DNA from: Rhodococcus sp. OK302
GTDB lineage: Bacteria; Actinomycetota; Actinomycetes; Mycobacteriales; Mycobacteriaceae
DNA: 64,000 nt
NCBI RefSeq assembly: GCF_002245895.1
Contig: NZ_NPJZ01000001.1
Span: 2,144,501 to 2,208,500 of the forward strand
Direction of reading: 5' to 3'
Shown: positions 1 through 64,000 of the stretch, piece after piece
How positions within the stretch are numbered: position 1 is the first letter of the stretch
How the letters are laid out: each line of letters begins with the position of its first letter
The notes under the pieces: generated by a model
Told to the model about the DNA's origin: nothing
Seen by the model: only the letters and a program-made list of their open reading frames with translations
Database searches by the model: none
Program-made: the position numbers and the translations under genes

Positions 1-98
1 GGTTCCGGCCTCGTGAACGGAACCTGCTGGTCACGGTAGTCGACGGACGCGGCGACGTTCGGTGTTTCGGCGATGATCGGGATGGAATGACGATTCAC
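1..98 (-). CDS. 5' end of an unidentified gene, truncated by the window edge
   Basis: An open frame begins with GTG at 98 and runs without a stop to the left edge, giving about 32 residues that start MNRHSIPIIAETPNVAAS. An AGGAGT ribosome site lies a few bases upstream of the GTG. I do not recognise the family from so few residues. The gene is divergent from the TetR regulator at 307, and the inverted repeat at 131-155 lies in its promoter region. It is therefore the likely target of that regulator (inference). Confidence 0.55.
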   Translation of the reverse strand, partial: MNRHSIPIIAETPNVAASVDYRDQQVPFTRPE

Positions 99-130
99 AA
101 GCGGACTCCTGGCTGTGTAACCGGTACCGG

Positions 131-155
131 CAATTTAAGGGGCTGACTTAAATTG
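131..155. promoter_or_regulatory. Candidate TetR operator 1 (inverted repeat)
   Basis: CAATTTAAG (131-139) and CTTAAATTG (147-155) form a perfect 9-bp inverted repeat with a 7-bp spacer. The embedded 16-mer at 135-150 reads TTAAG-GGGC-TGACTTA. It matches the site at 279-294 at every position outside the four central bases. It lies 33 bp upstream of the divergent truncated gene. Confidence 0.6.
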
Positions 156-216
156 GAGCGTAGCGTCCGTTTGCCTGTCCGAAGGCGGGGTCTCGCTGAG
201 TGAGATGCGACCCCCG

Positions 217-260
217 CTGTGCGCCTTTGTTAATCCGGGGAGGGCAATAAAGGCGCACAG
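217..260. terminator. Hairpin of the TGTGCGCCTTT family
   Basis: CTGTGCGCCTTT (217-228) pairs perfectly with AAAGGCGCACAG (249-260). This is one of four related hairpins in the window. It lies between two divergent genes, where a terminator is not obviously needed, so it may be a mobile or structural repeat. Confidence 0.5.
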
Positions 261-278
261 TAAGTCGGGGTTGCACAA

Positions 279-294
279 TTAAGTCAGTGACTTA
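279..294. promoter_or_regulatory. Candidate TetR operator 2 (palindrome)
   Basis: TAAGTCA-G-TGACTTA (280-294) is a perfect palindrome around one central base. It sits 12 bp before the TetR start codon, a position suited to autorepression. The 16-mer at 279-294 repeats the operator 1 pattern TTAAGNNNNTGACTTA. Confidence 0.65.
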
Positions 295-306
295 TAGGAT
301 CTGTTC

Positions 307-951
307 ATGTCCAGTTCGTTAGATCCCAAAAGCGCAATGATCGCCGTCGCCGAACGTATGTTTGCCGAGCGCGGCATTCACGAGGTGTCGATGCGTGACG
401 TTGCGGCAGCAGCTGGGCAGCGCAACAACTCTGCCGTCCAGTATCACTTCGGTGGGCGAGATGGTTTGGTGCAAGCGGTTTTCCGGTTCCGGATGGGTCA
501 GATCAACCTTGCGCGTTTGGCATACCTCGACGATATCGATGCAAGTGGTCGAACTGATACGGTTCGGGCCTTGGTCGAAGCGTTCCTCTATCCCCTGGCA
601 GATTTTCTCGCCACTGCAGATGGATCCAACTACGCTCGCTTCATTGCCAGGGTTTCGCCCTCGGTAGACACCTTGAGCCCGGAATTTCGCGAAGTCAGTG
701 AAGCAAGCAACGAGGTCGTCTCCCGACTGGCGCGGGCACTCTCGCATCTGCCGCGTCGCGTTGCGATCGAACGGATCGACCTGATGTCCAACATGACGGT
801 CTCTGCGCTGGCAGTCTTCGAACAGCGACGCGAAGAGGGAATTCCGGTGGTAAAGGCTGACTTCGACGCTACCGTCGACCATTTGGTGGACCTCATGGTG
901 GCGGGACTTCTTGCTCCGCAGAGTGGACACACACGAACACGAACCACATGA
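307..951 (+). CDS. TetR/AcrR-family transcriptional regulator
   Basis: The 214-residue product has the length and plan of a TetR repressor. An N-terminal helix-turn-helix spans roughly residues 20-50, with the typical SMRDVAAAAG and AVQYHFGGRDGL stretches that mark the recognition helix and the start of helix 4. A helical ligand-binding domain follows. The ligand cannot be read from sequence. The gene is divergent from a truncated gene on the left and is followed 45 bp later by a TauD/TfdA dioxygenase in the same direction. Two matching operators (131-155 and 279-294) flank the divergent promoter region, so it probably controls itself, its left neighbour and perhaps the dioxygenase (inference). 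Confidence 0.9.
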   Translation: MSSSLDPKSAMIAVAERMFAERGIHEVSMRDVAAAAGQRNNSAVQYHFGGRDGLVQAVFRFRMGQINLARLAYLDDIDASGRTDTVRALVEAFLYPLADFLATADGSNYARFIARVSPSVDTLSPEFREVSEASNEVVSRLARALSHLPRRVAIERIDLMSNMTVSALAVFEQRREEGIPVVKADFDATVDHLVDLMVAGLLAPQSGHTRTRTT

Positions 952-996
952 GTCGATTGACTCGCGACCCCGCAAACAACTGATCGGAGCCTTTCG

Positions 997-1914
997 ATGG
1001 CAGCACTCACGTCCTCCCGTACCGTTCAAATCGGTAATCACACAATCGAATTCGGACCTCGCGGGATGCGCCGCAATCCCGAGGGTGTGGAGTCGATGCC
1101 CTACGAGCGTTTCACGCTGACGCCGGTCACTCCGTTCATCGGTGCCGAGATCAGCAACATCGATCTACGGGATCCCTCAGCGGAGCAGATCGAGGACGTC
1201 CGTCGGGCCCTGCTCGAATGGAAGGTCGTATTCTTCCGCGACCAGAACATCTCCAGCCTCAATCACCGTGACTTCGCCAGTAATTGGGGCGAACTCGAAG
1301 TTCACCCGTTGCTTCCGCAGGGTGAGGTCCCGGCCGTGGTCCGATTCGAGCGTGGCGAGGACAGTCCGGGTACCGAAAACATCTGGCACGTCGACGTCAC
1401 GTGGACCAAGACCCCGCCGCTGGGCTCAGTCCTGCGTGCGATCGATGTTCCGCCGGCCGGCGGCGACACACTCTGGGCAGATATGGGCAATGCCTTCGAT
1501 TGCCTTCCCGACGAGGTCAAGGAACTGATCGACGGCCGCGACGCAATCCATGACTTCGAGCCGTCGTTCGGCCGCGGAATGACTCCCGAGAAGCTCGCAC
1601 AGATGAAGGAGCAGTTCCCGCCGGTGCTGCATCCGATGGTGCGCAAGCATCCCGAAACGGGCCGCAAGACACTGTTTGTGAACAGCCTCTTCACCACTCA
1701 CATCCCGGACATGGATCCCGTCGAGAGCCGTGATCTGCTCAACCTGCTGTTCGCGCAGGTCAAAGTTCCCGATTTTCAGTGCCGCTTCAAGTGGGCCGCC
1801 AATTCAATTGCGTTCTGGGACAACCGAGCAACGCAGCACTACGCGGCCAGCGATTATTTCCCGCATCGCCGCGTCATGGAGCGCGTCGCGATTCTGGGCG
1901 ACGCACCCTTCTGA
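997..1914 (+). CDS. TauD/TfdA-family 2-oxoglutarate-dependent dioxygenase
   Basis: The 305-residue product belongs to the Fe(II)/2-oxoglutarate oxygenases that cleave sulfonates, alkyl sulfates or aryloxyalkanoates. The iron-binding facial triad is visible as H131-x-D133 (IWHVDVTW) and H281 (ATQHYA). The arginine expected to hold 2-oxoglutarate lies at 291/292. The ATG at 997 has a GGAG site 7 bases upstream. A second in-frame ATG at 1099 begins MPYERFTLTPVT, the usual TauD beginning, so the first 34 residues could be an untranslated leader. The substrate is not determined by these motifs. With a sulfatase and its maturase in the same window, a sulfur-ester or sulfonate substrate is an attractive guess, no more. 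Confidence 0.85.
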   Translation: MAALTSSRTVQIGNHTIEFGPRGMRRNPEGVESMPYERFTLTPVTPFIGAEISNIDLRDPSAEQIEDVRRALLEWKVVFFRDQNISSLNHRDFASNWGELEVHPLLPQGEVPAVVRFERGEDSPGTENIWHVDVTWTKTPPLGSVLRAIDVPPAGGDTLWADMGNAFDCLPDEVKELIDGRDAIHDFEPSFGRGMTPEKLAQMKEQFPPVLHPMVRKHPETGRKTLFVNSLFTTHIPDMDPVESRDLLNLLFAQVKVPDFQCRFKWAANSIAFWDNRATQHYAASDYFPHRRVMERVAILGDAPF

Positions 1915-1921
1915 TCGGTTC

Positions 1922-2884
1922 TCAGTCCTGCGGAATCCGCACGATGCACCGGAAGCCGACGTGGCAGGTCGAGGACTCTTCGGACTCGCTCTGCCGCGCG
2001 GCGGGCCGGTACCGCAAGCAATAGTTGGGCGCGCACAGGTGTGAACCGCCCTTGATGACGCGTCGCGCATATGGTTCTCCCGCAACGGTTTCCGTCGCGA
2101 ACTCGGCACGAGGGTTGCGTGGAATGCAGCAGGAGGTCGCGGGCGCAACATTTTTGGAACTGTGGGCGTGGTCGGACGTGAAGTGATCGACCGTCCACTC
2201 CCACACATTGCCGGCCATATCCAGCAATCCATATCCGTTGGGACGGAACTTGCCGACGGGCGCAGTGCGCTCGTACCCGTCCTCGAGCAGGTTCTCCCAC
2301 GGGAACTGGCCCTGCCACACATTTCCGCCGGGCTTTCCGCCCGGTGAGTCCTCGTTGCCCCAGACATAAGCCTGGCGGTCGAGACCGCCGCGGGCAGCGA
2401 ACTCCCACTCAGCTTCGCTGGGCAGTTCCTTGCCGGCCCACTCGGCATACGCCTGAGCGTCGAAGTACGAGATATGGGTGACGGGATGCTTCTCGCGTCC
2501 GCCGACATTGCTGTCGGAACCTTCCGGATGTCGCCAGTCGGCTCCCGCAGTGAAAGACCACCACTGCGTGTAATCGTCGAGTGATACCGGCCCGGGCGGG
2601 GAATTGAACACCAACGAGCCGGGTACCAACAGCGCCGGATCGGCATCGGGGTAGTCCTCAGCCGATGGCGCGATCTCTGCCGTCGTGACATGCCCAGTGG
2701 CTTTGACGAAACGTCGGAACTCGGCGACGGTCACGGCCGTCGTATCCATCCAGAAACTGTCGACACTCACCTGGTGAACTGGGCGTTCTTCGGGATAAAA
2801 ATCCTCGGAGCCCATCCAGAACGTGCCACCCGGAATCAAAGACATATTTTTCGGGGGAGTGCTCATGGCGGGTGATGACGTCAT
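1922..2884 (-). CDS. Formylglycine-generating enzyme (SUMF1 family sulfatase maturase)
   Basis: The enzyme oxidises the active-site cysteine of type I sulfatases to C-alpha-formylglycine using O2 and copper. The product of about 320 residues has the SUMF1 fold signatures: PGGTFWMGS near the N-terminus, LPSEAEWEFAARGG near 155 and LLDMAGNVWEW near 225. The catalytic pair lies in GGSHLCAPNYCLRYRP (Cys284 and Cys289), matching the redox cysteines of human and Streptomyces enzymes, so it should be a true maturase and not a cysteine-less SUMF1 homologue. The frame extends further upstream to 3010. I chose the ATG at 2884 because homology starts soon after; 2866 is an alternative, and no strong ribosome site decides. 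Its likely client is the sulfatase at 37071. Confidence 0.88.
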   Translation of the reverse strand: MTSSPAMSTPPKNMSLIPGGTFWMGSEDFYPEERPVHQVSVDSFWMDTTAVTVAEFRRFVKATGHVTTAEIAPSAEDYPDADPALLVPGSLVFNSPPGPVSLDDYTQWWSFTAGADWRHPEGSDSNVGGREKHPVTHISYFDAQAYAEWAGKELPSEAEWEFAARGGLDRQAYVWGNEDSPGGKPGGNVWQGQFPWENLLEDGYERTAPVGKFRPNGYGLLDMAGNVWEWTVDHFTSDHAHSSKNVAPATSCCIPRNPRAEFATETVAGEPYARRVIKGGSHLCAPNYCLRYRPAARQSESEESSTCHVGFRCIVRIPQD

Positions 2885-3056
2885 GAAATCAGCATCGCAT
2901 GCACTGGCGTCGAGATGAAACACAATCCCACTTGGTGCCTGTCTTGAACGAACCTGGCACCGTTTGTGCACAGTTGGCACCCTTTGTAGCGGGCAGGAAA
3001 CGGTGCTCACTAGAGGGAAGGGGTGTTAGCTTCCAGCGGCCAGGTCTGATCTGCTG

Positions 3057-3129
3057 TGCCCTCGGCAGGATTCGAACCTGCGACCCTTCCTTTAGGAGAG
3101 GAATGCTCTATCCCCTGAGCTACGAGGGC
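3057..3129 (-). tRNA. tRNA-Arg (anticodon CCT)
   Basis: Read on the minus strand, GCCCTCG at the 5' end pairs with CGAGGGC before the discriminator A. The anticodon stem TTCCT/AGGAA closes the loop CTCCTAA, giving anticodon CCT. The T arm contains GGTTCGAATCC. The gene is 73 nt long and the 3' CCA is not encoded. Confidence 0.93.
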
Positions 3130-3349
3130 GGGGAGCGCATCCGAAATGCTTAGAAACGCATGTTGTACTGCGGTTTCCGCTTGACGGTTGAGCTTGTGCG
3201 GTTGCTTTGCCGACGGGCACGGGGCCTTGGGCTTCACAGCTGCGGTAGTCAGTGTAGCGGCACGGTGATAACCGCGCGAAGTCGACAGGCTGCCGCGCTC
3301 GGTCGGTAGGGTTCGAGCATTCTGTTCCGCGGCGGCAAAAGGAGTCTCA

Positions 3350-4150
3350 GTGAGCGATCGTGTTCGTGTCGAGATAGTCGAGACGGTTGCCTTTGTCAGC
3401 CTGAATCGGCCGGAGAAGCTCAATGGACTCGACCTCGACACACTCGAAGAGTTGGTGGATGCGGCTCGGCGCATCAAATCCGACCGCTCGATCCGCGGTG
3501 TGATTCTGCAGGGTTCCGGCAAGGCATTTTCCGCCGGTCTGGATTTTGCGTCGGCCGGAAAGCAGCCGAAGCGGATGGCCAAGGCATTTGCGAAGCTGCC
3601 CGGGCAGAAGACCAATCTCTTTCAGCGGGCGTGCTGGGTGTGGCGAGAATTGCCGGTGCCGGTGATCGCGGTGGTGCACGGGCATTGTTTCGGCGGAGGT
3701 TTGCAGCTTGCGCTCGCTGCCGACTTCCGGTTCAGCACACCGGACTGCACTTTTTCGGTGATGGAAGCCAAGTGGGGATTGATTCCCGATATGACGGGCA
3801 CCGTGACTTTGCGTGAGCTCGCAGCGATGGACGTTGTGAAACGTCTGGCGATGACGGCTGAAATCTTCGACGGCAAGCAGGCTCTCGGGTGGGGACTGGT
3901 CACCGGCGTCGACGAGGACCCGCTCGCTCCGGCCCGGGAACTGCTGGCGCAGATCATGACTCGATCACCGGACGCGGTAGCGGCAACCAAGACACTGCTG
4001 CACAAGTCGTGGAACAAATCTCCGCGCGGGGCGTTCTGGGTGGAGTCCCGCGTGCAGTTGGCGTTGATGCGCGGGAAGAACTACCAGATTGCCCGCGCCG
4101 CGAACTCGGCAAAGAAGTTGCCGGAGTTCGTCCTTCGCAAGTTCGGCTAG
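3350..4150 (+). CDS. Enoyl-CoA hydratase/isomerase (crotonase) family protein
   Basis: The 266-residue product has the crotonase fold, with an oxyanion-hole segment AFSAGLDF near 60 and the central motif GHCFGGGLQLALAADFRF (111-128). In classical hydratases the residue after GGG-x is a catalytic Glu; here it is Gln119. The second catalytic Glu aligns with Glu139, and IPGAGG is replaced by IPDMTG with Asp147. This points to an isomerase-like or otherwise modified activity and not to simple 2-enoyl-CoA hydration (inference). GTG at 3350 follows a good AGGAG site. Its 3' end overlaps the convergent ROK gene by 4 bp. Substrate unknown. Confidence 0.85.
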   Translation: MSDRVRVEIVETVAFVSLNRPEKLNGLDLDTLEELVDAARRIKSDRSIRGVILQGSGKAFSAGLDFASAGKQPKRMAKAFAKLPGQKTNLFQRACWVWRELPVPVIAVVHGHCFGGGLQLALAADFRFSTPDCTFSVMEAKWGLIPDMTGTVTLRELAAMDVVKRLAMTAEIFDGKQALGWGLVTGVDEDPLAPARELLAQIMTRSPDAVAATKTLLHKSWNKSPRGAFWVESRVQLALMRGKNYQIARAANSAKKLPEFVLRKFG

Positions 4151-5331
4151 CGGACCGACTCGGCGACCCGACGGTCGATCTCCCGCACGCTGAGGAGATT
4201 GTCCAGCACGAGGACGGCGCAGCCGAGAATTCCCGATTGCACGCCGTGGCTGACGGAAACGATGTGTAGGGAACGGGTGGCAAGGGCAGTTGCATTGCCG
4301 TAGACGGACTCTCGAAGGCCGGCGAGGAAAAGTTCGTCGGCTTCGGCCATGTCGCCGCCGATGACGAGCACTTCCGGGTTGAGGAGATTGACCGCGCCGG
4401 AAATGACATCGCCGACGAGACGGCCGCTGGATCGGATCAATCGGCGCGCTTCGCTGTCGCCGTCGAGTGCGAGGCGAACGACGTCTCGAACGTGCCCGAC
4501 GTTGCGCCCTTGGGCTTGCAGCGCGTCGACGAGAGCCCAGCCGCTGGCGACGGTTTCAACACAACCCACGTCGCCGCAGTGACACTTCATGTCTCGGGCA
4601 GCCGCAGTTTTGGTATGCCCGATCTCGCCGGCCGCGCCGAGTGAACCACGCTGGAGAGCGCCGCCGAGAACGATTCCTGCGCCTAACCCGGTGGAGGCCT
4701 TGATCATCAGCAGATTCGGTGCGCTCTCACGTCTTTCGCTGAGTTCGGCCAAAGCCATGACATTGGCATCGTTGTCGGCAAACAGTGGGGCGTTGGTTAC
4801 CGATGCGAGGTACGGCGCCAGCGCGACGCCGTCCCAGCCGGACATCATCGGTGAGTCGAGGCTCGCCCCGGCTGCCACGTCGACTGTGCCCGGGATGCTG
4901 AGCCCGACGCCGATGACGTCGGTGGAGGGCCTCCCGATGCGCTCGAGGATCGATTTCAGATGCTCGGCGATTTCGGGCATCAATTCGGCCGGTCCGACGC
5001 CCACTGACTTGTCGATGTCCTCGGCGGTGAGGATTGCACCGGAGAGGTCGGTGACGGCCAACTGTGCACGCGAGCGGCCGATCGCGACAACAAGTACCAG
5101 TCCCGCAGATTTGGCGAAAGTCAGAGTGGAGGGTGGACGGCCACCGGTCGAGGGGCCTTCGTCGTCGTCCGCGATGAGTCCGAGCGACTGTAGTGCGCTC
5201 ACTCGCGCCGATACCGCCGTCCGAGACAGCCCGGTGAGCTTCCCGATTTCGCTGCGAGTGGTCGCGGATCCTGTGCGGATCAGCGAGAACACCTCGCCGG
5301 CTGTGGCGGGAGTCGTGAACGGTCGGGTCAT
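4147..5331 (-). CDS. ROK-family (NagC/XylR-like) transcriptional regulator
   Basis: A 394-residue protein with an N-terminal winged helix (about 10-70, TRSEIGKLTGLSRTAVSARV) fused to a ROK sugar-kinase-like domain. The kinase-type motifs are FADNDANVMAL near 185, the signature EIGHT at 236-240 and the zinc site CHCGDVGC at 250-257 with His239. Such proteins normally repress sugar or amino-sugar uptake genes. No sugar operon is adjacent, so the target is unknown. It is divergent from the whiB3-like gene, and the shared intergenic region holds a symmetrical ACTT/AAGT repeat at 5385-5409 that may be its operator. Confidence 0.9.
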   Translation of the reverse strand: MTRPFTTPATAGEVFSLIRTGSATTRSEIGKLTGLSRTAVSARVSALQSLGLIADDDEGPSTGGRPPSTLTFAKSAGLVLVVAIGRSRAQLAVTDLSGAILTAEDIDKSVGVGPAELMPEIAEHLKSILERIGRPSTDVIGVGLSIPGTVDVAAGASLDSPMMSGWDGVALAPYLASVTNAPLFADNDANVMALAELSERRESAPNLLMIKASTGLGAGIVLGGALQRGSLGAAGEIGHTKTAAARDMKCHCGDVGCVETVASGWALVDALQAQGRNVGHVRDVVRLALDGDSEARRLIRSSGRLVGDVISGAVNLLNPEVLVIGGDMAEADELFLAGLRESVYGNATALATRSLHIVSVSHGVQSGILGCAVLVLDNLLSVREIDRRVAESVR

Positions 5332-5384
5332 GAGTTCTATTCAAGCATTCTCTTGGCGTTACTTCAGGATACAAAAGGTTGATT

Positions 5385-5409
5385 ACTTTAGCACTTGAAG
5401 TACGTAAGT
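5385..5409. promoter_or_regulatory. Candidate operator between ROK regulator and whiB3
   Basis: ACTT-N4-ACTT, one central G, then AAGT-N4-AAGT. The two 12-bp arms match at 9 of 12 positions as an inverted repeat. It lies 54 bp upstream of the ROK start and about 100 bp upstream of whiB3. Confidence 0.4.
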
Positions 5410-5510
5410 GGGTATTGTGAAAAAGCAGAAGTCGGCCTAGTCTGTGTTTTGACTCACGACGAGCTAGGTCCAACCGGTGAGTCGCAGTTCAACAGAATGA
5501 GGTCGCCATC

Positions 5511-5828
5511 ATGCATAAGCACCTTCCGATGCCCGTTCCGACTGCCGAGACCTGGGACTGGCAGTTGCGGGGTTCGTGCCGTGGGCACGATTCAGCTGTG
5601 TACTTCCACCCGGACGGCGAGCGTGGACATGCTCGCGAGAACCGTGAGCTCAACGCCAAGAAGGTGTGCGCGGGATGCCCGGTGCTGCAGCAGTGCCGAG
5701 AGCACGCGCTGTCCGTTCACGAGCCCTACGGAATCTGGGGCGGCATGACGGAAACCGAGCGCGCAGAATATGTGCGATCACTGCGTAAGCGCAGCAACCG
5801 AATTCGCGAAGTAGCGCACGCAGTCTGA
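5511..5828 (+). CDS. whiB3: WhiB-family iron-sulfur regulator, WhiB3-like
   Basis: A 105-residue WhiB protein with the four [4Fe-4S]-ligating cysteines at C23, C53, C56 and C62 (C...CAGCPVLQQC), followed by the GIWGGMTE turn and a basic C-terminus (SLRKRSNRIR) for DNA contact. The segment WDWQLRGSCRGHDS and the HPDGERG stretch closely match mycobacterial WhiB3 as I remember it, more than WhiB1, WhiB2 or WhiB4. WhiB3 binds the principal sigma factor and responds to NO, O2 and redox state. That matters here because the window also carries a nitric oxide synthase and a DosS-like kinase. A GAGG site precedes the ATG. Confidence 0.88.
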   Translation: MHKHLPMPVPTAETWDWQLRGSCRGHDSAVYFHPDGERGHARENRELNAKKVCAGCPVLQQCREHALSVHEPYGIWGGMTETERAEYVRSLRKRSNRIREVAHAV

Positions 5829-5833
5829 CCTCT

Positions 5834-5896
5834 CAGGTCGAGCGGAGTGAGGGGGATGTCGTCAGGTCGAGCGGAGTGAGGGGATGTCGTCAGGTC
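5834..5896. repeat. Short tandem repeat, 28-29 bp unit, 2.2 copies
   Basis: The unit starting CAGGTCGAGCGGAGTGAG occupies 5834-5862 and 5863-5890, and its first six bases recur at 5891-5896. It fills the gap between whiB3 and the convergent HAD gene. No terminator hairpin is apparent. Confidence 0.75.
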
Positions 5897-6611
5897 AGAG
5901 GAGTCCGAGCTTCGCGACAGCCTCCAGCAATGCGCGCGGACGCTGGGCTGTAGGTAGAGGATCGACCAAGGCGAATGCGCAACCGAGTTCCCGGGCTGCG
6001 CCGTCGGCGATTTCACTGTCGCCCACCATCAATGCGCGTTCGGCGTCGACGTCGAGTTGCGACAGCGCGTACTCGAAGATCTCGAGTTCGGGCTTGACGG
6101 CACCAATTTCGAAGGACAGCACGAACTCGTCCACCCAGATGTCCCACCCGCGGGCGACAAAAGCCGGTCGGATGTCGAAGGCGATGTTGCTCAGAACTGC
6201 GGTTCGGATCCCCTTCTCCGACAATGACTTCAAAACTTCGCCGGCATCGGGGTAGGGCACCCATCGGGCGGGGTCGATCAACAAGCTGTACAGAGCCTCG
6301 GCGCGAGCACGGTCGGGCACCCCTGACTTGGCAAGAACATCGAGATACGCCTGGCGATGAAGTGTGGGATCGCGGTCACGGTTGTTCCAGGCGTGCAGCC
6401 CGGCTTCGTCCATGTCGACGGTCGGACCGACGGGCGCGGTCATCCGCCGCATCAATTCGGCTTGCGCGTGTACATCCATCGGCTCACCGGCGTGATCGAC
6501 AAAATGTTCGTCCCAGTCGGAATTTTCTTCGAGACGAAAGAGTGTTCCCGAGAAGTCGAACAGCGTTGCGGTTATTTGCCCGTATTGATCGCTAGTGCTG
6601 TCGATGCTCAT
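5895..6611 (-). CDS. HAD-superfamily hydrolase
   Basis: A 238-residue HAD-like protein. Motif I is LFDFSGTL, with the nucleophile Asp19 but Ser21 in place of the usual second Asp. Motif II is LSNIA (Ser141), motif III includes Lys173 (AVKPE) and motif IV is MVGDSEIAD (Asp198, Asp203). The cap insert lies between motifs I and II. Replacement of the acid/base Asp is typical of HADs that are phosphonatase-like or not phosphomonoesterases, so the reaction is uncertain. It stands alone between whiB3 and cycA. Confidence 0.8.
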   Translation of the reverse strand: MSIDSTSDQYGQITATLFDFSGTLFRLEENSDWDEHFVDHAGEPMDVHAQAELMRRMTAPVGPTVDMDEAGLHAWNNRDRDPTLHRQAYLDVLAKSGVPDRARAEALYSLLIDPARWVPYPDAGEVLKSLSEKGIRTAVLSNIAFDIRPAFVARGWDIWVDEFVLSFEIGAVKPELEIFEYALSQLDVDAERALMVGDSEIADGAARELGCAFALVDPLPTAQRPRALLEAVAKLGLL

Positions 6612-6753
6612 CGGTACAGGCTATCGGCGTGAGCTTTCGATGCGCGCTCTGAGCCATTGCGCGCGTACTTTAGGAGGGCACATTTTTCCGAGGTTGGTGT
6701 GGCGGGCAGCATTCGATGCCTGTGCGCGAGCCGAATGACCAGGGGGATCCTCC

Positions 6754-8217
6754 GTGTCCGACGACGTGAACCGTGTTGAACTGTCAAAACCTGCAGGTGA
6801 CGATCCCCACTTGTCGCGGCAACTTTCCAACCGCCATATTCAGCTGATCGCCATCGGCGGCGCTATCGGCACCGGCCTGTTCATGGGTTCGGGCAAGACG
6901 ATCTCGCTGGCCGGACCGTCCGTGATCTTCGTTTACATGATCATCGGCTTCATGCTCTTCTTCGTCATGCGGGCGATGGGGGAGTTGCTGCTCTCCAACA
7001 TGTCGTACAAGTCGTTCTCCGACTTCGCGGCCGATCTACTCGGCCCGTGGGCCGGCTTCTTCACCGGTTGGACTTATTGGTTCTGTTGGATTGTCACCGG
7101 CATCGCGGACGTGATCGCGATCTCGGGTTACTTCAAGTACTGGTGGCCCGGGTTGGCCGCGTGGATTCCCGCGTTGCTCACGATCGCCGCGCTATTGCTG
7201 TTGAACCTGCCGACGGTCAGGGCCTTCGGTGAGGCCGAGTTCTGGTTCGCGCTGATCAAGATCGTTGCCATTGTCGCGCTCATCATCGTCGGCATCGTCA
7301 TGGTCGTCTCCGGCTTCACCGCACCCAACGGAGCCACATCAGGCATCGACAATCTGTGGAACGACGGCGGCATGTTCCCGACCGGATTCATGGGCTTCGT
7401 AGCCGGATTCCAGATCGCGGTGTTCGCGTTCGTGGGTATCGAATTGGTGGGTACGACGGCGGCTGAGGCAAAGGACCCGGAGAAGAACCTGCCCAAGGCA
7501 ATCAACTCCATCCCGATTCGTGTGCTGCTGTTCTACGTCGTCGCACTGACCGTCATCATCGCGGTGACGCCGTGGCGGGAGATCGAGGCGGGCAAGAGTC
7601 CGTTCGTTGCAATGTTCACCCTCGCGGGACTGGGGATGGCGGCTTCGGTCATCAACTTCGTGGTGCTGACGTCGGCGGCATCGTCGGCCAACTCGGGCAT
7701 CTACTCCACCTCGCGGATGGTGTACGGCCTCGCGCAGGAGGGCGACGCACCGAAGGCGTTGGGCAAGCTGAACTCCCGCAAGGTTCCGGCGAATGCCTTG
7801 ATGTTCTCCTGCATCTTCCTGCTCGCGTCGTTGATTCTGCTGTTCTCGGGCGACTCGGTGATCGAGGCGTTCACTGTCGTGACGACTATTTCAGCGCTGC
7901 TTTTCATGTTCGTCTGGACCATCATCCTGGCCAGTTACATGGTGTACCGGAAGCGTCGCCCGCATCTGCACGCTGCGTCGAAGTTCAAGATGCCCGGCGG
8001 AGTCGTGATGTGCTGGGTCGTACTTGCGTTCTTCGTCTTCATTTTGTGGGCTCTGACCACGAAGGACGACACGCTGCAAGCGCTCATCGTGACACCGGTC
8101 TGGTTTGTCGCACTGGGTATCGCCTGGGCGATTATCCGTCGTCGGCCCGCTCACCGGGCTCGATACGACGCATTCCGTGCAGAACTCGACGCCAGTCGGC
8201 AGTCGGACGAAAAATAA
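6754..8217 (+). CDS. cycA: D-serine/D-alanine/glycine:proton symporter, CycA-like
   Basis: A 487-residue APC-superfamily permease with about 12 hydrophobic segments. The opening IGGAIGTGLFMGSGKTISLA and later stretches (FVGIELVGTTAAEAKDPEK, SAASSANSG, MVYRKRRPHLH) are nearly identical to Escherichia coli CycA as remembered, over almost the full length. It imports glycine and D-amino acids across the cytoplasmic membrane and in mycobacteria also takes up D-cycloserine. The start is GTG at 6754. No linked D-amino-acid enzyme is present. Confidence 0.93.
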   Translation: MSDDVNRVELSKPAGDDPHLSRQLSNRHIQLIAIGGAIGTGLFMGSGKTISLAGPSVIFVYMIIGFMLFFVMRAMGELLLSNMSYKSFSDFAADLLGPWAGFFTGWTYWFCWIVTGIADVIAISGYFKYWWPGLAAWIPALLTIAALLLLNLPTVRAFGEAEFWFALIKIVAIVALIIVGIVMVVSGFTAPNGATSGIDNLWNDGGMFPTGFMGFVAGFQIAVFAFVGIELVGTTAAEAKDPEKNLPKAINSIPIRVLLFYVVALTVIIAVTPWREIEAGKSPFVAMFTLAGLGMAASVINFVVLTSAASSANSGIYSTSRMVYGLAQEGDAPKALGKLNSRKVPANALMFSCIFLLASLILLFSGDSVIEAFTVVTTISALLFMFVWTIILASYMVYRKRRPHLHAASKFKMPGGVVMCWVVLAFFVFILWALTTKDDTLQALIVTPVWFVALGIAWAIIRRRPAHRARYDAFRAELDASRQSDEK

Positions 8218-8268
8218 GTTTGGTCAAGAACGTGTAACGGTAGCGGTCACCTTGATCAAACTGTTACA
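8217..8268 (+). promoter_or_regulatory. Interleaved stems (possible pseudoknot) after cycA, upstream of the M23 gene
   Basis: AGTTTGGTCAAG (8217-8228) can pair with CTTGATCAAACT (8251-8262) with one G-T pair. TGTAAC (8233-8238) can pair with GTTACA (8263-8268). The two helices interleave, as in an H-type pseudoknot. The first helix alone could act as a cycA terminator, though no T-tract follows. Confidence 0.35.
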
Positions 8269-8286
8269 TTCGTCGGCAGACAGAGG

Positions 8287-8310
8287 AGCGGTCTTCACTT
8301 GAAGATCGCT
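8287..8310 (+). promoter_or_regulatory. Leader hairpin upstream of the M23 peptidase gene
   Basis: AGCGGTCTTC (8287-8296) pairs with GAAGATCGCT (8301-8310) across an ACTT loop with one G-T pair. It lies 29 bp before the GTG start. It may modulate translation or be part of a structured leader. Confidence 0.35.
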
Positions 8311-8339
8311 GCAGGCCGACGACTGACGGAGTACACACT

Positions 8340-9119
8340 GTGGGCAACCACCACCGCACGGGCAATTCCAATGTTGCATTCGAGATCGATCCTGATGCAG
8401 CAAACGGACGCCACCGCGTTCCGTCGGCTGGGCCGGGCGCCGGCGTCAAGGCGGGTGTCGTAGCTGCGGCTACCGGTGCACTTCTTGTCGGCGCAGGACA
8501 GATGGGTGCCGGTACTGCTGCGGCAGCGCCGGCCACCCAAAACATTGCCGGATTCGAGATTCCGCAGGGACTGCTTCCCGTCGGGCTCGAGATTCCGGCT
8601 GGACTGTCGAGCATGCAACTGCCGGCATTGTCCAGCATCGAACTTCCCCCGCTCCCGGACGTCTTGGCGCAGGTCAACGAGCAGGTGCAGCAGTTTACGG
8701 GCTCGGCCAATCCACTCTCGTCGACCAGTGAGACAGTGCAGCCGGTTTCCGGAACACTCACTTCCGATTTCGGCTCCCGCTGGGGCGCACATCATGGCGG
8801 CCTGGACATCGCCGCTCCGATCGGCACCCCGATCCGCGCTGCAGCATCCGGCCAGGTCATCGACGCCGGTCCCGCCTCGGGCTTCGGCTTGTGGGTGCGC
8901 GTGCAGCATGACGACGGTGCCGTCACCACCTACGGACATGTCAATGACTACCAGGTCAACGTCGGCGAGCGTGTCAACGCCGGGCAGCAGATCGCGACAG
9001 TCGGCAACCGTGGCCAGTCCACCGGCCCGCACCTGCACTTCGAAGTAGCCGAGAACGGTGCAAAGGTTGATCCCGCCGCGTGGCTGCGCGCCCGCGGAGT
9101 ATCGCCTACCTGGGCCTGA
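8340..9119 (+). CDS. Exported M23 (LytM-type) peptidoglycan endopeptidase
   Basis: A 259-residue protein. A hydrophobic segment at about 36-63 ending in AAAA reads as a signal or anchor, then comes a spacer rich in IP/LP, then a LytM domain from about 135. The zinc ligands are visible: H152 and D156 in HHGGLD, and H231-x-H233 in HLHF. Such enzymes cut peptide cross-bridges in the cell wall. GTG at 8340 follows a GGAG site. The leader carries structured elements (8217-8310), and a strong terminator at 9150-9195 closes the unit, so it is probably monocistronic. Confidence 0.88.
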   Translation: MGNHHRTGNSNVAFEIDPDAANGRHRVPSAGPGAGVKAGVVAAATGALLVGAGQMGAGTAAAAPATQNIAGFEIPQGLLPVGLEIPAGLSSMQLPALSSIELPPLPDVLAQVNEQVQQFTGSANPLSSTSETVQPVSGTLTSDFGSRWGAHHGGLDIAAPIGTPIRAAASGQVIDAGPASGFGLWVRVQHDDGAVTTYGHVNDYQVNVGERVNAGQQIATVGNRGQSTGPHLHFEVAENGAKVDPAAWLRARGVSPTWA

Positions 9120-9149
9120 AAAACGCTGGCCTGAAAAACGCTCTTTTCC

Positions 9150-9195
9150 ACTGCGGTGGTACCCGGACTTGCTCCGGGTACCACCGCAGTTTTTT
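9150..9195 (+). terminator. Intrinsic terminator after the M23 gene
   Basis: An 18-bp perfect stem (9150-9167 with 9173-9190) and a 5-nt loop are followed by six Ts. Just upstream a 15-bp direct repeat, GGCCTGAAAAACGCT, occurs twice. Confidence 0.92.
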
Positions 9196-9381
9196 GTTTG
9201 CCGCAGTTCGTGCCTTCCGATGAAATAGTGGAAGTTCCACGCGCAGATGCCACTTCGGTTATCCGTCAACAGTTTTGAGGGACGTATCCTCCGGATCTGC
9301 ATAGTCGACCCAGAAGACATGCGGTATTTGTGATGGTTACAGTAGAAAGTGGCTCGATAACTTCTTACGGAAGGTGGGCAC

Positions 9382-10275
9382 ATGAGTTCACGCGAACACA
9401 ACAATGTTGTCGTCGGAGTAGACGGGTCGGACACGTCGTCCAGCGCGCTACGCGAAGCTGCAAAGATTGCCGCGCAGCGCGAATTGCGTCTCGATATCCT
9501 GCATGCACTCGACTTTGCACCGTACGGATTCGGCGGACCGTACATCGATGCGGGTGGCGTTTACGAATGGATCGAAGAAGCAGGCAAAGAAGTCCTGGCC
9601 GAAGCCGAGAAGTTTGCCCGTGAGGTCGCACCCACAGTGACCATTCACAGTGAGATCGCGATCGGCAGTCCGACGCAGTGGCTGTTGGAGAGTTCCGCAA
9701 AGGCGAGGCTCGCAGTCGTCGGACCGTCGTCGTCCGGTAAAGCTGCCACGGCCGTACTCGGCAATACCGCAGTCGGTGTGGCGAGCCACGGTAAGTGCCC
9801 TGTGATCGTCGTTCGCGAACGCGACGGCGTCGTACCGACCGACGGTCCTGTCGTGGTGGGTGTCGACGGCAGTGCTCTGAGTGCTCAGGCAGTGGGCGCG
9901 GCGTATGAGGAAGCGTCGTTCCGCGGCGCAGAGCTGGTGGCCGTTCACGTGTGGAGTGACCTCGGAACTGCAGCGTTCGAGGATCCTCGCGCCGCCGCGC
10001 TTGCTCCGCAGTCGTTCGAGGAAGAAGAGCACGCGGTATTGAGCGAAAGCCTGGCCGGATGGTGTGAGAAGTATCCCGAGGTTGTCGTACGACGCGAGAT
10101 CTACCTCGACAATCCGCGTGGACGCCTCCTCGAGTGGTCCGCCCGAGCGCAGCTGGTTGTTGTCGGTAGCCGTGGTCGTGGCGGTTTCCGCGGAATGCTT
10201 CTCGGATCGACCAGCAACACGCTGATCGCCAACGCACAATGCCCGGTGATGGTGGTTCGTCCCGAGGATTCCTGA
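9382..10275 (+). CDS. Universal stress protein with two tandem UspA domains
   Basis: A 297-residue protein made of two Usp domains (about 6-146 and 155-293), each opening with VVVGVDGS. The second domain retains the ATP-binding motif GSRGRGGFRGMLLGS near 260-275. The first has a degenerate version. It resembles the paired-domain Usps of mycobacteria (Rv2623 type) that belong to the DosR dormancy regulon. A second Usp and a DosR/DosS pair lie downstream. A GGGAC-containing sequence at 9276-9295 matches the DosR box at 12 of 20 positions, a weak candidate. An inverted repeat at 10286-10325 may terminate it. Confidence 0.9.
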   Translation: MSSREHNNVVVGVDGSDTSSSALREAAKIAAQRELRLDILHALDFAPYGFGGPYIDAGGVYEWIEEAGKEVLAEAEKFAREVAPTVTIHSEIAIGSPTQWLLESSAKARLAVVGPSSSGKAATAVLGNTAVGVASHGKCPVIVVRERDGVVPTDGPVVVGVDGSALSAQAVGAAYEEASFRGAELVAVHVWSDLGTAAFEDPRAAALAPQSFEEEEHAVLSESLAGWCEKYPEVVVRREIYLDNPRGRLLEWSARAQLVVVGSRGRGGFRGMLLGSTSNTLIANAQCPVMVVRPEDS

Positions 10276-10285
10276 AGTTTGTGGC

Positions 10286-10325
10286 CTGGCCCGTTCATTT
10301 CGGTCATCGAATACGAACGGGCCAG
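10286..10325 (+). terminator. Inverted repeat after the first universal stress gene
   Basis: CTGGCCCGTTC (10286-10296) pairs with GAACGGGCCAG (10315-10325). The loop is 18 nt and no T-run follows, so termination is only probable. Confidence 0.5.
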
Positions 10326-10428
10326 TCACATGAATTTGGACTCATGTTCCGTAGTGTTCGGGTGAGTAATGTTCGGCGTGAGGTGTGCCTGCAGCACACT
10401 CGGCAATCGTCAGGATTGGGGTTACAAC

Positions 10429-11469
10429 GTGCGTATCGGTATGGGATTGAACTACAGCGGCGGGTTCGCTGAAACAGTAGAAGAGGTCGGTGACCTCGAA
10501 AAGGCAGGTTTGGACATTGCCTTTGTCCCCGAGGCTTACTCGTTCGACGCTGTCAGCCAGCTCGGTTACCTGGCGGCCAAGACGTCGACCATCGAGCTTG
10601 CCTCCGGCATCTTCCAGATCTACACCCGCACGCCGTCGCTGACCGCGATGACTGCCGCCGGCCTCGACTTCGTGTCCAACGGACGTTTTGTCATGGGCAT
10701 CGGTGCTTCCGGCCCGCAGGTGATCGAAGGCTTTCACGGCGTCAAGTACGACGCTCCGCTGGGGCGCACCCGCGAGGTAGTCGAAATCTGCCGCAAGGTG
10801 TGGCGCCGCGAGAAGGTCGAGTACCAGGGCAAGTATTACCAGGTGCCGCTGCCGGCCGAAAAGGGCACCGGGCTGGGCAAGCCGCTCAAGCTGATCAATC
10901 ATCCTGTGCGCGAGCGCATCCCGATTCTGATCGCATCGCTCGGTCCCAAGAACGTGGAACTCACCGCGGAAATCGCCGAAGGCTGGGAACCGATCTTCTT
11001 CCACCCGGAGAAGGCGGCAAGTGTGTGGGGCGAACCGATCGCCAAGGGTAAGGCCAAGCGCGATCCCAGTCTCGGTGAACTCCAGGTCTACGCATCCCCG
11101 GCGTTGGCCATCGGCGACGACGTCGACCACATGCTCGACTGGGTGCGACCCAGCCTCGCCCTCTACATCGGCGGCATGGGTGCCAAGGGCAAGAACTTCT
11201 ACAACGACCTTGCCATCCGCTACGGCTACGAGGAAGCTGCCGCGAAGATTCAGGATCTCTACCTCGCCGGCAAGAAAGAGGAAGCAGCAGCGGCCGTCCC
11301 GGACGAGTTGGTACGTGCTATCTCCCTCATCGGACCCGAAAGCTACGTCAAGGAACGCGTCGCAGCATTCGCGGAAGCCGGCGTCACCACCCTCAACGTC
11401 ACCCCGTTGGCGGCTGATCGAGCGGGCCGTGTCGCGCTGATCGAGAAGTTCCGGAAGATTTGTGACTAA
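10429..11469 (+). CDS. LLM-class F420-dependent oxidoreductase
   Basis: About 346 residues of luciferase-like monooxygenase fold (TIM barrel), the class that in Mycobacteriales mostly uses coenzyme F420. Typical features are the N-terminal RIGMGLNYSGG strand, VSNGRFVMGIGASGPQVIEG near 80-100 and IPILIASLGPKNVELTAEIAEGW with its IASLGP turn. The frame opens at 10369, but homology starts at the GTG at 10429, which I prefer. The ribosome site there is poor. Its position between two universal stress genes suggests a role in redox metabolism under low oxygen (inference). Substrate unknown. Confidence 0.85.
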   Translation: MRIGMGLNYSGGFAETVEEVGDLEKAGLDIAFVPEAYSFDAVSQLGYLAAKTSTIELASGIFQIYTRTPSLTAMTAAGLDFVSNGRFVMGIGASGPQVIEGFHGVKYDAPLGRTREVVEICRKVWRREKVEYQGKYYQVPLPAEKGTGLGKPLKLINHPVRERIPILIASLGPKNVELTAEIAEGWEPIFFHPEKAASVWGEPIAKGKAKRDPSLGELQVYASPALAIGDDVDHMLDWVRPSLALYIGGMGAKGKNFYNDLAIRYGYEEAAAKIQDLYLAGKKEEAAAAVPDELVRAISLIGPESYVKERVAAFAEAGVTTLNVTPLAADRAGRVALIEKFRKICD

Positions 11470-11472
11470 CTG

Positions 11473-11516
11473 CTGTGTGCCTTTCCTAACCGCCCGCGGT
11501 TAATAAAGGCGCACAG
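11473..11516 (+). terminator. Hairpin of the TGTGCGCCTTT family after the LLM gene
   Basis: CTGTGTGCCTTT (11473-11484) pairs with AAAGGCGCACAG (11505-11516), with one G-T pair. An inner stem TAACCGC/GCGGTTA (11487-11493 and 11496-11502) extends the hairpin almost to the loop. Confidence 0.75.
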
Positions 11517-11858
11517 CAAGGGGGACTTTGTGCACTTATGAGGCAATTGCTTGTCCCCCTATCGTGAGGTGTGTGGCCAAGGTTTGTTCGCGAACCCGCC
11601 ACAACCGGCCTCGTTGACGCCCGTCAGGGATGTTGGCGGGGCCGTCGCCGTGTTCGGGTTGCGCCGTCAACTTACGAACAGGACCGTCATGTCCGATTCG
11701 GGACCCTCTGGTGTTGATGACCCTATTTGCGGTACTCGAGCAATAGTGTGAAGGCAATAGTGTGGTGGCAATAGTGTCGTGGCGGAGAACTCCGTAGACG
11801 AACTCCGCAACACCGCGCGCTGCGCAGTGTCGAACAGTCTGATCGTGAAGGGACGAAC
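11517..11858. promoter_or_regulatory. Gene-free promoter region of the second universal stress gene
   Basis: No convincing gene lies in this stretch. It holds two half-matches to the DosR box: GGGGACTTT at 11521 (12 of 20 consensus positions overall) and a perfect left half TTCGGGAC at 11697-11704. It also has three copies of GCAATAGTGT at a 14-bp period (11740-11777) and the small palindrome CGGAGAACTCCG shortly after. It looks like a multi-site control region. Confidence 0.45.
11740..11777 (+). repeat. Three direct repeats of GCAATAGTGT, 14-bp period
   Basis: Copies lie at 11740-11749, 11754-11763 and 11768-11777, each separated by a 4-bp spacer. They stand about 80-120 bp upstream of the universal stress start codon. 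Confidence 0.85.
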
Positions 11859-12746
11859 ATGAGTGCAAACCAACCCGTCGTCGTAGCAGTGGACGGTTCC
11901 GAGTCCGCGTCGTCGGCAGTTGTGTGGGCTGCTCACACGGCCGCGACATTGGGCCGTCCCCTTCACATCGTGACGGTGGTGCATATCCCGGCGTTCTACT
12001 ACTCCGAGCCGTATCTGGCCGAGAGTTTCAAGGAGGAACTGCACCGCACGGCACGCGCGCGTCTCGACAGCGCCAAAATTCTGGCTCATCAGAGCGTCGA
12101 CGGCGATCTCGAGGTTGTGACCGAGCAACTCACCGGTAGCGTCTCCGATTCGCTGATCGAACTGTCGAAGCGCGCCTACCTGGTGGCGTTGGGTCCGCGT
12201 GGGCACGGTGAGTTCACCGGATTGGTCGTCGGTTCGGTGACGGTTTCGCTTGTCTCGCACGGTGAATCGCCGGTAGCGGTGGTTCGGGGACGGACGTTGG
12301 ACGGCCACCCGCCCACCGAGGGGCCCGTCGTGGTTGGCGTGGACGGTTCCGAGAACAGCATCGAAGCTATCGAGCATGCTTTCGAGCAGGCCTCGGCGCG
12401 TGGAGCCACACTCATTGCAGTCAACGTGTGGAGCGATGTCAGCGTGCAGCCTTCGCTGGGCGCAACTCCGGACGATCCGCTGTGGAGCAGCATTCAGACC
12501 GGAGAAGAGGTGGTTCTGGCCGAGCAGTTGGCCGGGTTCACCGACCGGTACCCGGACGTTGTGGTCGAGCGTGTGGTGGCCCGGGATCGCCCGGTGCGAG
12601 TGCTCAGCGAATATGCCGAGACGGCACAGTTGATCGTTGTCGGCAGTCGCGGGCGCGGTGGTTTCGTGGGAATGCTCCTCGGCTCGACCAGTCGGGCGCT
12701 TCTCCACACCGCCGACTGCCCGGTACTGATTGTGCGGCACAAGTAA
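11859..12746 (+). CDS. Universal stress protein with two tandem UspA domains
   Basis: A 295-residue paralogue of the protein at 9382 with two Usp domains (about 4-145 and 153-292). The second contains GSRGRGGFVGMLLGSTSRAL, a canonical ATP-binding motif; the first has ALGPRGHGEFTGLVVGS, closer to canonical than in its paralogue. It ends about 50 bp before the DosR-like regulator and shares its direction, so the two may be co-transcribed. The long upstream region contains DosR-like half sites and 14-bp repeats. Known two-domain Usps of this type bind ATP and slow growth during hypoxia; the same role here is inferred. Confidence 0.9.
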   Translation: MSANQPVVVAVDGSESASSAVVWAAHTAATLGRPLHIVTVVHIPAFYYSEPYLAESFKEELHRTARARLDSAKILAHQSVDGDLEVVTEQLTGSVSDSLIELSKRAYLVALGPRGHGEFTGLVVGSVTVSLVSHGESPVAVVRGRTLDGHPPTEGPVVVGVDGSENSIEAIEHAFEQASARGATLIAVNVWSDVSVQPSLGATPDDPLWSSIQTGEEVVLAEQLAGFTDRYPDVVVERVVARDRPVRVLSEYAETAQLIVVGSRGRGGFVGMLLGSTSRALLHTADCPVLIVRHK

Positions 12747-12797
12747 TACGCATTACGCGTTGTTTCCGATCGATTCAAAATTCCAAGAAGGGCTTCA

Positions 12798-13430
12798 ATG
12801 ACTACGCGCGTGTTCCTGGTCGACGATCACGAGATCGTCCGGCGTGGACTGTTCGATCTACTCGGCGGCGTCGAGGATTTCGAGGTGGTCGGTGAAGCGT
12901 CGTCGGTACGGGAAGCCATGGCTGTGATCCCACAGCGCAACGTCGACGTCGCGGTCCTCGATGTGCGACTGGCCGACGGCAACGGCGTCGAGTTGTGCCG
13001 TGACCTCCGGTCGATGCTGCCGGATCTGCGGTGCCTGATGCTGACGTCGTATGCCGACGACGAAGCCCTGCTCGACGCCATCATGGCCGGCGCTTCGGGG
13101 TTTGTGCTGAAGCAGATACTGGGCACGGATCTTGTTGCGGCAGTGCGCACTGTGGGTCTGGGTGGTTCCTTGCTGGACAGCCGGGCCACCGAGGCATTGA
13201 TGCAGCGCATCCGTAGCGAGCGCACGGCTGACCCCTTGGCCGAACTCTCCGATCAGGAACGTGCGGTGTTCGACCTCATCGGGGAGGGGCTGACCAACCG
13301 CGAGATCGGCGCCCGACTCTTCTTGGCGGAGAAGACAGTCAAGAACTATGTGACGCGACTGCTCTCGAAGTTGGGTATGCAGCGCAGAACTCAGGCCGCA
13401 GTACTGGCTACCGAGCTGCGAAGCAAGTAG
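12798..13430 (+). CDS. devR: NarL/LuxR-family response regulator, DosR (DevR)-like
   Basis: A 210-residue response regulator. The receiver domain has acidic residues D9/D10, phospho-acceptor D55 ([13 protein letters not shown]), switch T83 and conserved K105. The C-terminal LuxR-type helix-turn-helix includes [21 protein letters not shown] and ends [14 protein letters not shown]. The long identical stretches to Mycobacterium DosR, especially around [14 protein letters not shown] and the recognition helix, make this assignment stronger than a generic NarL call. DosR activates dormancy genes in response to hypoxia, NO and CO. Its probable partner kinase is encoded head-on, one base beyond its stop codon. 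Confidence 0.88.
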
Positions 13431-13431
13431 C

Positions 13432-15102
13432 TCAAGGTCTCTCGCGTCGCAGCGGCACCCGCCACACCAAGCGGGTGCCCTGCGGTTCGCGGTTGCCGAT
13501 TGTGCAAGTGCCACCACAGTGTTCGGCACGTCGTTCCAGATTGTGCAGCCCGCTTTTATGTACGCCCTCGGGGATGCCGTTGCCGTCGTCGTCGATGGTG
13601 ATCGCGAATTCGAGATTGGCAGTCACCGAGATGGTGATGGTGTCGGCCTGCGCATGACGCAGCACGTTGCTCAGACCCTCGCGGAGCACTGCTTCGGCAT
13701 GCGGATGGATGCCGGCCTTGACCAGCGTGTCGATAGCACCGGAGAACTGCACACTCGGCGTGACAGCCGATTGTGCTGTGGCGTCGGCGATTACGTCGAG
13801 GAGGCGTCGACGCAAGCTTGTCGAGTCGGCGGTGGCCGGTGTCTGGAGATCGAAGATGGTGGTGCGGATTTCACGGACCGTCTGGTCCAGTTGCTCGAGC
13901 GACCTGGTGACGATGGCGCGTGCGGAGGCCGGGAGGCTCGAATCCGGCAGGGTGCTCTGCAGGCTCATCCCACTGGCAAACAGGCGCTGAATGACGTTGT
14001 CGTGCAGATCGCGGGCAATGCGATCGCGGTCTGCGAGCACCGACAGTAGGCGTTGTCCGCGTTGTTTGCGATCGAATTCAATTGCCACGGAGCCTAGCTC
14101 GGCCATCGATTCGATTCGAGTGAGCTCGTCCGGCTCCCACATCGTGTTTGTGGAATCAGAGGCGATCAGAAGTGCGCCCACCACGCCTGACGCAATGGTC
14201 ATCGGTGCAAGGACGGCGCTGACGGCCGTGGGGACCAATTCCGCTACAGCTCCGAGGTCCGTGAAGACCTGCACCTTGTGCGTTTGCCGAATAATGTTGA
14301 AAGGGTATGTGCCTGCCGGAATTCGCACTCCCCGCGAAGTGGGTCGAGCACTGGCGGCAGTGTGGACCTGAGCGTAGCCGTCTTCACAGATGACCACGAT
14401 GACGTCGTCGGCGCCCGTCAGGTCGCGGACGCGAGTGGCGAGAAGTTGCAGGCCGTCTTCGAGGGAGTCGCCGGCCAGCAATCTCGTCCGTACGGCTGAC
14501 ATTGCGGTGAGCCATCTTTCGCGGGTCCGAGACTGTTCGAACAGGCGAGCGTTCTCGGCCGCCATTCCGGCTGCGATGGCGAGGGCCTCGAGAATGACCT
14601 CGTCTTCTTCGGTGAACTCTGCAGCGCCGCGCTTCTCGGTGAGGTAGATACTGCCGAATACCTCGCCGCGCATCATGATCGGTGCACCCAGGAAGCTGTC
14701 CATCGGAGGGTGATTGGCAGGAAAGCCGACAGATTCCGGATGCGCACCCAAATGTGGGACTCGCAGCGTCTTAGGATCGTTCATGAGGACACCGAGCACA
14801 CCGTGGCCCTCCGGGAAGTGTCCCATCGTTTGCCGCAGGGGTTCATCGATGCCCTCGTACACGAACTCGGCCAGGCCGCCGCCGCACGCACGCACGCCCA
14901 ATGCTCCGTACCGGCAATCCAATACGGTGGTTGCTGCCGTGATGATGCGCTGCAAAGTCAGATCGAGATCGAGACCGGAACCGACAACGAGAACGGCTTC
15001 GAGAAGCCGGTGGAGCGTCGGGATATCGGCGTCGGTCTGAGCAAGTCGCTCCAGTACCTCACCGAAAGTTCGTGTCGGACTGTGGCCCGAAGAATCGATC
15101 AT
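13432..15102 (-). CDS. devS: GAF-GAF histidine kinase, DosS (DevS)-like gas/redox sensor
   Basis: A 556-residue cytosolic kinase. GAF-A spans about 40-190 and GAF-B about 205-345. A HisKA_3 segment with phospho-acceptor His367 (RIARDLHDNVIQRLFA) follows, then an HATPase domain with DDDGNGI. GAF-A retains the GFPANHPPMDSFLG segment; its His131 aligns with the proximal haem ligand His149 of mycobacterial DosS, and LYLTEK is matched by IYLTEK. It should therefore bind haem and sense O2, NO or CO (inference). In M. tuberculosis dosR-dosS is one operon. Here the kinase is convergent with the regulator, with a 1-bp gap. Confidence 0.88.
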   Translation of the reverse strand: MIDSSGHSPTRTFGEVLERLAQTDADIPTLHRLLEAVLVVGSGLDLDLTLQRIITAATTVLDCRYGALGVRACGGGLAEFVYEGIDEPLRQTMGHFPEGHGVLGVLMNDPKTLRVPHLGAHPESVGFPANHPPMDSFLGAPIMMRGEVFGSIYLTEKRGAAEFTEEDEVILEALAIAAGMAAENARLFEQSRTRERWLTAMSAVRTRLLAGDSLEDGLQLLATRVRDLTGADDVIVVICEDGYAQVHTAASARPTSRGVRIPAGTYPFNIIRQTHKVQVFTDLGAVAELVPTAVSAVLAPMTIASGVVGALLIASDSTNTMWEPDELTRIESMAELGSVAIEFDRKQRGQRLLSVLADRDRIARDLHDNVIQRLFASGMSLQSTLPDSSLPASARAIVTRSLEQLDQTVREIRTTIFDLQTPATADSTSLRRRLLDVIADATAQSAVTPSVQFSGAIDTLVKAGIHPHAEAVLREGLSNVLRHAQADTITISVTANLEFAITIDDDGNGIPEGVHKSGLHNLERRAEHCGGTCTIGNREPQGTRLVWRVPLRRERP

Positions 15103-15129
15103 TAGCGAAGCATATCGGTTCGAGAGTGC

Positions 15130-15825
15130 TCAGATTGCCCGAGTTCGCTCGTCCCACCACTGTTTCCAATGATGTTCGATCTCCGTGAACTCGTCGTCGC
15201 TGAGATCGTAGGTGGCCAGAAGGATTTGGAGTCCTGTCTGGGGGCGGTGCGGGCCGGTGGGCTGCGTTGCGCAGACCAATAATCCGGGACCAAGGTCTTC
15301 GATTGTCACTCCTGTTTGCAGGTCGCTCACGTAGTCGACGACGCCTTCGGCGTAATCCCCGGGTGCCAGGGTGGCGTTGTAGCGAGTGCCGGGCACCGCT
15401 GCGACGGAGTCGAGTCCGAGAACAGAAGCAGCTGTTTCGCCGGGGCGGAGTGGGCCGTCGAAGTAAATCGTTCTGCGCTCGGCCAATCCGTGGTGCTCGA
15501 CGCCGAACTTCAAGAAATGCAGGAAGGTTGTCCAACCCTCGGTGACGTCCGCGAACCACTCGTCGTCGGGGCGTCGAGGTGGGCGAGTGATACGGACGAT
15601 CGTAGTGCCGTTATTTTCGATGAGGGAGAATTGATCGCCGTTGCCGAGTGTCAGGGTGAACGCATCGGGATCGGCTTCAGCCGTGGAGTAGATGTACTCG
15701 ATCTCGTCGTCGAGTTCGTCGCAATCCCAGCCGTGCCAACGCCGAATCAATGCGGGATCGATGAGCGCAGGCCACAGGGCAGCGCGCGGTGATACGACGG
15801 ACACTTCGATTACCGTTTCGGTCAC
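15130..15825 (-). CDS. SRPBCC (AHSA1-like) domain protein
   Basis: A 231-residue protein whose beginning, TETVIEVSVVSPRAALWPALIDPALIRRWHGWD, is typical of the START/SRPBCC superfamily. A further domain-like region with FHLKFG-type aromatic segments (FLHFLKFGVEHHG) follows. These proteins bind hydrophobic ligands in a deep cavity. No ligand or catalytic motif can be named. It lies just upstream of, and co-directional with, the DosS-like kinase gene, with a 27-bp gap, so it may share its transcript. Confidence 0.7.
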   Translation of the reverse strand: MTETVIEVSVVSPRAALWPALIDPALIRRWHGWDCDELDDEIEYIYSTAEADPDAFTLTLGNGDQFSLIENNGTTIVRITRPPRRPDDEWFADVTEGWTTFLHFLKFGVEHHGLAERRTIYFDGPLRPGETAASVLGLDSVAAVPGTRYNATLAPGDYAEGVVDYVSDLQTGVTIEDLGPGLLVCATQPTGPHRPQTGLQILLATYDLSDDEFTEIEHHWKQWWDERTRAI

Positions 15826-15850
15826 GGAACGAACGGTACCGGTAGCGGAA

Positions 15851-16177
15851 TTACATTGCGACGGTCAGCAGGAATGCGACGTCTTCGAGTGCCTCGACAC
15901 TGTGGCGCTGGGCCGGGACGGAGAGGAAATCTCCGGTGGAACCCTTCCACTGATCGTCGCCGCAGATGAGGTTGAGTTTGCCGCTGAGCACCAGCAACGT
16001 TGCTTCGCCGGGGCTGTCATGCTCGGCGAGACTCTTGCCGGCACTGAGCGCGATTACTGTTTGCCGCAGGCTGCGCTGATGGCCACCGTAGACGGTTTGG
16101 GAACTGCGGCCGCTGCTGGCAGTTGCCGCCAGCTTCAACTGTTGGCGAGCGAGGGCTGTCAGTGACTTCTTGTCCAT
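15851..16177 (-). CDS. Small single-domain cupin protein
   Basis: A 108-residue cupin. The region HDSPGEATLLVLSGKLNLICGDDQW contains motif 1 with a His and Glu in place for metal binding, and GDFLSVPAQRHSVEALEDV is motif 2 with its His. Such small cupins bind metal and act as sensors or minor dioxygenases. The function here is unknown. It stands 25 bp before the SRPBCC gene in the same direction. Confidence 0.75.
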   Translation of the reverse strand: MDKKSLTALARQQLKLAATASSGRSSQTVYGGHQRSLRQTVIALSAGKSLAEHDSPGEATLLVLSGKLNLICGDDQWKGSTGDFLSVPAQRHSVEALEDVAFLLTVAM

Positions 16178-16265
16178 CGAAGACCTCTCGGGGTTGCTGC
16201 GATCATCTCGGTTCCCCGAGTATGACCGACGCGCGTCCGGCGTGCCTGACGAACGGACTAAGTGA

Positions 16266-16772
16266 TCAGCTAGTCGATTCGTGGCGTGAGTATTCCAGCC
16301 AGCGGAACCGGAGCCCGCTTTTTTCCGACGTCTGCCACGGCTCGTCGGAACGCAGTGTCCACTCGGGTCCGACGACGGGAGCGTACGCGTCGCCGGCTAT
16401 GTCGAGGTCAATTTCGGTGACGAGTAGCTTGGTTGCGAATGGCATTGCTGCCGAATAGATTTGACCGCCGCCAATGACGCAGACGTCGGCGTCCGATAAT
16501 GCCAGTGCGTCATCGAGACTGTGAGCAGCTTCGGCGCCGTCGGCAGCCCACGTGGCGTCGCGGGTGACAACAATATTTCGGCGACCACTGAACGGCCGGA
16601 ACTTGGGCGGTATGGAATCCCACGTCAACCGGCCCATGATCACCGGATGGCCCATGGTGACATTTTTGAAATACGTCATGTCCTCGGAGAGGCGCCACGG
16701 AATGGTGTTGCCTTGGCCGATGACACGATTGTTCGCCTGAGCCCAGACGAGCGTGACTGCGCGGTCGCTCAT
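16266..16772 (-). CDS. folA: Dihydrofolate reductase
   Basis: A 168-residue enzyme that reduces dihydrofolate to tetrahydrofolate with NADPH. Diagnostic features are VWAQANNRVIGQGNTIPW near the N-terminus, substrate-binding Asp31 (RLSEDM), MGRLTWDSIP and the cofactor loop VIGGGQIYSAAM near 105. The frame stays open upstream, but the ATG at 16772 gives the normal start MSDRAVT. It follows thyA by only 2 bp, so the pair forms a thyA-folA operon that couples dTMP synthesis to folate recycling. Confidence 0.95.
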   Translation of the reverse strand: MSDRAVTLVWAQANNRVIGQGNTIPWRLSEDMTYFKNVTMGHPVIMGRLTWDSIPPKFRPFSGRRNIVVTRDATWAADGAEAAHSLDDALALSDADVCVIGGGQIYSAAMPFATKLLVTEIDLDIAGDAYAPVVGPEWTLRSDEPWQTSEKSGLRFRWLEYSRHESTS

Positions 16773-16774
16773 GA

Positions 16775-17575
16775 TCAGACTGCGACCGGTGCCTTGATAG
16801 CCGGATGATGTTGGTATCCAAGGATTTCGACGTCCTCGAAGGTGTAGTCGAAGATGGAATCGCGCTTGTTCAATTTCAATGTCGGGAGGTCGAGTGGCGT
16901 GCGGCTGAGCTGCTCGGTGACCTGGTCGATGTGGTTGTCGTAGACGTGGCAATCGCCGCCGGTCCAGATGAACTCACCCACGTCGAGACCGGCTTGTTGC
17001 GCCATCATGTGCGTGAGGAGTGCGTAGCTGGCGATGTTGAACGGGACACCGAGGAACATGTCGGCGCTGCGCTGGTACAGCTGGCACGAGAGTTTGCCGT
17101 CGGCGACATAGAACTGAAAGAACGCGTGGCACGGAGCGAGCGCCATCTGCGGAATATCGGCCACATTCCAGGCGGAGACGATGATGCGTCGGGAATCGGG
17201 ATTGGACCGCAGGGTTTCGACGGTCTGCGTGATCTGGTCGATGTGCTCACCGGACGGAGTGGGCCAGCTGCGCCACTGGACGCCGTAGACGGGGCCGAGT
17301 TCGCCGTTCTCGTCGGCCCACTCATCCCAGATTTTGACGCCGTGCTCGTGCAGCCAGGCAATGTTGGAATCGCCGCGCAGGAACCACAGCAGTTCGTTGA
17401 CTATCGACTTGAGGTGCACCTTCTTGGTGGTGACCAAGGGGAAACCGTCGGCAAGATCGAAGCGCATCTGGTGACCGAAGATGCTGCGGGTGCCGGTGCC
17501 GGTGCGATCGGCTTTGGGAGTGCCGGTCTCCATCACGAGTTTCAGCAGGTCTTCATAAGCGGTGGAGACAGTCAC
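16775..17575 (-). CDS. thyA: Thymidylate synthase
   Basis: A 266-residue ThyA that methylates dUMP to dTMP with methylene-tetrahydrofolate. The catalytic Cys149 lies in [14 protein letters not shown]. The dUMP-phosphate arginines are in DSRRII near 127-132, and [11 protein letters not shown] near 24-34 is the family opening. The frame is open to 17626, but GTG at 17575 gives the usual start [10 protein letters not shown]; no clear ribosome site is seen, so the mRNA may be leaderless. It is divergent from cobF with a 37-bp gap. Confidence 0.95.
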
Positions 17576-17612
17576 GGTCAACAGTCTAGGGCACGCGCGA
17601 TAACCTCCTTCA

Positions 17613-18353
17613 ATGCATGAACTCATTGTGATCGGCGTCGGCGCTGGTGATCCCGATCAAGTGACGATCCAAGCTATCAAGGCCATGAACAGGGCCGATA
17701 CGTTTTTTGTGATCGGCAAGGGGAGTGAAAAGCAGGATCTGGTGGACCTGCGAACCGGGATTCTGCACGAGCATGTGACCGGCGAATACCGGATAATCGA
17801 GATCACCGATCCGCCGAGAGATCGGACACCTTCGGACTACGAAGGTGTTGTGGACGACTGGCACGACCGTCGCGCATCGATTTTCGAAGAAAAATTTGCG
17901 GCCGAACCCGGTGTCGGTGCGATCCTCGTCTGGGGCGACCCGTCGCTCTACGACAGCACCCTGCGCATCGTCGAACGGGTTCTTGCTCGCGGCAATGTCA
18001 CCTTCGACTACTCCGTGATTCCGGGAATCACCAGCGTCCAATCCTTGGCAGCGCAGCACCGAATCGTGCTCAACCGCATCGGCGAACCGATCCACATCAC
18101 CACCGGCCGCAATCTTGCCGACGGGTTGCCCGACGGTGTCGACAACGCCGTCGTGATGCTCGACGCGAACTGCACCTTCACCGAAGTTGCCGGCGAGGAC
18201 GTCGAAATCTGGTGGGGCGCCTACCTTGGCACCCCCCACGAAGTATTGATCGCCGGGAAGTTGCGCGACGTGGAAGATGAGATCGTGCGAGTGCGGGCCG
18301 AGTTGCGTCAGCGGCACGGCTGGATCATGGACACCTATCTAGTGCGTCGCTGA
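17613..18353 (+). CDS. cobF: Precorrin-6A synthase (deacetylating), CobF
   Basis: A 246-residue tetrapyrrole methylase of the aerobic cobalamin pathway. It methylates C-1 of precorrin-5 and releases acetate. Visible features are the N-terminal [15 protein letters not shown] loop, the [11 protein letters not shown] motif near 107-117 and [13 protein letters not shown] near 140. The CobF-specific features [11 protein letters not shown] and the C-terminal [12 protein letters not shown] separate it from CobM/CobJ. No other cob gene is nearby, a common arrangement for cobF in Mycobacteriales. Confidence 0.9.
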
Positions 18354-18432
18354 CGCACGTTCGGTTGGGCCGAAGTTCGTTCTACTTGTCCGTTGTGTCA
18401 CAGCAATGGAGTAGCACACCTATGCTTTGCGC

Positions 18433-19614
18433 ATGACGTGGTTCGGACCGGGCGGTCGGCAAGTGATCGTGCCGGTTCGGCGTAGAACGCCGCAGGCAGA
18501 CTGGCGAACTGCACTGGGACTGCTTGTTCAGTGGTTCAACCGTCCGGACCCGTTCGACACTTTCACGCGCTACATCGCGTCGAAAGGCCTCGAACTGTGG
18601 GGGCGCTTGCTGCTTATCTGTTCGTTGCTGTCCGTCGCAGTCACCATGGCGCTACTTCGATTCAGTGACCAAGGTATCCACAACGAGGTAACCAGTGTCA
18701 TCAACGCGATGATTATTGTTGCCACACTCTTGATGATCATCCCGTTCGTGTGTATCCCGACTTTCACTCGACGATGGTCGTATGTCTTTCTCGTGTATGC
18801 AGAAATCGGTGTGCCGGCAGGCATATTTCTCAACAAGAATCCGCTGGTCGGATTGCTTCAATGCAGCGTGTTCGGGCTTTTCGGCGCGTATATCGCGTTC
18901 TTTCACAGTTCGCGGGTGCAGACCGCACATATGATTTTTGCTGTCATAGTCCTCCTGGTGATCGGGTACCAGGTTGCGGAGTACACGGATCCGGCGCTAG
19001 CCGTATCACTCGGTTTCCTCATCTTCTCGAGCATCACGGTGGTTCCCTTCACCTGTCAGTTCATGCTCTCGTTATTGGGTACCGACGCGGAGAATTCCGA
19101 ACTCGATCCCCTCACCGGATTGCTTAATCGGCGAGGATTGCAAAGAGCCGTCGACGAGCGAGGAGTGGCAACTACTCCACCGCGTGAGGCGTCGTACGTG
19201 GTCGCGATCGTCGATGTCGACAATTTCAAACGCGTCAACGACACGTTGGGTCATGAGGCGGGTGATCAAGTTCTTCGTGAGTTGGCAGAGCGACTGCGAG
19301 AGTGCGGTGGCAGCCACGCACTGGTCTCTCGATTCGGAGGGGACGAATTCGTCCTGGTCGATACGGTCTTGGCAGGCTCTGAGCAACGACTCGAGGAGGA
19401 ATTCGCGCGGAAGTTACGTCTCGACAATCGCGATCCAATTGTCACAACCAGCGTCGGTATCGCAATTGCATCGACAGCTCGACTGACTCTCGATGCAGAA
19501 GGAGTACTGGCAGAGCTATTTCGGATCGCAGACGAAGCCATGTACCGCGCGAAGTCGTCGGGCGGCGACCAGGTACTTCTGTGCCACAGCTTCGGCCAGG
19601 CGGCGACAGACTAG
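18433..19614 (+). CDS. Membrane-bound GGDEF diguanylate cyclase
   Basis: About 393 residues. The N-terminal half carries five to six hydrophobic segments (roughly 55-215). The C-terminal GGDEF domain contains LDPLTGLLNRRGL, DVDNFKRVNDTLGHEAGDQVL and the intact active site RFGGDEFVLV. It should make cyclic di-GMP from GTP. A possible inhibitory site can be looked for at the RxxD position before GGDEF, but I see no clear match. No EAL domain is fused. I prefer the ATG at 18433 over the TTG at 18427; the GGAG upstream is distant. Confidence 0.88.
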   Translation: MTWFGPGGRQVIVPVRRRTPQADWRTALGLLVQWFNRPDPFDTFTRYIASKGLELWGRLLLICSLLSVAVTMALLRFSDQGIHNEVTSVINAMIIVATLLMIIPFVCIPTFTRRWSYVFLVYAEIGVPAGIFLNKNPLVGLLQCSVFGLFGAYIAFFHSSRVQTAHMIFAVIVLLVIGYQVAEYTDPALAVSLGFLIFSSITVVPFTCQFMLSLLGTDAENSELDPLTGLLNRRGLQRAVDERGVATTPPREASYVVAIVDVDNFKRVNDTLGHEAGDQVLRELAERLRECGGSHALVSRFGGDEFVLVDTVLAGSEQRLEEEFARKLRLDNRDPIVTTSVGIAIASTARLTLDAEGVLAELFRIADEAMYRAKSSGGDQVLLCHSFGQAATD

Positions 19615-19681
19615 CGTCGACTCGGTACCGGAGTTTTCCGAAGCCGGGCCGGGCACGGTCCAATTCTCTTAGACTGGCCGT

Positions 19682-20548
19682 ATGCCGGAACTGCCCGAGG
19701 TGGAAGCGCTCGCGGATTTCCTGCGCGAACACGCAAAGGGTGCAGTGGTCGGTCGGGTCGACATCGCGGCGTTGAGTGTTCTCAAGACTTTTGATCCGCC
19801 GATAACAGCCTTGTCGGGCCGCGACGTAACCGGAGCAGCAAGATTCGGGAAGCACCTCGGTGTGGATTGCGACGGGTTATGGCTCATTTCGCACCTATCG
19901 CGAGCGGGATGGATGCGCTGGCAAGACAATCCGTCGTCGACACCGCCGAAGCCCGGCAAGGGGCCGCTGGCGTTGCGGGTTCATTTCTTCACACCCGAAG
20001 GTCTCACTCCCGCCTTTGATCTCACCGAAGCCGGCACGAAAAAACGCCTCGCAGTGTGGGTGGTGGCCGACCCGTCGGAGGTTCCCGGGATTGCGCGTCT
20101 GGGGCCGGACGCGATGGTTGTGACGGAACCCGAGTTTGCGGAAGTTCTCGCCGGCACATCTGCGCGGATAAAGAACGCACTAGTCGACCAGTCTCTCCTG
20201 GCCGGCATCGGCAACGCCTATTCTGACGAGATCCTCCATACGGCGAAACTCTCTCCCTTCGCGAACTCGTCTCGTCTTACGGCAGAACAGATTACGACGC
20301 TCTACAACACAATGCGATCAGTGCTGACCGATGCGATTGCGCGGTCCGTCGGACAGGATGCCGCAAGGCTCAAGGGGGAGAAGCGATCTGGAATGCGGGT
20401 ACATGCCCGCACTGGTCTGCCCTGCCCGGTCTGCGGCGACGTAGTTCGCGAGGTGTCGTTTGCCGAGCGTTCCTTTCAATACTGCGCAACGTGCCAGACA
20501 GGTGGAAAGCCCCTGGCGGATCGGCGAATGTCTCGCCTTCTCAAGTAA
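19682..20548 (+). CDS. Fpg/Nei-family DNA glycosylase
   Basis: A 288-residue base-excision repair glycosylase/AP lyase. The catalytic N-terminus MPELPEVEAL has the Pro2 nucleophile and Glu3. The helix-two-turn-helix segment includes LLAGIGNAYSDEILH near 175-188, and the C-terminal zinc finger is CPVC...CATC (about 246-270). The sequence LSVLKTFDPPI resembles the second mycobacterial Fpg paralogue more than MutM itself, so substrate preference (oxidised purine or pyrimidine) is uncertain. Its 3' end overlaps the convergent LysR gene by 8 bp. Confidence 0.9.
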   Translation: MPELPEVEALADFLREHAKGAVVGRVDIAALSVLKTFDPPITALSGRDVTGAARFGKHLGVDCDGLWLISHLSRAGWMRWQDNPSSTPPKPGKGPLALRVHFFTPEGLTPAFDLTEAGTKKRLAVWVVADPSEVPGIARLGPDAMVVTEPEFAEVLAGTSARIKNALVDQSLLAGIGNAYSDEILHTAKLSPFANSSRLTAEQITTLYNTMRSVLTDAIARSVGQDAARLKGEKRSGMRVHARTGLPCPVCGDVVREVSFAERSFQYCATCQTGGKPLADRRMSRLLK

Positions 20549-21416
20549 CGAACTGGTCTGCCAGCAGTGCTACGAATTCCCTTGCCAATGAAGAGGAATG
20601 CGCTGGATCGGTAATTGCGTGGACTACCCGGTGCGGTGCGTCAGCGATAGGAATGCAGACCAATTCGGGATGTTCGACGCTCATCGACTGTGGAAGTAGT
20701 CCGACGCCTAGTCCGTTAGCAGTCAACGAGCAGATGAGATCGACGGAATTCGCTTCGTAAGTACGTCCACGTAGAACCTGAGATTCGGCAAAAGCCTGAT
20801 CTGTCTGTACCCGCGCTTCGCTTCCCGACGCAAAATCCACAAGCGGTACGCCTCGGAGATCTTCGAGTCGGATGGATGCCACCGCACTGAAACGGTGACT
20901 GACGGGAACAAACGCTGCTGTCGACTCACTCCACAGCGGAACCGCAGAGAATGTCTTGGGTAGTCGGCCAGGTGCCAACCCCACTATCCCGACGTCGATC
21001 GCGCCGGATCGGACACCTTCGATGACGACTTCACTCCCGTACGGGCGCACCGTTGCATTGATGGTCGGATGTCTGTGCGTTAAAGCAGCAAGTGCCCGCC
21101 CGATATCGACGCGACCCGCAGAGGTAATCGTGCCGACGGTAAGCCGTACCTGCTCGCCACCTTCCTCGGAAACATCGCTCACCAACCGCGACACCGCACC
21201 GAGCACATCGCGGGCGCGGGCCACAAAGACCTCGCCTGCGGACGTCAGTCCGACATTGCGACTGTTTCGATGAAAAAGTTCAACGCCGAGTTCGCGTTCG
21301 AGATCCCGGATCTGCGCACTGAGTGCTGATTGTGAGATGTGCAGGCGGCTTGCGGCTCGACTGAAATGACGATCCTCGGCGACGGCCAGTGCATAGCGGA
21401 TGTGGCGCAAATCCAT
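20541..21416 (-). CDS. LysR-family transcriptional regulator
   Basis: A 291-residue LysR protein with the standard winged helix (DLRHIRYALAVAEDRHFSRAA and SQSALSAQIRDLERELG) and a periplasmic-binding-protein-like effector domain. Its promoter region (21429-21448) carries ATCGGTT-NNN-TCGATTG-N-TT. The same pattern recurs at 25350-25369 in front of the MFS exporter at 25421. The regulator therefore probably controls the exporter even though two secreted-protein genes now lie between them. Effector unknown. Confidence 0.92.
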   Translation of the reverse strand: MDLRHIRYALAVAEDRHFSRAASRLHISQSALSAQIRDLERELGVELFHRNSRNVGLTSAGEVFVARARDVLGAVSRLVSDVSEEGGEQVRLTVGTITSAGRVDIGRALAALTHRHPTINATVRPYGSEVVIEGVRSGAIDVGIVGLAPGRLPKTFSAVPLWSESTAAFVPVSHRFSAVASIRLEDLRGVPLVDFASGSEARVQTDQAFAESQVLRGRTYEANSVDLICSLTANGLGVGLLPQSMSVEHPELVCIPIADAPHRVVHAITDPAHSSSLAREFVALLADQFVT

Positions 21417-21428
21417 GCGGTCGAATCT

Positions 21429-21448
21429 ATCGGTTCAATCGATTGGTT
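21429..21448 (+). promoter_or_regulatory. Shared LysR-type motif, copy 1
   Basis: ATCGGTT, three variable bases, TCGATTG, one variable base and TT. It contains the perfect palindrome CAATCGATTG (21436-21445). It lies 12 bp upstream of the lysR start codon. It is identical to the copy at 25350 at 16 of 20 positions, with all differences in the variable columns. Confidence 0.55.
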
Positions 21449-21801
21449 GCTTGCATCGATCTTGTGACCTGGCAGAAACGGAAGGTATTGCGTTTAATGG
21501 ATTTGGCAATTGCCGAGCGCACCCTTTGTGTGGGTGTCAATTCTGGCGTCGAGACGCGCAGATACCCTCTCAGACGATATCCAGCTAATGCTTTGCATGA
21601 CTAAAGATTAGATGGAGTTGAATCAGATTGTGCAGTTCACCTGCGATTATCGTGCAGTTTTGATGGTGTTTCCGTCCCAGAAAATTGCATAGTCAATTGT
21701 CTGGTTTTTTCCCAGTAAACACGCTAATCTGGGTCGCATTGGTCCGAGTCGGACGTACGTCTTGGTTTGCGGGTCTTCGTCGGGTAGTCGAGAGGGAATA
21801 G
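21449..21801. other. Gene-free stretch before the first secreted Ig-repeat gene
   Basis: It holds only a doubtful 35-codon frame (21497-21604, ATG to TAA) without a well-placed ribosome site. It also has a region of lower GC than its neighbours around 21600-21730 and the short palindrome GACGTACGTC near 21756. It presumably contains the promoter of the gene at 21802. Confidence 0.4.
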
Positions 21802-23256
21802 ATGTCTGAGAGAAACATCCGTCGTGTTGTCGGTGGTGTCAGCGCTTTTGCGATTGCAGCCGGACTGGCCGTGAGCTTCGGAACCGGTGTTGCCGGCGCG
21901 GCTCCCGTTTCGGTGAGCTGGACGGATGGCGGCAGCGATTTCGAACGAACCGTCAGCAATGTGACTCCGAGTGAGGGTGACATTGTCACCACCTCGATGA
22001 AGTTCATGCGCAACAAAACTCCTGTGGAGTGGCTCCAAGCGGTGAAGGATTTTCACCCAGCGTGTTTGACGTATGTGGACGGTTCGGCGAACGTCAACGG
22101 GAGTGCGTTGGGCCTCCAGAGCTCGGGTGCGGATTTCGTCCGGGTCACCGGCAACTGGGACGTCTACCCGAACATCAACCCGAAGTCGCGGACGTTCTCG
22201 TTCTCCTACAAGGTCGGTGCGGACTGCGATCGTGACGTCGCGATGAACACGTGGACGGACTACTCAGGGTCGCTTGGCAGTGGAAGTTACCCGGATCATG
22301 GAACCACGATCACGGTGCAGAAGAACAACACCACAGCGGCACTCGACACAGTGGCGCCGGGTGTGCAGGTGGGCCAGACGGTACCGCTCAAGGCGACCGT
22401 CACGGGTGGCGTGGCCGGAAATATCGTTGAGTTCTACGACGGTGCAGGCAAGATCGGTCAGGGTGCGCTCGACAGTGCAGGACTCGCGACCTTCAACTGG
22501 ATACCGAATTCCAAGGGCACGCACAACCTGTCCGTGAAGTTTGTTGCCACGACGAAGGCAAATGCAGCAACTTCGGCTACTCAGTCTGTGGGAGTCGCGC
22601 AGGCCGATGCTCTGTCCGCGACCACACTTGATCCCATTGCGGGCGCGCAGGTCGGGACGTCCACCACATTGAAGGCAACGGTTTCCCCCGCTGGTGCCGG
22701 TGGGACCGTGACGTTCACGATTGCGGGTAAGCCCACCCAGGTAGCTGTCGACGGCAATGGTCAGGCCACCTATACCTGGACTCCGGCAACGTCGGGAAGT
22801 CAGACGATCACTGCAGACTTCTCCGGTCGCTCCGGTGTTAGCGGTTCCACAACCACTCAAACTGTGACCGTCGCAGATGCGCCGGTCAGCAACACAGCGT
22901 CGACAACTCTTCTCACAGTCAATGATGCACAGGTCGGAAAGTCGACGACAGTCTCGGCGCAGATTACCCCGGCCAACGCCGGTGGCACCGTCACGTTCAA
23001 GGACGGCGACACGGTTATCGGAACTGCGACGGTCGACGGTTCCGGAGTGGCGAGCATCAACTGGACTCCCTCTACAGCAGGGCAGCGCACCATCACCGCT
23101 GAATTCAGTGGCGCCGGCACGGTCAACGGTTCGGCAGACAGCTACACCGTTCAGGTTGCCGAAGCTGGAACTCCCGGTGGCGGAGACGGCGGAAATGGTG
23201 GCGGCTCAGGCAGTTTGGGCAGCCTGGGTGGTTTCACAGGTTCCTTCGGCTCGTAG
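21802..23256 (+). CDS. Secreted protein with bacterial Ig-like repeats (paralogue A)
   Basis: A 484-residue exported protein. It has a twin-Arg-free Sec signal peptide of about 34 residues (RRVVGGVSAFAIAAGLAVSF...GAAP). An N-terminal module of about 130 residues with two well-placed cysteines follows (HPACLTYVDG and GADCDRDVA). Then come three Ig-like (Big_3 type) repeats, each ending in a W-x-P-x-x-x-G-x-x-x-(I/L) strand, and a Gly/Ser/Leu tail (GSGSLGSLGG). There is no LPXTG or lipobox. It looks like a cell-surface or envelope-associated adhesin; no enzyme motif is seen. The next gene is a longer paralogue. Confidence 0.82.
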   Translation: MSERNIRRVVGGVSAFAIAAGLAVSFGTGVAGAAPVSVSWTDGGSDFERTVSNVTPSEGDIVTTSMKFMRNKTPVEWLQAVKDFHPACLTYVDGSANVNGSALGLQSSGADFVRVTGNWDVYPNINPKSRTFSFSYKVGADCDRDVAMNTWTDYSGSLGSGSYPDHGTTITVQKNNTTAALDTVAPGVQVGQTVPLKATVTGGVAGNIVEFYDGAGKIGQGALDSAGLATFNWIPNSKGTHNLSVKFVATTKANAATSATQSVGVAQADALSATTLDPIAGAQVGTSTTLKATVSPAGAGGTVTFTIAGKPTQVAVDGNGQATYTWTPATSGSQTITADFSGRSGVSGSTTTQTVTVADAPVSNTASTTLLTVNDAQVGKSTTVSAQITPANAGGTVTFKDGDTVIGTATVDGSGVASINWTPSTAGQRTITAEFSGAGTVNGSADSYTVQVAEAGTPGGGDGGNGGGSGSLGSLGGFTGSFGS

Positions 23257-23287
23257 TAACTGATCGGCTGTAACTCAGCATCTTTTG

Positions 23288-23329
23288 ACGGCGCCCCGTC
23301 CCAGTCTTAGTACCGGGGCGGGGCGCCGT
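23288..23329 (+). terminator. Hairpin after paralogue A
   Basis: ACGGCGCCCCG (23288-23298) pairs with CGGGGCGCCGT (23319-23329). The stem is strong but only a short pyrimidine-rich tail follows. Confidence 0.65.
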
Positions 23330-23362
23330 TCCTATCCATGCACTTTTTCAAAGGGGAAACGT

Positions 23363-25240
23363 ATGTCCCAGAAAAACATTCGCCGCGGCATCGGTGCTGT
23401 GAGCGCATTTGCTGTCGCCGCCGGCCTTGCCGTGAGCTTCGGAACTGGTGTTGCCGACGCAGTAGTCCCGCAGACTGTGAACTGGTCGGAGGGAAACTCG
23501 TCCTTCTCTCGGACTGTCAGCAATGTCACGCCGAGTGAGGGTGAGGTAATCACCGTCTCGACGACGTTCAGGCGAACGGTCCCCGGCGTCGTGGAATACA
23601 TCTACCGCGTCACGGACAAGCACCCGACTTGCCTGACGTACGTAGACAATTCAGCGAAGGTGGATGGTAGCCCGCGGGCTATCGACAGCTTTGGCGCAGA
23701 TTTCGTACAGGTCAAGGGAAGCGTCATAGAATGGCCGGTATACCCGCTCATCGAACCGAAGTCGCGGACGTTCTCGTTCGACTACAAGGTTGGCGCGGGC
23801 TGCGATCGCGGCGTTGCGTTGCCAACAGGGATGACGTACAACGGAGACTTGGGTGCCGGTAACTATCCGGGACAGGGCCCGGCTGTCACGGTGGCCAAGA
23901 ACGTGTCGACCACGGCGCTGGCTCCGATCGCGGCAGCACAGGTCGGTACGCCGGTGAATCTGAGTGCAACGGTGACCGGTGGCGTTGTCGGTGACACTGT
24001 CGAATTCTATGACGGTACAAACAAACTCGGTAGTGGTGTGCTCAATGCCGCGGGTGTGGCCACCTACTCGTGGACGCCCGCGACCACCGGTAGTTACAGC
24101 CTTACTGCCAAATTTTTGGCAACTACGAAAGCCTCAGAGTCCACCTCTGTGCCGCAGAACGTGACGGTGTCGGCGGCCGTTGCCCAGACGACAACGGCGA
24201 TCACGGGTGTCGGTACTGCGACGACGAGTGATGTGGTGTCGTTGACGGCGACGGTTGGTCCGAATCCGGGTGGCGGCACGGTGCAGTTCAAGGACGCGAA
24301 CGGCAATCTTGGTGCTCCGGTGGATGTAGATGCTTCGGGTAAGGCTGTGTTGACGCAGGCGTTTGCTGAAGGCACGCACAGCATTACGGCTGTGTTCTCC
24401 GGTTCTGCCGGGTTCGGTACGTCGACTGCTGTGGCGCATTCGTTGACGGTGTCGGCTCCGGTGGTTCCGAATGAGGAGACCACGACGGCGATCACGGGTG
24501 TCGGTACTGCGACGACGGGTGATGTGGTGTCGTTGACGGCGACGGTTGGTCCGAATCCGGGTGGTGGCACGGTGCAGTTCAAGGACGCGAACGGTAATCT
24601 TGGTGCTCCGGTGGATGTAGATGCTTCGGGTAAGGCTGTGTTGACGCAGGCGTTTGCTGAAGGCACGCACAGCATTACGGCTGTGTTCTCCGGTTCTGCC
24701 GGGTTCGGTACGTCGACTGCTGTGGCGCATTCGTTGACGGTGACGGCTCCGGTTCTGCCGGGTGACGAGGCCACGACTACGGTCCTGACCGTGCCCGCAA
24801 CAGCGGTGAAGGGTGTGTCGACTGACCTGTTGGCAACGGTCTCACCGGCACCGGGTGGTGGCACAGTGCAGTTCTTCGACGGCACCACCCCGATCGGCAA
24901 CCCGGTCCCGGTGGTGGACGGCAAGGCCAAGCTACCGCATACCTTCACCCAGACCGGTGATCATAAGATCACTGCAGTCTTCAGTGGGTTCACGGGTCAC
25001 CAGACTTCGACGGCACCGGTTGCTACCGTCGTTGTTTCCGAGAGTGGCAGTGGCAACGGAGGGTCCGGAAGCTTGGGCGGCTCGGGCATTCTGGGTAGCC
25101 TCGGCGGTTCCGGCATTCTGGGTAGTTTGGGTGGCTCCGGAAGTCTGGGCAGCGTGGGCGGTTCCGGAAGCTTGGGTAGTTCCGGTAATGGGGCTAGCTC
25201 CACAGGATCGAACAGCGGGTACATCGCCTCTTCCTACTGA
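23363..25240 (+). CDS. Secreted protein with bacterial Ig-like repeats (paralogue B)
   Basis: A 625-residue paralogue of the preceding gene. It has a near-identical signal peptide (RRGIGAVSAFAVAAGLAVSF) and the same two-cysteine N-terminal module (HPTCLTYVDN and GAGCDRGVA). Ig-like repeats and a Gly/Ser/Leu-rich tail with repeated GSLGGSGILGSL units follow. Two adjacent Ig repeats are 97 residues each and almost identical in DNA (24188-24478 and 24479-24769), a recent internal duplication. ATG at 23363 follows a strong AAAGGGGAA site; the frame extends upstream without need. Probable surface protein, exact role unknown. Confidence 0.83.
   Translation: MSQKNIRRGIGAVSAFAVAAGLAVSFGTGVADAVVPQTVNWSEGNSSFSRTVSNVTPSEGEVITVSTTFRRTVPGVVEYIYRVTDKHPTCLTYVDNSAKVDGSPRAIDSFGADFVQVKGSVIEWPVYPLIEPKSRTFSFDYKVGAGCDRGVALPTGMTYNGDLGAGNYPGQGPAVTVAKNVSTTALAPIAAAQVGTPVNLSATVTGGVVGDTVEFYDGTNKLGSGVLNAAGVATYSWTPATTGSYSLTAKFLATTKASESTSVPQNVTVSAAVAQTTTAITGVGTATTSDVVSLTATVGPNPGGGTVQFKDANGNLGAPVDVDASGKAVLTQAFAEGTHSITAVFSGSAGFGTSTAVAHSLTVSAPVVPNEETTTAITGVGTATTGDVVSLTATVGPNPGGGTVQFKDANGNLGAPVDVDASGKAVLTQAFAEGTHSITAVFSGSAGFGTSTAVAHSLTVTAPVLPGDEATTTVLTVPATAVKGVSTDLLATVSPAPGGGTVQFFDGTTPIGNPVPVVDGKAKLPHTFTQTGDHKITAVFSGFTGHQTSTAPVATVVVSESGSGNGGSGSLGGSGILGSLGGSGILGSLGGSGSLGSVGGSGSLGSSGNGASSTGSNSGYIASSY
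24188..24769 (+). repeat. Near-identical 291-bp tandem duplication inside paralogue B
   Basis: The block starting ACGACAACGGCGATCACG recurs exactly 291 bp later with only a few substitutions. It encodes two 97-residue Ig-like repeats. Such identity invites unequal crossover and length variation. Confidence 0.92.
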
Positions 25241-25276
25241 TTGCCAGTAGTTCGTGCGCGCTCCGCGATAGTTCTG

Positions 25277-25323
25277 CGCGGCGCCCTACTTCGGTATTTG
25301 CCGGGGTAGAGCGCCGCGTTTTC
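25277..25323 (+). terminator. Hairpin terminator after paralogue B
   Basis: An 18-bp imperfect stem pairs 25277-25294 with 25301-25318 across a 6-nt loop and is followed by TTTTCT. Confidence 0.8.
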
Positions 25324-25349
25324 TATGGTCAGCACTGCGCGGCAGATTG

Positions 25350-25369
25350 ATCGGTTTGGTCGATTGATT
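25350..25369 (+). promoter_or_regulatory. Shared LysR-type motif, copy 2
   Basis: ATCGGTT-TGG-TCGATTG-A-TT matches copy 1 at 21429-21448. It lies 51 bp upstream of the MFS start. The following 20 bases also show partial similarity to the sequence after copy 1. Confidence 0.55.
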
Positions 25370-25420
25370 ATGCGGATCTATCTATTGGACGCAGAGCTGC
25401 TAGCCGTCCATGCTTGAACG

Positions 25421-26650
25421 ATGATTTCAGGCGATACACAACCGCGGCTCGGGATGCCGGTAGTCCTGCTGATGGCGGCGGCTACCGGGCTTTGTGCCGG
25501 TGGAAACTATTTCAACCAGCCGCTGCTGGAATCCATCGCGGACCATCTGAATGTGTCCGCGTCGACAGCGGCAGTGACGGTGACCATCGCTCAGGTGGCG
25601 TACGCCCTCGGGTTGGTGCTCCTCGTTCCGGTCGGAGATATTGTCGACCGTCGCAAGCTCACGGTGGGACTCATGATGCTGGCCGCAGTCGGCCAGGCAG
25701 TGAGTGGATTCGCACCCAACTTTGCGACGCTGGCGGTGGGTATTGCTGTCGCCGGCGTGTTTTCCGTGGCAGCTCAGGTGTTGGTTCCCTTTGCTGCAGC
25801 CCTCGCTGAGCCAGAGCGTTCGGGGCAGGTGGTCGGCACAATCATGAGTGGGCTGCTGATCGGAATTCTCTTGGCGCGCAGTGTTGCCGGCCTGCTTTCC
25901 GGTCTGGGGGGCTGGTCGACGGTATACAAGGTTGCTGCAGTGCTGATGGTGGTAATGGCTGTGGCGCTCTGGCGGGTGCTGCCATCAGACGCAGGCCCTC
26001 GCGAAAAGGCAAGCTACGCGGCGACACTCCGCTCGCTCGGGCATCTGGCGAAAACGTTGCCGCGTTTACGAACTCGAGCTGCCATGGGTGGTCTCGCATT
26101 CGCCGCGGTCAGTACCGTCTTCACCACCATGGCATTTCTGTTGGCCGGGGAATACGGGTACAGCGATACTCAGATCGGCCTGGTCGGATTGCTCGGTGTG
26201 GCGGGAGCATTGATGGCGACTGTCGCAGGCCGGTTGGCTGATCGAGGAAAGACGCAACTCGCTACTGGTGGTGCCTTGGCCATTCTATTGTTGTGCTGGT
26301 TGCCTTTTGCTGTCGGTGGGACGCACTTGGCATGGTTCCTTGTTGCCTTTGTGCTTGCGGATTTGGCACTGCAAGGGGTTCATGTCAGCAACCAGAACAT
26401 TGTCTACGCACTCATCCCCGCGGCGCGATCACGCGTCAATTCTGTGTACATGACCACCTACTTCATCGGTGCTGCTCTGGGATCGGCGGTGGGATCAGTT
26501 GTTTGGAATGCCTACGGGTGGTCCGGCGTGTGTGTGGCCGGGTTGACTTTCTCGGGAGCCACGGCACTGGTGTGGTTGCTTGATCGGCGGTTGGAAGACA
26601 CTACCGCTTGTGAGGCTTACCCTCCGGCCATATCAGCACAACAGGCTTGA
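25421..26650 (+). CDS. MFS drug/metabolite exporter
   Basis: A 409-residue major facilitator protein with about 12 transmembrane segments. Motif A between TM2 and TM3 reads VPVGDIVDRRKLTVG, and the second-half counterpart is AGRLADRGKT. N-terminal NYFNQPLLESIADHL is typical of the DHA1-like subfamily of small-molecule exporters. The start at 25421 lies after a leader that carries the shared LysR-type motif. Substrate unknown. Confidence 0.87.
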   Translation: MISGDTQPRLGMPVVLLMAAATGLCAGGNYFNQPLLESIADHLNVSASTAAVTVTIAQVAYALGLVLLVPVGDIVDRRKLTVGLMMLAAVGQAVSGFAPNFATLAVGIAVAGVFSVAAQVLVPFAAALAEPERSGQVVGTIMSGLLIGILLARSVAGLLSGLGGWSTVYKVAAVLMVVMAVALWRVLPSDAGPREKASYAATLRSLGHLAKTLPRLRTRAAMGGLAFAAVSTVFTTMAFLLAGEYGYSDTQIGLVGLLGVAGALMATVAGRLADRGKTQLATGGALAILLLCWLPFAVGGTHLAWFLVAFVLADLALQGVHVSNQNIVYALIPAARSRVNSVYMTTYFIGAALGSAVGSVVWNAYGWSGVCVAGLTFSGATALVWLLDRRLEDTTACEAYPPAISAQQA

Positions 26651-26711
26651 AAGTTCTGTGCTGCAACAGTACTCGATGTGCCGTGGAAATTTCCCTATCT
26701 GAAACTTGCCC

Positions 26712-26739
26712 TTGACTCGAATAGATGTTCGAGTATAAT
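26712..26739 (+). promoter_or_regulatory. Sigma-70-type promoter overlapping a LexA SOS box
   Basis: The -35 TTGACT (26712-26717) and a perfect -10 TATAAT (26734-26739) are 16 bp apart. Between and overlapping them TCGAATAGATGTTCGA (26717-26732) matches the mycobacterial SOS box TCGAAC-N4-GTTCGA with a single mismatch. LexA bound there would block the promoter directly. Confidence 0.8.
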
Positions 26740-26763
26740 TGGGGGCAAGGATGGGGGGATCCG

Positions 26764-28149
26764 ATGAGCGTCGATACCGTAGTTGCCGATGTTGTGACTG
26801 GTTCTGCTGTGAATGTGCGCGGCATGCTGTGGCGGTTGCGGCCGTGTGACGTGCGGGACGTTGCGGTCACCGCATCGGCGGAAATTCTTCGGCTGGAAGC
26901 CATTCGGGTTGCCGCGGTCGACGAGTTGGCGCTTCATCCGGACGAGTCGGTGCTGTGTTACCGCGGTGTCGGCCGCTGGCTGGCCGCCAATACGATGCTG
27001 CAGAATGCGGCCGGAAACAAGATCGCCGCCCTCGGGGTGGCCTTACGGGCATTCCCGGATATTGCGGCGCAGTTCGATGCCGGTGACCTCACCGTCGACC
27101 ATGCCGCGCTGATCACCGCATTCTGCGAGTCCCCACCGAAAGGGATGCCGGACCGCGCCCTACCGCACTGCATCAAAACCCTGCTCGCCGCGGCCTCCGG
27201 GGTGGAGGCGACCACCACGAAACTGCGGTACGCCATCGCGGTCCTCGAGCGGATCTTCGAATCCGAAGACATCCCGCCCGGAGAAGACGACGACCGCAAC
27301 GAACTACGCATCGCGCCGACGTTGAACGGTCGAGTGGTCATCAAAGGTGACTTCGATGCGTTGACCGGCGAAATGCTGCTTTCGGCGTTGTCGGGGTTGT
27401 CGATGCCTACCCCTGCCGCGGATGGGACTCCGGATGCGCGGTCCGCTGCCAAGCGAACGGCGGATGCGTTGACGGAGTTGATTCGCCGGTATCTCGACAA
27501 TGCTGCGACGGGGGTGGACGGTGGTCAGCGTCCGCATGTGAATGTGCATGTGTCTGCGAAAGATCTTGCAGAGCATCGGGACTGCGCGTCTACCCGTGAG
27601 CCTGCTTCTGATATCAAAGATCGTGCGGCCCAAGACAATGATGTCGAGGATGCGCCGGTGTGGGGTTTCGATAATCTCGATGACTTCGACGATCTTGATG
27701 TCGGGCACATGCCGTGGATGGGCCCATTGAGTATCACCCGCACCCGGATGTTGGCGTGCGATTGCATGCTCTCGACGGTGCTCCTCGACGAACACGGCGC
27801 CCCGCTCGACGTGAGTCCACTGAAACGGTTGGTGTCGGCGGCGCAGCGGACGGCGTTGATCGCCCGAGACAAAGGATGTGCGTTCCCCTCGTGTGATGCG
27901 GTGCCGGCGTGGTGCGACGCGCACCATATCGAGCCGTGGTCGAAGGGCGGGTTGACGGTGATGGGCAACCTCACCTTGCTGTGCCGGTCCCATCACACCT
28001 TGATTCACCGCAAGGCCGGTTTTGCGGGGCAGTGGGAAATCAAGATGGGATCGGATCGTAGGCCGTGGTTTATTCCGCCGGCGGGGATCGATCCGGATCG
28101 GCGGCCGCGGCGGTCAACCCTGCGACCGGGCCCGGTGCTGCGCACGTGA
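26764..28149 (+). CDS. DUF222/HNH endonuclease protein (13E12 repeat family)
   Basis: A 461-residue protein with an N-terminal DUF222 region (about 20-320) and a C-terminal HNH nuclease domain. In the latter CAFPSCDAVPAWCDAHHI, NLTLLC and SHHTLIH give the zinc cysteines and the HNH histidines and asparagine. The family is abundant in Mycobacteriales, and its M. tuberculosis members (13E12 genes) are DNA-damage inducible. An upstream ATG at 26725 lies inside the SOS box and must be non-coding, so the ATG at 26764 after GGGGGGA is the start. No inverted repeats or transposase suggest current mobility. Confidence 0.9.
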   Translation: MSVDTVVADVVTGSAVNVRGMLWRLRPCDVRDVAVTASAEILRLEAIRVAAVDELALHPDESVLCYRGVGRWLAANTMLQNAAGNKIAALGVALRAFPDIAAQFDAGDLTVDHAALITAFCESPPKGMPDRALPHCIKTLLAAASGVEATTTKLRYAIAVLERIFESEDIPPGEDDDRNELRIAPTLNGRVVIKGDFDALTGEMLLSALSGLSMPTPAADGTPDARSAAKRTADALTELIRRYLDNAATGVDGGQRPHVNVHVSAKDLAEHRDCASTREPASDIKDRAAQDNDVEDAPVWGFDNLDDFDDLDVGHMPWMGPLSITRTRMLACDCMLSTVLLDEHGAPLDVSPLKRLVSAAQRTALIARDKGCAFPSCDAVPAWCDAHHIEPWSKGGLTVMGNLTLLCRSHHTLIHRKAGFAGQWEIKMGSDRRPWFIPPAGIDPDRRPRRSTLRPGPVLRT

Positions 28150-28194
28150 ATTGTGTTGCGGCAGAATCATATGCTTGCCAAAACTGCAGACAGT

Positions 28195-28235
28195 GTCAAG
28201 CCTCGCGTCGGAGATGCTCCGCCGCGAAGCTTGAC
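28195..28235. terminator. 19-bp stem hairpin after the HNH gene
   Basis: The arms 28195-28213 and 28217-28235 pair at 17 of 19 positions across a 3-nt loop. No T-tract follows. It separates convergent genes and may end transcription from both sides. Confidence 0.6.
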
Positions 28236-28252
28236 GTGTGGCTGCTGGTGCG

Positions 28253-28303
28253 TAGTCCAGGACGATACCTAGTCCAGGACGATACGTAGTTCAGGACAAT
28301 ATG
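28253..28303. repeat. Three tandem 17-bp repeats
   Basis: TAGTCCAGGACGATACC and two variants lie at 28253-28269, 28270-28286 and 28287-28303. The last copy overlaps the stop codon region of the minus-strand gene at 28291. Confidence 0.85.
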
Positions 28304-28536
28304 CCGGGCACCGGGTAGCTGCGCTCGCTCATTTCAACGGCGCCGGCGTCGGCAAGATCGTTGATGGTGTCACGCAATGCCGAGCACGACCGCTGGGAGA
28401 AGGGCTGATCCGACGCGCGGGCGAGTTCCGGGCAGACCTGCGCGGACTCCTCGAGCCACTGCACGCTCGTGTGCTCATTGCTGTACTTCTCGACAAGCAC
28501 CCGATTTCCGCAATTGCGGCAACTGACCTGGCGCAT
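28291..28536 (-). CDS. Small cysteine-containing protein, unrecognised family
   Basis: An 81-residue protein opening MRQVSCRNCGNRVLVEKYSNEH, with a CxxC pair at Cys6/Cys9 and further cysteines at 35 and 51, compatible with a zinc or iron-sulfur site. Its start overlaps the stop of the ketosteroid isomerase gene by one base (TGATG), which implies translational coupling, so a role linked to steroid metabolism is likely. I do not know the family. Confidence 0.65.
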   Translation of the reverse strand: MRQVSCRNCGNRVLVEKYSNEHTSVQWLEESAQVCPELARASDQPFSQRSCSALRDTINDLADAGAVEMSERSYPVPGILS

Positions 28537-28922
28537 CAGCGTGAGATCATGTCGGACGGCGCCCAGAATGCACGCATGCTGGTGATCTTCGCGTCCTCGT
28601 CGAACGTCATCACGTCGATCGGTGCGATTTCGTAGATCTTGTCGCCCACCGGGGTGACCACGCGGAAATGGAAGGCCGCGCTGGAACCACTGACTCGCAG
28701 GGTCAGCAGTTCGATCTCCTGGGTCCGGCCTTCGAGTGCGCCGTAGAACTCGGTAATCGCTGCCTTGCCGCTGCGAGGTTCGCTGCCCACCGGATCCTCG
28801 AGCGTCCCGTTCTCGGCGTACAGAGCAGCGATGTCCGCAGTGGCTCCGCGGGAAACTGCGTCGAGGTACGCGGTCACGGTCGCGGTGATCGCAGCAGTGG
28901 TGTCAGGTTCGAGAGTGGTCAT
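28536..28922 (-). CDS. Delta5-3-ketosteroid isomerase (SnoaL/NTF2-like)
   Basis: A 128-residue NTF2-fold protein. The segment LEDPVGSEPRSGKAAI near 41-56 matches the Comamonas ketosteroid isomerase, with catalytic base Asp43. Asp103 (EIAPIDVMTF) and Tyr19 complete the expected catalytic set. It moves the double bond of 3-keto-delta5-steroids into conjugation. The frame is open upstream to 28976, but ATG at 28922 gives the family start. It is the first gene of a short operon with the 81-residue protein, and a terminator separates it from hsaB. Confidence 0.85.
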   Translation of the reverse strand: MTTLEPDTTAAITATVTAYLDAVSRGATADIAALYAENGTLEDPVGSEPRSGKAAITEFYGALEGRTQEIELLTLRVSGSSAAFHFRVVTPVGDKIYEIAPIDVMTFDEDAKITSMRAFWAPSDMISR

Positions 28923-28947
28923 CGACGTAATCCGATCAGTTGTGTAC

Positions 28948-28978
28948 CGGTGAAGTCGGTTTCGCACCGACTTCACCG
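28948..28978 (-). terminator. Perfect 13-bp hairpin after hsaB
   Basis: CGGTGAAGTCGGT (28948-28960) pairs with ACCGACTTCACCG (28966-28978), loop TTCGC. It lies between hsaB and the isomerase gene and probably insulates the two units. Confidence 0.75.
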
Positions 28979-29040
28979 CACGCTATCGCTATCGACCTGA
29001 TCGATTACCCTGATCTCCCACGCAGCGGGACACGCGAGGA

Positions 29041-29541
29041 CTACGCGTCGAAGCGACCGAATCCGCCGCGGTAGAAGAGCAGCGGTCCGTCGTGTCGAAT
29101 GACGGTGAGATCGGTGACGCGCGCGACGACGATGGTGTGATCGCCGGCGTCGTGCTCGTTTTCGATGGTGGCCTCGATGCGGGCCAGTGCGCCGGCCAGC
29201 GCCGGTGCACCGTTGATGCCGGCTTCCCACTCGATGCCGCTGAACTTGTCACTGCCGCCGCGGGCGAAGGCTGCGCACATGTCCTGCTGATCGTGAGCGA
29301 GAACGTTGATGCAGATGGTTCCGGCTTCGCGGAGTTTCGGCCAACTCGTCGACGTCTTGGCCGGGCAGAAGGACAGCAGCGGGGGATCAAGTGAAACGGA
29401 GACCAGGGACTGGCATGTGAACCCGAGCGGGGACTGACCGTCATGGGCGGTGATAACCGTGACGCCGGTGCAGAAGTTGCTCATCACGTCGCGCATGGTG
29501 CGCCCGTCCAGCGCCGGGGGTGCGGCATTTTCTACGGACAT
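29041..29541 (-). CDS. hsaB: Flavin reductase component of 3-HSA hydroxylase, HsaB-like
   Basis: A 166-residue flavin reductase of the class that supplies reduced flavin to two-component monooxygenases. The motif FCTGVTVITAHDGQSPLGFTCQS and the later SLDPPLLSF and YRGGFGRF are typical of the HsaB/HpaC family. It should partner the HsaA oxygenase at 32384, which hydroxylates the phenolic secosteroid in ring degradation. In M. tuberculosis hsaB lies next to hsaC; here PadR and IclR regulator genes separate them. Confidence 0.85.
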   Translation of the reverse strand: MSVENAAPPALDGRTMRDVMSNFCTGVTVITAHDGQSPLGFTCQSLVSVSLDPPLLSFCPAKTSTSWPKLREAGTICINVLAHDQQDMCAAFARGGSDKFSGIEWEAGINGAPALAGALARIEATIENEHDAGDHTIVVARVTDLTVIRHDGPLLFYRGGFGRFDA

Positions 29542-29766
29542 GTTGTCTCCTCGATCAAAGCTCTACAAACGGTTGATCACTACGATGTGGGGCGTAATCG
29601 TTGTAATCCAGCGACAGTCCCACTCACTGGCAGTGATGAACGTCTACTCGCCGATCGGGTGCGCTCGGGGCCCCATACCTGTTGTTCCTGTTCGAAGCTC
29701 CCGCTCAGTGGGCACTTTCGTATCCGTGACCTCGGCAAATGCACAGGGATTGTTAGACTTCCTCTC

Positions 29767-30453
29767 ATGTCCGAACCCGAAGATGTGTCCAGAGGACTAC
29801 CGGCAACCAGCTGGGCGGTCCTCGGGATGCTCACGTTCGGAGAAGAGCTGACAGGCAACGACCTGAAGAAATGGGCCGACTGGAGCGTCGGCTTCTTCTA
29901 CTGGAGTCCGTCGATCAGCCAGGTGTACGCCGAGCTCAAGAAACTCGAGGCCATCGGCTTCGTGGAGTCGCGGGTCGTATCCGAACCCGGGGTGCGGGGC
30001 CGACGCCTCTACGCGATCACCGAACGTGGAACAGACGCGCTTCGAACGTGGTCGCGAGATGCGCCCGTCGAGGTTCCCGTGCTCAAGCACGGAGTCATGC
30101 TGCGTCTGTGGATGGGGCACCTCAATGACCCGGAACGGCTCAAGGCGCTCGTCGCTGCTCACATCGCCAACGTCGAACTGCAGCTCCGGCGGGCCGAACT
30201 TCACGCCGATCACACGGACGATGAACCGGCGTGGTCGTTTCCGCGCATGACGTTGCGGTGGTCGGTGCGATACTTCCGTGCCGAAATCGAGCTTGCCCGT
30301 GAACTATTCGACGAGATCGACAATGCGTCGGCGGAGTTTGCGAAAGTGGCCGATCACGACCAGTTCGGGTCGCCGTTGCCGATCTCGCCCGGCCGATGGA
30401 AGAACGTCGAGGCACACGTTCACTCACTCGCTCAGGACAATAGCGATATCTGA
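29767..30453 (+). CDS. PadR-family transcriptional regulator
   Basis: A 228-residue PadR protein. The winged-helix domain (about 12-90) contains SWAVLGMLTFGEELTGNDLKK, SISQVYAELKKLEAIGFV and GRRLYAITERGTDAL, followed by a long helical C-terminal dimerisation domain (Vir_act_alpha_C). Upstream codons 29443-29766 are open but lack homology; ATG at 29767 is the natural start. It is the only plus-strand gene of the steroid block and is divergent from hsaB across 225 bp, so hsaB is its probable target. Confidence 0.88.
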   Translation: MSEPEDVSRGLPATSWAVLGMLTFGEELTGNDLKKWADWSVGFFYWSPSISQVYAELKKLEAIGFVESRVVSEPGVRGRRLYAITERGTDALRTWSRDAPVEVPVLKHGVMLRLWMGHLNDPERLKALVAAHIANVELQLRRAELHADHTDDEPAWSFPRMTLRWSVRYFRAEIELARELFDEIDNASAEFAKVADHDQFGSPLPISPGRWKNVEAHVHSLAQDNSDI

Positions 30454-30493
30454 AACCGCCACGGCATCCAATTACTCGCGGTAGCCGGTCATT

Positions 30494-31276
30494 TCACGCT
30501 CCGGCTGCCGTGGGCAGGTTGCGCAGCATCTGACGACGCTGCAAAGTCGGTGTGACAGTGAGGGCTCCGCCGTCGATTGCACGCCAGATGGCAGCGGCAG
30601 CCATGCGGACCGGAGCGGCGCTGATGTGATCATTGCGAAGAGCCTTCGACGGGCCGCAGATCGAGACAGCTGCGACGGCGCGGCCGACGGGCCCGATCGG
30701 CACTGCCAAACAGCTGAATCCGGCAAGCCCGCTTCCGCTTTCGAAGGCGACGCCGGCATCCCGGATCCGGGCGCGGTGGCTCTGGGGTGCGGGATGCGAG
30801 GACTCGAATGCAAGCAGTGCCTGCCCGAGTGCGGTCAGAGCTGCGGGACGACGTTCGCCGACGCGGGTCGGGACTGCGGCACCGAGTCGTCCACCGATCT
30901 TCTCGAGGTACACCACATCAGGCCCGTCGAGGATGCCGAGATGAACTACAAATCCTGTGACGCGATACAGCTCGTGGAGGAGGGGCATGGCGGCGCTGTG
31001 CAGACGATCCTGGTGAACGGCGAGTGATCCCAGTTCGACCAAGCGCATCCCGAGTTCGTAGTCGCGGCCCTCGCGTCGCAGCCAGCGCATCGACACAAGA
31101 CGCTCCAGTAGGCGATGCGCGGAAGATCGAGGTAGTCCGGTGCGTCGAACAATCTGGGCGAGGGTCAACCGGCCGGGTCCCTCGAAGGCGTCGAGGACGA
31201 CCGAGACGCGATCGAGAACGGCCGTTGGTGCAGAGTCGCTCTCCAGCGTGTCCACGGACTGCAGTGTCATCGTCAT
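30494..31276 (-). CDS. IclR-family transcriptional regulator
   Basis: About 260 residues. The N-terminal winged helix includes LTLAQIVRRTGLPRSSAHRLLERLVSMRWL, and the C-terminal GAF-like effector domain contains VVYLEKIGGR, PTRVGERRPAALTALGQALLAF and LAGFSCLAVPIGP. A GAGGAG site lies upstream of the ATG at 31276; GTG at 31288 is also possible. The terminator at 31402-31442 separates it from hsaC. IclR proteins often control aromatic or steroid catabolism, and the location supports that role. Confidence 0.88.
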   Translation of the reverse strand: MTMTLQSVDTLESDSAPTAVLDRVSVVLDAFEGPGRLTLAQIVRRTGLPRSSAHRLLERLVSMRWLRREGRDYELGMRLVELGSLAVHQDRLHSAAMPLLHELYRVTGFVVHLGILDGPDVVYLEKIGGRLGAAVPTRVGERRPAALTALGQALLAFESSHPAPQSHRARIRDAGVAFESGSGLAGFSCLAVPIGPVGRAVAAVSICGPSKALRNDHISAAPVRMAAAAIWRAIDGGALTVTPTLQRRQMLRNLPTAAGA

Positions 31277-31401
31277 CGTGTGCCTCACTCCTCGTGGATT
31301 GAATCCAGCGAACTGGCTATTTCAATTAGGAATAGTGTCATAGAGTTCGCGGTTTGTGAAGTGAATCACCGAAGATCCTCAGATGTGGTGGCTGCCGAAC
31401 G

Positions 31402-31442
31402 CAGAAAGGGCTTGCGCGAATTTCTCGCGCAAGCCCTTTCTG
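31402..31442 (-). terminator. Perfect 18-bp hairpin terminator after hsaC
   Basis: CAGAAAGGGCTTGCGCGA (31402-31419) pairs exactly with 31425-31442 across ATTTC. It is 14 bp beyond the hsaC stop on the minus strand and closes the kshA-hsaA-hsaC unit. Confidence 0.88.
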
Positions 31443-31455
31443 TACTGCGGAACGC

Positions 31456-32367
31456 CTACATGGCAGCTAGCGGTTCGCTGCCCGACCAGTCATGGCCCCA
31501 GTAGCTGTCTGCCGTGATCTCCTCGGCGGAGTACGAATCCTGATCGACCGTCATACCGTCGGTGCCGAACTCGATGTCCCAGCCGCCGGGAGCGCGGACG
31601 TAGAACGAGACCATCTTGTCGTTGGTGTGTCGGCCCAGAGTGGAGGACACCGAGAAACCGTCCTTGACTACTCGGTCCAGGGCCTGGCCGACGGCATCGA
31701 GGGTATCGACCTCGACCATGATGTGAACCAGACCCGGTGCGCCGCCGTGCGGGGCGGGGCACAGCGCCAAACTGTGGTGACGCTCGTTGACGCCCATGAA
31801 ACGAACACGCATCGGACCGTATTCCGGCGGCGCGGGAATGCGGAAGGCGCCGCGCGGATAGAAGCCGAGAACCTCGGTGTAGAAGTCGAAGCTTGCGGCG
31901 CTGTCCATGACCGGAAGCACCACATGGCCGAGACCCTGTGCGCCGGTGACAAATCGAGCACCGAACGGTGTCACGACGGGGCTGTGGTCGAGAACTGCAC
32001 CGTGGAAGATCTCGATGGTGGCGCCGCCGGGATCGGTGAAGGTGACTACCTCTTCGACTCGTCGTGCATCGGCTTCTGCGAGGGAAAGCTGTTCGACGGC
32101 AGTGCCGAACTTCTCCAGAGCAGCCTGTACGCGTCGCAGCGCCGCGTGGTCGGCGACCTCCCAGCCGATGCTGACGATCTCGTCGCGCTCACCCTCGACG
32201 ATGACGATGCGGGCAGCGCGCTCGTCGAGGCGCAAGTACAGTGCGTTCTCGTCCGGTCCACTGCCCTTGGCGAAGCCCAGGACGTCGAAAGCGAAAGTGC
32301 GCCAGCGTGCCATGTCATTGGTCGAGATCTTGACGTAGCCAAGTCCCTTGATATCGGTGTGTGTCAT
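31456..32367 (-). CDS. hsaC: Extradiol dioxygenase HsaC (3,4-DHSA 4,5-dioxygenase)
   Basis: A 303-residue type I extradiol dioxygenase with two vicinal-oxygen-chelate domains. The iron ligands are visible as His148 (GLGHVVLPV), His215 (GLVHIMVEV) and Glu266 (WDIEFGTDG), with second-sphere His198 and Tyr256. It cleaves the catechol ring of 3,4-dihydroxy-9,10-secosteroid. It follows hsaA by 16 bp in an operon. BphC-type biphenyl dioxygenases are close relatives, but the linkage to hsaA and kshA supports the steroid assignment. Confidence 0.9.
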   Translation of the reverse strand: MTHTDIKGLGYVKISTNDMARWRTFAFDVLGFAKGSGPDENALYLRLDERAARIVIVEGERDEIVSIGWEVADHAALRRVQAALEKFGTAVEQLSLAEADARRVEEVVTFTDPGGATIEIFHGAVLDHSPVVTPFGARFVTGAQGLGHVVLPVMDSAASFDFYTEVLGFYPRGAFRIPAPPEYGPMRVRFMGVNERHHSLALCPAPHGGAPGLVHIMVEVDTLDAVGQALDRVVKDGFSVSSTLGRHTNDKMVSFYVRAPGGWDIEFGTDGMTVDQDSYSAEEITADSYWGHDWSGSEPLAAM

Positions 32368-32383
32368 CGTGTGTGTCTCCTGG

Positions 32384-33565
32384 TCAGATCATGGCCCGCA
32401 GCGGACCCTGCGGGTCGGCGCCGAGGCGGCTCAGTGAGGCAGCGTGAAATACGGTGCCGGGGACGTGAATTGCGTGGTGCTGGCCGGCATGGGCGTCGCG
32501 CCAGAAGCGCTGCAGTGGCTTGTCCATGCGCAGCGCGTTTCCGCCGCAACGGGGGTAGACCTGATCGATGGCATTGATGGCGCGCCAGGCGGCCTGAACC
32601 TGAGTCTGGCGTCCTTCGGCGCGCTGCTCGAACGTCACTTCCTTGCCGGCGTCCACGCGATCCCACATGCGGTCCACGTTGGCCAGCAAGGTGTCTCGCG
32701 CAGCGCGGATATCGGCAGTGGCCTGGCCGATGGCGAACAGCGTGTACGGGTCATCCTTGATTGCGGTGCCCTGGGCATTGATGCGATCAGCCTGATATTC
32801 GTTGGCGTGGAACAGCATTCCCTCGCAGATGCCGATGGTCGCGGCGGTGATGCCGAGGGGGAACATGTTCGACCACGGCATCAGGTACAGCGTTTCGGTG
32901 CGTCCGTACTTGCGGACGGCCGTACCGTCGATGACCTCGTCACAATCCATCACGCGGTAGTCGGGGACGTAAGCATCCTTGACCACAAGGTCTTTCGAGC
33001 CCGTGCCGCGCAGACCCATGACATCCCACGAGTCTTCGATGATCTGGTAGTCGGTGCGCGGAATGATCACGTGCAGCATGCGGGGCGGCATCTCCATGTT
33101 GCCGTCCTTGTCGGCGGCCATGGCGCCCAGGAATGCCCAATCACAGTGATCGGTGCCGGACGAGAACTGCCAGCGGCCGGAGAACTTGTAGCCACCATCG
33201 GTGGGGATGCACAATCCGCCGGGCATGTAGGGCGACGCCATCCAGGTATCCGGGTCGGATCCCCAGATTTCCTGCTGCACCTTCGGATCGGCAAATGCCA
33301 ACTGCCACGGGTGAACTCCGACGATTCCGTGGACCCATCCTGCCGACGGATTCAGTGATGCCGTCCGCATCACCGTTTCGGCGAACTCACGCGGATGCGC
33401 TTCCATTCCGCCGTATTCCTTGGGCTGCAGCATCCGGATGGATCCGGCTGCCTTCATCTTCTTGGCAGTGTCGTCCGCCAAGCGGCCCAGCTTCTCGGCT
33501 TCGACGCCCTCCGCGAAGAGGTCGTCGGCCATCAAGTTGACCTGTTCGAGTACTTCGTACGTCAT
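32384..33565 (-). CDS. hsaA: 3-HSA hydroxylase oxygenase component, HsaA
   Basis: A 393-residue flavin-dependent monooxygenase of the acyl-CoA dehydrogenase fold (group D). Characteristic stretches are LQPKEYGGMEAHPREFAETV, FSGRWQFSSGTDHCDWAFLGA near 130 and DSWDVMGLRGTGSKDLVVKDAYVP near 180. With reduced flavin from HsaB it hydroxylates 3-hydroxy-9,10-secoandrostatriene-dione to the catechol. It is the middle gene of the kshA-hsaA-hsaC unit. No hsaD hydrolase gene lies between hsaA and hsaC, unlike the M. tuberculosis order. Confidence 0.92.
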   Translation of the reverse strand: MTYEVLEQVNLMADDLFAEGVEAEKLGRLADDTAKKMKAAGSIRMLQPKEYGGMEAHPREFAETVMRTASLNPSAGWVHGIVGVHPWQLAFADPKVQQEIWGSDPDTWMASPYMPGGLCIPTDGGYKFSGRWQFSSGTDHCDWAFLGAMAADKDGNMEMPPRMLHVIIPRTDYQIIEDSWDVMGLRGTGSKDLVVKDAYVPDYRVMDCDEVIDGTAVRKYGRTETLYLMPWSNMFPLGITAATIGICEGMLFHANEYQADRINAQGTAIKDDPYTLFAIGQATADIRAARDTLLANVDRMWDRVDAGKEVTFEQRAEGRQTQVQAAWRAINAIDQVYPRCGGNALRMDKPLQRFWRDAHAGQHHAIHVPGTVFHAASLSRLGADPQGPLRAMI

Positions 33566-33607
33566 CTGTGTCCCTGTGTCTTTCGCTGGATCAAGAGAGT
33601 GGTTGGA

Positions 33608-34783
33608 TCAGGAATTCGACTCGAGCGCCAGAGCTTCGCGTGCCGCGACGTTCTCCTCGACCTGCTTCCGCCAATTCGCAACTGCCCGGGTGGTGTCGAT
33701 CTCGAACTCGAAACGCTTCGTCATGTCGTCGGTGACGTCTTCGATGTCGGTGTAGAACTGGCTGTACCAGCGACGCATCTGATAAACGGGGCCGTCCTCC
33801 TCGGAGAGCAGCGGATTGTCGATGGGGGCCTTGTTCTTCCAGATCTCCACGTCCTGAAGGAATCCGCCTTCGATTCCGTCGGTGAACTGCGCAGCCATGT
33901 CGGCGGCTTCCTCGTCGCTCATGCCTGGCATCTTCTTGACCATCGCGCCGTACTGCAGCACAAACGCATTGTTCGAGATCGGGTAGTGGCAGTTGATCAA
34001 GACCGTCTCCACGACCCCTCCGTCGACTTCCTGCTTGATCCAGTCGATCATGTACGACGGACCGAAATAGGAGGCGTCCGAACGAAGTACAGCATTGGGA
34101 TCGGCGTAGCTGGTACCCATGTCCTGGACGTCCTCGCGTCCCACCGATTCCATGTACTGGCTGGCGATGTGGCCTTCGAAGATGTTCTTGAAGTATCTCG
34201 GGAAGGAGAAGTGGACGTAGAAGAAGTGGGCCATGTCCACCACGTTGTCGACGATCTCGCGGCAATGCGATCCCTCGATGGAGAGGGTGTTCCAACTCCA
34301 GTCGGACCATTCGCCATCCCCGAAACCCTCGATATCGGGGATCGTGACCTCAGCGGGTGGGGGATTTCCCTGCGGATCGTTCCAGACGAACAACTGGCCG
34401 TTCTTCTCGAGCGTCGTCCAGGCGCGGGTCTTCGCCAGTGGCGGAACACGTCGTGCGTACGGAATGTCCGTGCACTTTCCGTTGCCGCCCCAACGCCAGT
34501 CGTGGAACGGACACGCAATCGAATTGCCCTTGACCGTGCCCTGCGCGAGATTGCCACCCATATGGCGGCAATAGGCGTCGAGGATCTTGATATCGCCCTT
34601 CGAATCGGCGAACACGACCAAGCTGGTGCCGAAAATGTCGATCTGATGCGGCTTACCGTCGCGGTACGTCCTACTGAGCCCGAGGCAATGCCACCCCCGC
34701 GCGAATCGTTCTGGGGCGGCGGCCGCTTCGATTTCTCGAATTTCTTCGTCCGCTGTCGTGGGTGAGTCCGTGCCGAGTGACAT
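33608..34783 (-). CDS. kshA: 3-ketosteroid 9-alpha-hydroxylase oxygenase, KshA
   Basis: A 391-residue Rieske non-haem oxygenase. The [2Fe-2S] ligands are Cys72-x-His74 and Cys91-x2-His94 (YCRHMGG and CPFHDWRW). The mononuclear iron site lies in EIVDNVVDMAHFFYVH, with Asn180, Asp183, His186 and His191. It opens the steroid B ring by 9-alpha-hydroxylation together with a KshB reductase, which is not encoded nearby. It leads the operon with hsaA (42-bp gap) and hsaC. The upstream region has the palindrome at 34821-34836. Confidence 0.93.
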   Translation of the reverse strand: MSLGTDSPTTADEEIREIEAAAAPERFARGWHCLGLSRTYRDGKPHQIDIFGTSLVVFADSKGDIKILDAYCRHMGGNLAQGTVKGNSIACPFHDWRWGGNGKCTDIPYARRVPPLAKTRAWTTLEKNGQLFVWNDPQGNPPPAEVTIPDIEGFGDGEWSDWSWNTLSIEGSHCREIVDNVVDMAHFFYVHFSFPRYFKNIFEGHIASQYMESVGREDVQDMGTSYADPNAVLRSDASYFGPSYMIDWIKQEVDGGVVETVLINCHYPISNNAFVLQYGAMVKKMPGMSDEEAADMAAQFTDGIEGGFLQDVEIWKNKAPIDNPLLSEEDGPVYQMRRWYSQFYTDIEDVTDDMTKRFEFEIDTTRAVANWRKQVEENVAAREALALESNS

Positions 34784-34808
34784 GTCTTCCTCCGAGCCGC
34801 GCCTGACG

Positions 34809-34845
34809 ACGCTTCAGTAATGTGATCCATCACATAGAAGCGTCA
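34809..34845. promoter_or_regulatory. Nested inverted repeats upstream of kshA (candidate operator)
   Basis: The inner palindrome ATGTGAT-CC-ATCACAT occupies 34821-34836. Outer arms GACGCTTC (34809-34816) and GAAGCGTC (34838-34845) pair as well. The whole lies 25 bp upstream of kshA and beyond the end of the FMN dehydrogenase gene. It resembles a CRP or GntR-type site but has a 4-bp core between TGTGA and TCACA, not 6. Confidence 0.55.
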
Positions 34846-34907
34846 GGGCGTAGCTGCGGATACGGGTTCTCCCGCTGGATGGAACGATGGTGCTCTGGTG
34901 CGGTATT

Positions 34908-36095
34908 TCAGGTGCGTCGGAGAACATGTGAGCGGTCGAGTTCGGCGATGCCACTCAGCCCCATGAGGGTCAAAGTCCGGGAGATCTCCTCCCGGAAGAT
35001 CTCGAGAACATGCGCGACACCGTCTTCGCCGCCGGCTGCCAATCCGTAGACGTACGGGCGGCCGATGCCGACGGCGCTCGCTCCCAGGGCAAGCGCTTTC
35101 ACTACGTCGCTGCCACGTCGAATTCCGCCGTCGAGGTATACCGGAACTCCGTTGGCGCCGCCCACCCGATCGACCACCGCCGGCAGCGCTTCGATGCTCG
35201 ACAGCGCGCCGTCAAGTTGTCGCCCACCGTGATTCGACACCACGATGCCGTCGGCGCCCAATCGAACCGCCGTTGCGGCGTCGTCGGGATCGAGAATGCC
35301 TTTGACGTACATCGGACCGTCCCAGAGGTCGCGGATTTTCTCTAGATCACTCCAGCAGAGTTCCGGACGGAGAAGGCTCACCTGTTTTTTCGCCGACCGC
35401 ACTGCGGCGGCTGCGCCCCGTTCGTCGACGAGCATGCGAGACGAGATCCGCTGGTGCTTCAGGAAGTTGTAGGCCCACTGCGGTTTGCGGGCCGCATCGA
35501 GCATTCGCGACGGTGAGAGTGTGGGCGGAATTCCCATGCCGCGCTTACGTTCCCCTTCCCGATTCCCGGGTACGGGTACGTCCACGGTGACAAACAGTGC
35601 GCTGTACCCGGCTGCGGCGGCGCGGTCGACGAACTTCTTGGCCAACGATTCTCCGGTGCCGGCATTGGTCCACGGGTAGAGCTGGAAGAAATGGTCTTCG
35701 GATGTGGCGTCCGCGATCTCCTCGACGGTGTAACTCGACGCGGTGGAGATCACTGCGCGAGTGCCCACACGTTCCGCTGCCCGAGCTGCAGCGCGCTCCC
35801 CGGTCCAATGGACGAGACCGGTCATTCCGGTGGGGGACAGGAAGACTGGTAGGTCCAGCGCCGTGTTCCCGACCTTGATAGCGAGCCCCCGGCCGTCATT
35901 TCCCGTCAGTACCCGTGAACGAAGTGACCACTTGTCGAAATCGTCGACGTTGGCTCGCATCGTCACGTGGTCTTCGGCGCCGCCGTCGACGTATGCCCAG
36001 ATCATTCCGGGAAGCGCACGACGCGCACGTTCTCGGTAGTCGGCGACGGTGATCGGTGACGACTGTGAGGACATGCTGAACTTGATCGCAGACAT
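34908..36095 (-). CDS. FMN-dependent alpha-hydroxy-acid oxidase/dehydrogenase
   Basis: A 395-residue member of the lactate oxidase / glycolate oxidase / mandelate dehydrogenase family (TIM barrel, FMN). SPTGMTGLVHWTGERAAARAAE, IVSNHGGRQLDGA with the catalytic His and VYLDGGIRRGSDVVKALALGASAVGIGRPY (flavin phosphate site) are all intact. It oxidises an L-2-hydroxy acid to the keto acid; substrate and electron acceptor are unknown. Start ATG at 36095 or 36074; neither has a strong ribosome site. It lies upstream of kshA and could supply a side function in the steroid region. Confidence 0.85.
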   Translation of the reverse strand: MSAIKFSMSSQSSPITVADYRERARRALPGMIWAYVDGGAEDHVTMRANVDDFDKWSLRSRVLTGNDGRGLAIKVGNTALDLPVFLSPTGMTGLVHWTGERAAARAAERVGTRAVISTASSYTVEEIADATSEDHFFQLYPWTNAGTGESLAKKFVDRAAAAGYSALFVTVDVPVPGNREGERKRGMGIPPTLSPSRMLDAARKPQWAYNFLKHQRISSRMLVDERGAAAAVRSAKKQVSLLRPELCWSDLEKIRDLWDGPMYVKGILDPDDAATAVRLGADGIVVSNHGGRQLDGALSSIEALPAVVDRVGGANGVPVYLDGGIRRGSDVVKALALGASAVGIGRPYVYGLAAGGEDGVAHVLEIFREEISRTLTLMGLSGIAELDRSHVLRRT

Positions 36096-36168
36096 GGTGA
36101 CACTTAATCATCGAGGTATCGGCTGGTGAAGGCATCTTCCCGTCTGATGGAATGCCGGCCGAGGCAGA

Positions 36169-36723
36169 CTACGCTGCAGCCTCCGTCACTGTTGCCCAGG
36201 CCCGAGCGGCGACAGTCCCGTTGGAATCGGTTGCCGTCACAATGACGTCGGAAACGCGCTCGGCGTCCTTCTGATACTGGGCGATCGGGGTGCAGGTATA
36301 GGTGAGGCTTGTGCTGTCGGCTTCCGACACGAAGATCCGGGTCCGGAATCGTCTGATGCTCTCCACGCCGAATTCGGTTGCGGCGTAGGCGGCCAGAGCG
36401 GACGAGTTTTTGTCGGAGACGGAACTGGGCGCGGAGCCGTCGACGATTCCCGATACGAATACTTCGGCAACCAGGTGTCCGTACATGTCGCGGTACTCGG
36501 TTGTACGGGCGATCCGCGAAGTACTGCTGTCGGCCACCGGGAGTTGTTCGAGGACGCGAATATTGCCGACAACGGTGTCCGCGGGGTTGGGCGGGCCGAA
36601 GAACACGACGTCCTGTTCGTCTATCGACGCGTCGTTCAATCCGGCGGATGCGTCGTAGAGGGCCGAAAATGTCGGCAGCACCGCGTGCGCCAAGGGATTC
36701 TCGTCGACAAGCATTGCAGTCAC
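36169..36723 (-). CDS. Hypothetical protein, possible hotdog-fold
   Basis: A 184-residue protein without a clear family. The stretch TSRIARTTEYRDMYGHLVAEVFVSGIV near 70-95 resembles the central region of FAS1-type MaoC dehydratases, which would suit CoA-ester metabolism, but a catalytic Asp/His pair is not obvious. GTG at 36723 has a good GGAGG site 6 bases upstream. It is followed by the FMN dehydrogenase gene (73-bp gap) in the same direction. Confidence 0.55.
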   Translation of the reverse strand: MTAMLVDENPLAHAVLPTFSALYDASAGLNDASIDEQDVVFFGPPNPADTVVGNIRVLEQLPVADSSTSRIARTTEYRDMYGHLVAEVFVSGIVDGSAPSSVSDKNSSALAAYAATEFGVESIRRFRTRIFVSEADSTSLTYTCTPIAQYQKDAERVSDVIVTATDSNGTVAARAWATVTEAAA

Positions 36724-37070
36724 GATAACCTCCGTTTCCCACGGCCGGAGTCGGCCGTTCGAGTGGGTAAGGGCAACGCTAACGAGGCTGGCGTCAGTAG
36801 CATCCGCCGCTCCCGCTGATTGGGAGTTCGCGGGGGGAGTCTGCTCGGATGCCGCGCTGACCAGGCATCGAACGACGTGCCGGTTTCAGTAGGCGGGACC
36901 AGGTTGCCATCGGCGCCGACGACGGTTGTTCGGTGGGATCCGGTGTTCCACCACACGGGAGCTTATCTGTCGACAAGGCGCGCACACCGAATAATGTCGC
37001 CTGGAAATAGAGCGGATGTACTGCTGAGCCCCGACACAGTATTCAACGGTCGGAACTGAAAGGTATTCCT
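36724..37070. other. Divergent intergenic region before the sulfatase gene
   Basis: 347 bp without a supported gene. A minus-strand frame (36720-36956) reads MWWNTGSHRTTVVGADGNLV and could be a decayed fragment, but it lacks a ribosome site and recognisable homology. A GAAAGG site immediately precedes the sulfatase ATG. Confidence 0.4.
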
Positions 37071-39284
37071 ATGACGAGTAAATCCCCCAACGTGCTGATC
37101 GTATTGGTTGACGACATGGGGTTCGGAGCCAGTTCTCCGTTCGGAGGTCCGATCGACATGCCCACGGCGCAGCGGCTGGCCGATAATGGGTTGAAGTACA
37201 ACAGATTTCACACAACAGCACTGTGTTCGCCGACCCGGGCCTCATTGCTGACAGGTCGCAATCCTCACGCTGTGGGATTTGGTACGGTCACCAACTTCGA
37301 GAGCACCGATCCGGGCTACAACTGCGTGCGTCCCGACAGCGCCGCAACACTTGCGATGACGCTGCGCGCGAATGGTTACAACACAGCCGCTTTCGGCAAA
37401 TGGCACCAGACACCTGGCGTCGAGACCGGGCCGGCGGGGCCGTTCGATCGCTGGCCGACGGGCGAAGGATTCGAGCACTTCTACGGATTTCTCGGCGGTT
37501 CGACGGATCAGTACTATCCGGCCCTCTACGACGGCATCACGCCCGTCGATGCTCCCGGTACGCCTGACGACGGTTATCACCTCTCCGAAGACTTGGCAGA
37601 TCGCCTCGTCGACTGGGTGCGGCACCAACAGGCTGTGGCGCCGGAGAAGCCGTTCTTCACGTATCTTGCTCTCGGAGCTACTCATTCACCGCTCCAAGTT
37701 CCTCAGCAGTGGCGTGACAAATATGCCGGGAAGTTCGCGCACGGCTGGAATCGTCAGCGCGACATCACCTTGGCGCGTCAGCACGAACTGGGCGTCGTCC
37801 CGACAGACGGGGAGATGACAGCCTGGCTCGACTTCATCCCGGAATGGGACTCGATGAGTGAAGAAGATCGCCTCGCTGCCGAACTTCTCATGGAGTTGTA
37901 CGCCGGTTTCGCCGAGCACACCGACGCTCAGGTCGGCCGGGTGATCGACGCTCTCGGGGACATGGGCGCACTCGACGACACCCTGGTGTTCTACATACTC
38001 GGCGACAACGGTGCCGCCGGTGAAGGCGGAATGCTCGGCACCGCCAACGAGGGAATCCTCTTCAACGGCCTTCAGGACACATCTGCGCGCATCATCGAAA
38101 AGCGTGCAGAATTGGGCGGACCGACTACCGCCCCGCAGTATCCGATCGGTTGGGCGCTCGCGATGGATACGCCGTATCAGTGGGTGAAGCAGGTCGCGTC
38201 GCACTACGGCGGTACCCGCAACCCGTTGATCGTCCACTGGCCGTCGGGAATCGAATCGGGCGGCGAGATCCGTGAACAGTGGCACTTCGTGTCCGACATC
38301 GTGCCAACTGTTCTGGATGCAGCCGGGATCCCCGAACCCGAGATCGTGGGCGGGGTGACGCAGCAGCCGATGGACGGCGTGTCGATGCGCTACAGCTTCG
38401 ACGATGCCGCCGAACCGGACCGTCGGACCACACAGTACTTCGAGATATTCGGCAACCGCGGTATCTATCACGAAGGTTGGGTGGCGTGCACGGCTCACCG
38501 CGTCCCGATGCAGCCGGCGACCGGCGACCGGCCGTTCGAGGACGATATGTGGGAGCTGTACGACACGAACACGGACTGGACGGAAGCCGCCGATCTGGCT
38601 CGGTCGCGTCCGGAGAAGCTTGCCGAACTGCAGGCAGAGTTCGAGCGGGAAGCAACTCGCAATCAGGTGCTACTCGACAACACCCGGATGAAGAGGTTGC
38701 GAAAAGGCGTCGACGCCAAGGTGCGGAGCTCGGTCACCTATCCCGGGACGATGCCACCGCTACTGCCGGACGCGTCGCCAAAGTTGTTCAACCGTTCGCA
38801 CGCGATCACGGCCGATGTCGACTTGACGGAGTCCGGGCGAACCGGCGTCGTCGTCGCGCAGGGTGCGCGTGCGGACGGCGGGTGGAGTCTGTACCTGCAC
38901 GACGGTTGTCTGACCTATTGCAACAACGTTTCCGACCTGTACGTGCAGCATGTTCGCAGCAGTCGGGTGATCGAGCCAGGTACCCGTGAACTTCGAATGG
39001 AGCTGCATTACGACGGCGACGAGTTGGGAATGGGCGCGCGGATCGTGCTGCTGGTGGACGGCGATGTTGTCGGGTCGGATCGAATCGAACGAACGACGCC
39101 GTTCTACATCGGAGGCACCGGTCTACTGACGATCGGACGATGCCACGGCATCTCGATCAGTTCCGACTACACGGATGCGGATCGATTTGTCGGCACGGTG
39201 CGATCCGTACGCGTCGATCTCGACGATGTGCCGGCGCGGGAAACTGAGGCGGACCTCGCCCGCGTCGCATTCGCTGTGCAGTAG
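37071..39284 (+). CDS. Type I (formylglycine) sulfatase / arylsulfatase
   Basis: A 737-residue sulfatase. The N-terminal strand NVLIVLVDDMGFG supplies metal-binding Asp14/Asp15. The signature LCSPTRASLLTGRN contains Cys52, which must become formylglycine. AFGKWH near 105, THSPLQVP near 205 and DNGA near 310 complete the metal and sulfate site. A C-terminal beta-rich domain (about 590-735) is typical of the longer arylsulfatases. No signal peptide is visible, so it is cytoplasmic. The maturase needed for activation is encoded at 1922-2884. Location beside steroid genes and an acyl-CoA synthetase suggests steroid or sterol sulfates as substrates (inference). Confidence 0.9.
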   Translation: MTSKSPNVLIVLVDDMGFGASSPFGGPIDMPTAQRLADNGLKYNRFHTTALCSPTRASLLTGRNPHAVGFGTVTNFESTDPGYNCVRPDSAATLAMTLRANGYNTAAFGKWHQTPGVETGPAGPFDRWPTGEGFEHFYGFLGGSTDQYYPALYDGITPVDAPGTPDDGYHLSEDLADRLVDWVRHQQAVAPEKPFFTYLALGATHSPLQVPQQWRDKYAGKFAHGWNRQRDITLARQHELGVVPTDGEMTAWLDFIPEWDSMSEEDRLAAELLMELYAGFAEHTDAQVGRVIDALGDMGALDDTLVFYILGDNGAAGEGGMLGTANEGILFNGLQDTSARIIEKRAELGGPTTAPQYPIGWALAMDTPYQWVKQVASHYGGTRNPLIVHWPSGIESGGEIREQWHFVSDIVPTVLDAAGIPEPEIVGGVTQQPMDGVSMRYSFDDAAEPDRRTTQYFEIFGNRGIYHEGWVACTAHRVPMQPATGDRPFEDDMWELYDTNTDWTEAADLARSRPEKLAELQAEFEREATRNQVLLDNTRMKRLRKGVDAKVRSSVTYPGTMPPLLPDASPKLFNRSHAITADVDLTESGRTGVVVAQGARADGGWSLYLHDGCLTYCNNVSDLYVQHVRSSRVIEPGTRELRMELHYDGDELGMGARIVLLVDGDVVGSDRIERTTPFYIGGTGLLTIGRCHGISISSDYTDADRFVGTVRSVRVDLDDVPARETEADLARVAFAVQ

Positions 39285-39287
39285 GGA

Positions 39288-39351
39288 CCTGTGCGCCTTT
39301 TTGGTAGTTGGACCTACCGAAAAGGCGCACAGGGGGCGAAGCCCCCTGTGG
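39288..39351 (+). terminator. Double hairpin after the sulfatase gene
   Basis: The first stem pairs CCTGTGCGCCTTTT (39288-39301) with AAAAGGCGCACAGG (39320-39333). A second overlapping palindrome, CACAGGGGGC-GAA-GCCCCCTGTG, occupies 39329-39351. The two share bases and are mutually exclusive. The first belongs to the dispersed TGTGCGCCTTT family. Confidence 0.75.
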
Positions 39352-39434
39352 AACCTGTTCCAGTTGTGTGCAATTCTGATTACCAAATGCGTGACTGGCA
39401 CCACATCTCACCGCGCCGAGCCGAAGGAATCCAG

Positions 39435-41009
39435 ATGACAGACGAGTACGCTGACCTGCACCGACCGGTCTACGGTCCGGACCTGCTTATCACTGCCCTG
39501 GAAATGAACCACGACAAGCCTGCGCTCTACATCGGCGATGTCGTGCTGACAGGCGGCGAGATGCGAGATCAGATCAGTTGCTTCGCGCAGGCGCTCGCAT
39601 CGCTCGGAATCACCCAGGGCACCAGCACCGCGATGTTGTCCAAGAACCGCCCCGAGGTTCTCATCAGCATGGGTGCCACGATGATCACCGGTTGCCGAGC
39701 GACTGCCCTCAACCCGATGGGCTCGCTCGACGACCACACGTACATCGTCGACGACGCCGAGATCGAAACGCTCATCTTCGACTCCAACAATTTCGAGGCT
39801 CGGGCGGCCGAACTGAAGGCGTCGTCGCCTTCGATCACCCGATTCCTGTCGATGGGCCCGTCCGAAGTAGGCATCGATATTCTCGCTCTGGCAGCGACTT
39901 TCGAGCCCGCACCGCTCAAGGCTGCGCATGTCGACGCCGAAGGCCCCAGCAGCATGGTCTACACCGGCGGCACCACGGGCAAGCCCAAAGGCGTCATGGG
40001 AACGTTCCGTTCCGGCGCGGCGCTCAACCAGATCCAGATGTCGGAATGGCAGTGGCCTGAGGAAAATCGTTTCCTCATCTGCACCCCGCTTTCGCATGCC
40101 GGTGCAGCGTTCTTCACGCCCACCCTCCTGCGCGGCGGCGCACTGATCGTCCTCCCGGCCTTCGAGCCCGGTGCAGTTCTGGAAGCGATCGAGAAGTACA
40201 AGATCACCGCAACCATGTTGGTGCCCACCATGATCTACATGCTCATGGATCACCCGGATCTCGAAAAGCGTGACGTCTCCAGCCTGCAGACGATGTTCTA
40301 CGGTGCATCTGCGATGTCGCCGGCGCGCTTGCAGGAAGGCATCAAGAAGTTCGGTCAGATCTTCTTCCAGTTCTACGGCCAGAGTGAGTGCGGCATGACC
40401 ATCTCGGTGCTGCGCAAGGAAGAGCACCTCGTCGACGATCCGGAGCGCCTCGCCACCTGTGGCCGTGCGGTGCCGTGGCTCGACGTGCGACTCCTCGACG
40501 ACGACCTCAACGAGGTGCCGCAGGGTGAACTCGGTGAGATCTGCGTTCGTGGTCCCCTCGTCATGAAGGGGTACTGGAAGAAGCCCGCCGAGACAGCCGA
40601 AGCCTTCCGTGGCGGTTGGTTGCACACGGGCGATATTGCGCGGAAGGACAAGGACGGCTTCATGTCCATCGTCGACCGCAAGAAGGACATGATCGTCACC
40701 GGCGGATTCAACGTCTTCCCCCGCGAGATCGAGGACGTCATCTCGGCGCACCCGTCCGTCGCTTCCGTGGCCGTAGTCGGCGTGCCCGACGAGAAGTGGG
40801 GCGAAGCCGTCAAAGCGTGCGTCGTCCTTCGCGCTGGTCTGACCGTGGAGACCGAAGAGTTGGTGGAACGGGTCAAGGCAGCAAAGGGTTCCGTTCACGC
40901 ACCCAAGAGCATCGACTTCGTGGACAGCCTGCCGCTCACTCCGCTGGGCAAACTCGACAAGAAGGCACTGCGCGCGCATTACTGGGAGGCCCAGGCCCGC
41001 GCGGTCTAA
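39435..41009 (+). CDS. AMP-forming acyl-CoA synthetase (FadD type)
   Basis: A 524-residue adenylate-forming ligase. The ATP-binding motif is SMVYTGGTTGKPKG near 178, the A5 motif is QFYGQSECGM near 317, and the A7-A8 region is GWLHTGDIARKDKDGFMSIVDRKKDMI followed by GGFNVFPREIE. The final catalytic lysine lies in PLTPLGKLDKKAL. It activates a carboxylic acid as its CoA thioester. Context suggests a steroid side-chain or ring-derived acid. The frame is open to 39291 through the preceding hairpin; ATG at 39435 after GAAGGA is the start. Confidence 0.88.
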   Translation: MTDEYADLHRPVYGPDLLITALEMNHDKPALYIGDVVLTGGEMRDQISCFAQALASLGITQGTSTAMLSKNRPEVLISMGATMITGCRATALNPMGSLDDHTYIVDDAEIETLIFDSNNFEARAAELKASSPSITRFLSMGPSEVGIDILALAATFEPAPLKAAHVDAEGPSSMVYTGGTTGKPKGVMGTFRSGAALNQIQMSEWQWPEENRFLICTPLSHAGAAFFTPTLLRGGALIVLPAFEPGAVLEAIEKYKITATMLVPTMIYMLMDHPDLEKRDVSSLQTMFYGASAMSPARLQEGIKKFGQIFFQFYGQSECGMTISVLRKEEHLVDDPERLATCGRAVPWLDVRLLDDDLNEVPQGELGEICVRGPLVMKGYWKKPAETAEAFRGGWLHTGDIARKDKDGFMSIVDRKKDMIVTGGFNVFPREIEDVISAHPSVASVAVVGVPDEKWGEAVKACVVLRAGLTVETEELVERVKAAKGSVHAPKSIDFVDSLPLTPLGKLDKKALRAHYWEAQARAV

Positions 41010-41035
41010 GGGTTCGAGCTAGCACCCTTTCCTGA

Positions 41036-41077
41036 CAGTGAGCACCCCTTGCAGCCTGCGGCAAGGGGTGCTCACTG
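41036..41077. terminator. Bidirectional terminator between convergent genes
   Basis: A perfect 17-bp stem pairs 41036-41052 with 41061-41077 across an 8-nt loop. It lies between the acyl-CoA synthetase and the nitric oxide synthase gene and serves both. Confidence 0.82.
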
Positions 41078-41096
41078 CGTAGTGGGGGTGCTCACT

Positions 41097-42272
41097 TCAG
41101 CCGGTGATCGGGCACACGCCCTTCTTCGCTTTGGTTACGAAGTTGGGGCGGATGTCGAGATCGGGCTCGTCGTACAGGCGATGGAACGTCGGAGTAAGTG
41201 AGCTGGACATCGGTGGATTGACCCACGACCAGTCCGTCGGGCAGGTGCGGCCGGCTTTGTCCTCGCGGGCGATGTGATCGATGAATTGTTTTGCGACAGT
41301 GTGATGGTCGACCATGATGACGCCGGCCTTGCGGTAGCTGTGGATAACTGCGCGGTTCAATTCGACCAGCGCGCGGTCCTTCCACAGGGTGCGATCGGTG
41401 CTCATGTCGAGCCCCAAATGCTGTGCGACGGTAGGCAGCATGTTGTAGCGATCAGTATCGCTGAAGTTGCGGGCGCCCACTTCGGTACTGACGTACCAGC
41501 CGCTGAACGGGGTACACGGGTAGCGGATTCCGCCGATATCGAGGTCCATGTCCGCTACAGCGGGAACGGCGTGCCATTTGAGGCCCAGGTCAGCGAACCA
41601 CGGATAGTCGGGATGCTCGATATCGACTTCGAGAACCACATCGGTGGGTACGTCGAAGTACTGGAGCGGCTCGTCGGGAACCGAAATCAGAACTGGGAGA
41701 ACGTCGAACGGAGTTCCGGCACCCTTCCAACCCATGGCGGTAACCTGAGCAGTCAGATCGACATGCCACGGATCACCCAGAATTGTGCCGTCGTCACGAA
41801 GGTATCCGGCATAGCGGATCAGTTGCGGACTGAGAATGCGGTACTCCTGGCCGTCTTCGCGCGGCAGTGGGCCGACGGTGACCACCGACTGCAGAGCGCC
41901 CCCGTTCGTCGAGACACGCAGGTGCTCCCAGCATGCTTCGGCCAGAGCAGCTGCCGTCACAGCGCCCCGGGCGTCGAGCAGCTTGAGGGTGCGCCAATGT
42001 GCGCGTCCGACGCATCGCGCATGATTCCGCCACGCAAGTTTTGCGCCGATAAGAATCTCCTCGGCGGTCTGTCGGTACGTTCCGGTTCGATGTAGCTCGC
42101 GCAGCACGTCACGCCGACGCGATGTCGGAAGGTGACTCAGCTCCGGTGAATCGAAGAACTCCACACATTCGAGCTCTCGTCGTTGCAGGTCGGTCAGCAC
42201 CGGTGGAGATGAAACGAGTGGCGAAGCGGGCGTGCTACCTATTGGCAACTCGTCCTGTCGAACAAAATCCAC
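41097..42272 (-). CDS. nos: Bacterial nitric oxide synthase oxygenase
   Basis: A 391-residue NOS oxygenase domain that would convert L-arginine to citrulline and NO. The haem ligand Cys87 lies in LAWRNHARCVGR, a family hallmark. The arginine-binding Glu264 is in PFSGWYVSTEVGARNF. IMVDHHTVAKQF, DRYNMLP and the C-terminal DWSWVNPPMSSSLTPTFH follow the conserved order around the pterin site. There is no fused reductase, as in Bacillus and Streptomyces enzymes, so electrons must come from another flavoprotein. Three flavin/NAD(P)H proteins of the flavohaemoglobin family lie directly beside it. GTG at 42272 follows AGGAG. Confidence 0.95.
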   Translation of the reverse strand: MDFVRQDELPIGSTPASPLVSSPPVLTDLQRRELECVEFFDSPELSHLPTSRRRDVLRELHRTGTYRQTAEEILIGAKLAWRNHARCVGRAHWRTLKLLDARGAVTAAALAEACWEHLRVSTNGGALQSVVTVGPLPREDGQEYRILSPQLIRYAGYLRDDGTILGDPWHVDLTAQVTAMGWKGAGTPFDVLPVLISVPDEPLQYFDVPTDVVLEVDIEHPDYPWFADLGLKWHAVPAVADMDLDIGGIRYPCTPFSGWYVSTEVGARNFSDTDRYNMLPTVAQHLGLDMSTDRTLWKDRALVELNRAVIHSYRKAGVIMVDHHTVAKQFIDHIAREDKAGRTCPTDWSWVNPPMSSSLTPTFHRLYDEPDLDIRPNFVTKAKKGVCPITG

Positions 42273-42508
42273 GGCACGACTCCTGTTTGACTGGTTGGGA
42301 TTTCGCTGGACGGTAGCTCAACGGTCGAGCGTGTCGAAACCCATGCTTATTTTGCACGCCGGATCGAAAAAGGGACGGTCGTACCGAAAAATTGGTAGTG
42401 ACGTGTGACATATCCGGCCAATTATTTACGAGTTGGACACTTGTGGCATAAGCTGCACTCGGAATATTGCGGCTGGTCTGCCGCGAAAAATCGGGACGAG
42501 GACGAGCT
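42273..42508. promoter_or_regulatory. Divergent promoter region between nos and flavohaemoglobin 1
   Basis: 236 bp between the two divergent starts. GCTC-N7-GAGC lies near 42312, and a lower-GC stretch lies around 42340-42440. I see no convincing match to FNR, NsrR or DosR boxes. The two genes could share regulation from here. Confidence 0.4.
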
Positions 42509-43678
42509 GTGGATTCGCGAGCAATTTCTCTGGTCCGGTCGAGCTTCAAATCCATCGTCGCCGAAGAGGGCGGTCCGGAGCGGCTTGCCCGGACCTTCTA
42601 CTCGCTTCTTTTCGCCCGATCACCCGAAACTCGAGAGTTCTTTCCGGCCGCGATGGATGTGCAGCGCGACCGTCTGTTCACGGCCATCGGTTACGTCGTC
42701 GAAAACCTCGACGAGTCCGGCGAGATGCTCGAGTACCTCGCTCAGTTGGGCCGGGATCATCGCAAATACGGTGTGACCGACGAGCACTACAACGATGTCG
42801 CAAACTCGATGATCGAGGCGTTCGAATTGTTCGGCGGCGCCGAGATGTGGACCGAGGAAGTCGACAGTGCCTGGCGCAACACTCTGTCCGTGATCGGTGC
42901 AGCGATGACAGATGCCGCCAACGCCGCGGACGGGCCACGCGCGTGGACGGCCACGGTGATCGAAAGTCGAGCCGTCATCAAGGGAGTTGCGATAGTGCGC
43001 CTGCAGCTCGATCAGCCGATGGACTATCGGCCAGGCCAGTACGTCAGCGTCCAGGTAGCTGCAAGACCACGGATGTGGCGGTATCTCTCGCCGGCCAATC
43101 CGTCGGACGGATCGGGGATCGTCGAATTCCACATCCGGCATGTGTCCGGCGGCTGGGTCAGCCCGCCTATGGTCAACCAGACCGCCGTCGGCGATACGTG
43201 GGTGATCGGTTCGCCGATCGGTGCGCTCGGTCTGCCGGAGAACATCCGTGACCTGCTGATGATCGGGTCGGGTACCGGTCTCGCGCCGCTTCGCGCGCAG
43301 ATCCTCGAACTGATTCGTCGCGGCAACACCCGCAGGGTTCACCTGTTTTACTCCGGTCAGTACCCGTGCGACCTGTACGACCTTCCGTTTCTGTGGACGC
43401 TCGCCGAAAAGCACTCCTGGCTCACAGTCATTCCGGTGTCGGAAGAAGGCTCCAACCCGTGGTGGCATACCGAACCCGAACCGTTACCTCCACTGGGATT
43501 TCCCGAACGCATCACCGGCAAGGTCGGCAAGGTCGTCACGTCCTACGGCACGTGGTCGGGTCACGACATTCAGTTGGTCGGGAACGAATCGATGGTGAAC
43601 AGCACCAAGTTTCGACTTCGGGCGGCCGGGATCGACGTGGCAACTGTCCGCAGTGACCCGACCTACGGCGTTCAGTAG
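42509..43678 (+). CDS. Globin-reductase fusion, type II flavohaemoglobin-like (FHb1)
   Basis: A 389-residue protein with a globin domain (about 1-140), an FAD domain (about 145-245) and an NAD domain (about 250-380). The proximal haem ligand is His84 (LGRDHRKYGV), with an aromatic FF pair at the CD1 position near 44-45. FAD binding is through YRPGQYVSVQV and RMWRYLSPA; the cofactor-binding turn is IGSGTGLAPLRAQI. The LGRDHRKYG form matches type II flavohaemoglobins of Mycobacteriales, whose NO dioxygenase activity is debated. GTG at 42509 follows GAGGACGAG. It is divergent from the NO synthase and overlaps the next gene tail-to-tail by 7 bp. Confidence 0.9.
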   Translation: MDSRAISLVRSSFKSIVAEEGGPERLARTFYSLLFARSPETREFFPAAMDVQRDRLFTAIGYVVENLDESGEMLEYLAQLGRDHRKYGVTDEHYNDVANSMIEAFELFGGAEMWTEEVDSAWRNTLSVIGAAMTDAANAADGPRAWTATVIESRAVIKGVAIVRLQLDQPMDYRPGQYVSVQVAARPRMWRYLSPANPSDGSGIVEFHIRHVSGGWVSPPMVNQTAVGDTWVIGSPIGALGLPENIRDLLMIGSGTGLAPLRAQILELIRRGNTRRVHLFYSGQYPCDLYDLPFLWTLAEKHSWLTVIPVSEEGSNPWWHTEPEPLPPLGFPERITGKVGKVVTSYGTWSGHDIQLVGNESMVNSTKFRLRAAGIDVATVRSDPTYGVQ

Positions 43679-44418
43679 GGATCGAAGGCGATGATCTCGG
43701 CGGGGGTTCCCGTCGCAATCAGACGATCTCGCGTCGAACGCACCATTGCGGCCGATCCGCATAGCAACACCTGATGCTCGGTGAAGGCCCCGTACGACGC
43801 GACGACGTCGGCCAAGGTTCCTTCCACCAGATGGTCCTCGCCGAAACCGATATCTACACCGAGTCTTTCGAACCACTCGTCGGGTGGGCCGGCGTCGGTG
43901 AGGTCTTCGACCACGGGAATTGGTTGGAGCCAAGGAAATTGGTGAGCGAGCAACCACAGCATGTCTGCGGCGTACAGGTCGCGAAGGGTACGGCCACCGA
44001 AGAACAGGTACACCAGGGGCGGGTTCGGTGACTGTGCAAGATCGAGGATGATCGAGCGCATCGGTGCCAAACCTGTTCCGCCGGCGATCATCACGACCGG
44101 AGGGCCGTTCACGTCGACCGACAGATCTCCGCGGGGATCGAGAATCTGCCACGTGTCACCGGGTTGCGTGTCCTTCACGATCTTGCCGCTCACCCAGCCG
44201 CCGGGAACAGTTTTGACGTGGAACTCCATCTTCCCGTCTTGTGACGGCGGCAGCGCGGGGGACAGCCGGCGAAGCAGTCGTGAATTCTGCGGCACACTGA
44301 CGTCGACATATTGGCCCGGCCGGAACGGTACGACATCGCCGATCAGTCGAACGACAGCCAAATCCTCACGGAGGCGGTGATGTTCGACGACGGTGCTCGA
44401 CCAGGTTCGCTGGGCCAT
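43672..44418 (-). CDS. Globin-less FAD/NAD(P)H reductase related to the flavohaemoglobin reductase domain
   Basis: A 248-residue ferredoxin-NADP-reductase-fold protein with no haem or iron-sulfur domain. FRPGQYVDVSVPQ and LLRRLSPALP bind FAD, IAGGTGLAPMRSII is the nucleotide loop and VLLCGSAAMVRSTRDRL is the C-terminal signature. It aligns along its length with the reductase halves of the two neighbouring globin fusions. ATG at 44418 has an AGGAG site; the earlier frame lacks one. It follows FHb2 by 19 bp in an operon. A role as electron donor to the adjacent NO synthase is an attractive inference. Confidence 0.85.
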   Translation of the reverse strand: MAQRTWSSTVVEHHRLREDLAVVRLIGDVVPFRPGQYVDVSVPQNSRLLRRLSPALPPSQDGKMEFHVKTVPGGWVSGKIVKDTQPGDTWQILDPRGDLSVDVNGPPVVMIAGGTGLAPMRSIILDLAQSPNPPLVYLFFGGRTLRDLYAADMLWLLAHQFPWLQPIPVVEDLTDAGPPDEWFERLGVDIGFGEDHLVEGTLADVVASYGAFTEHQVLLCGSAAMVRSTRDRLIATGTPAEIIAFDPY

Positions 44419-44437
44419 GAGAGTGTTCTCCTGCTTG

Positions 44438-45616
44438 TCAGTAGAGCGGATCGTGCCGGATCTGGTCGATCGGAGTGCCGCCGGCGCGTAGTGCATAGAT
44501 CGTGGTCTTGATCATGGACGGTGAACCCGAAATCTGGATCTGGCGGTCCGCCCACGACCCGAACTGTGCCACGACCCTGCCGATGGGTCCTGTCAATCGA
44601 GAGTGCATTCCGAATGGTGGTTCGAGTACCGGGCCGTTGTGCCACCACGGATTTTCAGGTTCCTCCGACACCGGAACCACGGTCAGCCACGGATTGCTGA
44701 GCGAAATGTGCCACAGCGTCTCGAGATCGTAGAGGTCACACGGATAGCGTCCACCCACAAAGAGGTGGACCCGGGGATTGTTCGAGCGCTGCGCCATTTC
44801 CATCACCTGGGCGCGCAACGGTGCGATGCCCGTCCCACTGCCGATCATCAAAACGTCATGGTCGGAGGTGAAGTCGACCTCCAGACCACCGAGTGGGGTG
44901 GACATGACCCAACGATCACCGACATGGGTCTCGTTGACGATCGCCGGACTCACCCAACCGCCCGACACCTTGCGGATGTGGAATTCGAGTTGGCCGAACG
45001 GATTGGCCGGGATAGCGGGGGAGTAGTACCGCCACATCCGCGGGCGCTGCGGAATCTGAACTCCGACGTACTGACCGGCGCCGTACGGAATGGGAGGGTC
45101 GGTTTCGAGGCGCACGATCGCAAGATCGTCGAGCACCCGCTCATGACTGACGACGGTGCCGCCCCACAGCGCCGGCGTCGTATCGGACTCGGCGCCCTCG
45201 GACATCGTCTGTACGACAAAATCGGCGAACGCAGTCCAGGCTTCGTCGAGTTCGGGCGTCCACTTGTAGCGACTGTGCGAACTGGTCCCGTACAGGGAAC
45301 GTACAGCCCGCTTCAGTGCCGTACCGGCAGCCTCGTAGTGCTCACGCTCGACACCGTAGCGACGGTGGTCGAGGCCCAACTGCGTCAAAAATTTTCGAAT
45401 ACGCCGATGCTGGGCAAGATTGTTCACCGTGAATTGGATCGCGGTGAAGAACCTGTGACCTTGTGATTCCATTGCTGCGGGGAACAATGAGCGATACAGA
45501 GGATGTTCAGCAAAGAGAGCCGTATAGAACAGTGCCGAAAAATGCGCGCGAGACTCGTCGTCGTCGGTCAGTGCATCGAGGCTGGATTGCAGGCGGGCGA
45601 TCACCTTCGGATCCAA
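44438..45616 (-). CDS. Globin-reductase fusion, type II flavohaemoglobin-like (FHb2)
   Basis: A 392-residue paralogue of FHb1 with the same layout: globin to about 145 with proximal His84 (LGLDHRRYGV), then FAD (YGAGQYVGVQI, RMWRYYSPA) and NAD (IGSGTGIAPLRAQV) domains. TTG at 45616 after AAAGGGG gives MDPKVIARLQSSL, which lines up exactly with the FHb1 start; a TTG at 45655 is less likely. From memory it corresponds in position to Rv0385, beside clpB in M. tuberculosis. It is co-transcribed with the globin-less reductase. Confidence 0.88.
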   Translation of the reverse strand: MDPKVIARLQSSLDALTDDDESRAHFSALFYTALFAEHPLYRSLFPAAMESQGHRFFTAIQFTVNNLAQHRRIRKFLTQLGLDHRRYGVEREHYEAAGTALKRAVRSLYGTSSHSRYKWTPELDEAWTAFADFVVQTMSEGAESDTTPALWGGTVVSHERVLDDLAIVRLETDPPIPYGAGQYVGVQIPQRPRMWRYYSPAIPANPFGQLEFHIRKVSGGWVSPAIVNETHVGDRWVMSTPLGGLEVDFTSDHDVLMIGSGTGIAPLRAQVMEMAQRSNNPRVHLFVGGRYPCDLYDLETLWHISLSNPWLTVVPVSEEPENPWWHNGPVLEPPFGMHSRLTGPIGRVVAQFGSWADRQIQISGSPSMIKTTIYALRAGGTPIDQIRHDPLY

Positions 45617-45706
45617 TCCGCACCCCTTTCGTCCCAGCAGCAACTCTCGTTTCAATTCTAGTACGGCGCGGAAAGTGACGAATCAGCACGAGGGCGCCTA
45701 GCGAAA

Positions 45707-45737
45707 ACAAACTTGAGCGGAATAGACTCAAGTTTGT
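45707..45737. promoter_or_regulatory. HAIR operator (HspR site) upstream of clpB
   Basis: CTTGAGC-N7-ACTCAAG (45712-45732) matches the HAIR consensus CTTGAGT-N7-ACTCAAG with one mismatch. The symmetry extends outward to 11-bp arms, ACAAACTTGAG and CTCAAGTTTGT. It predicts heat-shock control of clpB by HspR and may also influence the divergent FHb2 operon. Confidence 0.85.
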
Positions 45738-45843
45738 ACGCGTTGACGATAGTGACACAGCCGCAGTACCAACCCGGAGCGGCTCAAAAATCTTCGACTT
45801 CGACGCGCTTGAGGCGACCGGAGCCCGGCCAGAAAGGTGACAA

Positions 45844-48396
45844 GTGGACTCGTTCACACCAACAACCAAGACCCAGGCTGCGATGACGGCTGCACTGCAG
45901 TCGGCGTCGTCGGCCGGTAACCCCGACATTCGACCGGCACACCTGCTGGTCGCACTCCTCGATCAAACCGACGGTATCGCCGCCCCGCTGCTCAAGGCAG
46001 TCGGCGTCGACCCCACCGTCGTACATCGCGAAGCTCAGAACCTGGTGGATCGTCTGCCCAAGACCACCGGCGCAAGCTCCACTCCGCAACTGGGACGTGA
46101 AGCTCTCGCAGCGCTGACGTCGGCTCAGCACCTCGCCACCGAGATGGACGACGAGTACGTCTCCACCGAACACGTTCTGTACGGCCTCGCCGACAGTGAT
46201 TCCGACGTCGCAACGTTGTTGAAAAACCACGGTGCAACACCCGTCGCACTGCGTGATGCCTTCACGACCGTTCGCGGTAGCGCACGAGTGACCAGCCCGG
46301 AGCCGGAAGGCACCTACCAAGCGCTGGAGAAGTACTCCACCGATCTCACCGAACTCGCCCGCAGTGGCAAGCTCGACCCGGTGATCGGCCGCGACACCGA
46401 GATTCGTCGTGTCGTGCAGGTGCTGTCGCGTCGTACCAAGAACAACCCGGTACTCATCGGTGAGCCCGGCGTCGGTAAGACCGCGATCGTGGAGGGCCTG
46501 GCCCAACGCATCATCGCGGGCGACGTCCCCGAATCGCTGCGCGGAAAGACCGTCGTATCCCTGGACCTCGGGTCCATGATCGCCGGTGCCAAGTTCCGCG
46601 GTGAATTCGAGGAACGCCTCAAGGCTGTCCTCGACGACATCAAGAACAGTGCCGGACAGGTCATCACCTTCATCGACGAACTCCACACCATCGTCGGCGC
46701 GGGTGCCACCGGTGAATCCGCCATGGACGCCGGCAACATGATCAAGCCGATGCTCGCCCGCGGTGAGCTGCGATTGGTCGGTGCCACCACGCTCGAGGAA
46801 TACCGCAAGTACATCGAGAAGGACGCCGCACTCGAGCGTCGTTTCCAGCAGGTACTCGTCGGTGAACCCTCGGTCGAGGACACCGTCGGCATCCTGCGTG
46901 GACTCAAGGAACGGTACGAGGTGCACCACGGTGTCCGGATCACGGACTCCGCGCTGGTAGCAGCGGCTTCACTGTCGGATCGCTACATCACGTCGCGTTT
47001 CCTTCCCGACAAGGCCATCGACCTCGTCGACGAGGCCGCGTCCCGTCTGCGCATGGAGATCGACTCGCGCCCCGTCGAGATCGACGAGGTCGAACGCATT
47101 GTTCGACGTCTCGAGATCGAAGAGGTCGCACTCGAGAAAGAAACCGACGACGCATCCAAGGCGCGGCTGGACAAGCTGCGTCAGGAACTTGCCGACGACC
47201 GCGAAAAGCTCAATCAGCTCAGCACTCGCTGGCAGAACGAGAAGCAGGCCATCGACTCGGTGCGCGGGCTCAAGGAACAGCTCGAAACCTTGCGAGGCGA
47301 GTCCGAACGCGCTGAGCGTGACGGCGATCTGGGCAAGGCAGCAGAACTCCGATACGGCCGCATCCCGGCTTTGGAGAAGGAACTGGAAGAGGCAGCCCGG
47401 ATTTCCGGCGCAGCTTCCGACGGTGATGTCATGCTCAAGGAAGAGGTCGGGCCCGACGACGTCGCAGACGTAGTCGCAGCCTGGACCGGTATTCCGGCCG
47501 GCCGGATGATGGAAGGCGAAACAGAGAAGCTGCTTCGCATGGAATCCGAACTCGCCAAGCGTGTAGTCGGCCAGGTGGATGCAGTCACAGCGGTGTCCGA
47601 CGCGGTTCGACGCGCACGTGCAGGTGTCGCCGACCCCAATCGGCCCACCGGTTCGTTCCTGTTCCTCGGCCCGACCGGCGTCGGTAAGACGGAGCTCGCC
47701 AAAGGCTTGGCGGACTTCCTCTTCGACGACGAGCGCGCAATGATTCGCATCGACATGAGCGAATACGGCGAGAAGCACTCGGTGGCCCGACTCGTCGGTG
47801 CCCCTCCGGGATACGTCGGGTACGAATCCGGCGGTCAGCTCACCGAAGCAGTCCGTCGACGCCCGTACTCGGTGGTTCTCTTCGACGAGGTCGAGAAGGC
47901 TCACCCCGACGTCTTCGACGTATTGCTCGCAGTGCTCGACGAAGGACGGCTCACCGACGGTCAAGGCCGCACGGTGGACTTCCGCAACACCATCTTGATC
48001 CTGACCTCGAACCTGGGATCGGGTGGCAACAAGGAACAGGTCATGGACGCAGTACGCCGCGCGTTCAAGCCCGAGTTCATCAACCGTCTCGACGACGTGG
48101 TCATCTTCGATGCCCTGTCGGAAGAGCAGTTGGAGCACATCGTCGACATCCAGCTCGAGCAGTTGCAGAAGCGTCTGGCGATGCGTCGACTCACCCTCGA
48201 CGTCAACGGCAGCGCCCGGATGTGGCTCGCGGTACGCGGTTACGACCCGTTGTACGGCGCTCGGCCACTGCGCCGGTTGGTCCAGCAGGCCATCGGCGAC
48301 CAGCTCGCCAAGCTGCTCCTGGCCGGCAAGGTCCAGGACGGCGACACCGTGCATGTCGGTGTCAGCGAGGATGCAGATCAGTTGGTTCTGTCCTGA
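45844..48396 (+). CDS. clpB: ATP-dependent disaggregase ClpB
   Basis: An 850-residue Hsp100 chaperone. A Clp N-domain (1-140) precedes two AAA+ modules with Walker A motifs GEPGVGKT near 207 and GPTGVGKT near 610. The M-domain coiled coil (about 400-520) that distinguishes ClpB from ClpA/ClpC lies between them. [16 protein letters not shown] and the pore loop [14 protein letters not shown] are intact. It rescues aggregated proteins with DnaK. GTG at 45844 follows an AAAGGTG site. The HAIR element upstream predicts HspR repression. A terminator follows at 48431. Confidence 0.97.
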
Positions 48397-48430
48397 TCAT
48401 GTGAATGCGCCTGATCGGGTGAACTGAAAT

Positions 48431-48471
48431 GCCCCGCCGATCCACTTCGGATCGGCGGGGCTTTCGATTTT
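48431..48471 (+). terminator. Intrinsic terminator after clpB
   Basis: GCCCCGCCGATCC (48431-48443) pairs with GGATCGGCGGGGC (48449-48461), loop ACTTC, followed by TTTCGATTTTT. Confidence 0.93.
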
Positions 48472-48551
48472 TGTTCTACGCTGGATGGCTGAATGCTCGA
48501 CCGGCGGATGTACATCCGCACTCCCGTGTCCGAACTAGAGGTGGGCTAGCC

Positions 48552-49427
48552 ATGACTGATCAGAACGATCCGCGAAACCCCGGCGGCACCCCGAACCCGG
48601 ATCAGCCGACCGAGCACTTCGAGATTCCGCAGCAATACCAAGGTCAACAGCAATACCAAGGTCAACAGCAGTATCAGGGGCAACAGCAATACCCCTATGG
48701 TGGGCCGGATCAGAACACCGAGTACCTGGGTCAGCAATACCCGCCGAACCAGCCGAATCCGACGCAGGCGTTTCCGCCTTACAACCCGCAGCTCGATCCG
48801 GAGGCGCCGCCACCAGGCGCGACGCAGGCCTACCCGCCGTACTCGGAGCAATATCCGGTGGCCGGTGGGGGAGCTGGTGGTGGGGTTCCGCCTGAACAAC
48901 CGTTCATCGACAACGGATCGCCGGACGGCGGAAAGCGTCGCAAATTCGGTACCTGGATCGCAGCCGGCGTCGTCGGAGTTCTTGTTGCCGTCATCGCGAT
49001 CATCGGCATGTCAGTATTCGGCTCGTCGAATGATTCCGGAACTCAGACGGCATTTGTTCCGCCGACAACCACTGCACCGGCGCCCACAACACCAAAACCC
49101 AAGACCACGACACCGGCGCCGTCGCCCACGACGACATCCCCCCTCGACAAGCTGCCCGGTGGACTCGGCGACGTGATCGGCAAAGCCGGCGGAGCCGTCG
49201 GCACTGTCGTCTCCAATGACGGGACCACCCTGGTCATCAATTCGATCGGCGGATCTCAGACCACGATCCTCACCACGCCGGAAACAACATTGATCGCTTT
49301 CAACCGCTCGTCCGTCGCAGATCTGCAACCGGGGGACAACATCGTCGTCGACGGCACTCCGCTGGAAAACGGCACGATGACCGCCAAAACGATCCTCGAC
49401 GCGTCTCTACCGTCGTTCGGTAACTAG
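48552..49427 (+). CDS. Membrane protein with Gln/Pro-rich cytoplasmic region and DUF5666-like domain
   Basis: A 291-residue protein. Its N-terminal 125 residues are rich in Gln, Pro and Tyr, with three QQYQGQ repeats (DNA repeat around 48631-48690). A single transmembrane segment (about 136-158, WIAAGVVGVLVAVIAIIGMSVF) and a Thr/Pro-rich linker follow. The external domain, with VSNDGTTLVINSIGG and VADLQPGDNIVVDGTP, resembles DUF5666. The frame is open from 48429, but ATG at 48552 is the sensible start. Function unknown. Confidence 0.75.
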   Translation: MTDQNDPRNPGGTPNPDQPTEHFEIPQQYQGQQQYQGQQQYQGQQQYPYGGPDQNTEYLGQQYPPNQPNPTQAFPPYNPQLDPEAPPPGATQAYPPYSEQYPVAGGGAGGGVPPEQPFIDNGSPDGGKRRKFGTWIAAGVVGVLVAVIAIIGMSVFGSSNDSGTQTAFVPPTTTAPAPTTPKPKTTTPAPSPTTTSPLDKLPGGLGDVIGKAGGAVGTVVSNDGTTLVINSIGGSQTTILTTPETTLIAFNRSSVADLQPGDNIVVDGTPLENGTMTAKTILDASLPSFGN

Positions 49428-49515
49428 CGCCTGCCGACGTCGGCCAGGACACACCGGACACATTCGTCAGGGTGTCGCGGGAGGTTGTCGTCTTAAGTCG
49501 CTACTCTGAGCAGTG

Positions 49516-50421
49516 ATGACTGGAATGTGGTTCGGACTCGCAGCAATAGCACTCGCCGGAGCGGGTGCGCTTCTGTACGTCGACAGAACGAGGCGCGATC
49601 AATCCGGCCGAGTACGTCAGATCTGGGCAAAAGCGCAGGGCTATACGTACACGGGCAGCGACGACCAGCTTGCGGGCGAGTGGCATCGCGCAGCAATGGC
49701 CAAGCAGGACTACCTGACTGCGACGGACGTCGTGCGCGGAACACGTCGAGGTGAGCAGTTCGTACTCTTCGACCTCGAGGAAACCGCCACCATCGTGGCT
49801 GTTCGACGCGAGATCGGATCCGACGTCGATATCGATCTCCGTTTGAAGTCGACGGCACCGCCCAAGGACGGCGACCTCAATCTGCTGGGCGCAATCGGTC
49901 CGCGTGTTGTATTTGCCACGGACCTCGAGATTGCCCGCCGAGTCTGTGACCAGCGGATGGTCGCGTTCACCGAATCAGTTCCCCCGGCTCTGAGCATGCT
50001 GTGGAGTGAGGGTCGTTGGACCCTGGGTTCGTTGCCGGTATCGAGCAGCGGCCGCGATTGGGACGCCGCTATCGAAGCTGTTGCCCGGTTGTCCGGCATC
50101 CTGCACGTACTTCCTCCGGTCACCGATCCGAGCGAACTCGAAGTTGATCACGACCCGACGCGACCGCGCCCCCGACCGGATGTTTCCGACGCACCGGCCG
50201 TCAGTGATTCCGATGCACCCGTAGCGCGCGACCTACCGTCAGCCGTTCGAGATGTGCCCCGCCGAGAAGCTCCAGACGCACCCCGTCGCGAGGCTCCGGA
50301 GTCGCAGCGTCGAGAGGCTCCGGAGTCGCAGCGTCGAAACGCGCCGGCACCCGCCCCCACGAACACACCGAAACCAGGTTCCGGCCCGCAACGTTCGGGA
50401 ACCGTCCGCCCCGTCGATTGA
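49516..50421 (+). CDS. Conserved membrane-anchored protein of unknown function
   Basis: About 301 residues with one N-terminal transmembrane helix (WFGLAAIALAGAGALLYV). A soluble domain follows (about 35-210, with GEQFVLFDLEETATIVAVRREIG). The disordered C-terminal tail carries RREAPES-type repeats (near 50270-50340). From memory of the M. tuberculosis map it corresponds in position to the protein encoded beside clpB (Rv0383c). GTG at 49513 immediately precedes the ATG. No catalytic motif is seen. Confidence 0.75.
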   Translation: MTGMWFGLAAIALAGAGALLYVDRTRRDQSGRVRQIWAKAQGYTYTGSDDQLAGEWHRAAMAKQDYLTATDVVRGTRRGEQFVLFDLEETATIVAVRREIGSDVDIDLRLKSTAPPKDGDLNLLGAIGPRVVFATDLEIARRVCDQRMVAFTESVPPALSMLWSEGRWTLGSLPVSSSGRDWDAAIEAVARLSGILHVLPPVTDPSELEVDHDPTRPRPRPDVSDAPAVSDSDAPVARDLPSAVRDVPRREAPDAPRREAPESQRREAPESQRRNAPAPAPTNTPKPGSGPQRSGTVRPVD

Positions 50422-50470
50422 GCAGCGGTAAGCCGCACTTTTCGTGGCGTGACGCACTAGCGTGGCCGGT

Positions 50471-51271
50471 ATGTCGTCATCGAACTCGGATCGCCCTGTG
50501 CGTCCTGTAGCCCTGATCACCGGACCCACTTCAGGTCTCGGTGCAGGATTCGCCAAAAAATATGCATCGCTCGGTTACGACCTGGTACTTGTCGCTCGCG
50601 ACGAAGTGAGACTGCACGATCTTGCGTCGGAACTGTCCACCATGTTCGGCACCGAATCCGAAATTCTTGTTGCAGACCTCGCGACGGAACCGGGGCGTGA
50701 CGCGGTTGCCGATCGCTTGGACAAGGGCGTCGAAGTTCTGGTCAACAACGCCGGGTTCGGTACTTCGGGTGAATTTTGGACCTCTGATCCTGCGCTCCTG
50801 CAATCTCAACTCGATGTCAATGTCACCGCCGTGATGCGTCTGACCCGCGCCGCATTGCCCAGCATGATCGCGTCCGCGCACGGAACGATCCTCAACGTTG
50901 CGAGTGTGGCCGGATTGCTGCCCGGGACCAGTTCGGCGTACTCGGCAAGCAAGGCGTACGTGATTTCGTTCACCGAAGGGTTGGCCGGAAGATTGGCCGG
51001 AACTGGTGTTCAGGTCCAAGCTCTCTGCCCGGGTTTCATCCATACGGAGTTTCACGAGCGGGCCGGGCTGGAGATGTCCGCGATGCCGAAGGCGATGTGG
51101 TTGAGCGTCGATCAGGTGGTCGCGGCATCGATGAAAGACTTGGCAGACAACAAGGTCATCAGCATTCCCGGAATCCAGTACAAGGTGCTCACTACTGCCG
51201 GGCGTCTCATTCCCAAGGGGCTGGTTCGCAAGCTGACCAAACTAGTCGCTCGAGGTCAGGGTCGCACGTAA
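50471..51271 (+). CDS. Short-chain dehydrogenase/reductase
   Basis: A 266-residue classical SDR. The Rossmann glycine motif is TGPTSGLGAGFA, NNAG occurs in VLVNNAGFG, and the catalytic Ser-Tyr-Lys set lies in NVASVAGLLPGTSSAYSASKAYV. The CPGFIHTEFH segment follows as usual. The cofactor is NAD(P)H and the substrate is unknown. GTG at 50462 is an alternative start. It ends 54 bp before pyrE and may share its transcript. Confidence 0.9.
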   Translation: MSSSNSDRPVRPVALITGPTSGLGAGFAKKYASLGYDLVLVARDEVRLHDLASELSTMFGTESEILVADLATEPGRDAVADRLDKGVEVLVNNAGFGTSGEFWTSDPALLQSQLDVNVTAVMRLTRAALPSMIASAHGTILNVASVAGLLPGTSSAYSASKAYVISFTEGLAGRLAGTGVQVQALCPGFIHTEFHERAGLEMSAMPKAMWLSVDQVVAASMKDLADNKVISIPGIQYKVLTTAGRLIPKGLVRKLTKLVARGQGRT

Positions 51272-51325
51272 ATGTCGAGCCCGATGATTATTGCCACGGC
51301 GCCGCGGTCGGTAGGCTGAGCACTC

Positions 51326-51859
51326 ATGAGCGATCGTGAAGATTTGGCTGCGCTGGTGCGCGAATTGGCTGTTGTACATGGAAAGGTGACGTTGTCTTCG
51401 GGCAAGGAAGCCGACTACTACGTCGACCTTCGTCGTGCGACGCTTCATCACAAGGCGGGACCGTTGATCGGTTCGTTGCTGCGTGACCTGGTTGCAGATT
51501 GGGATTTTGACGCCGTCGGCGGTTTGACGATGGGCGCAGACCCCGTCGCGATGGCCATCATGCATGCGCCCGGTCGTCCGATCGACGCGTTTGTCGTTCG
51601 TAAGGCTGCCAAGGCGCATGGAATGCAACGTCAGATCGAGGGCCCCGATGTGGTCGGCAAGCGTGTTCTTGTTGTCGAGGACACCACGACGACGGGTAAC
51701 TCTCCGCTGACGGCAGTCAAGGCTCTTCGCGACGCCGGCGCCATCGTGGTCGGTGTGGCAACCGTGGTGGACCGGGCGACGGGCGCAGACGCCGTCATCG
51801 GGGCCGAAGGCGTCGAGTACCGCTCACTGCTGGGCTTGGAAGACCTGAATTTAGGCTAG
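51326..51859 (+). CDS. pyrE: Orotate phosphoribosyltransferase
   Basis: A 177-residue PyrE that joins orotate and PRPP to give OMP in pyrimidine synthesis. The PRPP-binding loop VLVVEDTTTTGNSPL (near 112-126) is canonical, and LSSGKEADYYVDLRRATLH near 24-42 is the family opening. The flexible loop RKAAKAHGMQRQIEG contains the catalytic lysine. The perfect hairpin at 51864-51905 ends transcription. Confidence 0.95.
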   Translation: MSDREDLAALVRELAVVHGKVTLSSGKEADYYVDLRRATLHHKAGPLIGSLLRDLVADWDFDAVGGLTMGADPVAMAIMHAPGRPIDAFVVRKAAKAHGMQRQIEGPDVVGKRVLVVEDTTTTGNSPLTAVKALRDAGAIVVGVATVVDRATGADAVIGAEGVEYRSLLGLEDLNLG

Positions 51860-51863
51860 CGCT

Positions 51864-51905
51864 TGTGAGCCTTTTCGGTAGCGGACGCTACCGAAAAGGC
51901 TCACA
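51864..51905. terminator. Perfect 20-bp hairpin between convergent pyrE and marR
   Basis: The arms 51864-51883 and 51886-51905 pair without mismatch across a 2-nt loop. The outer part is TGTGAGCCTTTTCGG, a variant of the dispersed TGTGCGCCTTT family. It serves both genes. Confidence 0.88.
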
Positions 51906-52344
51906 GGGCGGAACGCCCGTTGATCATGGATCGCAGCTCGGCGAGTCCTTGTGTCAGCCGCTCGATTTGTTCGGGTTCGAGATGGCTGAAGTGTGGGACC
52001 AGCGCGTCGGCGATTGCGTTCCGACCGTCGGCGAGGGTCTTTTGTCCGACGTCGGTTGTTGCGACTCTGACTGCTCGGGCATCGTCAGGGTCGGGGCTGC
52101 GTACGACGAGTCCGCGTTCGCTGAGGGTGCGTAGTACCGCGGTGGCGGACGGCTGCGAGCAATGGTTCAGACGGGCGAAGTCGCTGATACGCATTTCGCC
52201 GTGTTCTTCGAGCAGGGCCAGCGCACGCAGCCACGTTCGGGGATAGCGTTCCGGGGCAAGTGAAGTCGCCATTTTTGTGAAGCGGTGAGTGTTGCTCACC
52301 AGCTCGACCAGTAGGTCGTGCAGTCGCTGTTCTTGATCTGGCAC
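51901..52344 (-). CDS. MarR-family transcriptional regulator
   Basis: A 147-residue MarR protein. The winged helix contains MRISDFARLNHCSQPSATAVLRTLSERGLVVR and the wing SPDPDDARAVRVATTD, flanked by dimerisation helices. The start region has CATT/AATG half-sites that could serve autoregulation, but the evidence is weak. It is divergent from the acyltransferase gene. Ligand unknown. Confidence 0.88.
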   Translation of the reverse strand: MPDQEQRLHDLLVELVSNTHRFTKMATSLAPERYPRTWLRALALLEEHGEMRISDFARLNHCSQPSATAVLRTLSERGLVVRSPDPDDARAVRVATTDVGQKTLADGRNAIADALVPHFSHLEPEQIERLTQGLAELRSMINGRSAL

Positions 52345-52458
52345 GCCGGTATCATTTCATAGGGTAATGAATGTGTAAAACTTCTCGTCGGTGACGCCGG
52401 ACGCACAGTGTCTAGTATCGGTGATGTAGATGCTGTGCAACTGGACGGGGATGTCGGC

Positions 52459-53139
52459 GTGCTCTATCGGCTATTCAAGTATGTATTGATCGGCCCGGTT
52501 CTCTGGGTGTTCGGGCGGCCGACAATAGAAGGCCGCGAGAACATTCCGAAACATGGCCCGGTGATTCTCGCGGGCAACCATCGAGCCGTCGTGGACTCGT
52601 TTTTTCTTGTGCTGAAGGTGCGTCGGCGAATTACGTTTGTCGCCAAGAGCGAGTACTTCACGGGCAGCGGCATCAAGGGTGCGTTGCAACGTTGGTTCTT
52701 CGGCGGCGCGGGTCAGGTTCCGATCGATCGCACGGGGGCCGACGCGTCGCGTGCTGCGCTGGACACCGCGATCGGAATCCTCGATACGGGTGGAGTGTGG
52801 GGGATCTATCCCGAGGGAACACGGTCGCCGGACGGCCGCTTGCACAAGGGTAAGACGGGCGTCGTACGTGTTGCGTTGGAAACCGGAGTCCCGGTCATTC
52901 CCGTTGTCGTTCACGGTGGTGACGCGGTGAATCCTCCCGGTACCCGGATGTGGCGATTCAGCAAGGTTCGAATCGTTGTGGGGGCGCCGATCGATTTCTC
53001 GCGGTATCGCGAACTGCGGGCCAACCAGGCTGTGGTGCGCGCCGCGACAGACGAACTGATGGCGACTCTGTGCGACCTCTCCGGTCAGGACTACGTCGAC
53101 GAATACGGCGCGGACGTCAAATCCCGCGATGCTGCCTGA
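52459..53139 (+). CDS. 1-acyl-glycerol-3-phosphate acyltransferase (PlsC family)
   Basis: About 226 residues of the PlsC fold. The catalytic HX4D motif is in GNHRAVVDSFF, and the glycerophosphate-binding motif is GIYPEGTRSPDGRLHKGKTG. VPVIPVVVHGG follows as usual. It acylates lysophosphatidate or a related lysolipid at the membrane. I chose GTG at 52459 (GGGG site 8 bases upstream, MLYRLFKYVL start); 52408 is an alternative giving 243 residues. Confidence 0.88.
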   Translation: MLYRLFKYVLIGPVLWVFGRPTIEGRENIPKHGPVILAGNHRAVVDSFFLVLKVRRRITFVAKSEYFTGSGIKGALQRWFFGGAGQVPIDRTGADASRAALDTAIGILDTGGVWGIYPEGTRSPDGRLHKGKTGVVRVALETGVPVIPVVVHGGDAVNPPGTRMWRFSKVRIVVGAPIDFSRYRELRANQAVVRAATDELMATLCDLSGQDYVDEYGADVKSRDAA

Positions 53140-53226
53140 ATTACCCAGTACGGTCGACTCTGACGCGGTACCACCTCCGTCTCGGACGGTCTTTCACTCA
53201 GGTGCCGCAAAGCGAGGAGGACTGGC

Positions 53227-53937
53227 ATGGCAGGTAAGTGGGGCATCGAGCACGCAGTTTTTGCGGCAGCGACGGCGGCAACCGTAGCGGGAGCAGTGCT
53301 CGGTAACGAGCGTGTTCAGCAGATCGCCAAGCCGCTGATCGCACCGTCGCTCGCAGCGCGGGTGTTGCGCAAGCGATCCGAGACGGAAACTGCGGACACC
53401 GCTCTGCTTCTGGCCGGCCTTGCTGCGGCAACCATCGGCGATGTGTTCATGATCGACCCCGACAACGACGGTCGACTGGTGAAGGGTGCGTCGTCGTTCG
53501 CGGTGATGCAGGCAAGCTATTCGGCGCTGTTGCTGCGTCGGGGCGCGAGGCCGACGAAGGCTGCGCTCAAACCGCGAATCAGTGGATGGTCCACAGCTTC
53601 TGGCCTGCTGCGCGCGAAGGCGCCGTCGGTGTCGACGCCGTTGACCGGCTACGGGTTTATGTTGGGTACAACCTCGACGCTGTCGGCGGATCCCGGTTTG
53701 TCACCGCAATCGAAGTCGGTGCTCGACGTGGTGGTGCCGAACGGCGACCGACGATCGTGGCTCGGTCTGGGTGGCGTCCTGTTCACCGCTTCGGACGGAC
53801 TGATCGTGGTGCGACGCTTGTTCATTCGCGGCAATGCGGGCCGAGCAGCCGCCGAGGGCGTAATTCTGGCGTCGTATGCGGCTGCGCAGTTGATGCTGGT
53901 CGAGGGCATGCTCGCGCTCGGGCGTAAGAAGGTCTGA
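53227..53937 (+). CDS. Lysoplasmalogenase (YhhN/TMEM86 family)
   Basis: A 236-residue membrane protein with several hydrophobic helices. The conserved family residues lie in AKPLIAPSLAARVL, LAAATIGDVFMI and GGVLFTASDGLIVVRRL, where the acidic residues form the proposed active site. Members hydrolyse the vinyl-ether bond of lysoplasmalogens; in actinobacteria the natural substrate is unproven. An AGGAGG site lies upstream. The next SDR gene starts 4 bp after its stop. Confidence 0.82.
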   Translation: MAGKWGIEHAVFAAATAATVAGAVLGNERVQQIAKPLIAPSLAARVLRKRSETETADTALLLAGLAAATIGDVFMIDPDNDGRLVKGASSFAVMQASYSALLLRRGARPTKAALKPRISGWSTASGLLRAKAPSVSTPLTGYGFMLGTTSTLSADPGLSPQSKSVLDVVVPNGDRRSWLGLGGVLFTASDGLIVVRRLFIRGNAGRAAAEGVILASYAAAQLMLVEGMLALGRKKV

Positions 53938-53940
53938 CGG

Positions 53941-54723
53941 ATGGCCGAGCGGAGTGTCCTCATTACCGGCGCGGCAGCGGGAATCGGACGGGAGAGCGCG
54001 TTGTTGTTCGCGCGCAACGGGTATCGCGTGGGTGCGTACGACATCGACGAGGTTGGCCTGGCGACGTTGGCTGCCGAGATCGGAGTATTCGGTGGCACGG
54101 TCGTGACCGGCGCGTTGGATGTGACCGACTCGGATCAGTGGTCGAAACAGTTGGCCGATTTCACCGGGGCATCGGGTCGTCTCGACATCCTGGTCAACAA
54201 TGCGGGCGTACTGTCTTCCGGACGATTCGAGGATATTTCCCTTGCCGCGCATCGGAGAATGGTGGACATCAATGTCACTGGAACCCTCAACGGCACGTAT
54301 TCGGCGTTTCCGTATCTGCGCGACACCGAGGGGGCTCAGGTGGTGAACCTGTGCTCGGCATCGGCCATCTACGGACAACCGGAACTGGCAACTTACGGCG
54401 CCACCAAGTTTGCAATCAGAGGGCTTACGGAGGCGCTCGACCTTGAATGGGCTGCCCATGACATTCGGGTAATTGCATTGTGGCCCTTGTTCGTTCAAAC
54501 GGCGATGGTCACCGGAATGGATACCGGTGCCACTCGTTCGCTCGGGATCAAGCTCACCGCAAGCGATGTCGCTGCGGAACTGTGGGATGCCACCCGCGGC
54601 GTCGGGCGTATCCCCAAGGTTCACTATCCCGTGGGCGTGCAGGCAAAACTGTTTCTTGCGGTGTCCGGATTCTCGCCGGCCTGGCTGTCGAGATTGACCA
54701 ACAAGCGTGTGACCAGCACGTAG
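53941..54723 (+). CDS. Short-chain dehydrogenase/reductase
   Basis: A 260-residue SDR with TGAAAGIGRESALLFA, LDILVNNAGVLSSG and the catalytic set in CSASAIYGQPELATYGATKFAI. It follows the lysoplasmalogenase gene by 4 bp, so the two are co-transcribed and may act in lipid metabolism together (inference). Substrate unknown. Confidence 0.9.
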   Translation: MAERSVLITGAAAGIGRESALLFARNGYRVGAYDIDEVGLATLAAEIGVFGGTVVTGALDVTDSDQWSKQLADFTGASGRLDILVNNAGVLSSGRFEDISLAAHRRMVDINVTGTLNGTYSAFPYLRDTEGAQVVNLCSASAIYGQPELATYGATKFAIRGLTEALDLEWAAHDIRVIALWPLFVQTAMVTGMDTGATRSLGIKLTASDVAAELWDATRGVGRIPKVHYPVGVQAKLFLAVSGFSPAWLSRLTNKRVTST

Positions 54724-54790
54724 TCGGTCTCGCGATATAGTTCATGTTCGACTCGTCGGTCGAGAAAAGACGTGCGTGGAGGTTGTTCGA

Positions 54791-55393
54791 GTGGTTCGTG
54801 TTCGCTGGGGATTGCTGTGTGTCGGCGTGAGTTCGGTACTGCTGCTGACCGGGTGCGGCGGAGAGGCGGAATCGGAACCGACTGTGGCGGCACTGCCCAG
54901 TTCGACAGTTCCGACGGCCACCCCGACGGCAACGACGGTTCCGATTACCACGACAACAACCACCACGACGGTGCCCGTCACGACCACCGTGGCCCCGACG
55001 ACAACCCTCACCGACGTGCACTTCGAGCGCAACGAGTCGTACTACTTCACCAGTCCGGACGGAAATTTCCAGTGCGGCATCATCAAACTGCCCACACGCA
55101 CCGAGGCGGGGTGTGAGGGAACGACCACTCCGATTCCGCCGCGCCCAGAAAATTGTATGGTCAACTGGGGCAACGGAATTCGGGTGGAAAATGAGGGTGA
55201 GGGCGCATTCATGTGCTCGGGTGGTCAGCTGTACACCTCTGGCGGACCCGACGCCGATCCGGTGCTTCCGGCCGGAACACCACTGGCTAAGCTGGGCTTC
55301 ACATGTACTACCACGGCGACGGATGTCTCGTGTGTCAATGAGCAGACAACCCACGGCTTCACCGTGGCTGCCGATTCCAACGAGGTGTTCTGA
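54791..55393 (+). CDS. Lipoprotein with Thr-rich linker
   Basis: A 200-residue exported lipoprotein. The signal peptide ends in the lipobox LLLTGCGG. A Thr/Pro/Val linker of about 45 residues precedes a globular domain from about 75 with four to six cysteines (FQCGI, AGCEG, ENCMV, FMCSG, FTCTT, VSCVN) that may form disulfides. GTG at 54791 lies 8 bases after GGAGG, better than the upstream GTG at 54776. Function unknown. Its stop overlaps the next start by one base (TGATG). Confidence 0.8.
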   Translation: MVRVRWGLLCVGVSSVLLLTGCGGEAESEPTVAALPSSTVPTATPTATTVPITTTTTTTTVPVTTTVAPTTTLTDVHFERNESYYFTSPDGNFQCGIIKLPTRTEAGCEGTTTPIPPRPENCMVNWGNGIRVENEGEGAFMCSGGQLYTSGGPDADPVLPAGTPLAKLGFTCTTTATDVSCVNEQTTHGFTVAADSNEVF

Positions 55394-56073
55394 TGTCCGA
55401 CGTGAGCGTTGATCCGGCCGACGAGGTCGGCCCGACAGAATGGGGCGAGAACCCCAACGGCGTCGGACCGTGGGCCGTGTTTCATGGAACGGAACTCCCG
55501 TCGGACGAGCGGTACGACCGGGAACTCCTGGCGGAGGGTGACCGGCGAAATGTGTTGGACGAGTATCGGTATTGGACACGCGAAGCGATAGTCGCCGACA
55601 TCGATTCCCGGCGTCATCCCATGCATGTCGCGATCGAAAACTTTGCGCATGACGCCAACATCGGCACGGTGGTGCGCACGGCCAACGCCTTTGCCGCGGC
55701 AGCAGTACACATCGTGGGCCGACGTCGGTGGAACCGCCGTGGAGCGATGGTCACTGACCGGTACCAACACATTGTTCACCACGCCGACATCGGTGAACTC
55801 GTCGAATACGCGCGTGAGAATTCGCTCACGATCGTTGCCGTCGACAACACTCCCGGATCGGTTCCGCTCGAAACGGCAAGCCTTCCGAAAGACTGCATCC
55901 TGTTGTTCGGGCAGGAAGGCCCCGGAGTGACGGAACTCGCGAAAGAGGTTGCGTCCATGACGGTATCGATCGCGCAGTTCGGCTCGACACGCAGCATCAA
56001 CGCCGGTGTGGCAGCGGGTATCGCGATGCACGCGTGGGTGCGCGAGCACGCAGATCTTCGCGACTCTCGTTGA
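55393..56073 (+). CDS. SpoU/TrmH-family RNA 2'-O-methyltransferase
   Basis: A 226-residue SPOUT methylase. Motif 1 is NFAHDANIGTVVRTANAF with the catalytic Arg and Asn. Motif 2 is LLFGQEGPGVT and motif 3 is VSIAQFGSTRSINAGVAAGIAMHAW, the knotted AdoMet site. It methylates a ribose in tRNA or rRNA; the target cannot be read. Translation is coupled to the lipoprotein gene. It corresponds in context to Rv0380c. Confidence 0.9.
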   Translation: MSDVSVDPADEVGPTEWGENPNGVGPWAVFHGTELPSDERYDRELLAEGDRRNVLDEYRYWTREAIVADIDSRRHPMHVAIENFAHDANIGTVVRTANAFAAAAVHIVGRRRWNRRGAMVTDRYQHIVHHADIGELVEYARENSLTIVAVDNTPGSVPLETASLPKDCILLFGQEGPGVTELAKEVASMTVSIAQFGSTRSINAGVAAGIAMHAWVREHADLRDSR

Positions 56074-56137
56074 CCTGAGTGCCGCGGCAGCAGTTACCGG
56101 CTAGCGCACGCGGCTCCGAGCGACCAGGATGTGTCCT

Positions 56138-57262
56138 ATGCAGGAAGTGTGGGCAGAGCGCGCAGACGCGGCCGAAGGGGCAATAGTCAGTCGGCATCTG
56201 CGACGGTTGTGGGGGATGCCCAGAACAGCGTTGGGCGTCGTTGCCTGGCCTGCTGTGCGGCGTGAGCGCATGTTCCGGCCATGGCATTACTGGTGGCAGG
56301 CACACTTGCTCGACACTGCCGTCGACGCACTCGAACGCGACCCGACGCCCCGGCGTCGGCGCCGTGTCGCGAAGGTCGCGCGTGCCGTCCGGGTCCGGAA
56401 TGTCAGCGCGTGGACCAACAACTACTACGACGACATGGCGTGGCTCGGCTTGTCGCTCGAACGCGCTCAACGACTCTTCTCGGTCGATCACCGCACCGCT
56501 GTCCAGGCACTCGAATCTCAACTCTTCGATTCCTGGGCGCCGGAAGACGGCGGAGGGATTCCGTGGTGCAAGGGTTCTGATTTCTACAACACACCCGCCA
56601 ATGGCCCAGCCGGAATCATGCTCGCTCGCACCGGAAAACTGTGGCGAGCGCAGGCAACAGCCGATTGGATCGACGAAACTCTGCGTGATCCCGAGTCCGG
56701 ATTGATCTTCGACGGTATCCGCCGCGACGGCACCCTCGAGCGTGCCGTCTACTCGTACTGCCAAGGTGTGACCCTCGGTCTCGAAACCGAATTGTCGACG
56801 AGGCTGGGTGAGCCGAGGCATCGGGAGCGTGTCCATGCGCTGGTCGACGCTGTCTACGACGGTCTGACCGATCGCGGTGTGATCACCGGTGGCGGCGGGG
56901 GTGACGGTGGCCTGTTCAACGCGATCCTGGCGCGGTATCTGGCCTTCGTCGTCGTCAACCTGTCGTGGGAGACCAACGAGGATATTCGGGCGAAGGAGAT
57001 CGCGGCCCAGATCGTTTTGGCGTCGGCGGAAGCAGCGTGGAAGAACCGCCTGCAGATCGAGGGATTGCCGCTGTTCGGTCACAATTGGACGACGGATGCG
57101 ACCTTGCCCAGTCTCTCCGGTTCGCTCGCCACATTTGCCGGCGGCACCGTTCGCTCGTCGAGCGTCCCCGAGCGGGATCTATCGGTTCAGGTGGGCGGTT
57201 GGATGCTGATGGAGGCGGCCTACGTCGTCTCGGCAGCAGGGTATCCGCGCAAGAATTCCTGA
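56138..57262 (+). CDS. Glycoside hydrolase family 76 (alpha-1,6-mannanase-like)
   Basis: A 374-residue (alpha/alpha)6-barrel protein. The GH76 catalytic Asp pair lies in NNYYDDMAWLGLSL near 103-116. DGGGIPWCKG, YNTPANGPAGIMLART and VYSYCQGVTLGLETEL follow the family order. GH76 enzymes hydrolyse alpha-1,6-mannans; in Mycobacteriales a role in lipomannan turnover is possible. No signal peptide is obvious, so it may be cytoplasmic. ATG at 56138 follows AGGA. Confidence 0.85.
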   Translation: MQEVWAERADAAEGAIVSRHLRRLWGMPRTALGVVAWPAVRRERMFRPWHYWWQAHLLDTAVDALERDPTPRRRRRVAKVARAVRVRNVSAWTNNYYDDMAWLGLSLERAQRLFSVDHRTAVQALESQLFDSWAPEDGGGIPWCKGSDFYNTPANGPAGIMLARTGKLWRAQATADWIDETLRDPESGLIFDGIRRDGTLERAVYSYCQGVTLGLETELSTRLGEPRHRERVHALVDAVYDGLTDRGVITGGGGGDGGLFNAILARYLAFVVVNLSWETNEDIRAKEIAAQIVLASAEAAWKNRLQIEGLPLFGHNWTTDATLPSLSGSLATFAGGTVRSSSVPERDLSVQVGGWMLMEAAYVVSAAGYPRKNS

Positions 57263-57279
57263 CCTGCACCCCTGACCTG

Positions 57280-57942
57280 TCAGTCGAGAACTTCCTCGAC
57301 CTCCACGTCCTCGGCGGGACGTGCCATCTCCTTGCGGTACTGCCAGATTCCGAGACCGGTGCCGACCACCAAGCTGATGGTCATCACGATCAGGACACCA
57401 GGCAAGAGCCACGGCACTCGTTCGAGAAATGAGCCGCCGTAGTACCCGATGAGCAGCAGCACAGGTGCCCAGATGATTGCGCCGATGGTGCTCGCGATCG
57501 TGTAGCGAGTGTGGTTCATCTTCGCTGCGCCCGCGACCATCGGGCACAGTGTGCGCACCCACGGGATCCAGCGGGCGATGAGGACAGCCCAGAACCCGTG
57601 CCGCTCCAAGAGGATGTTGACGCGGTGCAAGTTCTTCTCGGTGAAGTACTTGCCGCCCTTGCGGGCTTTGATGTGGTTACCGGTGCGGTGGCCGATGGCG
57701 TAGCCGACTTGGTTGCCGGCGATCGCAGCGATCATCGCACCCACTGACAGCGCCCACACGTGACCCGCACCGGAGTCGTGGCCGGCCAGCACGATTCCCG
57801 CAGTGATCAGCAGGGAATCGCCGGGAAGGAACAAACCCAGGATGATTGCACATTCGACGAAGACGAATGTGATGACGATGATCCAGACCAGCAGGGGACC
57901 GGCAGTTTCGAGTGCCGAGAAACTGCCGGACGCGGTCGTCAT
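57280..57942 (-). CDS. DedA-family membrane protein (copy 1)
   Basis: A 220-residue DedA/VTT protein with about five to six hydrophobic segments. LGLFLPGDSLLITAGIVLA and ARWIPWVRTLCPMVAGAAKMNHTRYTIAS are the DedA signature regions, including the essential Arg in RWIPWVR. DedA proteins are thought to act as lipid (undecaprenyl-phosphate or phospholipid) transporters. The gene lies 31 bp downstream of a second dedA in the same direction. Confidence 0.9.
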   Translation of the reverse strand: MTTASGSFSALETAGPLLVWIIVITFVFVECAIILGLFLPGDSLLITAGIVLAGHDSGAGHVWALSVGAMIAAIAGNQVGYAIGHRTGNHIKARKGGKYFTEKNLHRVNILLERHGFWAVLIARWIPWVRTLCPMVAGAAKMNHTRYTIASTIGAIIWAPVLLLIGYYGGSFLERVPWLLPGVLIVMTISLVVGTGLGIWQYRKEMARPAEDVEVEEVLD

Positions 57943-57973
57943 GGTGGTCAGTTTCTCGCCTCTGTTCTGGTGA

Positions 57974-58735
57974 TCAGAGCTTGGGTTCCTCGGTCACAGG
58001 CACGGAATTGTCTGCAATCGAAGTATCCGCCGTTTTGCCGCTTCGTGAGGCCAGAAGACGTTTGCCGATTTCGAAGATGATCGGCAGGACGGATACGAAC
58101 ACGATGCCGATGAAGATGATGTCGATGTTGTCGCGGATGAACGAGATCTGACCCAGCCAGTAGCCCAGAAGTGTCACGCCGGCACCCCAGACGATGCCGC
58201 CGATGACGTTGTACATGAGGAATGTCGAGTACTTCATCTTCGCGGCGCCGGCTACCAACGGCGCATAGGTGCGCACGATGGGTACGAAGCGTGCCAGGAA
58301 GATGGTGACAGGGCCGTGCTTTTCGAAGAACGCATGCGATTCGTCGATGTACTTCTTCTTGAAGATGCGTGCGTCGTTGTCCTTGAACAGCGCCGTACCG
58401 CCCTTGGCCCCGATGAAGTACCCCACCTGGTCACCCAGAATTGCGGCGATCGGGATGGTGAGGAGCAGCAGCCACAGCGGCGCAAACCCTTCGACGCCGT
58501 TGGCACCGGCACCGGCAGCAGCCACGAGGCCGGCCGTGAAGAGCAGCGAATCGCCGGGAAGCAACGGGAACAGCAAGCCGGATTCGATGAAGACGACCAG
58601 GAGCAGGCCCAACAGGAACCATGTGCCGAACGAGTTCAGGAGGTGGACGGGATCGAGGAAGTCCGGCAGCAAGGCCAGGTTCGTCACGGATTCAGTTGCT
58701 GCCTGCACATTCACGGAGGCCAGAGTACCGGCCAT
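57974..58735 (-). CDS. DedA-family membrane protein (copy 2)
   Basis: About 253 residues, a paralogue of the next gene. GLLFPLLPGDSLLFTAGLVAA and ARFVPIVRTYAPLVAGAAKMKYSTFLMYN are the DedA signatures. ATG at 58735 is chosen over the longer frame to 58765. From memory it occupies the position of Rv0364 beside fba. The shared promoter region with fba contains three tandem palindromes. Confidence 0.88.
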   Translation of the reverse strand: MAGTLASVNVQAATESVTNLALLPDFLDPVHLLNSFGTWFLLGLLLVVFIESGLLFPLLPGDSLLFTAGLVAAAGAGANGVEGFAPLWLLLLTIPIAAILGDQVGYFIGAKGGTALFKDNDARIFKKKYIDESHAFFEKHGPVTIFLARFVPIVRTYAPLVAGAAKMKYSTFLMYNVIGGIVWGAGVTLLGYWLGQISFIRDNIDIIFIGIVFVSVLPIIFEIGKRLLASRSGKTADTSIADNSVPVTEEPKL

Positions 58736-58766
58736 AACTGAGTGTTTCCCACCAGCGCAGGTCACC

Positions 58767-58838
58767 GCGTCGCCGACGCATGTTGATGCAGGGTCGCCGA
58801 CGCATGTTGATGCCGCGTCGCCGACGCATGGTGGTGCA
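58767..58838. repeat. Three 24-bp tandem repeats each holding a 13-bp palindrome
   Basis: GCGTCG-C-CGACGC occurs at 58767-58779 and 58815-58827. The middle copy (58791-58803) has one mismatch. Each palindrome is followed by ATG(T/G)TG-like sequence. The array lies between the divergent dedA and fba genes. Confidence 0.88.
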
Positions 58839-58966
58839 GTGTTGTCAGCGCGCGCTGAGACCGCAAAGAGACGCAGCGATCAGGACTTGCCATACTGCTA
58901 AGACCACACGAAGCGCTTTCTCATCACCGAGCGCTCCGAACGACACGTAAATGGAGGACTCCCGCC

Positions 58967-60004
58967 GTGCCTATCGCAACTCCCGAGGTCTATGCCGAGA
59001 TGCTTGGTCGGGCCAAGGAGCATTCCTTTGCCTTTCCCGCCATCAACTGTGTCGGCTCCGAATCCATCAACGCAGCCATCAAGGGCTTCGCCGACGCCGG
59101 CAGTGACGGCATCATCCAGTTCTCGACCGGTGGCGCCGAGTTCGGTTCCGGCCTGGGTGTCAAGGACATGGTCACCGGCGCGGTGGCACTCGCCGAGTTC
59201 GCTCACGTGATCGCTGCCAAGTACGACATCACCGTCGCGCTGCACACTGACCACTGCCCCAAGGACAAGCTGGACACCTTCGTTCGGCCGCTGCTCGCAA
59301 TCTCGCAGGAGCGTGTGAACAACGGTCAGAACCCGCTGTTCCAGTCGCACATGTGGGACGGCTCGGCTGTGCCGATCGACGAGAACCTGATCATCGCCAA
59401 GGAACTGCTTGCACTGTCGAAGGCCGCGCGCATCATCCTCGAGGTTGAGATCGGTGTTGTCGGCGGCGAAGAAGACGGCGTCGAAGCCGAAATCAACGAC
59501 AAGCTGTACACCAGTGCTGAGGACTTCGAGAAGACTGTCGACGCTCTGGGCCTCGGCGAGCAGGGCAAGTACCTTCTTGCTGCCACCTTCGGCAATGTCC
59601 ACGGCGTCTACAAGCCGGGCAACGTCACGCTCAAGCCGGCCGTCCTGGCCGAGGGCCAGCGTATTGCGGAAAAGAAGCTCGGTCTTGCCGACGGATCGAA
59701 CCCGTTCGACTTCGTCTTCCACGGCGGTTCGGGTTCTTCGGTCGAAGACATCGAAGAGTCGCTGCGGTACGGCGTCATCAAGATGAACGTCGACACCGAC
59801 ACTCAGTACGCATTCTCGCGTCCGATCGCCGGTCACTTCTTCACCAACTACGACGGCGTCCTCAAGGTCGACGGCGAGGTCGGAAACAAGAAGGCTTACG
59901 ACCCGCGTAGCTACCTCAAGAAGGCCGAAGCAGGCATGACTGCTCGTGTCATCGAGGCGTGCAACGATCTGAAGTCGGCCGGCCGCTCGGTGTCCGGAAG
60001 CTAA
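58967..60004 (+). CDS. fba: Class II fructose-bisphosphate aldolase
   Basis: A 345-residue zinc aldolase of glycolysis and gluconeogenesis that splits fructose-1,6-bisphosphate. The metal ligands lie in LHTDHCPKDK near 88 and VFHGGSGSS near 250; VEIGVVGGEEDGV near 165 and the MNVDTDTQYAFSRP stretch complete the site. GTG at 58967 follows GGAGGA. The mycobacterial class II enzyme is very similar as remembered. A strong terminator follows at 60024. Confidence 0.96.
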   Translation: MPIATPEVYAEMLGRAKEHSFAFPAINCVGSESINAAIKGFADAGSDGIIQFSTGGAEFGSGLGVKDMVTGAVALAEFAHVIAAKYDITVALHTDHCPKDKLDTFVRPLLAISQERVNNGQNPLFQSHMWDGSAVPIDENLIIAKELLALSKAARIILEVEIGVVGGEEDGVEAEINDKLYTSAEDFEKTVDALGLGEQGKYLLAATFGNVHGVYKPGNVTLKPAVLAEGQRIAEKKLGLADGSNPFDFVFHGGSGSSVEDIEESLRYGVIKMNVDTDTQYAFSRPIAGHFFTNYDGVLKVDGEVGNKKAYDPRSYLKKAEAGMTARVIEACNDLKSAGRSVSGS

Positions 60005-60023
60005 TCGCTCAATCGCTCGATCG

Positions 60024-60066
60024 ACAGTGCGCTTGCAGAGTCCGAAGGACTCCGCAAGCGCACTGT
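60024..60066 (+). terminator. Intrinsic terminator after fba
   Basis: ACAGTGCGCTTGC (60024-60036) pairs with GCAAGCGCACTGT (60054-60066). An inner GAGTCC/GGACTC stem closes on GAA. TTTCGTTTTC follows. Confidence 0.92.
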
Positions 60067-60083
60067 TTCGTTTTCTCGGGTTC

Positions 60084-60803
60084 TTACCCGGTGGTCTGGC
60101 TCGGGTCGCAGACCTTCCAGGTTCCGTCCGCGCGCTCGAGGTCGAACGTTCGCCAGGATTGTTCGCCCGTCGCCGGAATGCTGGCCTGTACCTGTGCGAT
60201 TGCAGTGTTGTCGGTGATTCGGACGGCATCGACAGCGCTGACCTGGGGAATCGACTTCTGTGCGACTGCGTTCAGATGGACCTGCGCAAATGCGTCGTCC
60301 GGGATGGTGCGGTAGTAGTCGGCGAGGGATCCGCACGTCGCGGTACGCAGAGTCGCCAGATCGCCGGAGTTGAGTGCGTCGACGTACGTGCTGATAGCGG
60401 TTTGGACCTGTCCTTGCGGTGAACTGTCGCCCGCGTCGTCGCCTGACGAGACATAGATCGCCGCACCGACCGCAGCGACGATGGCAACAGTGGCCGTTGC
60501 GGCAGCGATGTACCAGGCCTTGCCGCTGCGCTTGGTCGGCTCGGGTGCAGTCGGTCCAACCCGGGCCGGTTCAATTTTGGCCGGTTCGATCCTGATGGGA
60601 CCGGGCTGCGCCGGCGGGATTGCGGCAGCGGCTCCCACTCGTTGCGGCTTGGCGCGCTCAGGTTTGGCGACCGGAGGTTTGGCGACCGGAGGTTTGGCGA
60701 GAGGGTTAGCAACTGTGGGGATGACGACTGTTGCCGGTTCGGTTGGGATCGAGTTCTTACCCTGTTCAATCTTGTTCGAGTTGTCGTCTTTCGGGTCCGG
60801 CAC
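60084..60803 (-). CDS. Single-pass membrane protein with Pro/Lys-rich N-terminus (Rv0361-like)
   Basis: A 239-residue protein. A cytoplasmic region rich in Pro, Ala and Lys with three AKPP/AKPE repeats precedes a transmembrane segment (AWYIAAATATVAIVAAVGAAIYV, about 120-142). A small extracytoplasmic domain follows (about 155-239, VQTAISTYVDALNSGDLATL to the end) and resembles an NTF2/DUF4878-like fold. GTG at 60803 has an AAGGA site 6 bases away, better than the TTG at 60827. Function unknown. Confidence 0.75.
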   Translation of the reverse strand: MPDPKDDNSNKIEQGKNSIPTEPATVVIPTVANPLAKPPVAKPPVAKPERAKPQRVGAAAAIPPAQPGPIRIEPAKIEPARVGPTAPEPTKRSGKAWYIAAATATVAIVAAVGAAIYVSSGDDAGDSSPQGQVQTAISTYVDALNSGDLATLRTATCGSLADYYRTIPDDAFAQVHLNAVAQKSIPQVSAVDAVRITDNTAIAQVQASIPATGEQSWRTFDLERADGTWKVCDPSQTTG

Positions 60804-60932
60804 CGGGAATCCTTCAGTTTGAGGCAATATCGTTGGTCACAGCCAGCGTAGCGACCGACGTATTTCGGGCGTAACCGCGACCACGGGTGAGGCGGCCGGG
60901 TGCTGGAGGATCGAAGCGGGCACAATAACCTC

Positions 60933-61349
60933 ATGACCCAATTCGGTGACCTGCTCGGACCCAAGCCCACTTTGCTTCCCGGTGACGACGACGCGGAATC
61001 GGCACTGCTCAATCACGCTGATCCCGCCCAGGTAGCGGCGGATCATCCGACCGCTTCTATCGCGTGGGCGTACCTCGCCGAGGCTTCTTTCGACAAGGGC
61101 GAGACCATCACGGCCTATGCCTACGCCCGTACCGGCTACCACCGCGGGCTCGATCAGCTTCGTCGCAACGGCTGGAAGGGCTTCGGACCTGTGCCGTACA
61201 GCCATGAGCCCAACCGCGGTTTCCTTCGTTGTGTAGCGGTTTTGGCCAAGTCGGCCAAGGCGATCGGCGAGGCCGACGAGTACGCACGCTGCCTTGACCT
61301 GCTCGAGGATTGCGATCCCAACGCTGCCGAAGCGCTTGGCGTCGGTTAG
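60933..61349 (+). CDS. DUF3151 family protein
   Basis: A 138-residue protein matching DUF3151, a family found across Mycobacteriales near fba (Rv0360c in M. tuberculosis). Conserved stretches are FGDLLGPKPTLLPG, HPTASIAWAYLAEASF, AYARTGYHRGLDQLRRNGWKG and SHEPNRGFLRC. Helical repeats suggest a TPR-like fold, but no function is established. ATG at 60933 is the family start. The following membrane protein may overlap its end. Confidence 0.85.
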   Translation: MTQFGDLLGPKPTLLPGDDDAESALLNHADPAQVAADHPTASIAWAYLAEASFDKGETITAYAYARTGYHRGLDQLRRNGWKGFGPVPYSHEPNRGFLRCVAVLAKSAKAIGEADEYARCLDLLEDCDPNAAEALGVG

Positions 61350-62481
61350 CAGTTTCCGTCCGAGCGCGTCCAGCATCAAGGAACGCGTTCGTAAGTCGGT
61401 TCGACGACTTCAAACGTCGGCGCTGCCGATTCTTCAATGCGCACTGGCTGCCGGGTTGGCGTGGTGGGTTGCCACCACGCTGATCGGGCACCAGGCGCCG
61501 TTTTTTGCGCCTATTGCCGCAGTGGTGTCACTCGGGTTGTCTCTGGGTGCCCGGTTGCGTCGCTCGTTCGAGTTGGTTGCAGGCGTCACCGTCGGAATCG
61601 GTATCGGGGATCTGATCATTTCCGGCATCGGGAGTGGCCCGTGGCAGATAACCCTGGTCGTTGCATTGGCGATGTCGGTGGCGGTTCTATTGAACAGTGG
61701 ACCGATTTTCTCGATGCAGGCCGGCAGTTCTGCGGTGTTGGTGGCGACGTTGATTCCACCGGGCGGCAATGGTGGTCCTGATCGGATGATCGACGCCCTT
61801 GTCGGTGGTCTCGTGGGTATCGCTGTGGTCGCGATCATTCCGACGCATCCGGTGCGTCGGGCCCGCAAGGATGCGGGCGCAATTCTTGCGACGGCGTCGG
61901 ACGTGCTGGAGTTGGTTGCCGACGGACTGATCGCCAACGATCCGGAGCCGATCGTGAAAGCACTGCGCAAAGCGCGCGCCACCCAGGCCGCCATCGACGG
62001 TATGCGCACCAATCTTCAAGGTGGGCAAGAGATCAGTCGGATCTCGCCGCTGTACTGGAACAGTCGGCCGCGGCTCGAACGGTTGATGGCCACTGCCGAT
62101 CCCATTGACAATGCGATGCGAAATATCCGGGTTCTCTCGCGTCGATCCCTGACCTTGGTGCGGGACGACGAAATTCTGGATCCACGGTTGGTGACTCAGG
62201 TGGAACGGTTGGGGAAGGCCGTCGACGTCCTGAAGGAAATGATCCTGGCGGAGCCGGGGGAGCAGCCGGACCAGGCTGAAGCGGCGCGAGTGCTGCGGTC
62301 GGTGGCCAAGGAACTGAAGCCGTCGATCGTGGAGAATGCCGGAATTTCGTCGACGGTCGTGTTTGCTCAGATCAGGTCGCTCGTGGTCGATTTGCTGCAG
62401 GTGGCGGGCATGAAGAGGATTTCGGCGATCGCGACATTGCCGCCGACGGTCCCGCACCCCGCGTACGAACCAGAGCACTGA
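61336..62481 (+). CDS. FUSC/ArAE-like integral membrane protein
   Basis: About 381 residues. The N-terminal 150 residues hold five to six transmembrane helices (ILQCALAAGLAWWVATTLIG, PFFAPIAAVVSLGLSLGARLRRSFELVAGVTVGIGIGDL). A long helical cytoplasmic domain follows, as in aromatic acid exporter and FUSC proteins. The start is uncertain: TTG at 61336 overlaps the DUF3151 gene by 14 bp, and TTG at 61294 is also open. Substrate unknown. Confidence 0.75.
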   Translation: MASVSSFRPSASSIKERVRKSVRRLQTSALPILQCALAAGLAWWVATTLIGHQAPFFAPIAAVVSLGLSLGARLRRSFELVAGVTVGIGIGDLIISGIGSGPWQITLVVALAMSVAVLLNSGPIFSMQAGSSAVLVATLIPPGGNGGPDRMIDALVGGLVGIAVVAIIPTHPVRRARKDAGAILATASDVLELVADGLIANDPEPIVKALRKARATQAAIDGMRTNLQGGQEISRISPLYWNSRPRLERLMATADPIDNAMRNIRVLSRRSLTLVRDDEILDPRLVTQVERLGKAVDVLKEMILAEPGEQPDQAEAARVLRSVAKELKPSIVENAGISSTVVFAQIRSLVVDLLQVAGMKRISAIATLPPTVPHPAYEPEH

Positions 62482-62522
62482 GTCACAGACTTTCGTCCTG
62501 CTGCGGATCGAACCGATTGTAT

Positions 62523-62542
62523 ATATGCGAATGTATGCATAT
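62523..62542. promoter_or_regulatory. Candidate ArsR/SmtB-type operator upstream of the CDF exporter
   Basis: ATATGC (62523-62528) and GCATAT (62537-62542) form an inverted repeat with an 8-bp AT-rich centre. The layout resembles metal-sensor operators. No ArsR gene is adjacent. An AGGAGG ribosome site follows. Confidence 0.45.
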
Positions 62543-62573
62543 GATCGGTTGAACTCAGGAGGTAAGCGGCATC

Positions 62574-63503
62574 ATGGCTTCAGGGCACGGTCATTCACAC
62601 GGTCATTCAGCAGCAGGCTCGGTCGGGGTAGGCCCCTCACCGAAGCGCATCAAGAAGATGGTGATCGCCCTCGCGATCCTGGTTGCGTTTCTTGTTCTGG
62701 AAGCGACTGTCGGCTTCCTCATCGGATCACTCGCCCTGCTTGCCGACGCCGGCCATATGCTCACCGATGTTGTCGGCATGGCCATGGGATTGACCGCTCT
62801 CCTGCTGGCTAAAAAGGGGAGCACTACTGCTGCACGGACTTTCGGTTGGCATCGCGCCGAGGTCTTGACCGCGATGGCCAATGCGGCGATGCTCCTGGCC
62901 GTTGCCGCCTGGGTGATGTACGAGGCGATCGGCCGGATCGGCGACGAACCCGAAATTCCCGGTGGCGCACTCATCATCACTGCGGCAGCAGGTCTCGTGG
63001 CAAACATCGTTGTCATGCTCATGCTGCGCGGTGATTCCAAGGACAGCCTTGCAGTGCGCGGCGCCTACCTCGAAGTGCTTGCCGACGCGGTCGGCAGCGT
63101 CGGCGTCCTCATCGCGGGTGCCGTTGTCCTCCTGTTCAATTGGACCTGGGCTGACGTAGTGGTCGGTGTGCTCATCTCCCTGTGGGTGGTGCCGCGCGCA
63201 CTCAAGTTGGCGGCCGCGTCGTTGCGCATTCTGACCCAGGCATCTCCGGCCGATGTCGACGTCGAGGCAGTGCAGTCGGACCTTGCCGCACTGCCCAACG
63301 TGGTAGGCGTGCACGACCTCCACATCTGGACCTTGACCACCGGAATGGATGTTGCGACAGTGCATCTGACCAGTGACGCAGATTCTTCACACGTTCTCGA
63401 ATCAGCACGAACCGTTCTCGAAAGTCATGGTCTGTCGCACGCGACAGTGCAGGTCGAAACGTCCGCCAACGGCGAGCACTGCGAGAAGAACGTCACTTGG
63501 TGA
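62574..63503 (+). CDS. Cation diffusion facilitator (Zn/Co/Cd exporter)
   Basis: A 309-residue CDF protein. The N-terminus is His-rich (GHGHSHGHS), and six transmembrane helices follow. The metal site is in LLADAGHMLTDVVGM (TM2, HxxxD) and EVLADAVGSVGVL (TM5). The last is unusual because CDFs of the zinc group usually have HxxxD there, while here the first position is Leu/Ala-Asp. The cytoplasmic domain (about 215-300) contains VHDLHIWTLT. It exports divalent metal in exchange for protons. The end overlaps the convergent gene by 11 bp. Confidence 0.9.
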   Translation: MASGHGHSHGHSAAGSVGVGPSPKRIKKMVIALAILVAFLVLEATVGFLIGSLALLADAGHMLTDVVGMAMGLTALLLAKKGSTTAARTFGWHRAEVLTAMANAAMLLAVAAWVMYEAIGRIGDEPEIPGGALIITAAAGLVANIVVMLMLRGDSKDSLAVRGAYLEVLADAVGSVGVLIAGAVVLLFNWTWADVVVGVLISLWVVPRALKLAAASLRILTQASPADVDVEAVQSDLAALPNVVGVHDLHIWTLTTGMDVATVHLTSDADSSHVLESARTVLESHGLSHATVQVETSANGEHCEKNVTW

Positions 63504-63966
63504 AGCGGACTATCTCCTTGCCCGGCTTCCACAGATCGACATGCATGTGGTCGCCGTCGATGGTTGTGTGAACTACCTCGTTGAGATCGAGAACAAAGAG
63601 GTGCAAGGGTTTTGGCACCTCATACGAATAGCTCGCCAGTATCGCGTCCATTTCTTCGTCGAATACCTCTCGCGCAGATCCCGCGATTTTTGCGTCGCCA
63701 CCCTCCATCGTGTGATGCCCCGGATTGCTGTGTAGCGCGTACCGTCCGTCGCGCTGCAGGTCCTTGGCTTTGAGGGCCCCGACCATGGATCCGAGCACCA
63801 TAAGTCCGTTCAACAATTCGACCTCGGTTCCGCTGACCCGCGGTGATCCGTCCTTGCGTAGCGTCGCGAGGACGTGATGCTTGTGGGCCTTCAATCGCGC
63901 TTCGACAGCTTCGGCGAGGGCGGGTGCTTCTTCGGAGAACTGCTTCCAAGTAACCATGCCAGCCAT
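63493..63966 (-). CDS. Pyridoxamine 5'-phosphate oxidase-fold protein (F420/FMN-binding split barrel)
   Basis: A 157-residue split-barrel protein. HKHHVLATLRKDGSPRVSGTEVELLNGLMVLGS is the typical N-terminal barrel half, where the flavin or F420 phosphate binds. The C-terminal part (HLFVLDLNEVVHTTIDGDHMHVDLWKPG) closes the barrel. In Mycobacteriales many such proteins use F420. The reaction is unknown. Start at 63966 or 63957 (MVTWKQF). Confidence 0.82.
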   Translation of the reverse strand: MAGMVTWKQFSEEAPALAEAVEARLKAHKHHVLATLRKDGSPRVSGTEVELLNGLMVLGSMVGALKAKDLQRDGRYALHSNPGHHTMEGGDAKIAGSAREVFDEEMDAILASYSYEVPKPLHLFVLDLNEVVHTTIDGDHMHVDLWKPGKEIVRFTK

Positions 63967-64000
63967 TCTGCACCCGTAACCCTGACAACTTCTGTCAGTG

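What the first reader, a model, noticed from the sequence alone, without database searches (positions are those of the whole stretch)
41097..45616. NO synthase clustered with two flavohaemoglobin-like fusions and a globin-less reductase
Four adjacent genes encode a NOS oxygenase (haem Cys87, Arg-binding Glu264, no reductase), two type II flavohaemoglobin-like proteins (both with His84) and one stand-alone FAD/NAD(P)H reductase of the same family. Bacterial NOS normally borrows electrons from unspecified reductases and has no dedicated partner. Here a complete set for making NO, feeding electrons and removing or sensing NO is packed into 4.5 kb. I infer a functional module, with the reductase as NOS donor and the globins as NO or NO-product processing enzymes. 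No nitration P450 of the TxtE type is present, so the NO is probably used as a signal or protectant.
Basis: partly seen in the sequence, partly recalled or inferred. Interest (0 to 1): 0.75.

Follow-up and report, generated by a model that had tools for sequence, protein, structure and literature searches.

The report
NO synthase paired with partner globins
In these soil bacteria the gene that makes the signalling gas nitric oxide often sits next to the gene of a haem protein of a kind that handles the gas, in one lineage one such protein seems to have been swapped for another, and this suggests that maker and handler may work as a pair.

Summary
In detail: 41097-45616 holds an oxygenase-only NO synthase (NOS), two globin-reductase fusions (FHbA, FHbB) and a globin-less reductase (RED), in a relative of Rhodococcus erythropolis. 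RED, FHbB and FHbA form a block beside clpB that also stands without NOS: RED (58% identity or more) is in 27 of 28 genomes of the genus, including all 6 without NOS, so RED is unlikely to be a dedicated NOS donor. The NOS-globin link recurs. Of 22 NOS-bearing genomes of the genus, 10 have all four genes, 2 an FHbA-family gene only, 5 a truncated globin abutting NOS, 2 that globin about 5.5 kb away, 1 a broken copy, 2 none. In an order-wide sample 22 of 103 NOS loci have a globin gene as neighbour, with three globin kinds; 81 do not. The NOS carries the mammalian-type valine at the NO-release gate, as do 26 of 26 sampled NOS of its family and 10 of 96 others. Best reading: NOS plus an adjacent globin that consumes or meters its NO, a split counterpart of the cyanobacterial globin-NOS fusion. 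No activity was tested.

The parts
41097..42272 (-). NOS, oxygenase-only nitric oxide synthase, 391 aa, GTG start with AGGAG upstream; Cys87 haem ligand, Glu264, Val239 gate
   Evidence: Pfam PF02898 456 bits; invariants; Val239 against Ile of 2flq and, through relative L050, Val of eNOS chains; survey
42273..42508 (.). 236-nt head-to-head intergenic region between NOS and FHbA, with blocks conserved in the 10 genomes that have the full cluster
   Evidence: alignment of 10; DosR-like site 42372-42385 kept at 1 mismatch in only 5 of 20
42509..43678 (+). FHbA, globin + FAD/NAD(P)H reductase fusion of the non-type-I clade
   Evidence: Pfam; tree; residues
43672..44418 (-). RED, stand-alone FAD/NAD(P)H reductase, 248 aa
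   Evidence: Pfam; one orthologous family of 36 rows, 99/99
44438..45616 (-). FHbB, globin + reductase fusion, counterpart of the clpB-side fusion of relatives
   Evidence: Pfam; clpB synteny
45844..48396 (+). clpB, context anchor of the block
   Evidence: TIGR03346 over its cut-off
39291..41009 (+). acyl-CoA ligase, FadD8-like; lies directly beside FHbA in NOS-free relatives
   Evidence: NF004838 707 bits, under its cut-off of 875; synteny

Best explanation
A two-part NO unit, NOS plus the adjacent globin FHbA, next to an older redox block (RED-FHbB at clpB). NOS would oxidise L-arginine to NO; its Val239 gate predicts easier NO release than in Ile-type bacterial NOS. FHbA, divergent from NOS across one 236-nt region, would consume that NO, most likely by O2-dependent oxidation to nitrate with NAD(P)H electrons through its own reductase domain, and so set the NO level. 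RED and FHbB serve the globin side or another redox task that does not need NOS. NOS draws its electrons from general reductases as other bacterial NOS are said to do. Shown: gene content, orthology, linkage, residues, and trees that favour an old NOS-FHbA pair. Inferred: all activities, co-regulation, the direction of NO flow.
For: Linkage: 22 of 103 order-wide NOS loci have a globin gene as neighbour; in 20 the globin domain lies within 600 nt, and L067 and L121 have the fusion's reductase end facing NOS. In 1.63 Mb of these loci (window left out) there were 22 globin hits, of which 21 are those neighbours. Several forms: head-to-head FHbA in Nocardiaceae; NOS-then-fusion tandem, 112-129 nt apart, in 10 loci of genus g25; single-domain globin convergent (L074, L077, L098, and L245; L228 is probably the L077 locus again); truncated globin abutting NOS (L028, L034, L037, L042, L044) (Pfam check of examples). 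Swap: L045 has a fusion plus a 37-residue truncated-globin relic beside NOS. Trees: within one NOS branch (35 rows, 100/99) FHbA-linked NOS form the outer lineages and truncated-globin-linked NOS, with L045, one inner group (99/91); outer members of the FHbA clade are NOS-linked. Relic: L260 keeps a shortened NOS head-to-head with FHbA while that genome's full-length NOS lies elsewhere. Tyr B10, Phe CD1, Gln E7 and His F8 of E. coli Hmp are kept. Precedent: the syNOS globin oxidises NO to nitrate (PMC12922734, PMC9500659, passages).
Against: Lys F7 is Asp in both window fusions, and Glu H23 is not kept; mutation of Lys F7 incapacitates NO dioxygenase function of the E. coli protein (PMC3820574, passage). 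Type II fusions of mycobacteria have been given D-lactate and disulfide reductase roles (PMC8883573, passages). FHbA occurs at the same place without NOS in 11 fetched genomes of the genus. 81 of 103 order-wide NOS loci have no neighbouring globin, nor have 64 of 80 named loci, 19 of 19 Nocardia among them, so NOS can do without one. The genome holds a canonical Hmp-like protein 1.47 Mb away. Gate valine does not track the globin link: the globin-linked NOS of g25 have Ile. Branching order of the outer NOS and FHbA lineages is weak (84/82, 82/76, 81/83). No expression or activity data.
Confidence: 0.5

Rival explanations
1. RED is the dedicated NAD(P)H reductase of NOS and the four genes are one module.
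For: RED is near NOS in 10 of 22 NOS genomes of the genus, in A. stalagmiti, and as NOS<>FHbA-RED in 7 of the 80 named loci.
Against: RED (68-73%) is in all 6 NOS-less genomes of the genus and sits with FHb genes where NOS is elsewhere. RED shows no FMN or flavodoxin domain and groups next to the reductase domains of the fusions, whose relatives reduce globin haem.
Confidence: 0.12
2. FHbA feeds electrons to NOS through its reductase domain, and its globin acts as an O2/NO gate on that flow.
For: Where a fusion is linked to NOS in Rhodococcus, Rhodococcoides and Antrihabitans, the next neighbour is an FHbA-family gene, not RED; non-canonical F7 and H23 suggest changed electron routing.
Against: The truncated and single-domain globins found beside other NOS have no reductase domain; FHbA exists without NOS beside it.
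Confidence: 0.13
3. No functional coupling: NOS came to lie beside a conserved redox block and stayed there by descent; other neighbours are coincidence or a shared stress locus.
For: The block fadD8-FHbA-RED-FHbB-clpB stands without NOS in 11 fetched genomes, with fadD8 and FHbA 76-108 nt apart in the 5 gaps measured. 81 of 103 order-wide NOS loci have no globin neighbour. Near relatives make many of the 22 positives non-independent.
Against: Adjacency in several lineages with three globin kinds and different layouts, while the same 1.63 Mb held only one other globin hit; an apparent globin swap at one locus (L045).
Confidence: 0.2

Closest known systems
syNOS, globin-NOS fusion of Synechococcus PCC 7335 (PMC6104048, PMC12922734; passages seen)
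   Same: NOS and a globin act on the same NO; the globin oxidises NO to nitrate
   Different: one 1468-residue polypeptide with its own diflavin reductase; here separate genes, oxygenase-only NOS, globin carried on a reductase fusion
Type II flavohaemoglobins of mycobacteria (PMC8883573, passages seen)
   Same: actinobacterial two-domain fusions apart from type I; a fusion near clpB (0.1-3.7 kb) in 6 of 8 fetched g2 genomes, which I take to be mycobacteria
   Different: no D-LDH-type motif and no Cys pair in the reductase domain; linked to NOS, which those 8 g2 genomes lack
S. aureus NOS with flavohaemoprotein (mentioned in a passage of PMC6104048)
   Same: reported functional concert of NOS and a flavohaemoprotein
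   Different: I examined neither its gene order nor its partner type
Streptomyces coelicolor nitrate reductase-Fhb nitrogen oxide cycle (PMC4766573, passages seen)
   Same: actinobacterial FHb sets the endogenous NO level
   Different: NO is made from nitrate-derived nitrite there; from NOS here, if the reading is right
Thaxtomin/rufomycin-type nitration clusters (PMC10831120, passages seen)
   Same: actinobacterial NOS in a gene cluster
   Different: no P450 motif in the window and no biosynthetic genes directly beside NOS

Membership tests
Bacterial NOS (oxygenase only) | NO_synthase domain without reductase | tested here: met
Bacterial NOS (oxygenase only) | Cys haem ligand and substrate Glu | tested here: met
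   Cys87 and Glu264 invariant in 13
Bacterial NOS (oxygenase only) | Ile at the NO-release gate (stated for all bacterial NOS in PMC6104048, passage) | tested here: not met
   Val239; Val in 26 of 26 family rows and 10 of 96 others; in named loci 35 of 36 Nocardiaceae/Gordonia and 5 of 44 others. The stated rule itself fails, so this does not take the protein out of the family
Bacterial NOS (oxygenase only) | makes NO from L-arginine | not testable with these tools
   no assay
Type I flavohaemoglobin (NO dioxygenase) | reaches the NCBIfam cut-off of 432 bits | tested here: not met
   82 and 67 bits
Type I flavohaemoglobin (NO dioxygenase) | Lys F7 and Glu H23 (residue names recalled) | tested here: not met
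   Asp at F7; Ala/Gln or a gap at H23
Type I flavohaemoglobin (NO dioxygenase) | Tyr B10, Gln E7, His F8 | tested here: met
   against 1gvh; E7 rests on the profile alignment, MAFFT placed it otherwise
Type II flavohaemoglobin | two-domain fusion on a branch apart from type I | tested here: met
   100/100 split; mycobacterial proteins were not in that tree
Type II flavohaemoglobin | D(x)8GxxP in the reductase domain | tested here: inconclusive
   present in FHbA and FHbB, but in 59 of 73 non-type-I and 1 of 4 type I
Type II flavohaemoglobin | two Cys of the reductase domain conserved in mycobacterial type II proteins | tested here: not met
   only one Cys in each reductase domain; so I call them type II-like, not members
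Type II flavohaemoglobin | hexacoordinate haem | not testable with these tools
   needs spectra
syNOS-type globin-NOS | globin, oxygenase and reductase in one chain | tested here: not met
   separate genes

The most novel reading that the evidence does not exclude
Non-type-I (type II-like) flavohaemoglobins and small globins are the native, interchangeable partners of many actinobacterial NOS: a split arginine-to-nitrate or NO-metering unit in which the globin can be swapped while NOS stays, which would give the puzzling type II clade an original NO-related role.
Probability: 0.35. Interest if true: 0.75.

Novelty: new variant of a known kind. Interest (0 to 1): 0.55.

Why it matters
To my knowledge, what bacterial NOS is for, and what becomes of its NO, is poorly known outside a few Firmicutes and nitration pathways. 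A recurrent NOS-globin pair would name the likely NO sink for a group of soil actinobacteria, offer a possible role for type II-like flavohaemoglobins, and provide a separable version of syNOS that can be dissected gene by gene in harmless Rhodococcus strains. The valine gate contradicts the printed statement that all bacterial NOS carry isoleucine there (PMC6104048, passage), and predicts faster NO release, which would make a nearby sink useful.

Tried and rejected
RED as NOS-only donor: rejected as best reading because RED is in 27 of 28 genomes of the genus, the 6 NOS-less ones included, and stands beside FHb genes without NOS.

NOS-FHbA pair having replaced a different FHb at the clpB locus (my first idea, note): rejected; the tree makes the window-type FHbA and the NOS-free FHbA at that place sister groups, 98/98.

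DosR control: the window's only GGGACNNNNGTCCC match with up to 1 mismatch lies in the NOS|FHbA gap (3.9 expected by chance in the window). In that gap 1 of 200 shuffles did as well, but only 5 of 20 such gaps keep a match at 1 mismatch, and three upstream regions of stress genes in the window have none better than 2 mismatches. Rejected as a general feature. The consensus is recalled, not from a call.

Nitration cluster: no P450 motif in the window (regular expression only, ORFs of 200 aa or more).

Type I contrast: none of the 4 type I proteins in the fusion tree is NOS-linked, but 3 of them come from NOS-less genomes (G018, G020, G025), so this says little. What stands is that the 37 fusions within 3.5 kb of NOS in that tree (10 of them FHbB) all lie outside type I.

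MAFFT placement of E7 and E11 was shifted; I rely on the profile alignment to 1gvh.

Some contigs end near NOS (for example L194 and L196 hold under 1.6 kb on one side).

Not fetched or dropped: NOS places in G053, G072, G172 and G373:C3; G006's FHbA-RED-FHbB block was seen but not fetched; one row (an L149 fusion) dropped from the alignment; NOS rows of 230 residues or fewer left out of the 122-row set; duplicates L050, L051 and L169-L173 left out of the NOS tree. L169-L174, L183, L184 and L228 have the contig lengths of G023, G002, G022, G013, G021, G277, G007, G332 and G263, so they are probably the same genomes; named loci are not added to the G counts.
Full report
WHAT IS THERE. The window lies in a 6.79-Mb genome. 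Its nearest named relatives by NOS are Rhodococcus sp. IEGM 1379 (98%) and ARC_M6 (97%), then R. erythropolis and R. qingshengii (87%). Four genes fill 41097-45616: NOS(-), FHbA(+), RED(-), FHbB(-). NOS and FHbA are head-to-head over 236 nt, FHbA and RED overlap tail-to-tail by 7 nt, FHbB and RED are in tandem. clpB follows FHbB (TIGR03346 over its cut-off); a FadD8-like acyl-CoA ligase precedes NOS in the window, L040 and L041, while in the other seven genomes with the cluster further genes lie between.

RESIDUES. NOS keeps Cys87 and Glu264, invariant in 13 diverse NOS. At the NO-release gate it has Val239, aligned to Ile in the solved bacterial NOS 2flq and, through its relative L050, to Val in eNOS chains. 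Among 122 NOS rows, Val is present in 26 of 26 of the window's family and 10 of 96 others. Among the 80 named loci it is in 35 of 36 Nocardiaceae/Gordonia (L203 has Ile) and 5 of 44 others; the two sets overlap. PMC6104048 (passage) says that Ile is found in all bacterial NOS and that Val-to-Ile slows NO synthesis and release in iNOS; faster release here is my inference. Both fusions keep the distal Tyr B10, Phe CD1, Gln E7 and proximal His F8 of E. coli Hmp (residue names recalled), but have Asp at F7 and no Glu at H23. They score 82 and 67 bits against NCBIfam's NO-inducible flavohemoprotein, cut-off 432. The genome has one further F-type globin, a canonical Hmp-like protein with Lys F7 and Glu H23, 1.47 Mb away.

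GENUS. NOS is in 22 of 28 genomes. The 22 neighbourhoods: all four genes in 10; FHbA-family gene only in 2 (L038 head-to-head, L045 tail-to-tail); truncated globin abutting the NOS 3' end in 5 (L028, L034, L037, L042, L044); the same globin about 5.5 kb away in 2 (L036, L039); a relic of it split over two frames in 1 (L027); none in 2 (L029, L043). L045 is telling: a fusion lies beside a 37-residue end piece of the truncated globin next to NOS, as if one globin had replaced the other.

THE BLOCK WITHOUT NOS. RED at 58% identity or more is in 27 of 28 genomes (the exception, G016, is 74% complete), including all 6 without NOS. FHbB relatives at 60% or more are in 27 of 28. In 11 fetched genomes FHbA, RED and FHbB lie together with no NOS between fadD8 and FHbA: L149 and L150 from NOS-less genomes, nine others with NOS elsewhere; clpB and fadD8 flank all 11. 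In the four other NOS-less genomes (L153-L156) a more distant fusion takes the FHbA place. In the five gaps measured, fadD8 and FHbA matches are 76-108 nt apart. So RED and FHbB do not depend on NOS. RED is one orthologous family (36 rows, 99/99) next to the reductase domains of the fusions, which fits a globin partner better than NOS.

BEYOND THE GENUS. A named scan gave 80 NOS loci, the best of 587 found; 16 have an adjacent globin: 5 full clusters in Rhodococcus, Antrihabitans stalagmiti with the full cluster, R. oryzae with NOS-FHbA, 7 loci of the Rhodococcoides fascians/kyotonense/R. yunnanensis kind with NOS, FHbA and RED, and Catenuloplanes japonicus and Actinoplanes sp. RD1 with a convergent single-domain globin. 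64 have none, among them 19 of 19 Nocardia. In an order-wide sample NOS is in 85 of 397 genomes. I examined 103 NOS loci: 22 have a globin gene as direct neighbour, 20 with the globin domain within 600 nt and two (L067, L121) with the fusion's other end facing NOS. Ten are NOS-then-fusion tandems of one genus (g25). In 1.63 Mb of this DNA there were 22 globin hits outside the window, of which 21 are these neighbours and one (L083) lies 2.8 kb off. Near relatives inflate these counts, and the truncated-globin profile is narrow, so other truncated globins may be missed.

ANCESTRY. In the NOS tree (61 chosen rows) all FHbA-linked and truncated-globin-linked NOS sit in one branch of 35 rows (100/99), together with L182, L029, L043, L183, L045 and Gordonia asplenii. 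FHbA-linked ones are the outer lineages, though their order is weak (84/82); the truncated-globin ones and L045 form one inner group (99/91). In the fusion tree (77 rows) the outer members of the FHbA clade are NOS-linked, again with forks under 95. The 37 fusions within 3.5 kb of NOS (10 of them FHbB) all fall outside type I; none of the 4 type I rows is NOS-linked, but 3 of those are from NOS-less genomes. Antrihabitans stalactiti keeps clpB-FHbB-RED-FHbA with a shortened NOS relic head-to-head to FHbA (L260; matches NOS residues 6-245), while its full-length NOS is elsewhere (L182). The simplest account is an old NOS-FHbA pair, lost or moved in some lineages. In 6 of 8 genomes of genus g2 (taken to be mycobacteria; not named by the tool) the single fusion lies 0.1-3.7 kb from clpB, without RED there and without NOS in the genome, so the clpB-side fusion may be the oldest part.

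MECHANISM. I favour NOS as source and FHbA as NO consumer, most likely to nitrate. The main objection is Asp F7, since mutation of Lys F7 incapacitates NO dioxygenase function in E. coli (PMC3820574, passage). If FHbA lacks that activity, it may sense NO or route electrons instead.

PRIOR ART. Searches in the open PMC library listed, among the titles and abstract openings shown (lists capped at 10 to 20 papers), no paper on NOS-globin gene pairs in Rhodococcus or other actinobacteria. Subscription papers are mostly not held, and two papers cited for type II flavohaemoglobins could not be read. The nearest known system is syNOS.

Noticed in passing
window 12798-15102 with 9382-10275, 10369-11469 and 11859-12746: LuxR-type response regulator and a GAF-GAF histidine kinase beside two universal stress proteins and an F420-type oxidoreductase, like an O2/NO-sensing DosRS locus (resemblance recalled; domains).
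   Followed up: partly
window 31456-36095: KshA-like Rieske oxygenase, BphC/HsaC-like extradiol dioxygenase and a lactate-dehydrogenase-type FMN enzyme, probably part of an aromatic or steroid breakdown cluster.
   Followed up: no
window 41097-42272, residue Val239: Mammalian-type Val at the NO-release gate in 26 of 26 NOS rows of the family against 10 of 96 others, and in 35 of 36 named Nocardiaceae/Gordonia loci against 5 of 44 others.
   Followed up: partly
L260:6018-6593: Shortened NOS relic head-to-head with FHbA in Antrihabitans stalactiti, whose full-length NOS lies elsewhere.
   Followed up: partly
L045:9663-9773 and L027:10549-10750: Relics of a truncated globin beside NOS.
   Followed up: partly
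L046, L047: Second, partial NOS matches in G006 and G027, the first with a stop codon inside.
   Followed up: no
order sample, e.g. L064, L087, L124-L145: A second, shorter-matching NOS type (profile match ending near position 298-325 of 362), often as a second copy; no globin found nearby with my profiles.
   Followed up: no
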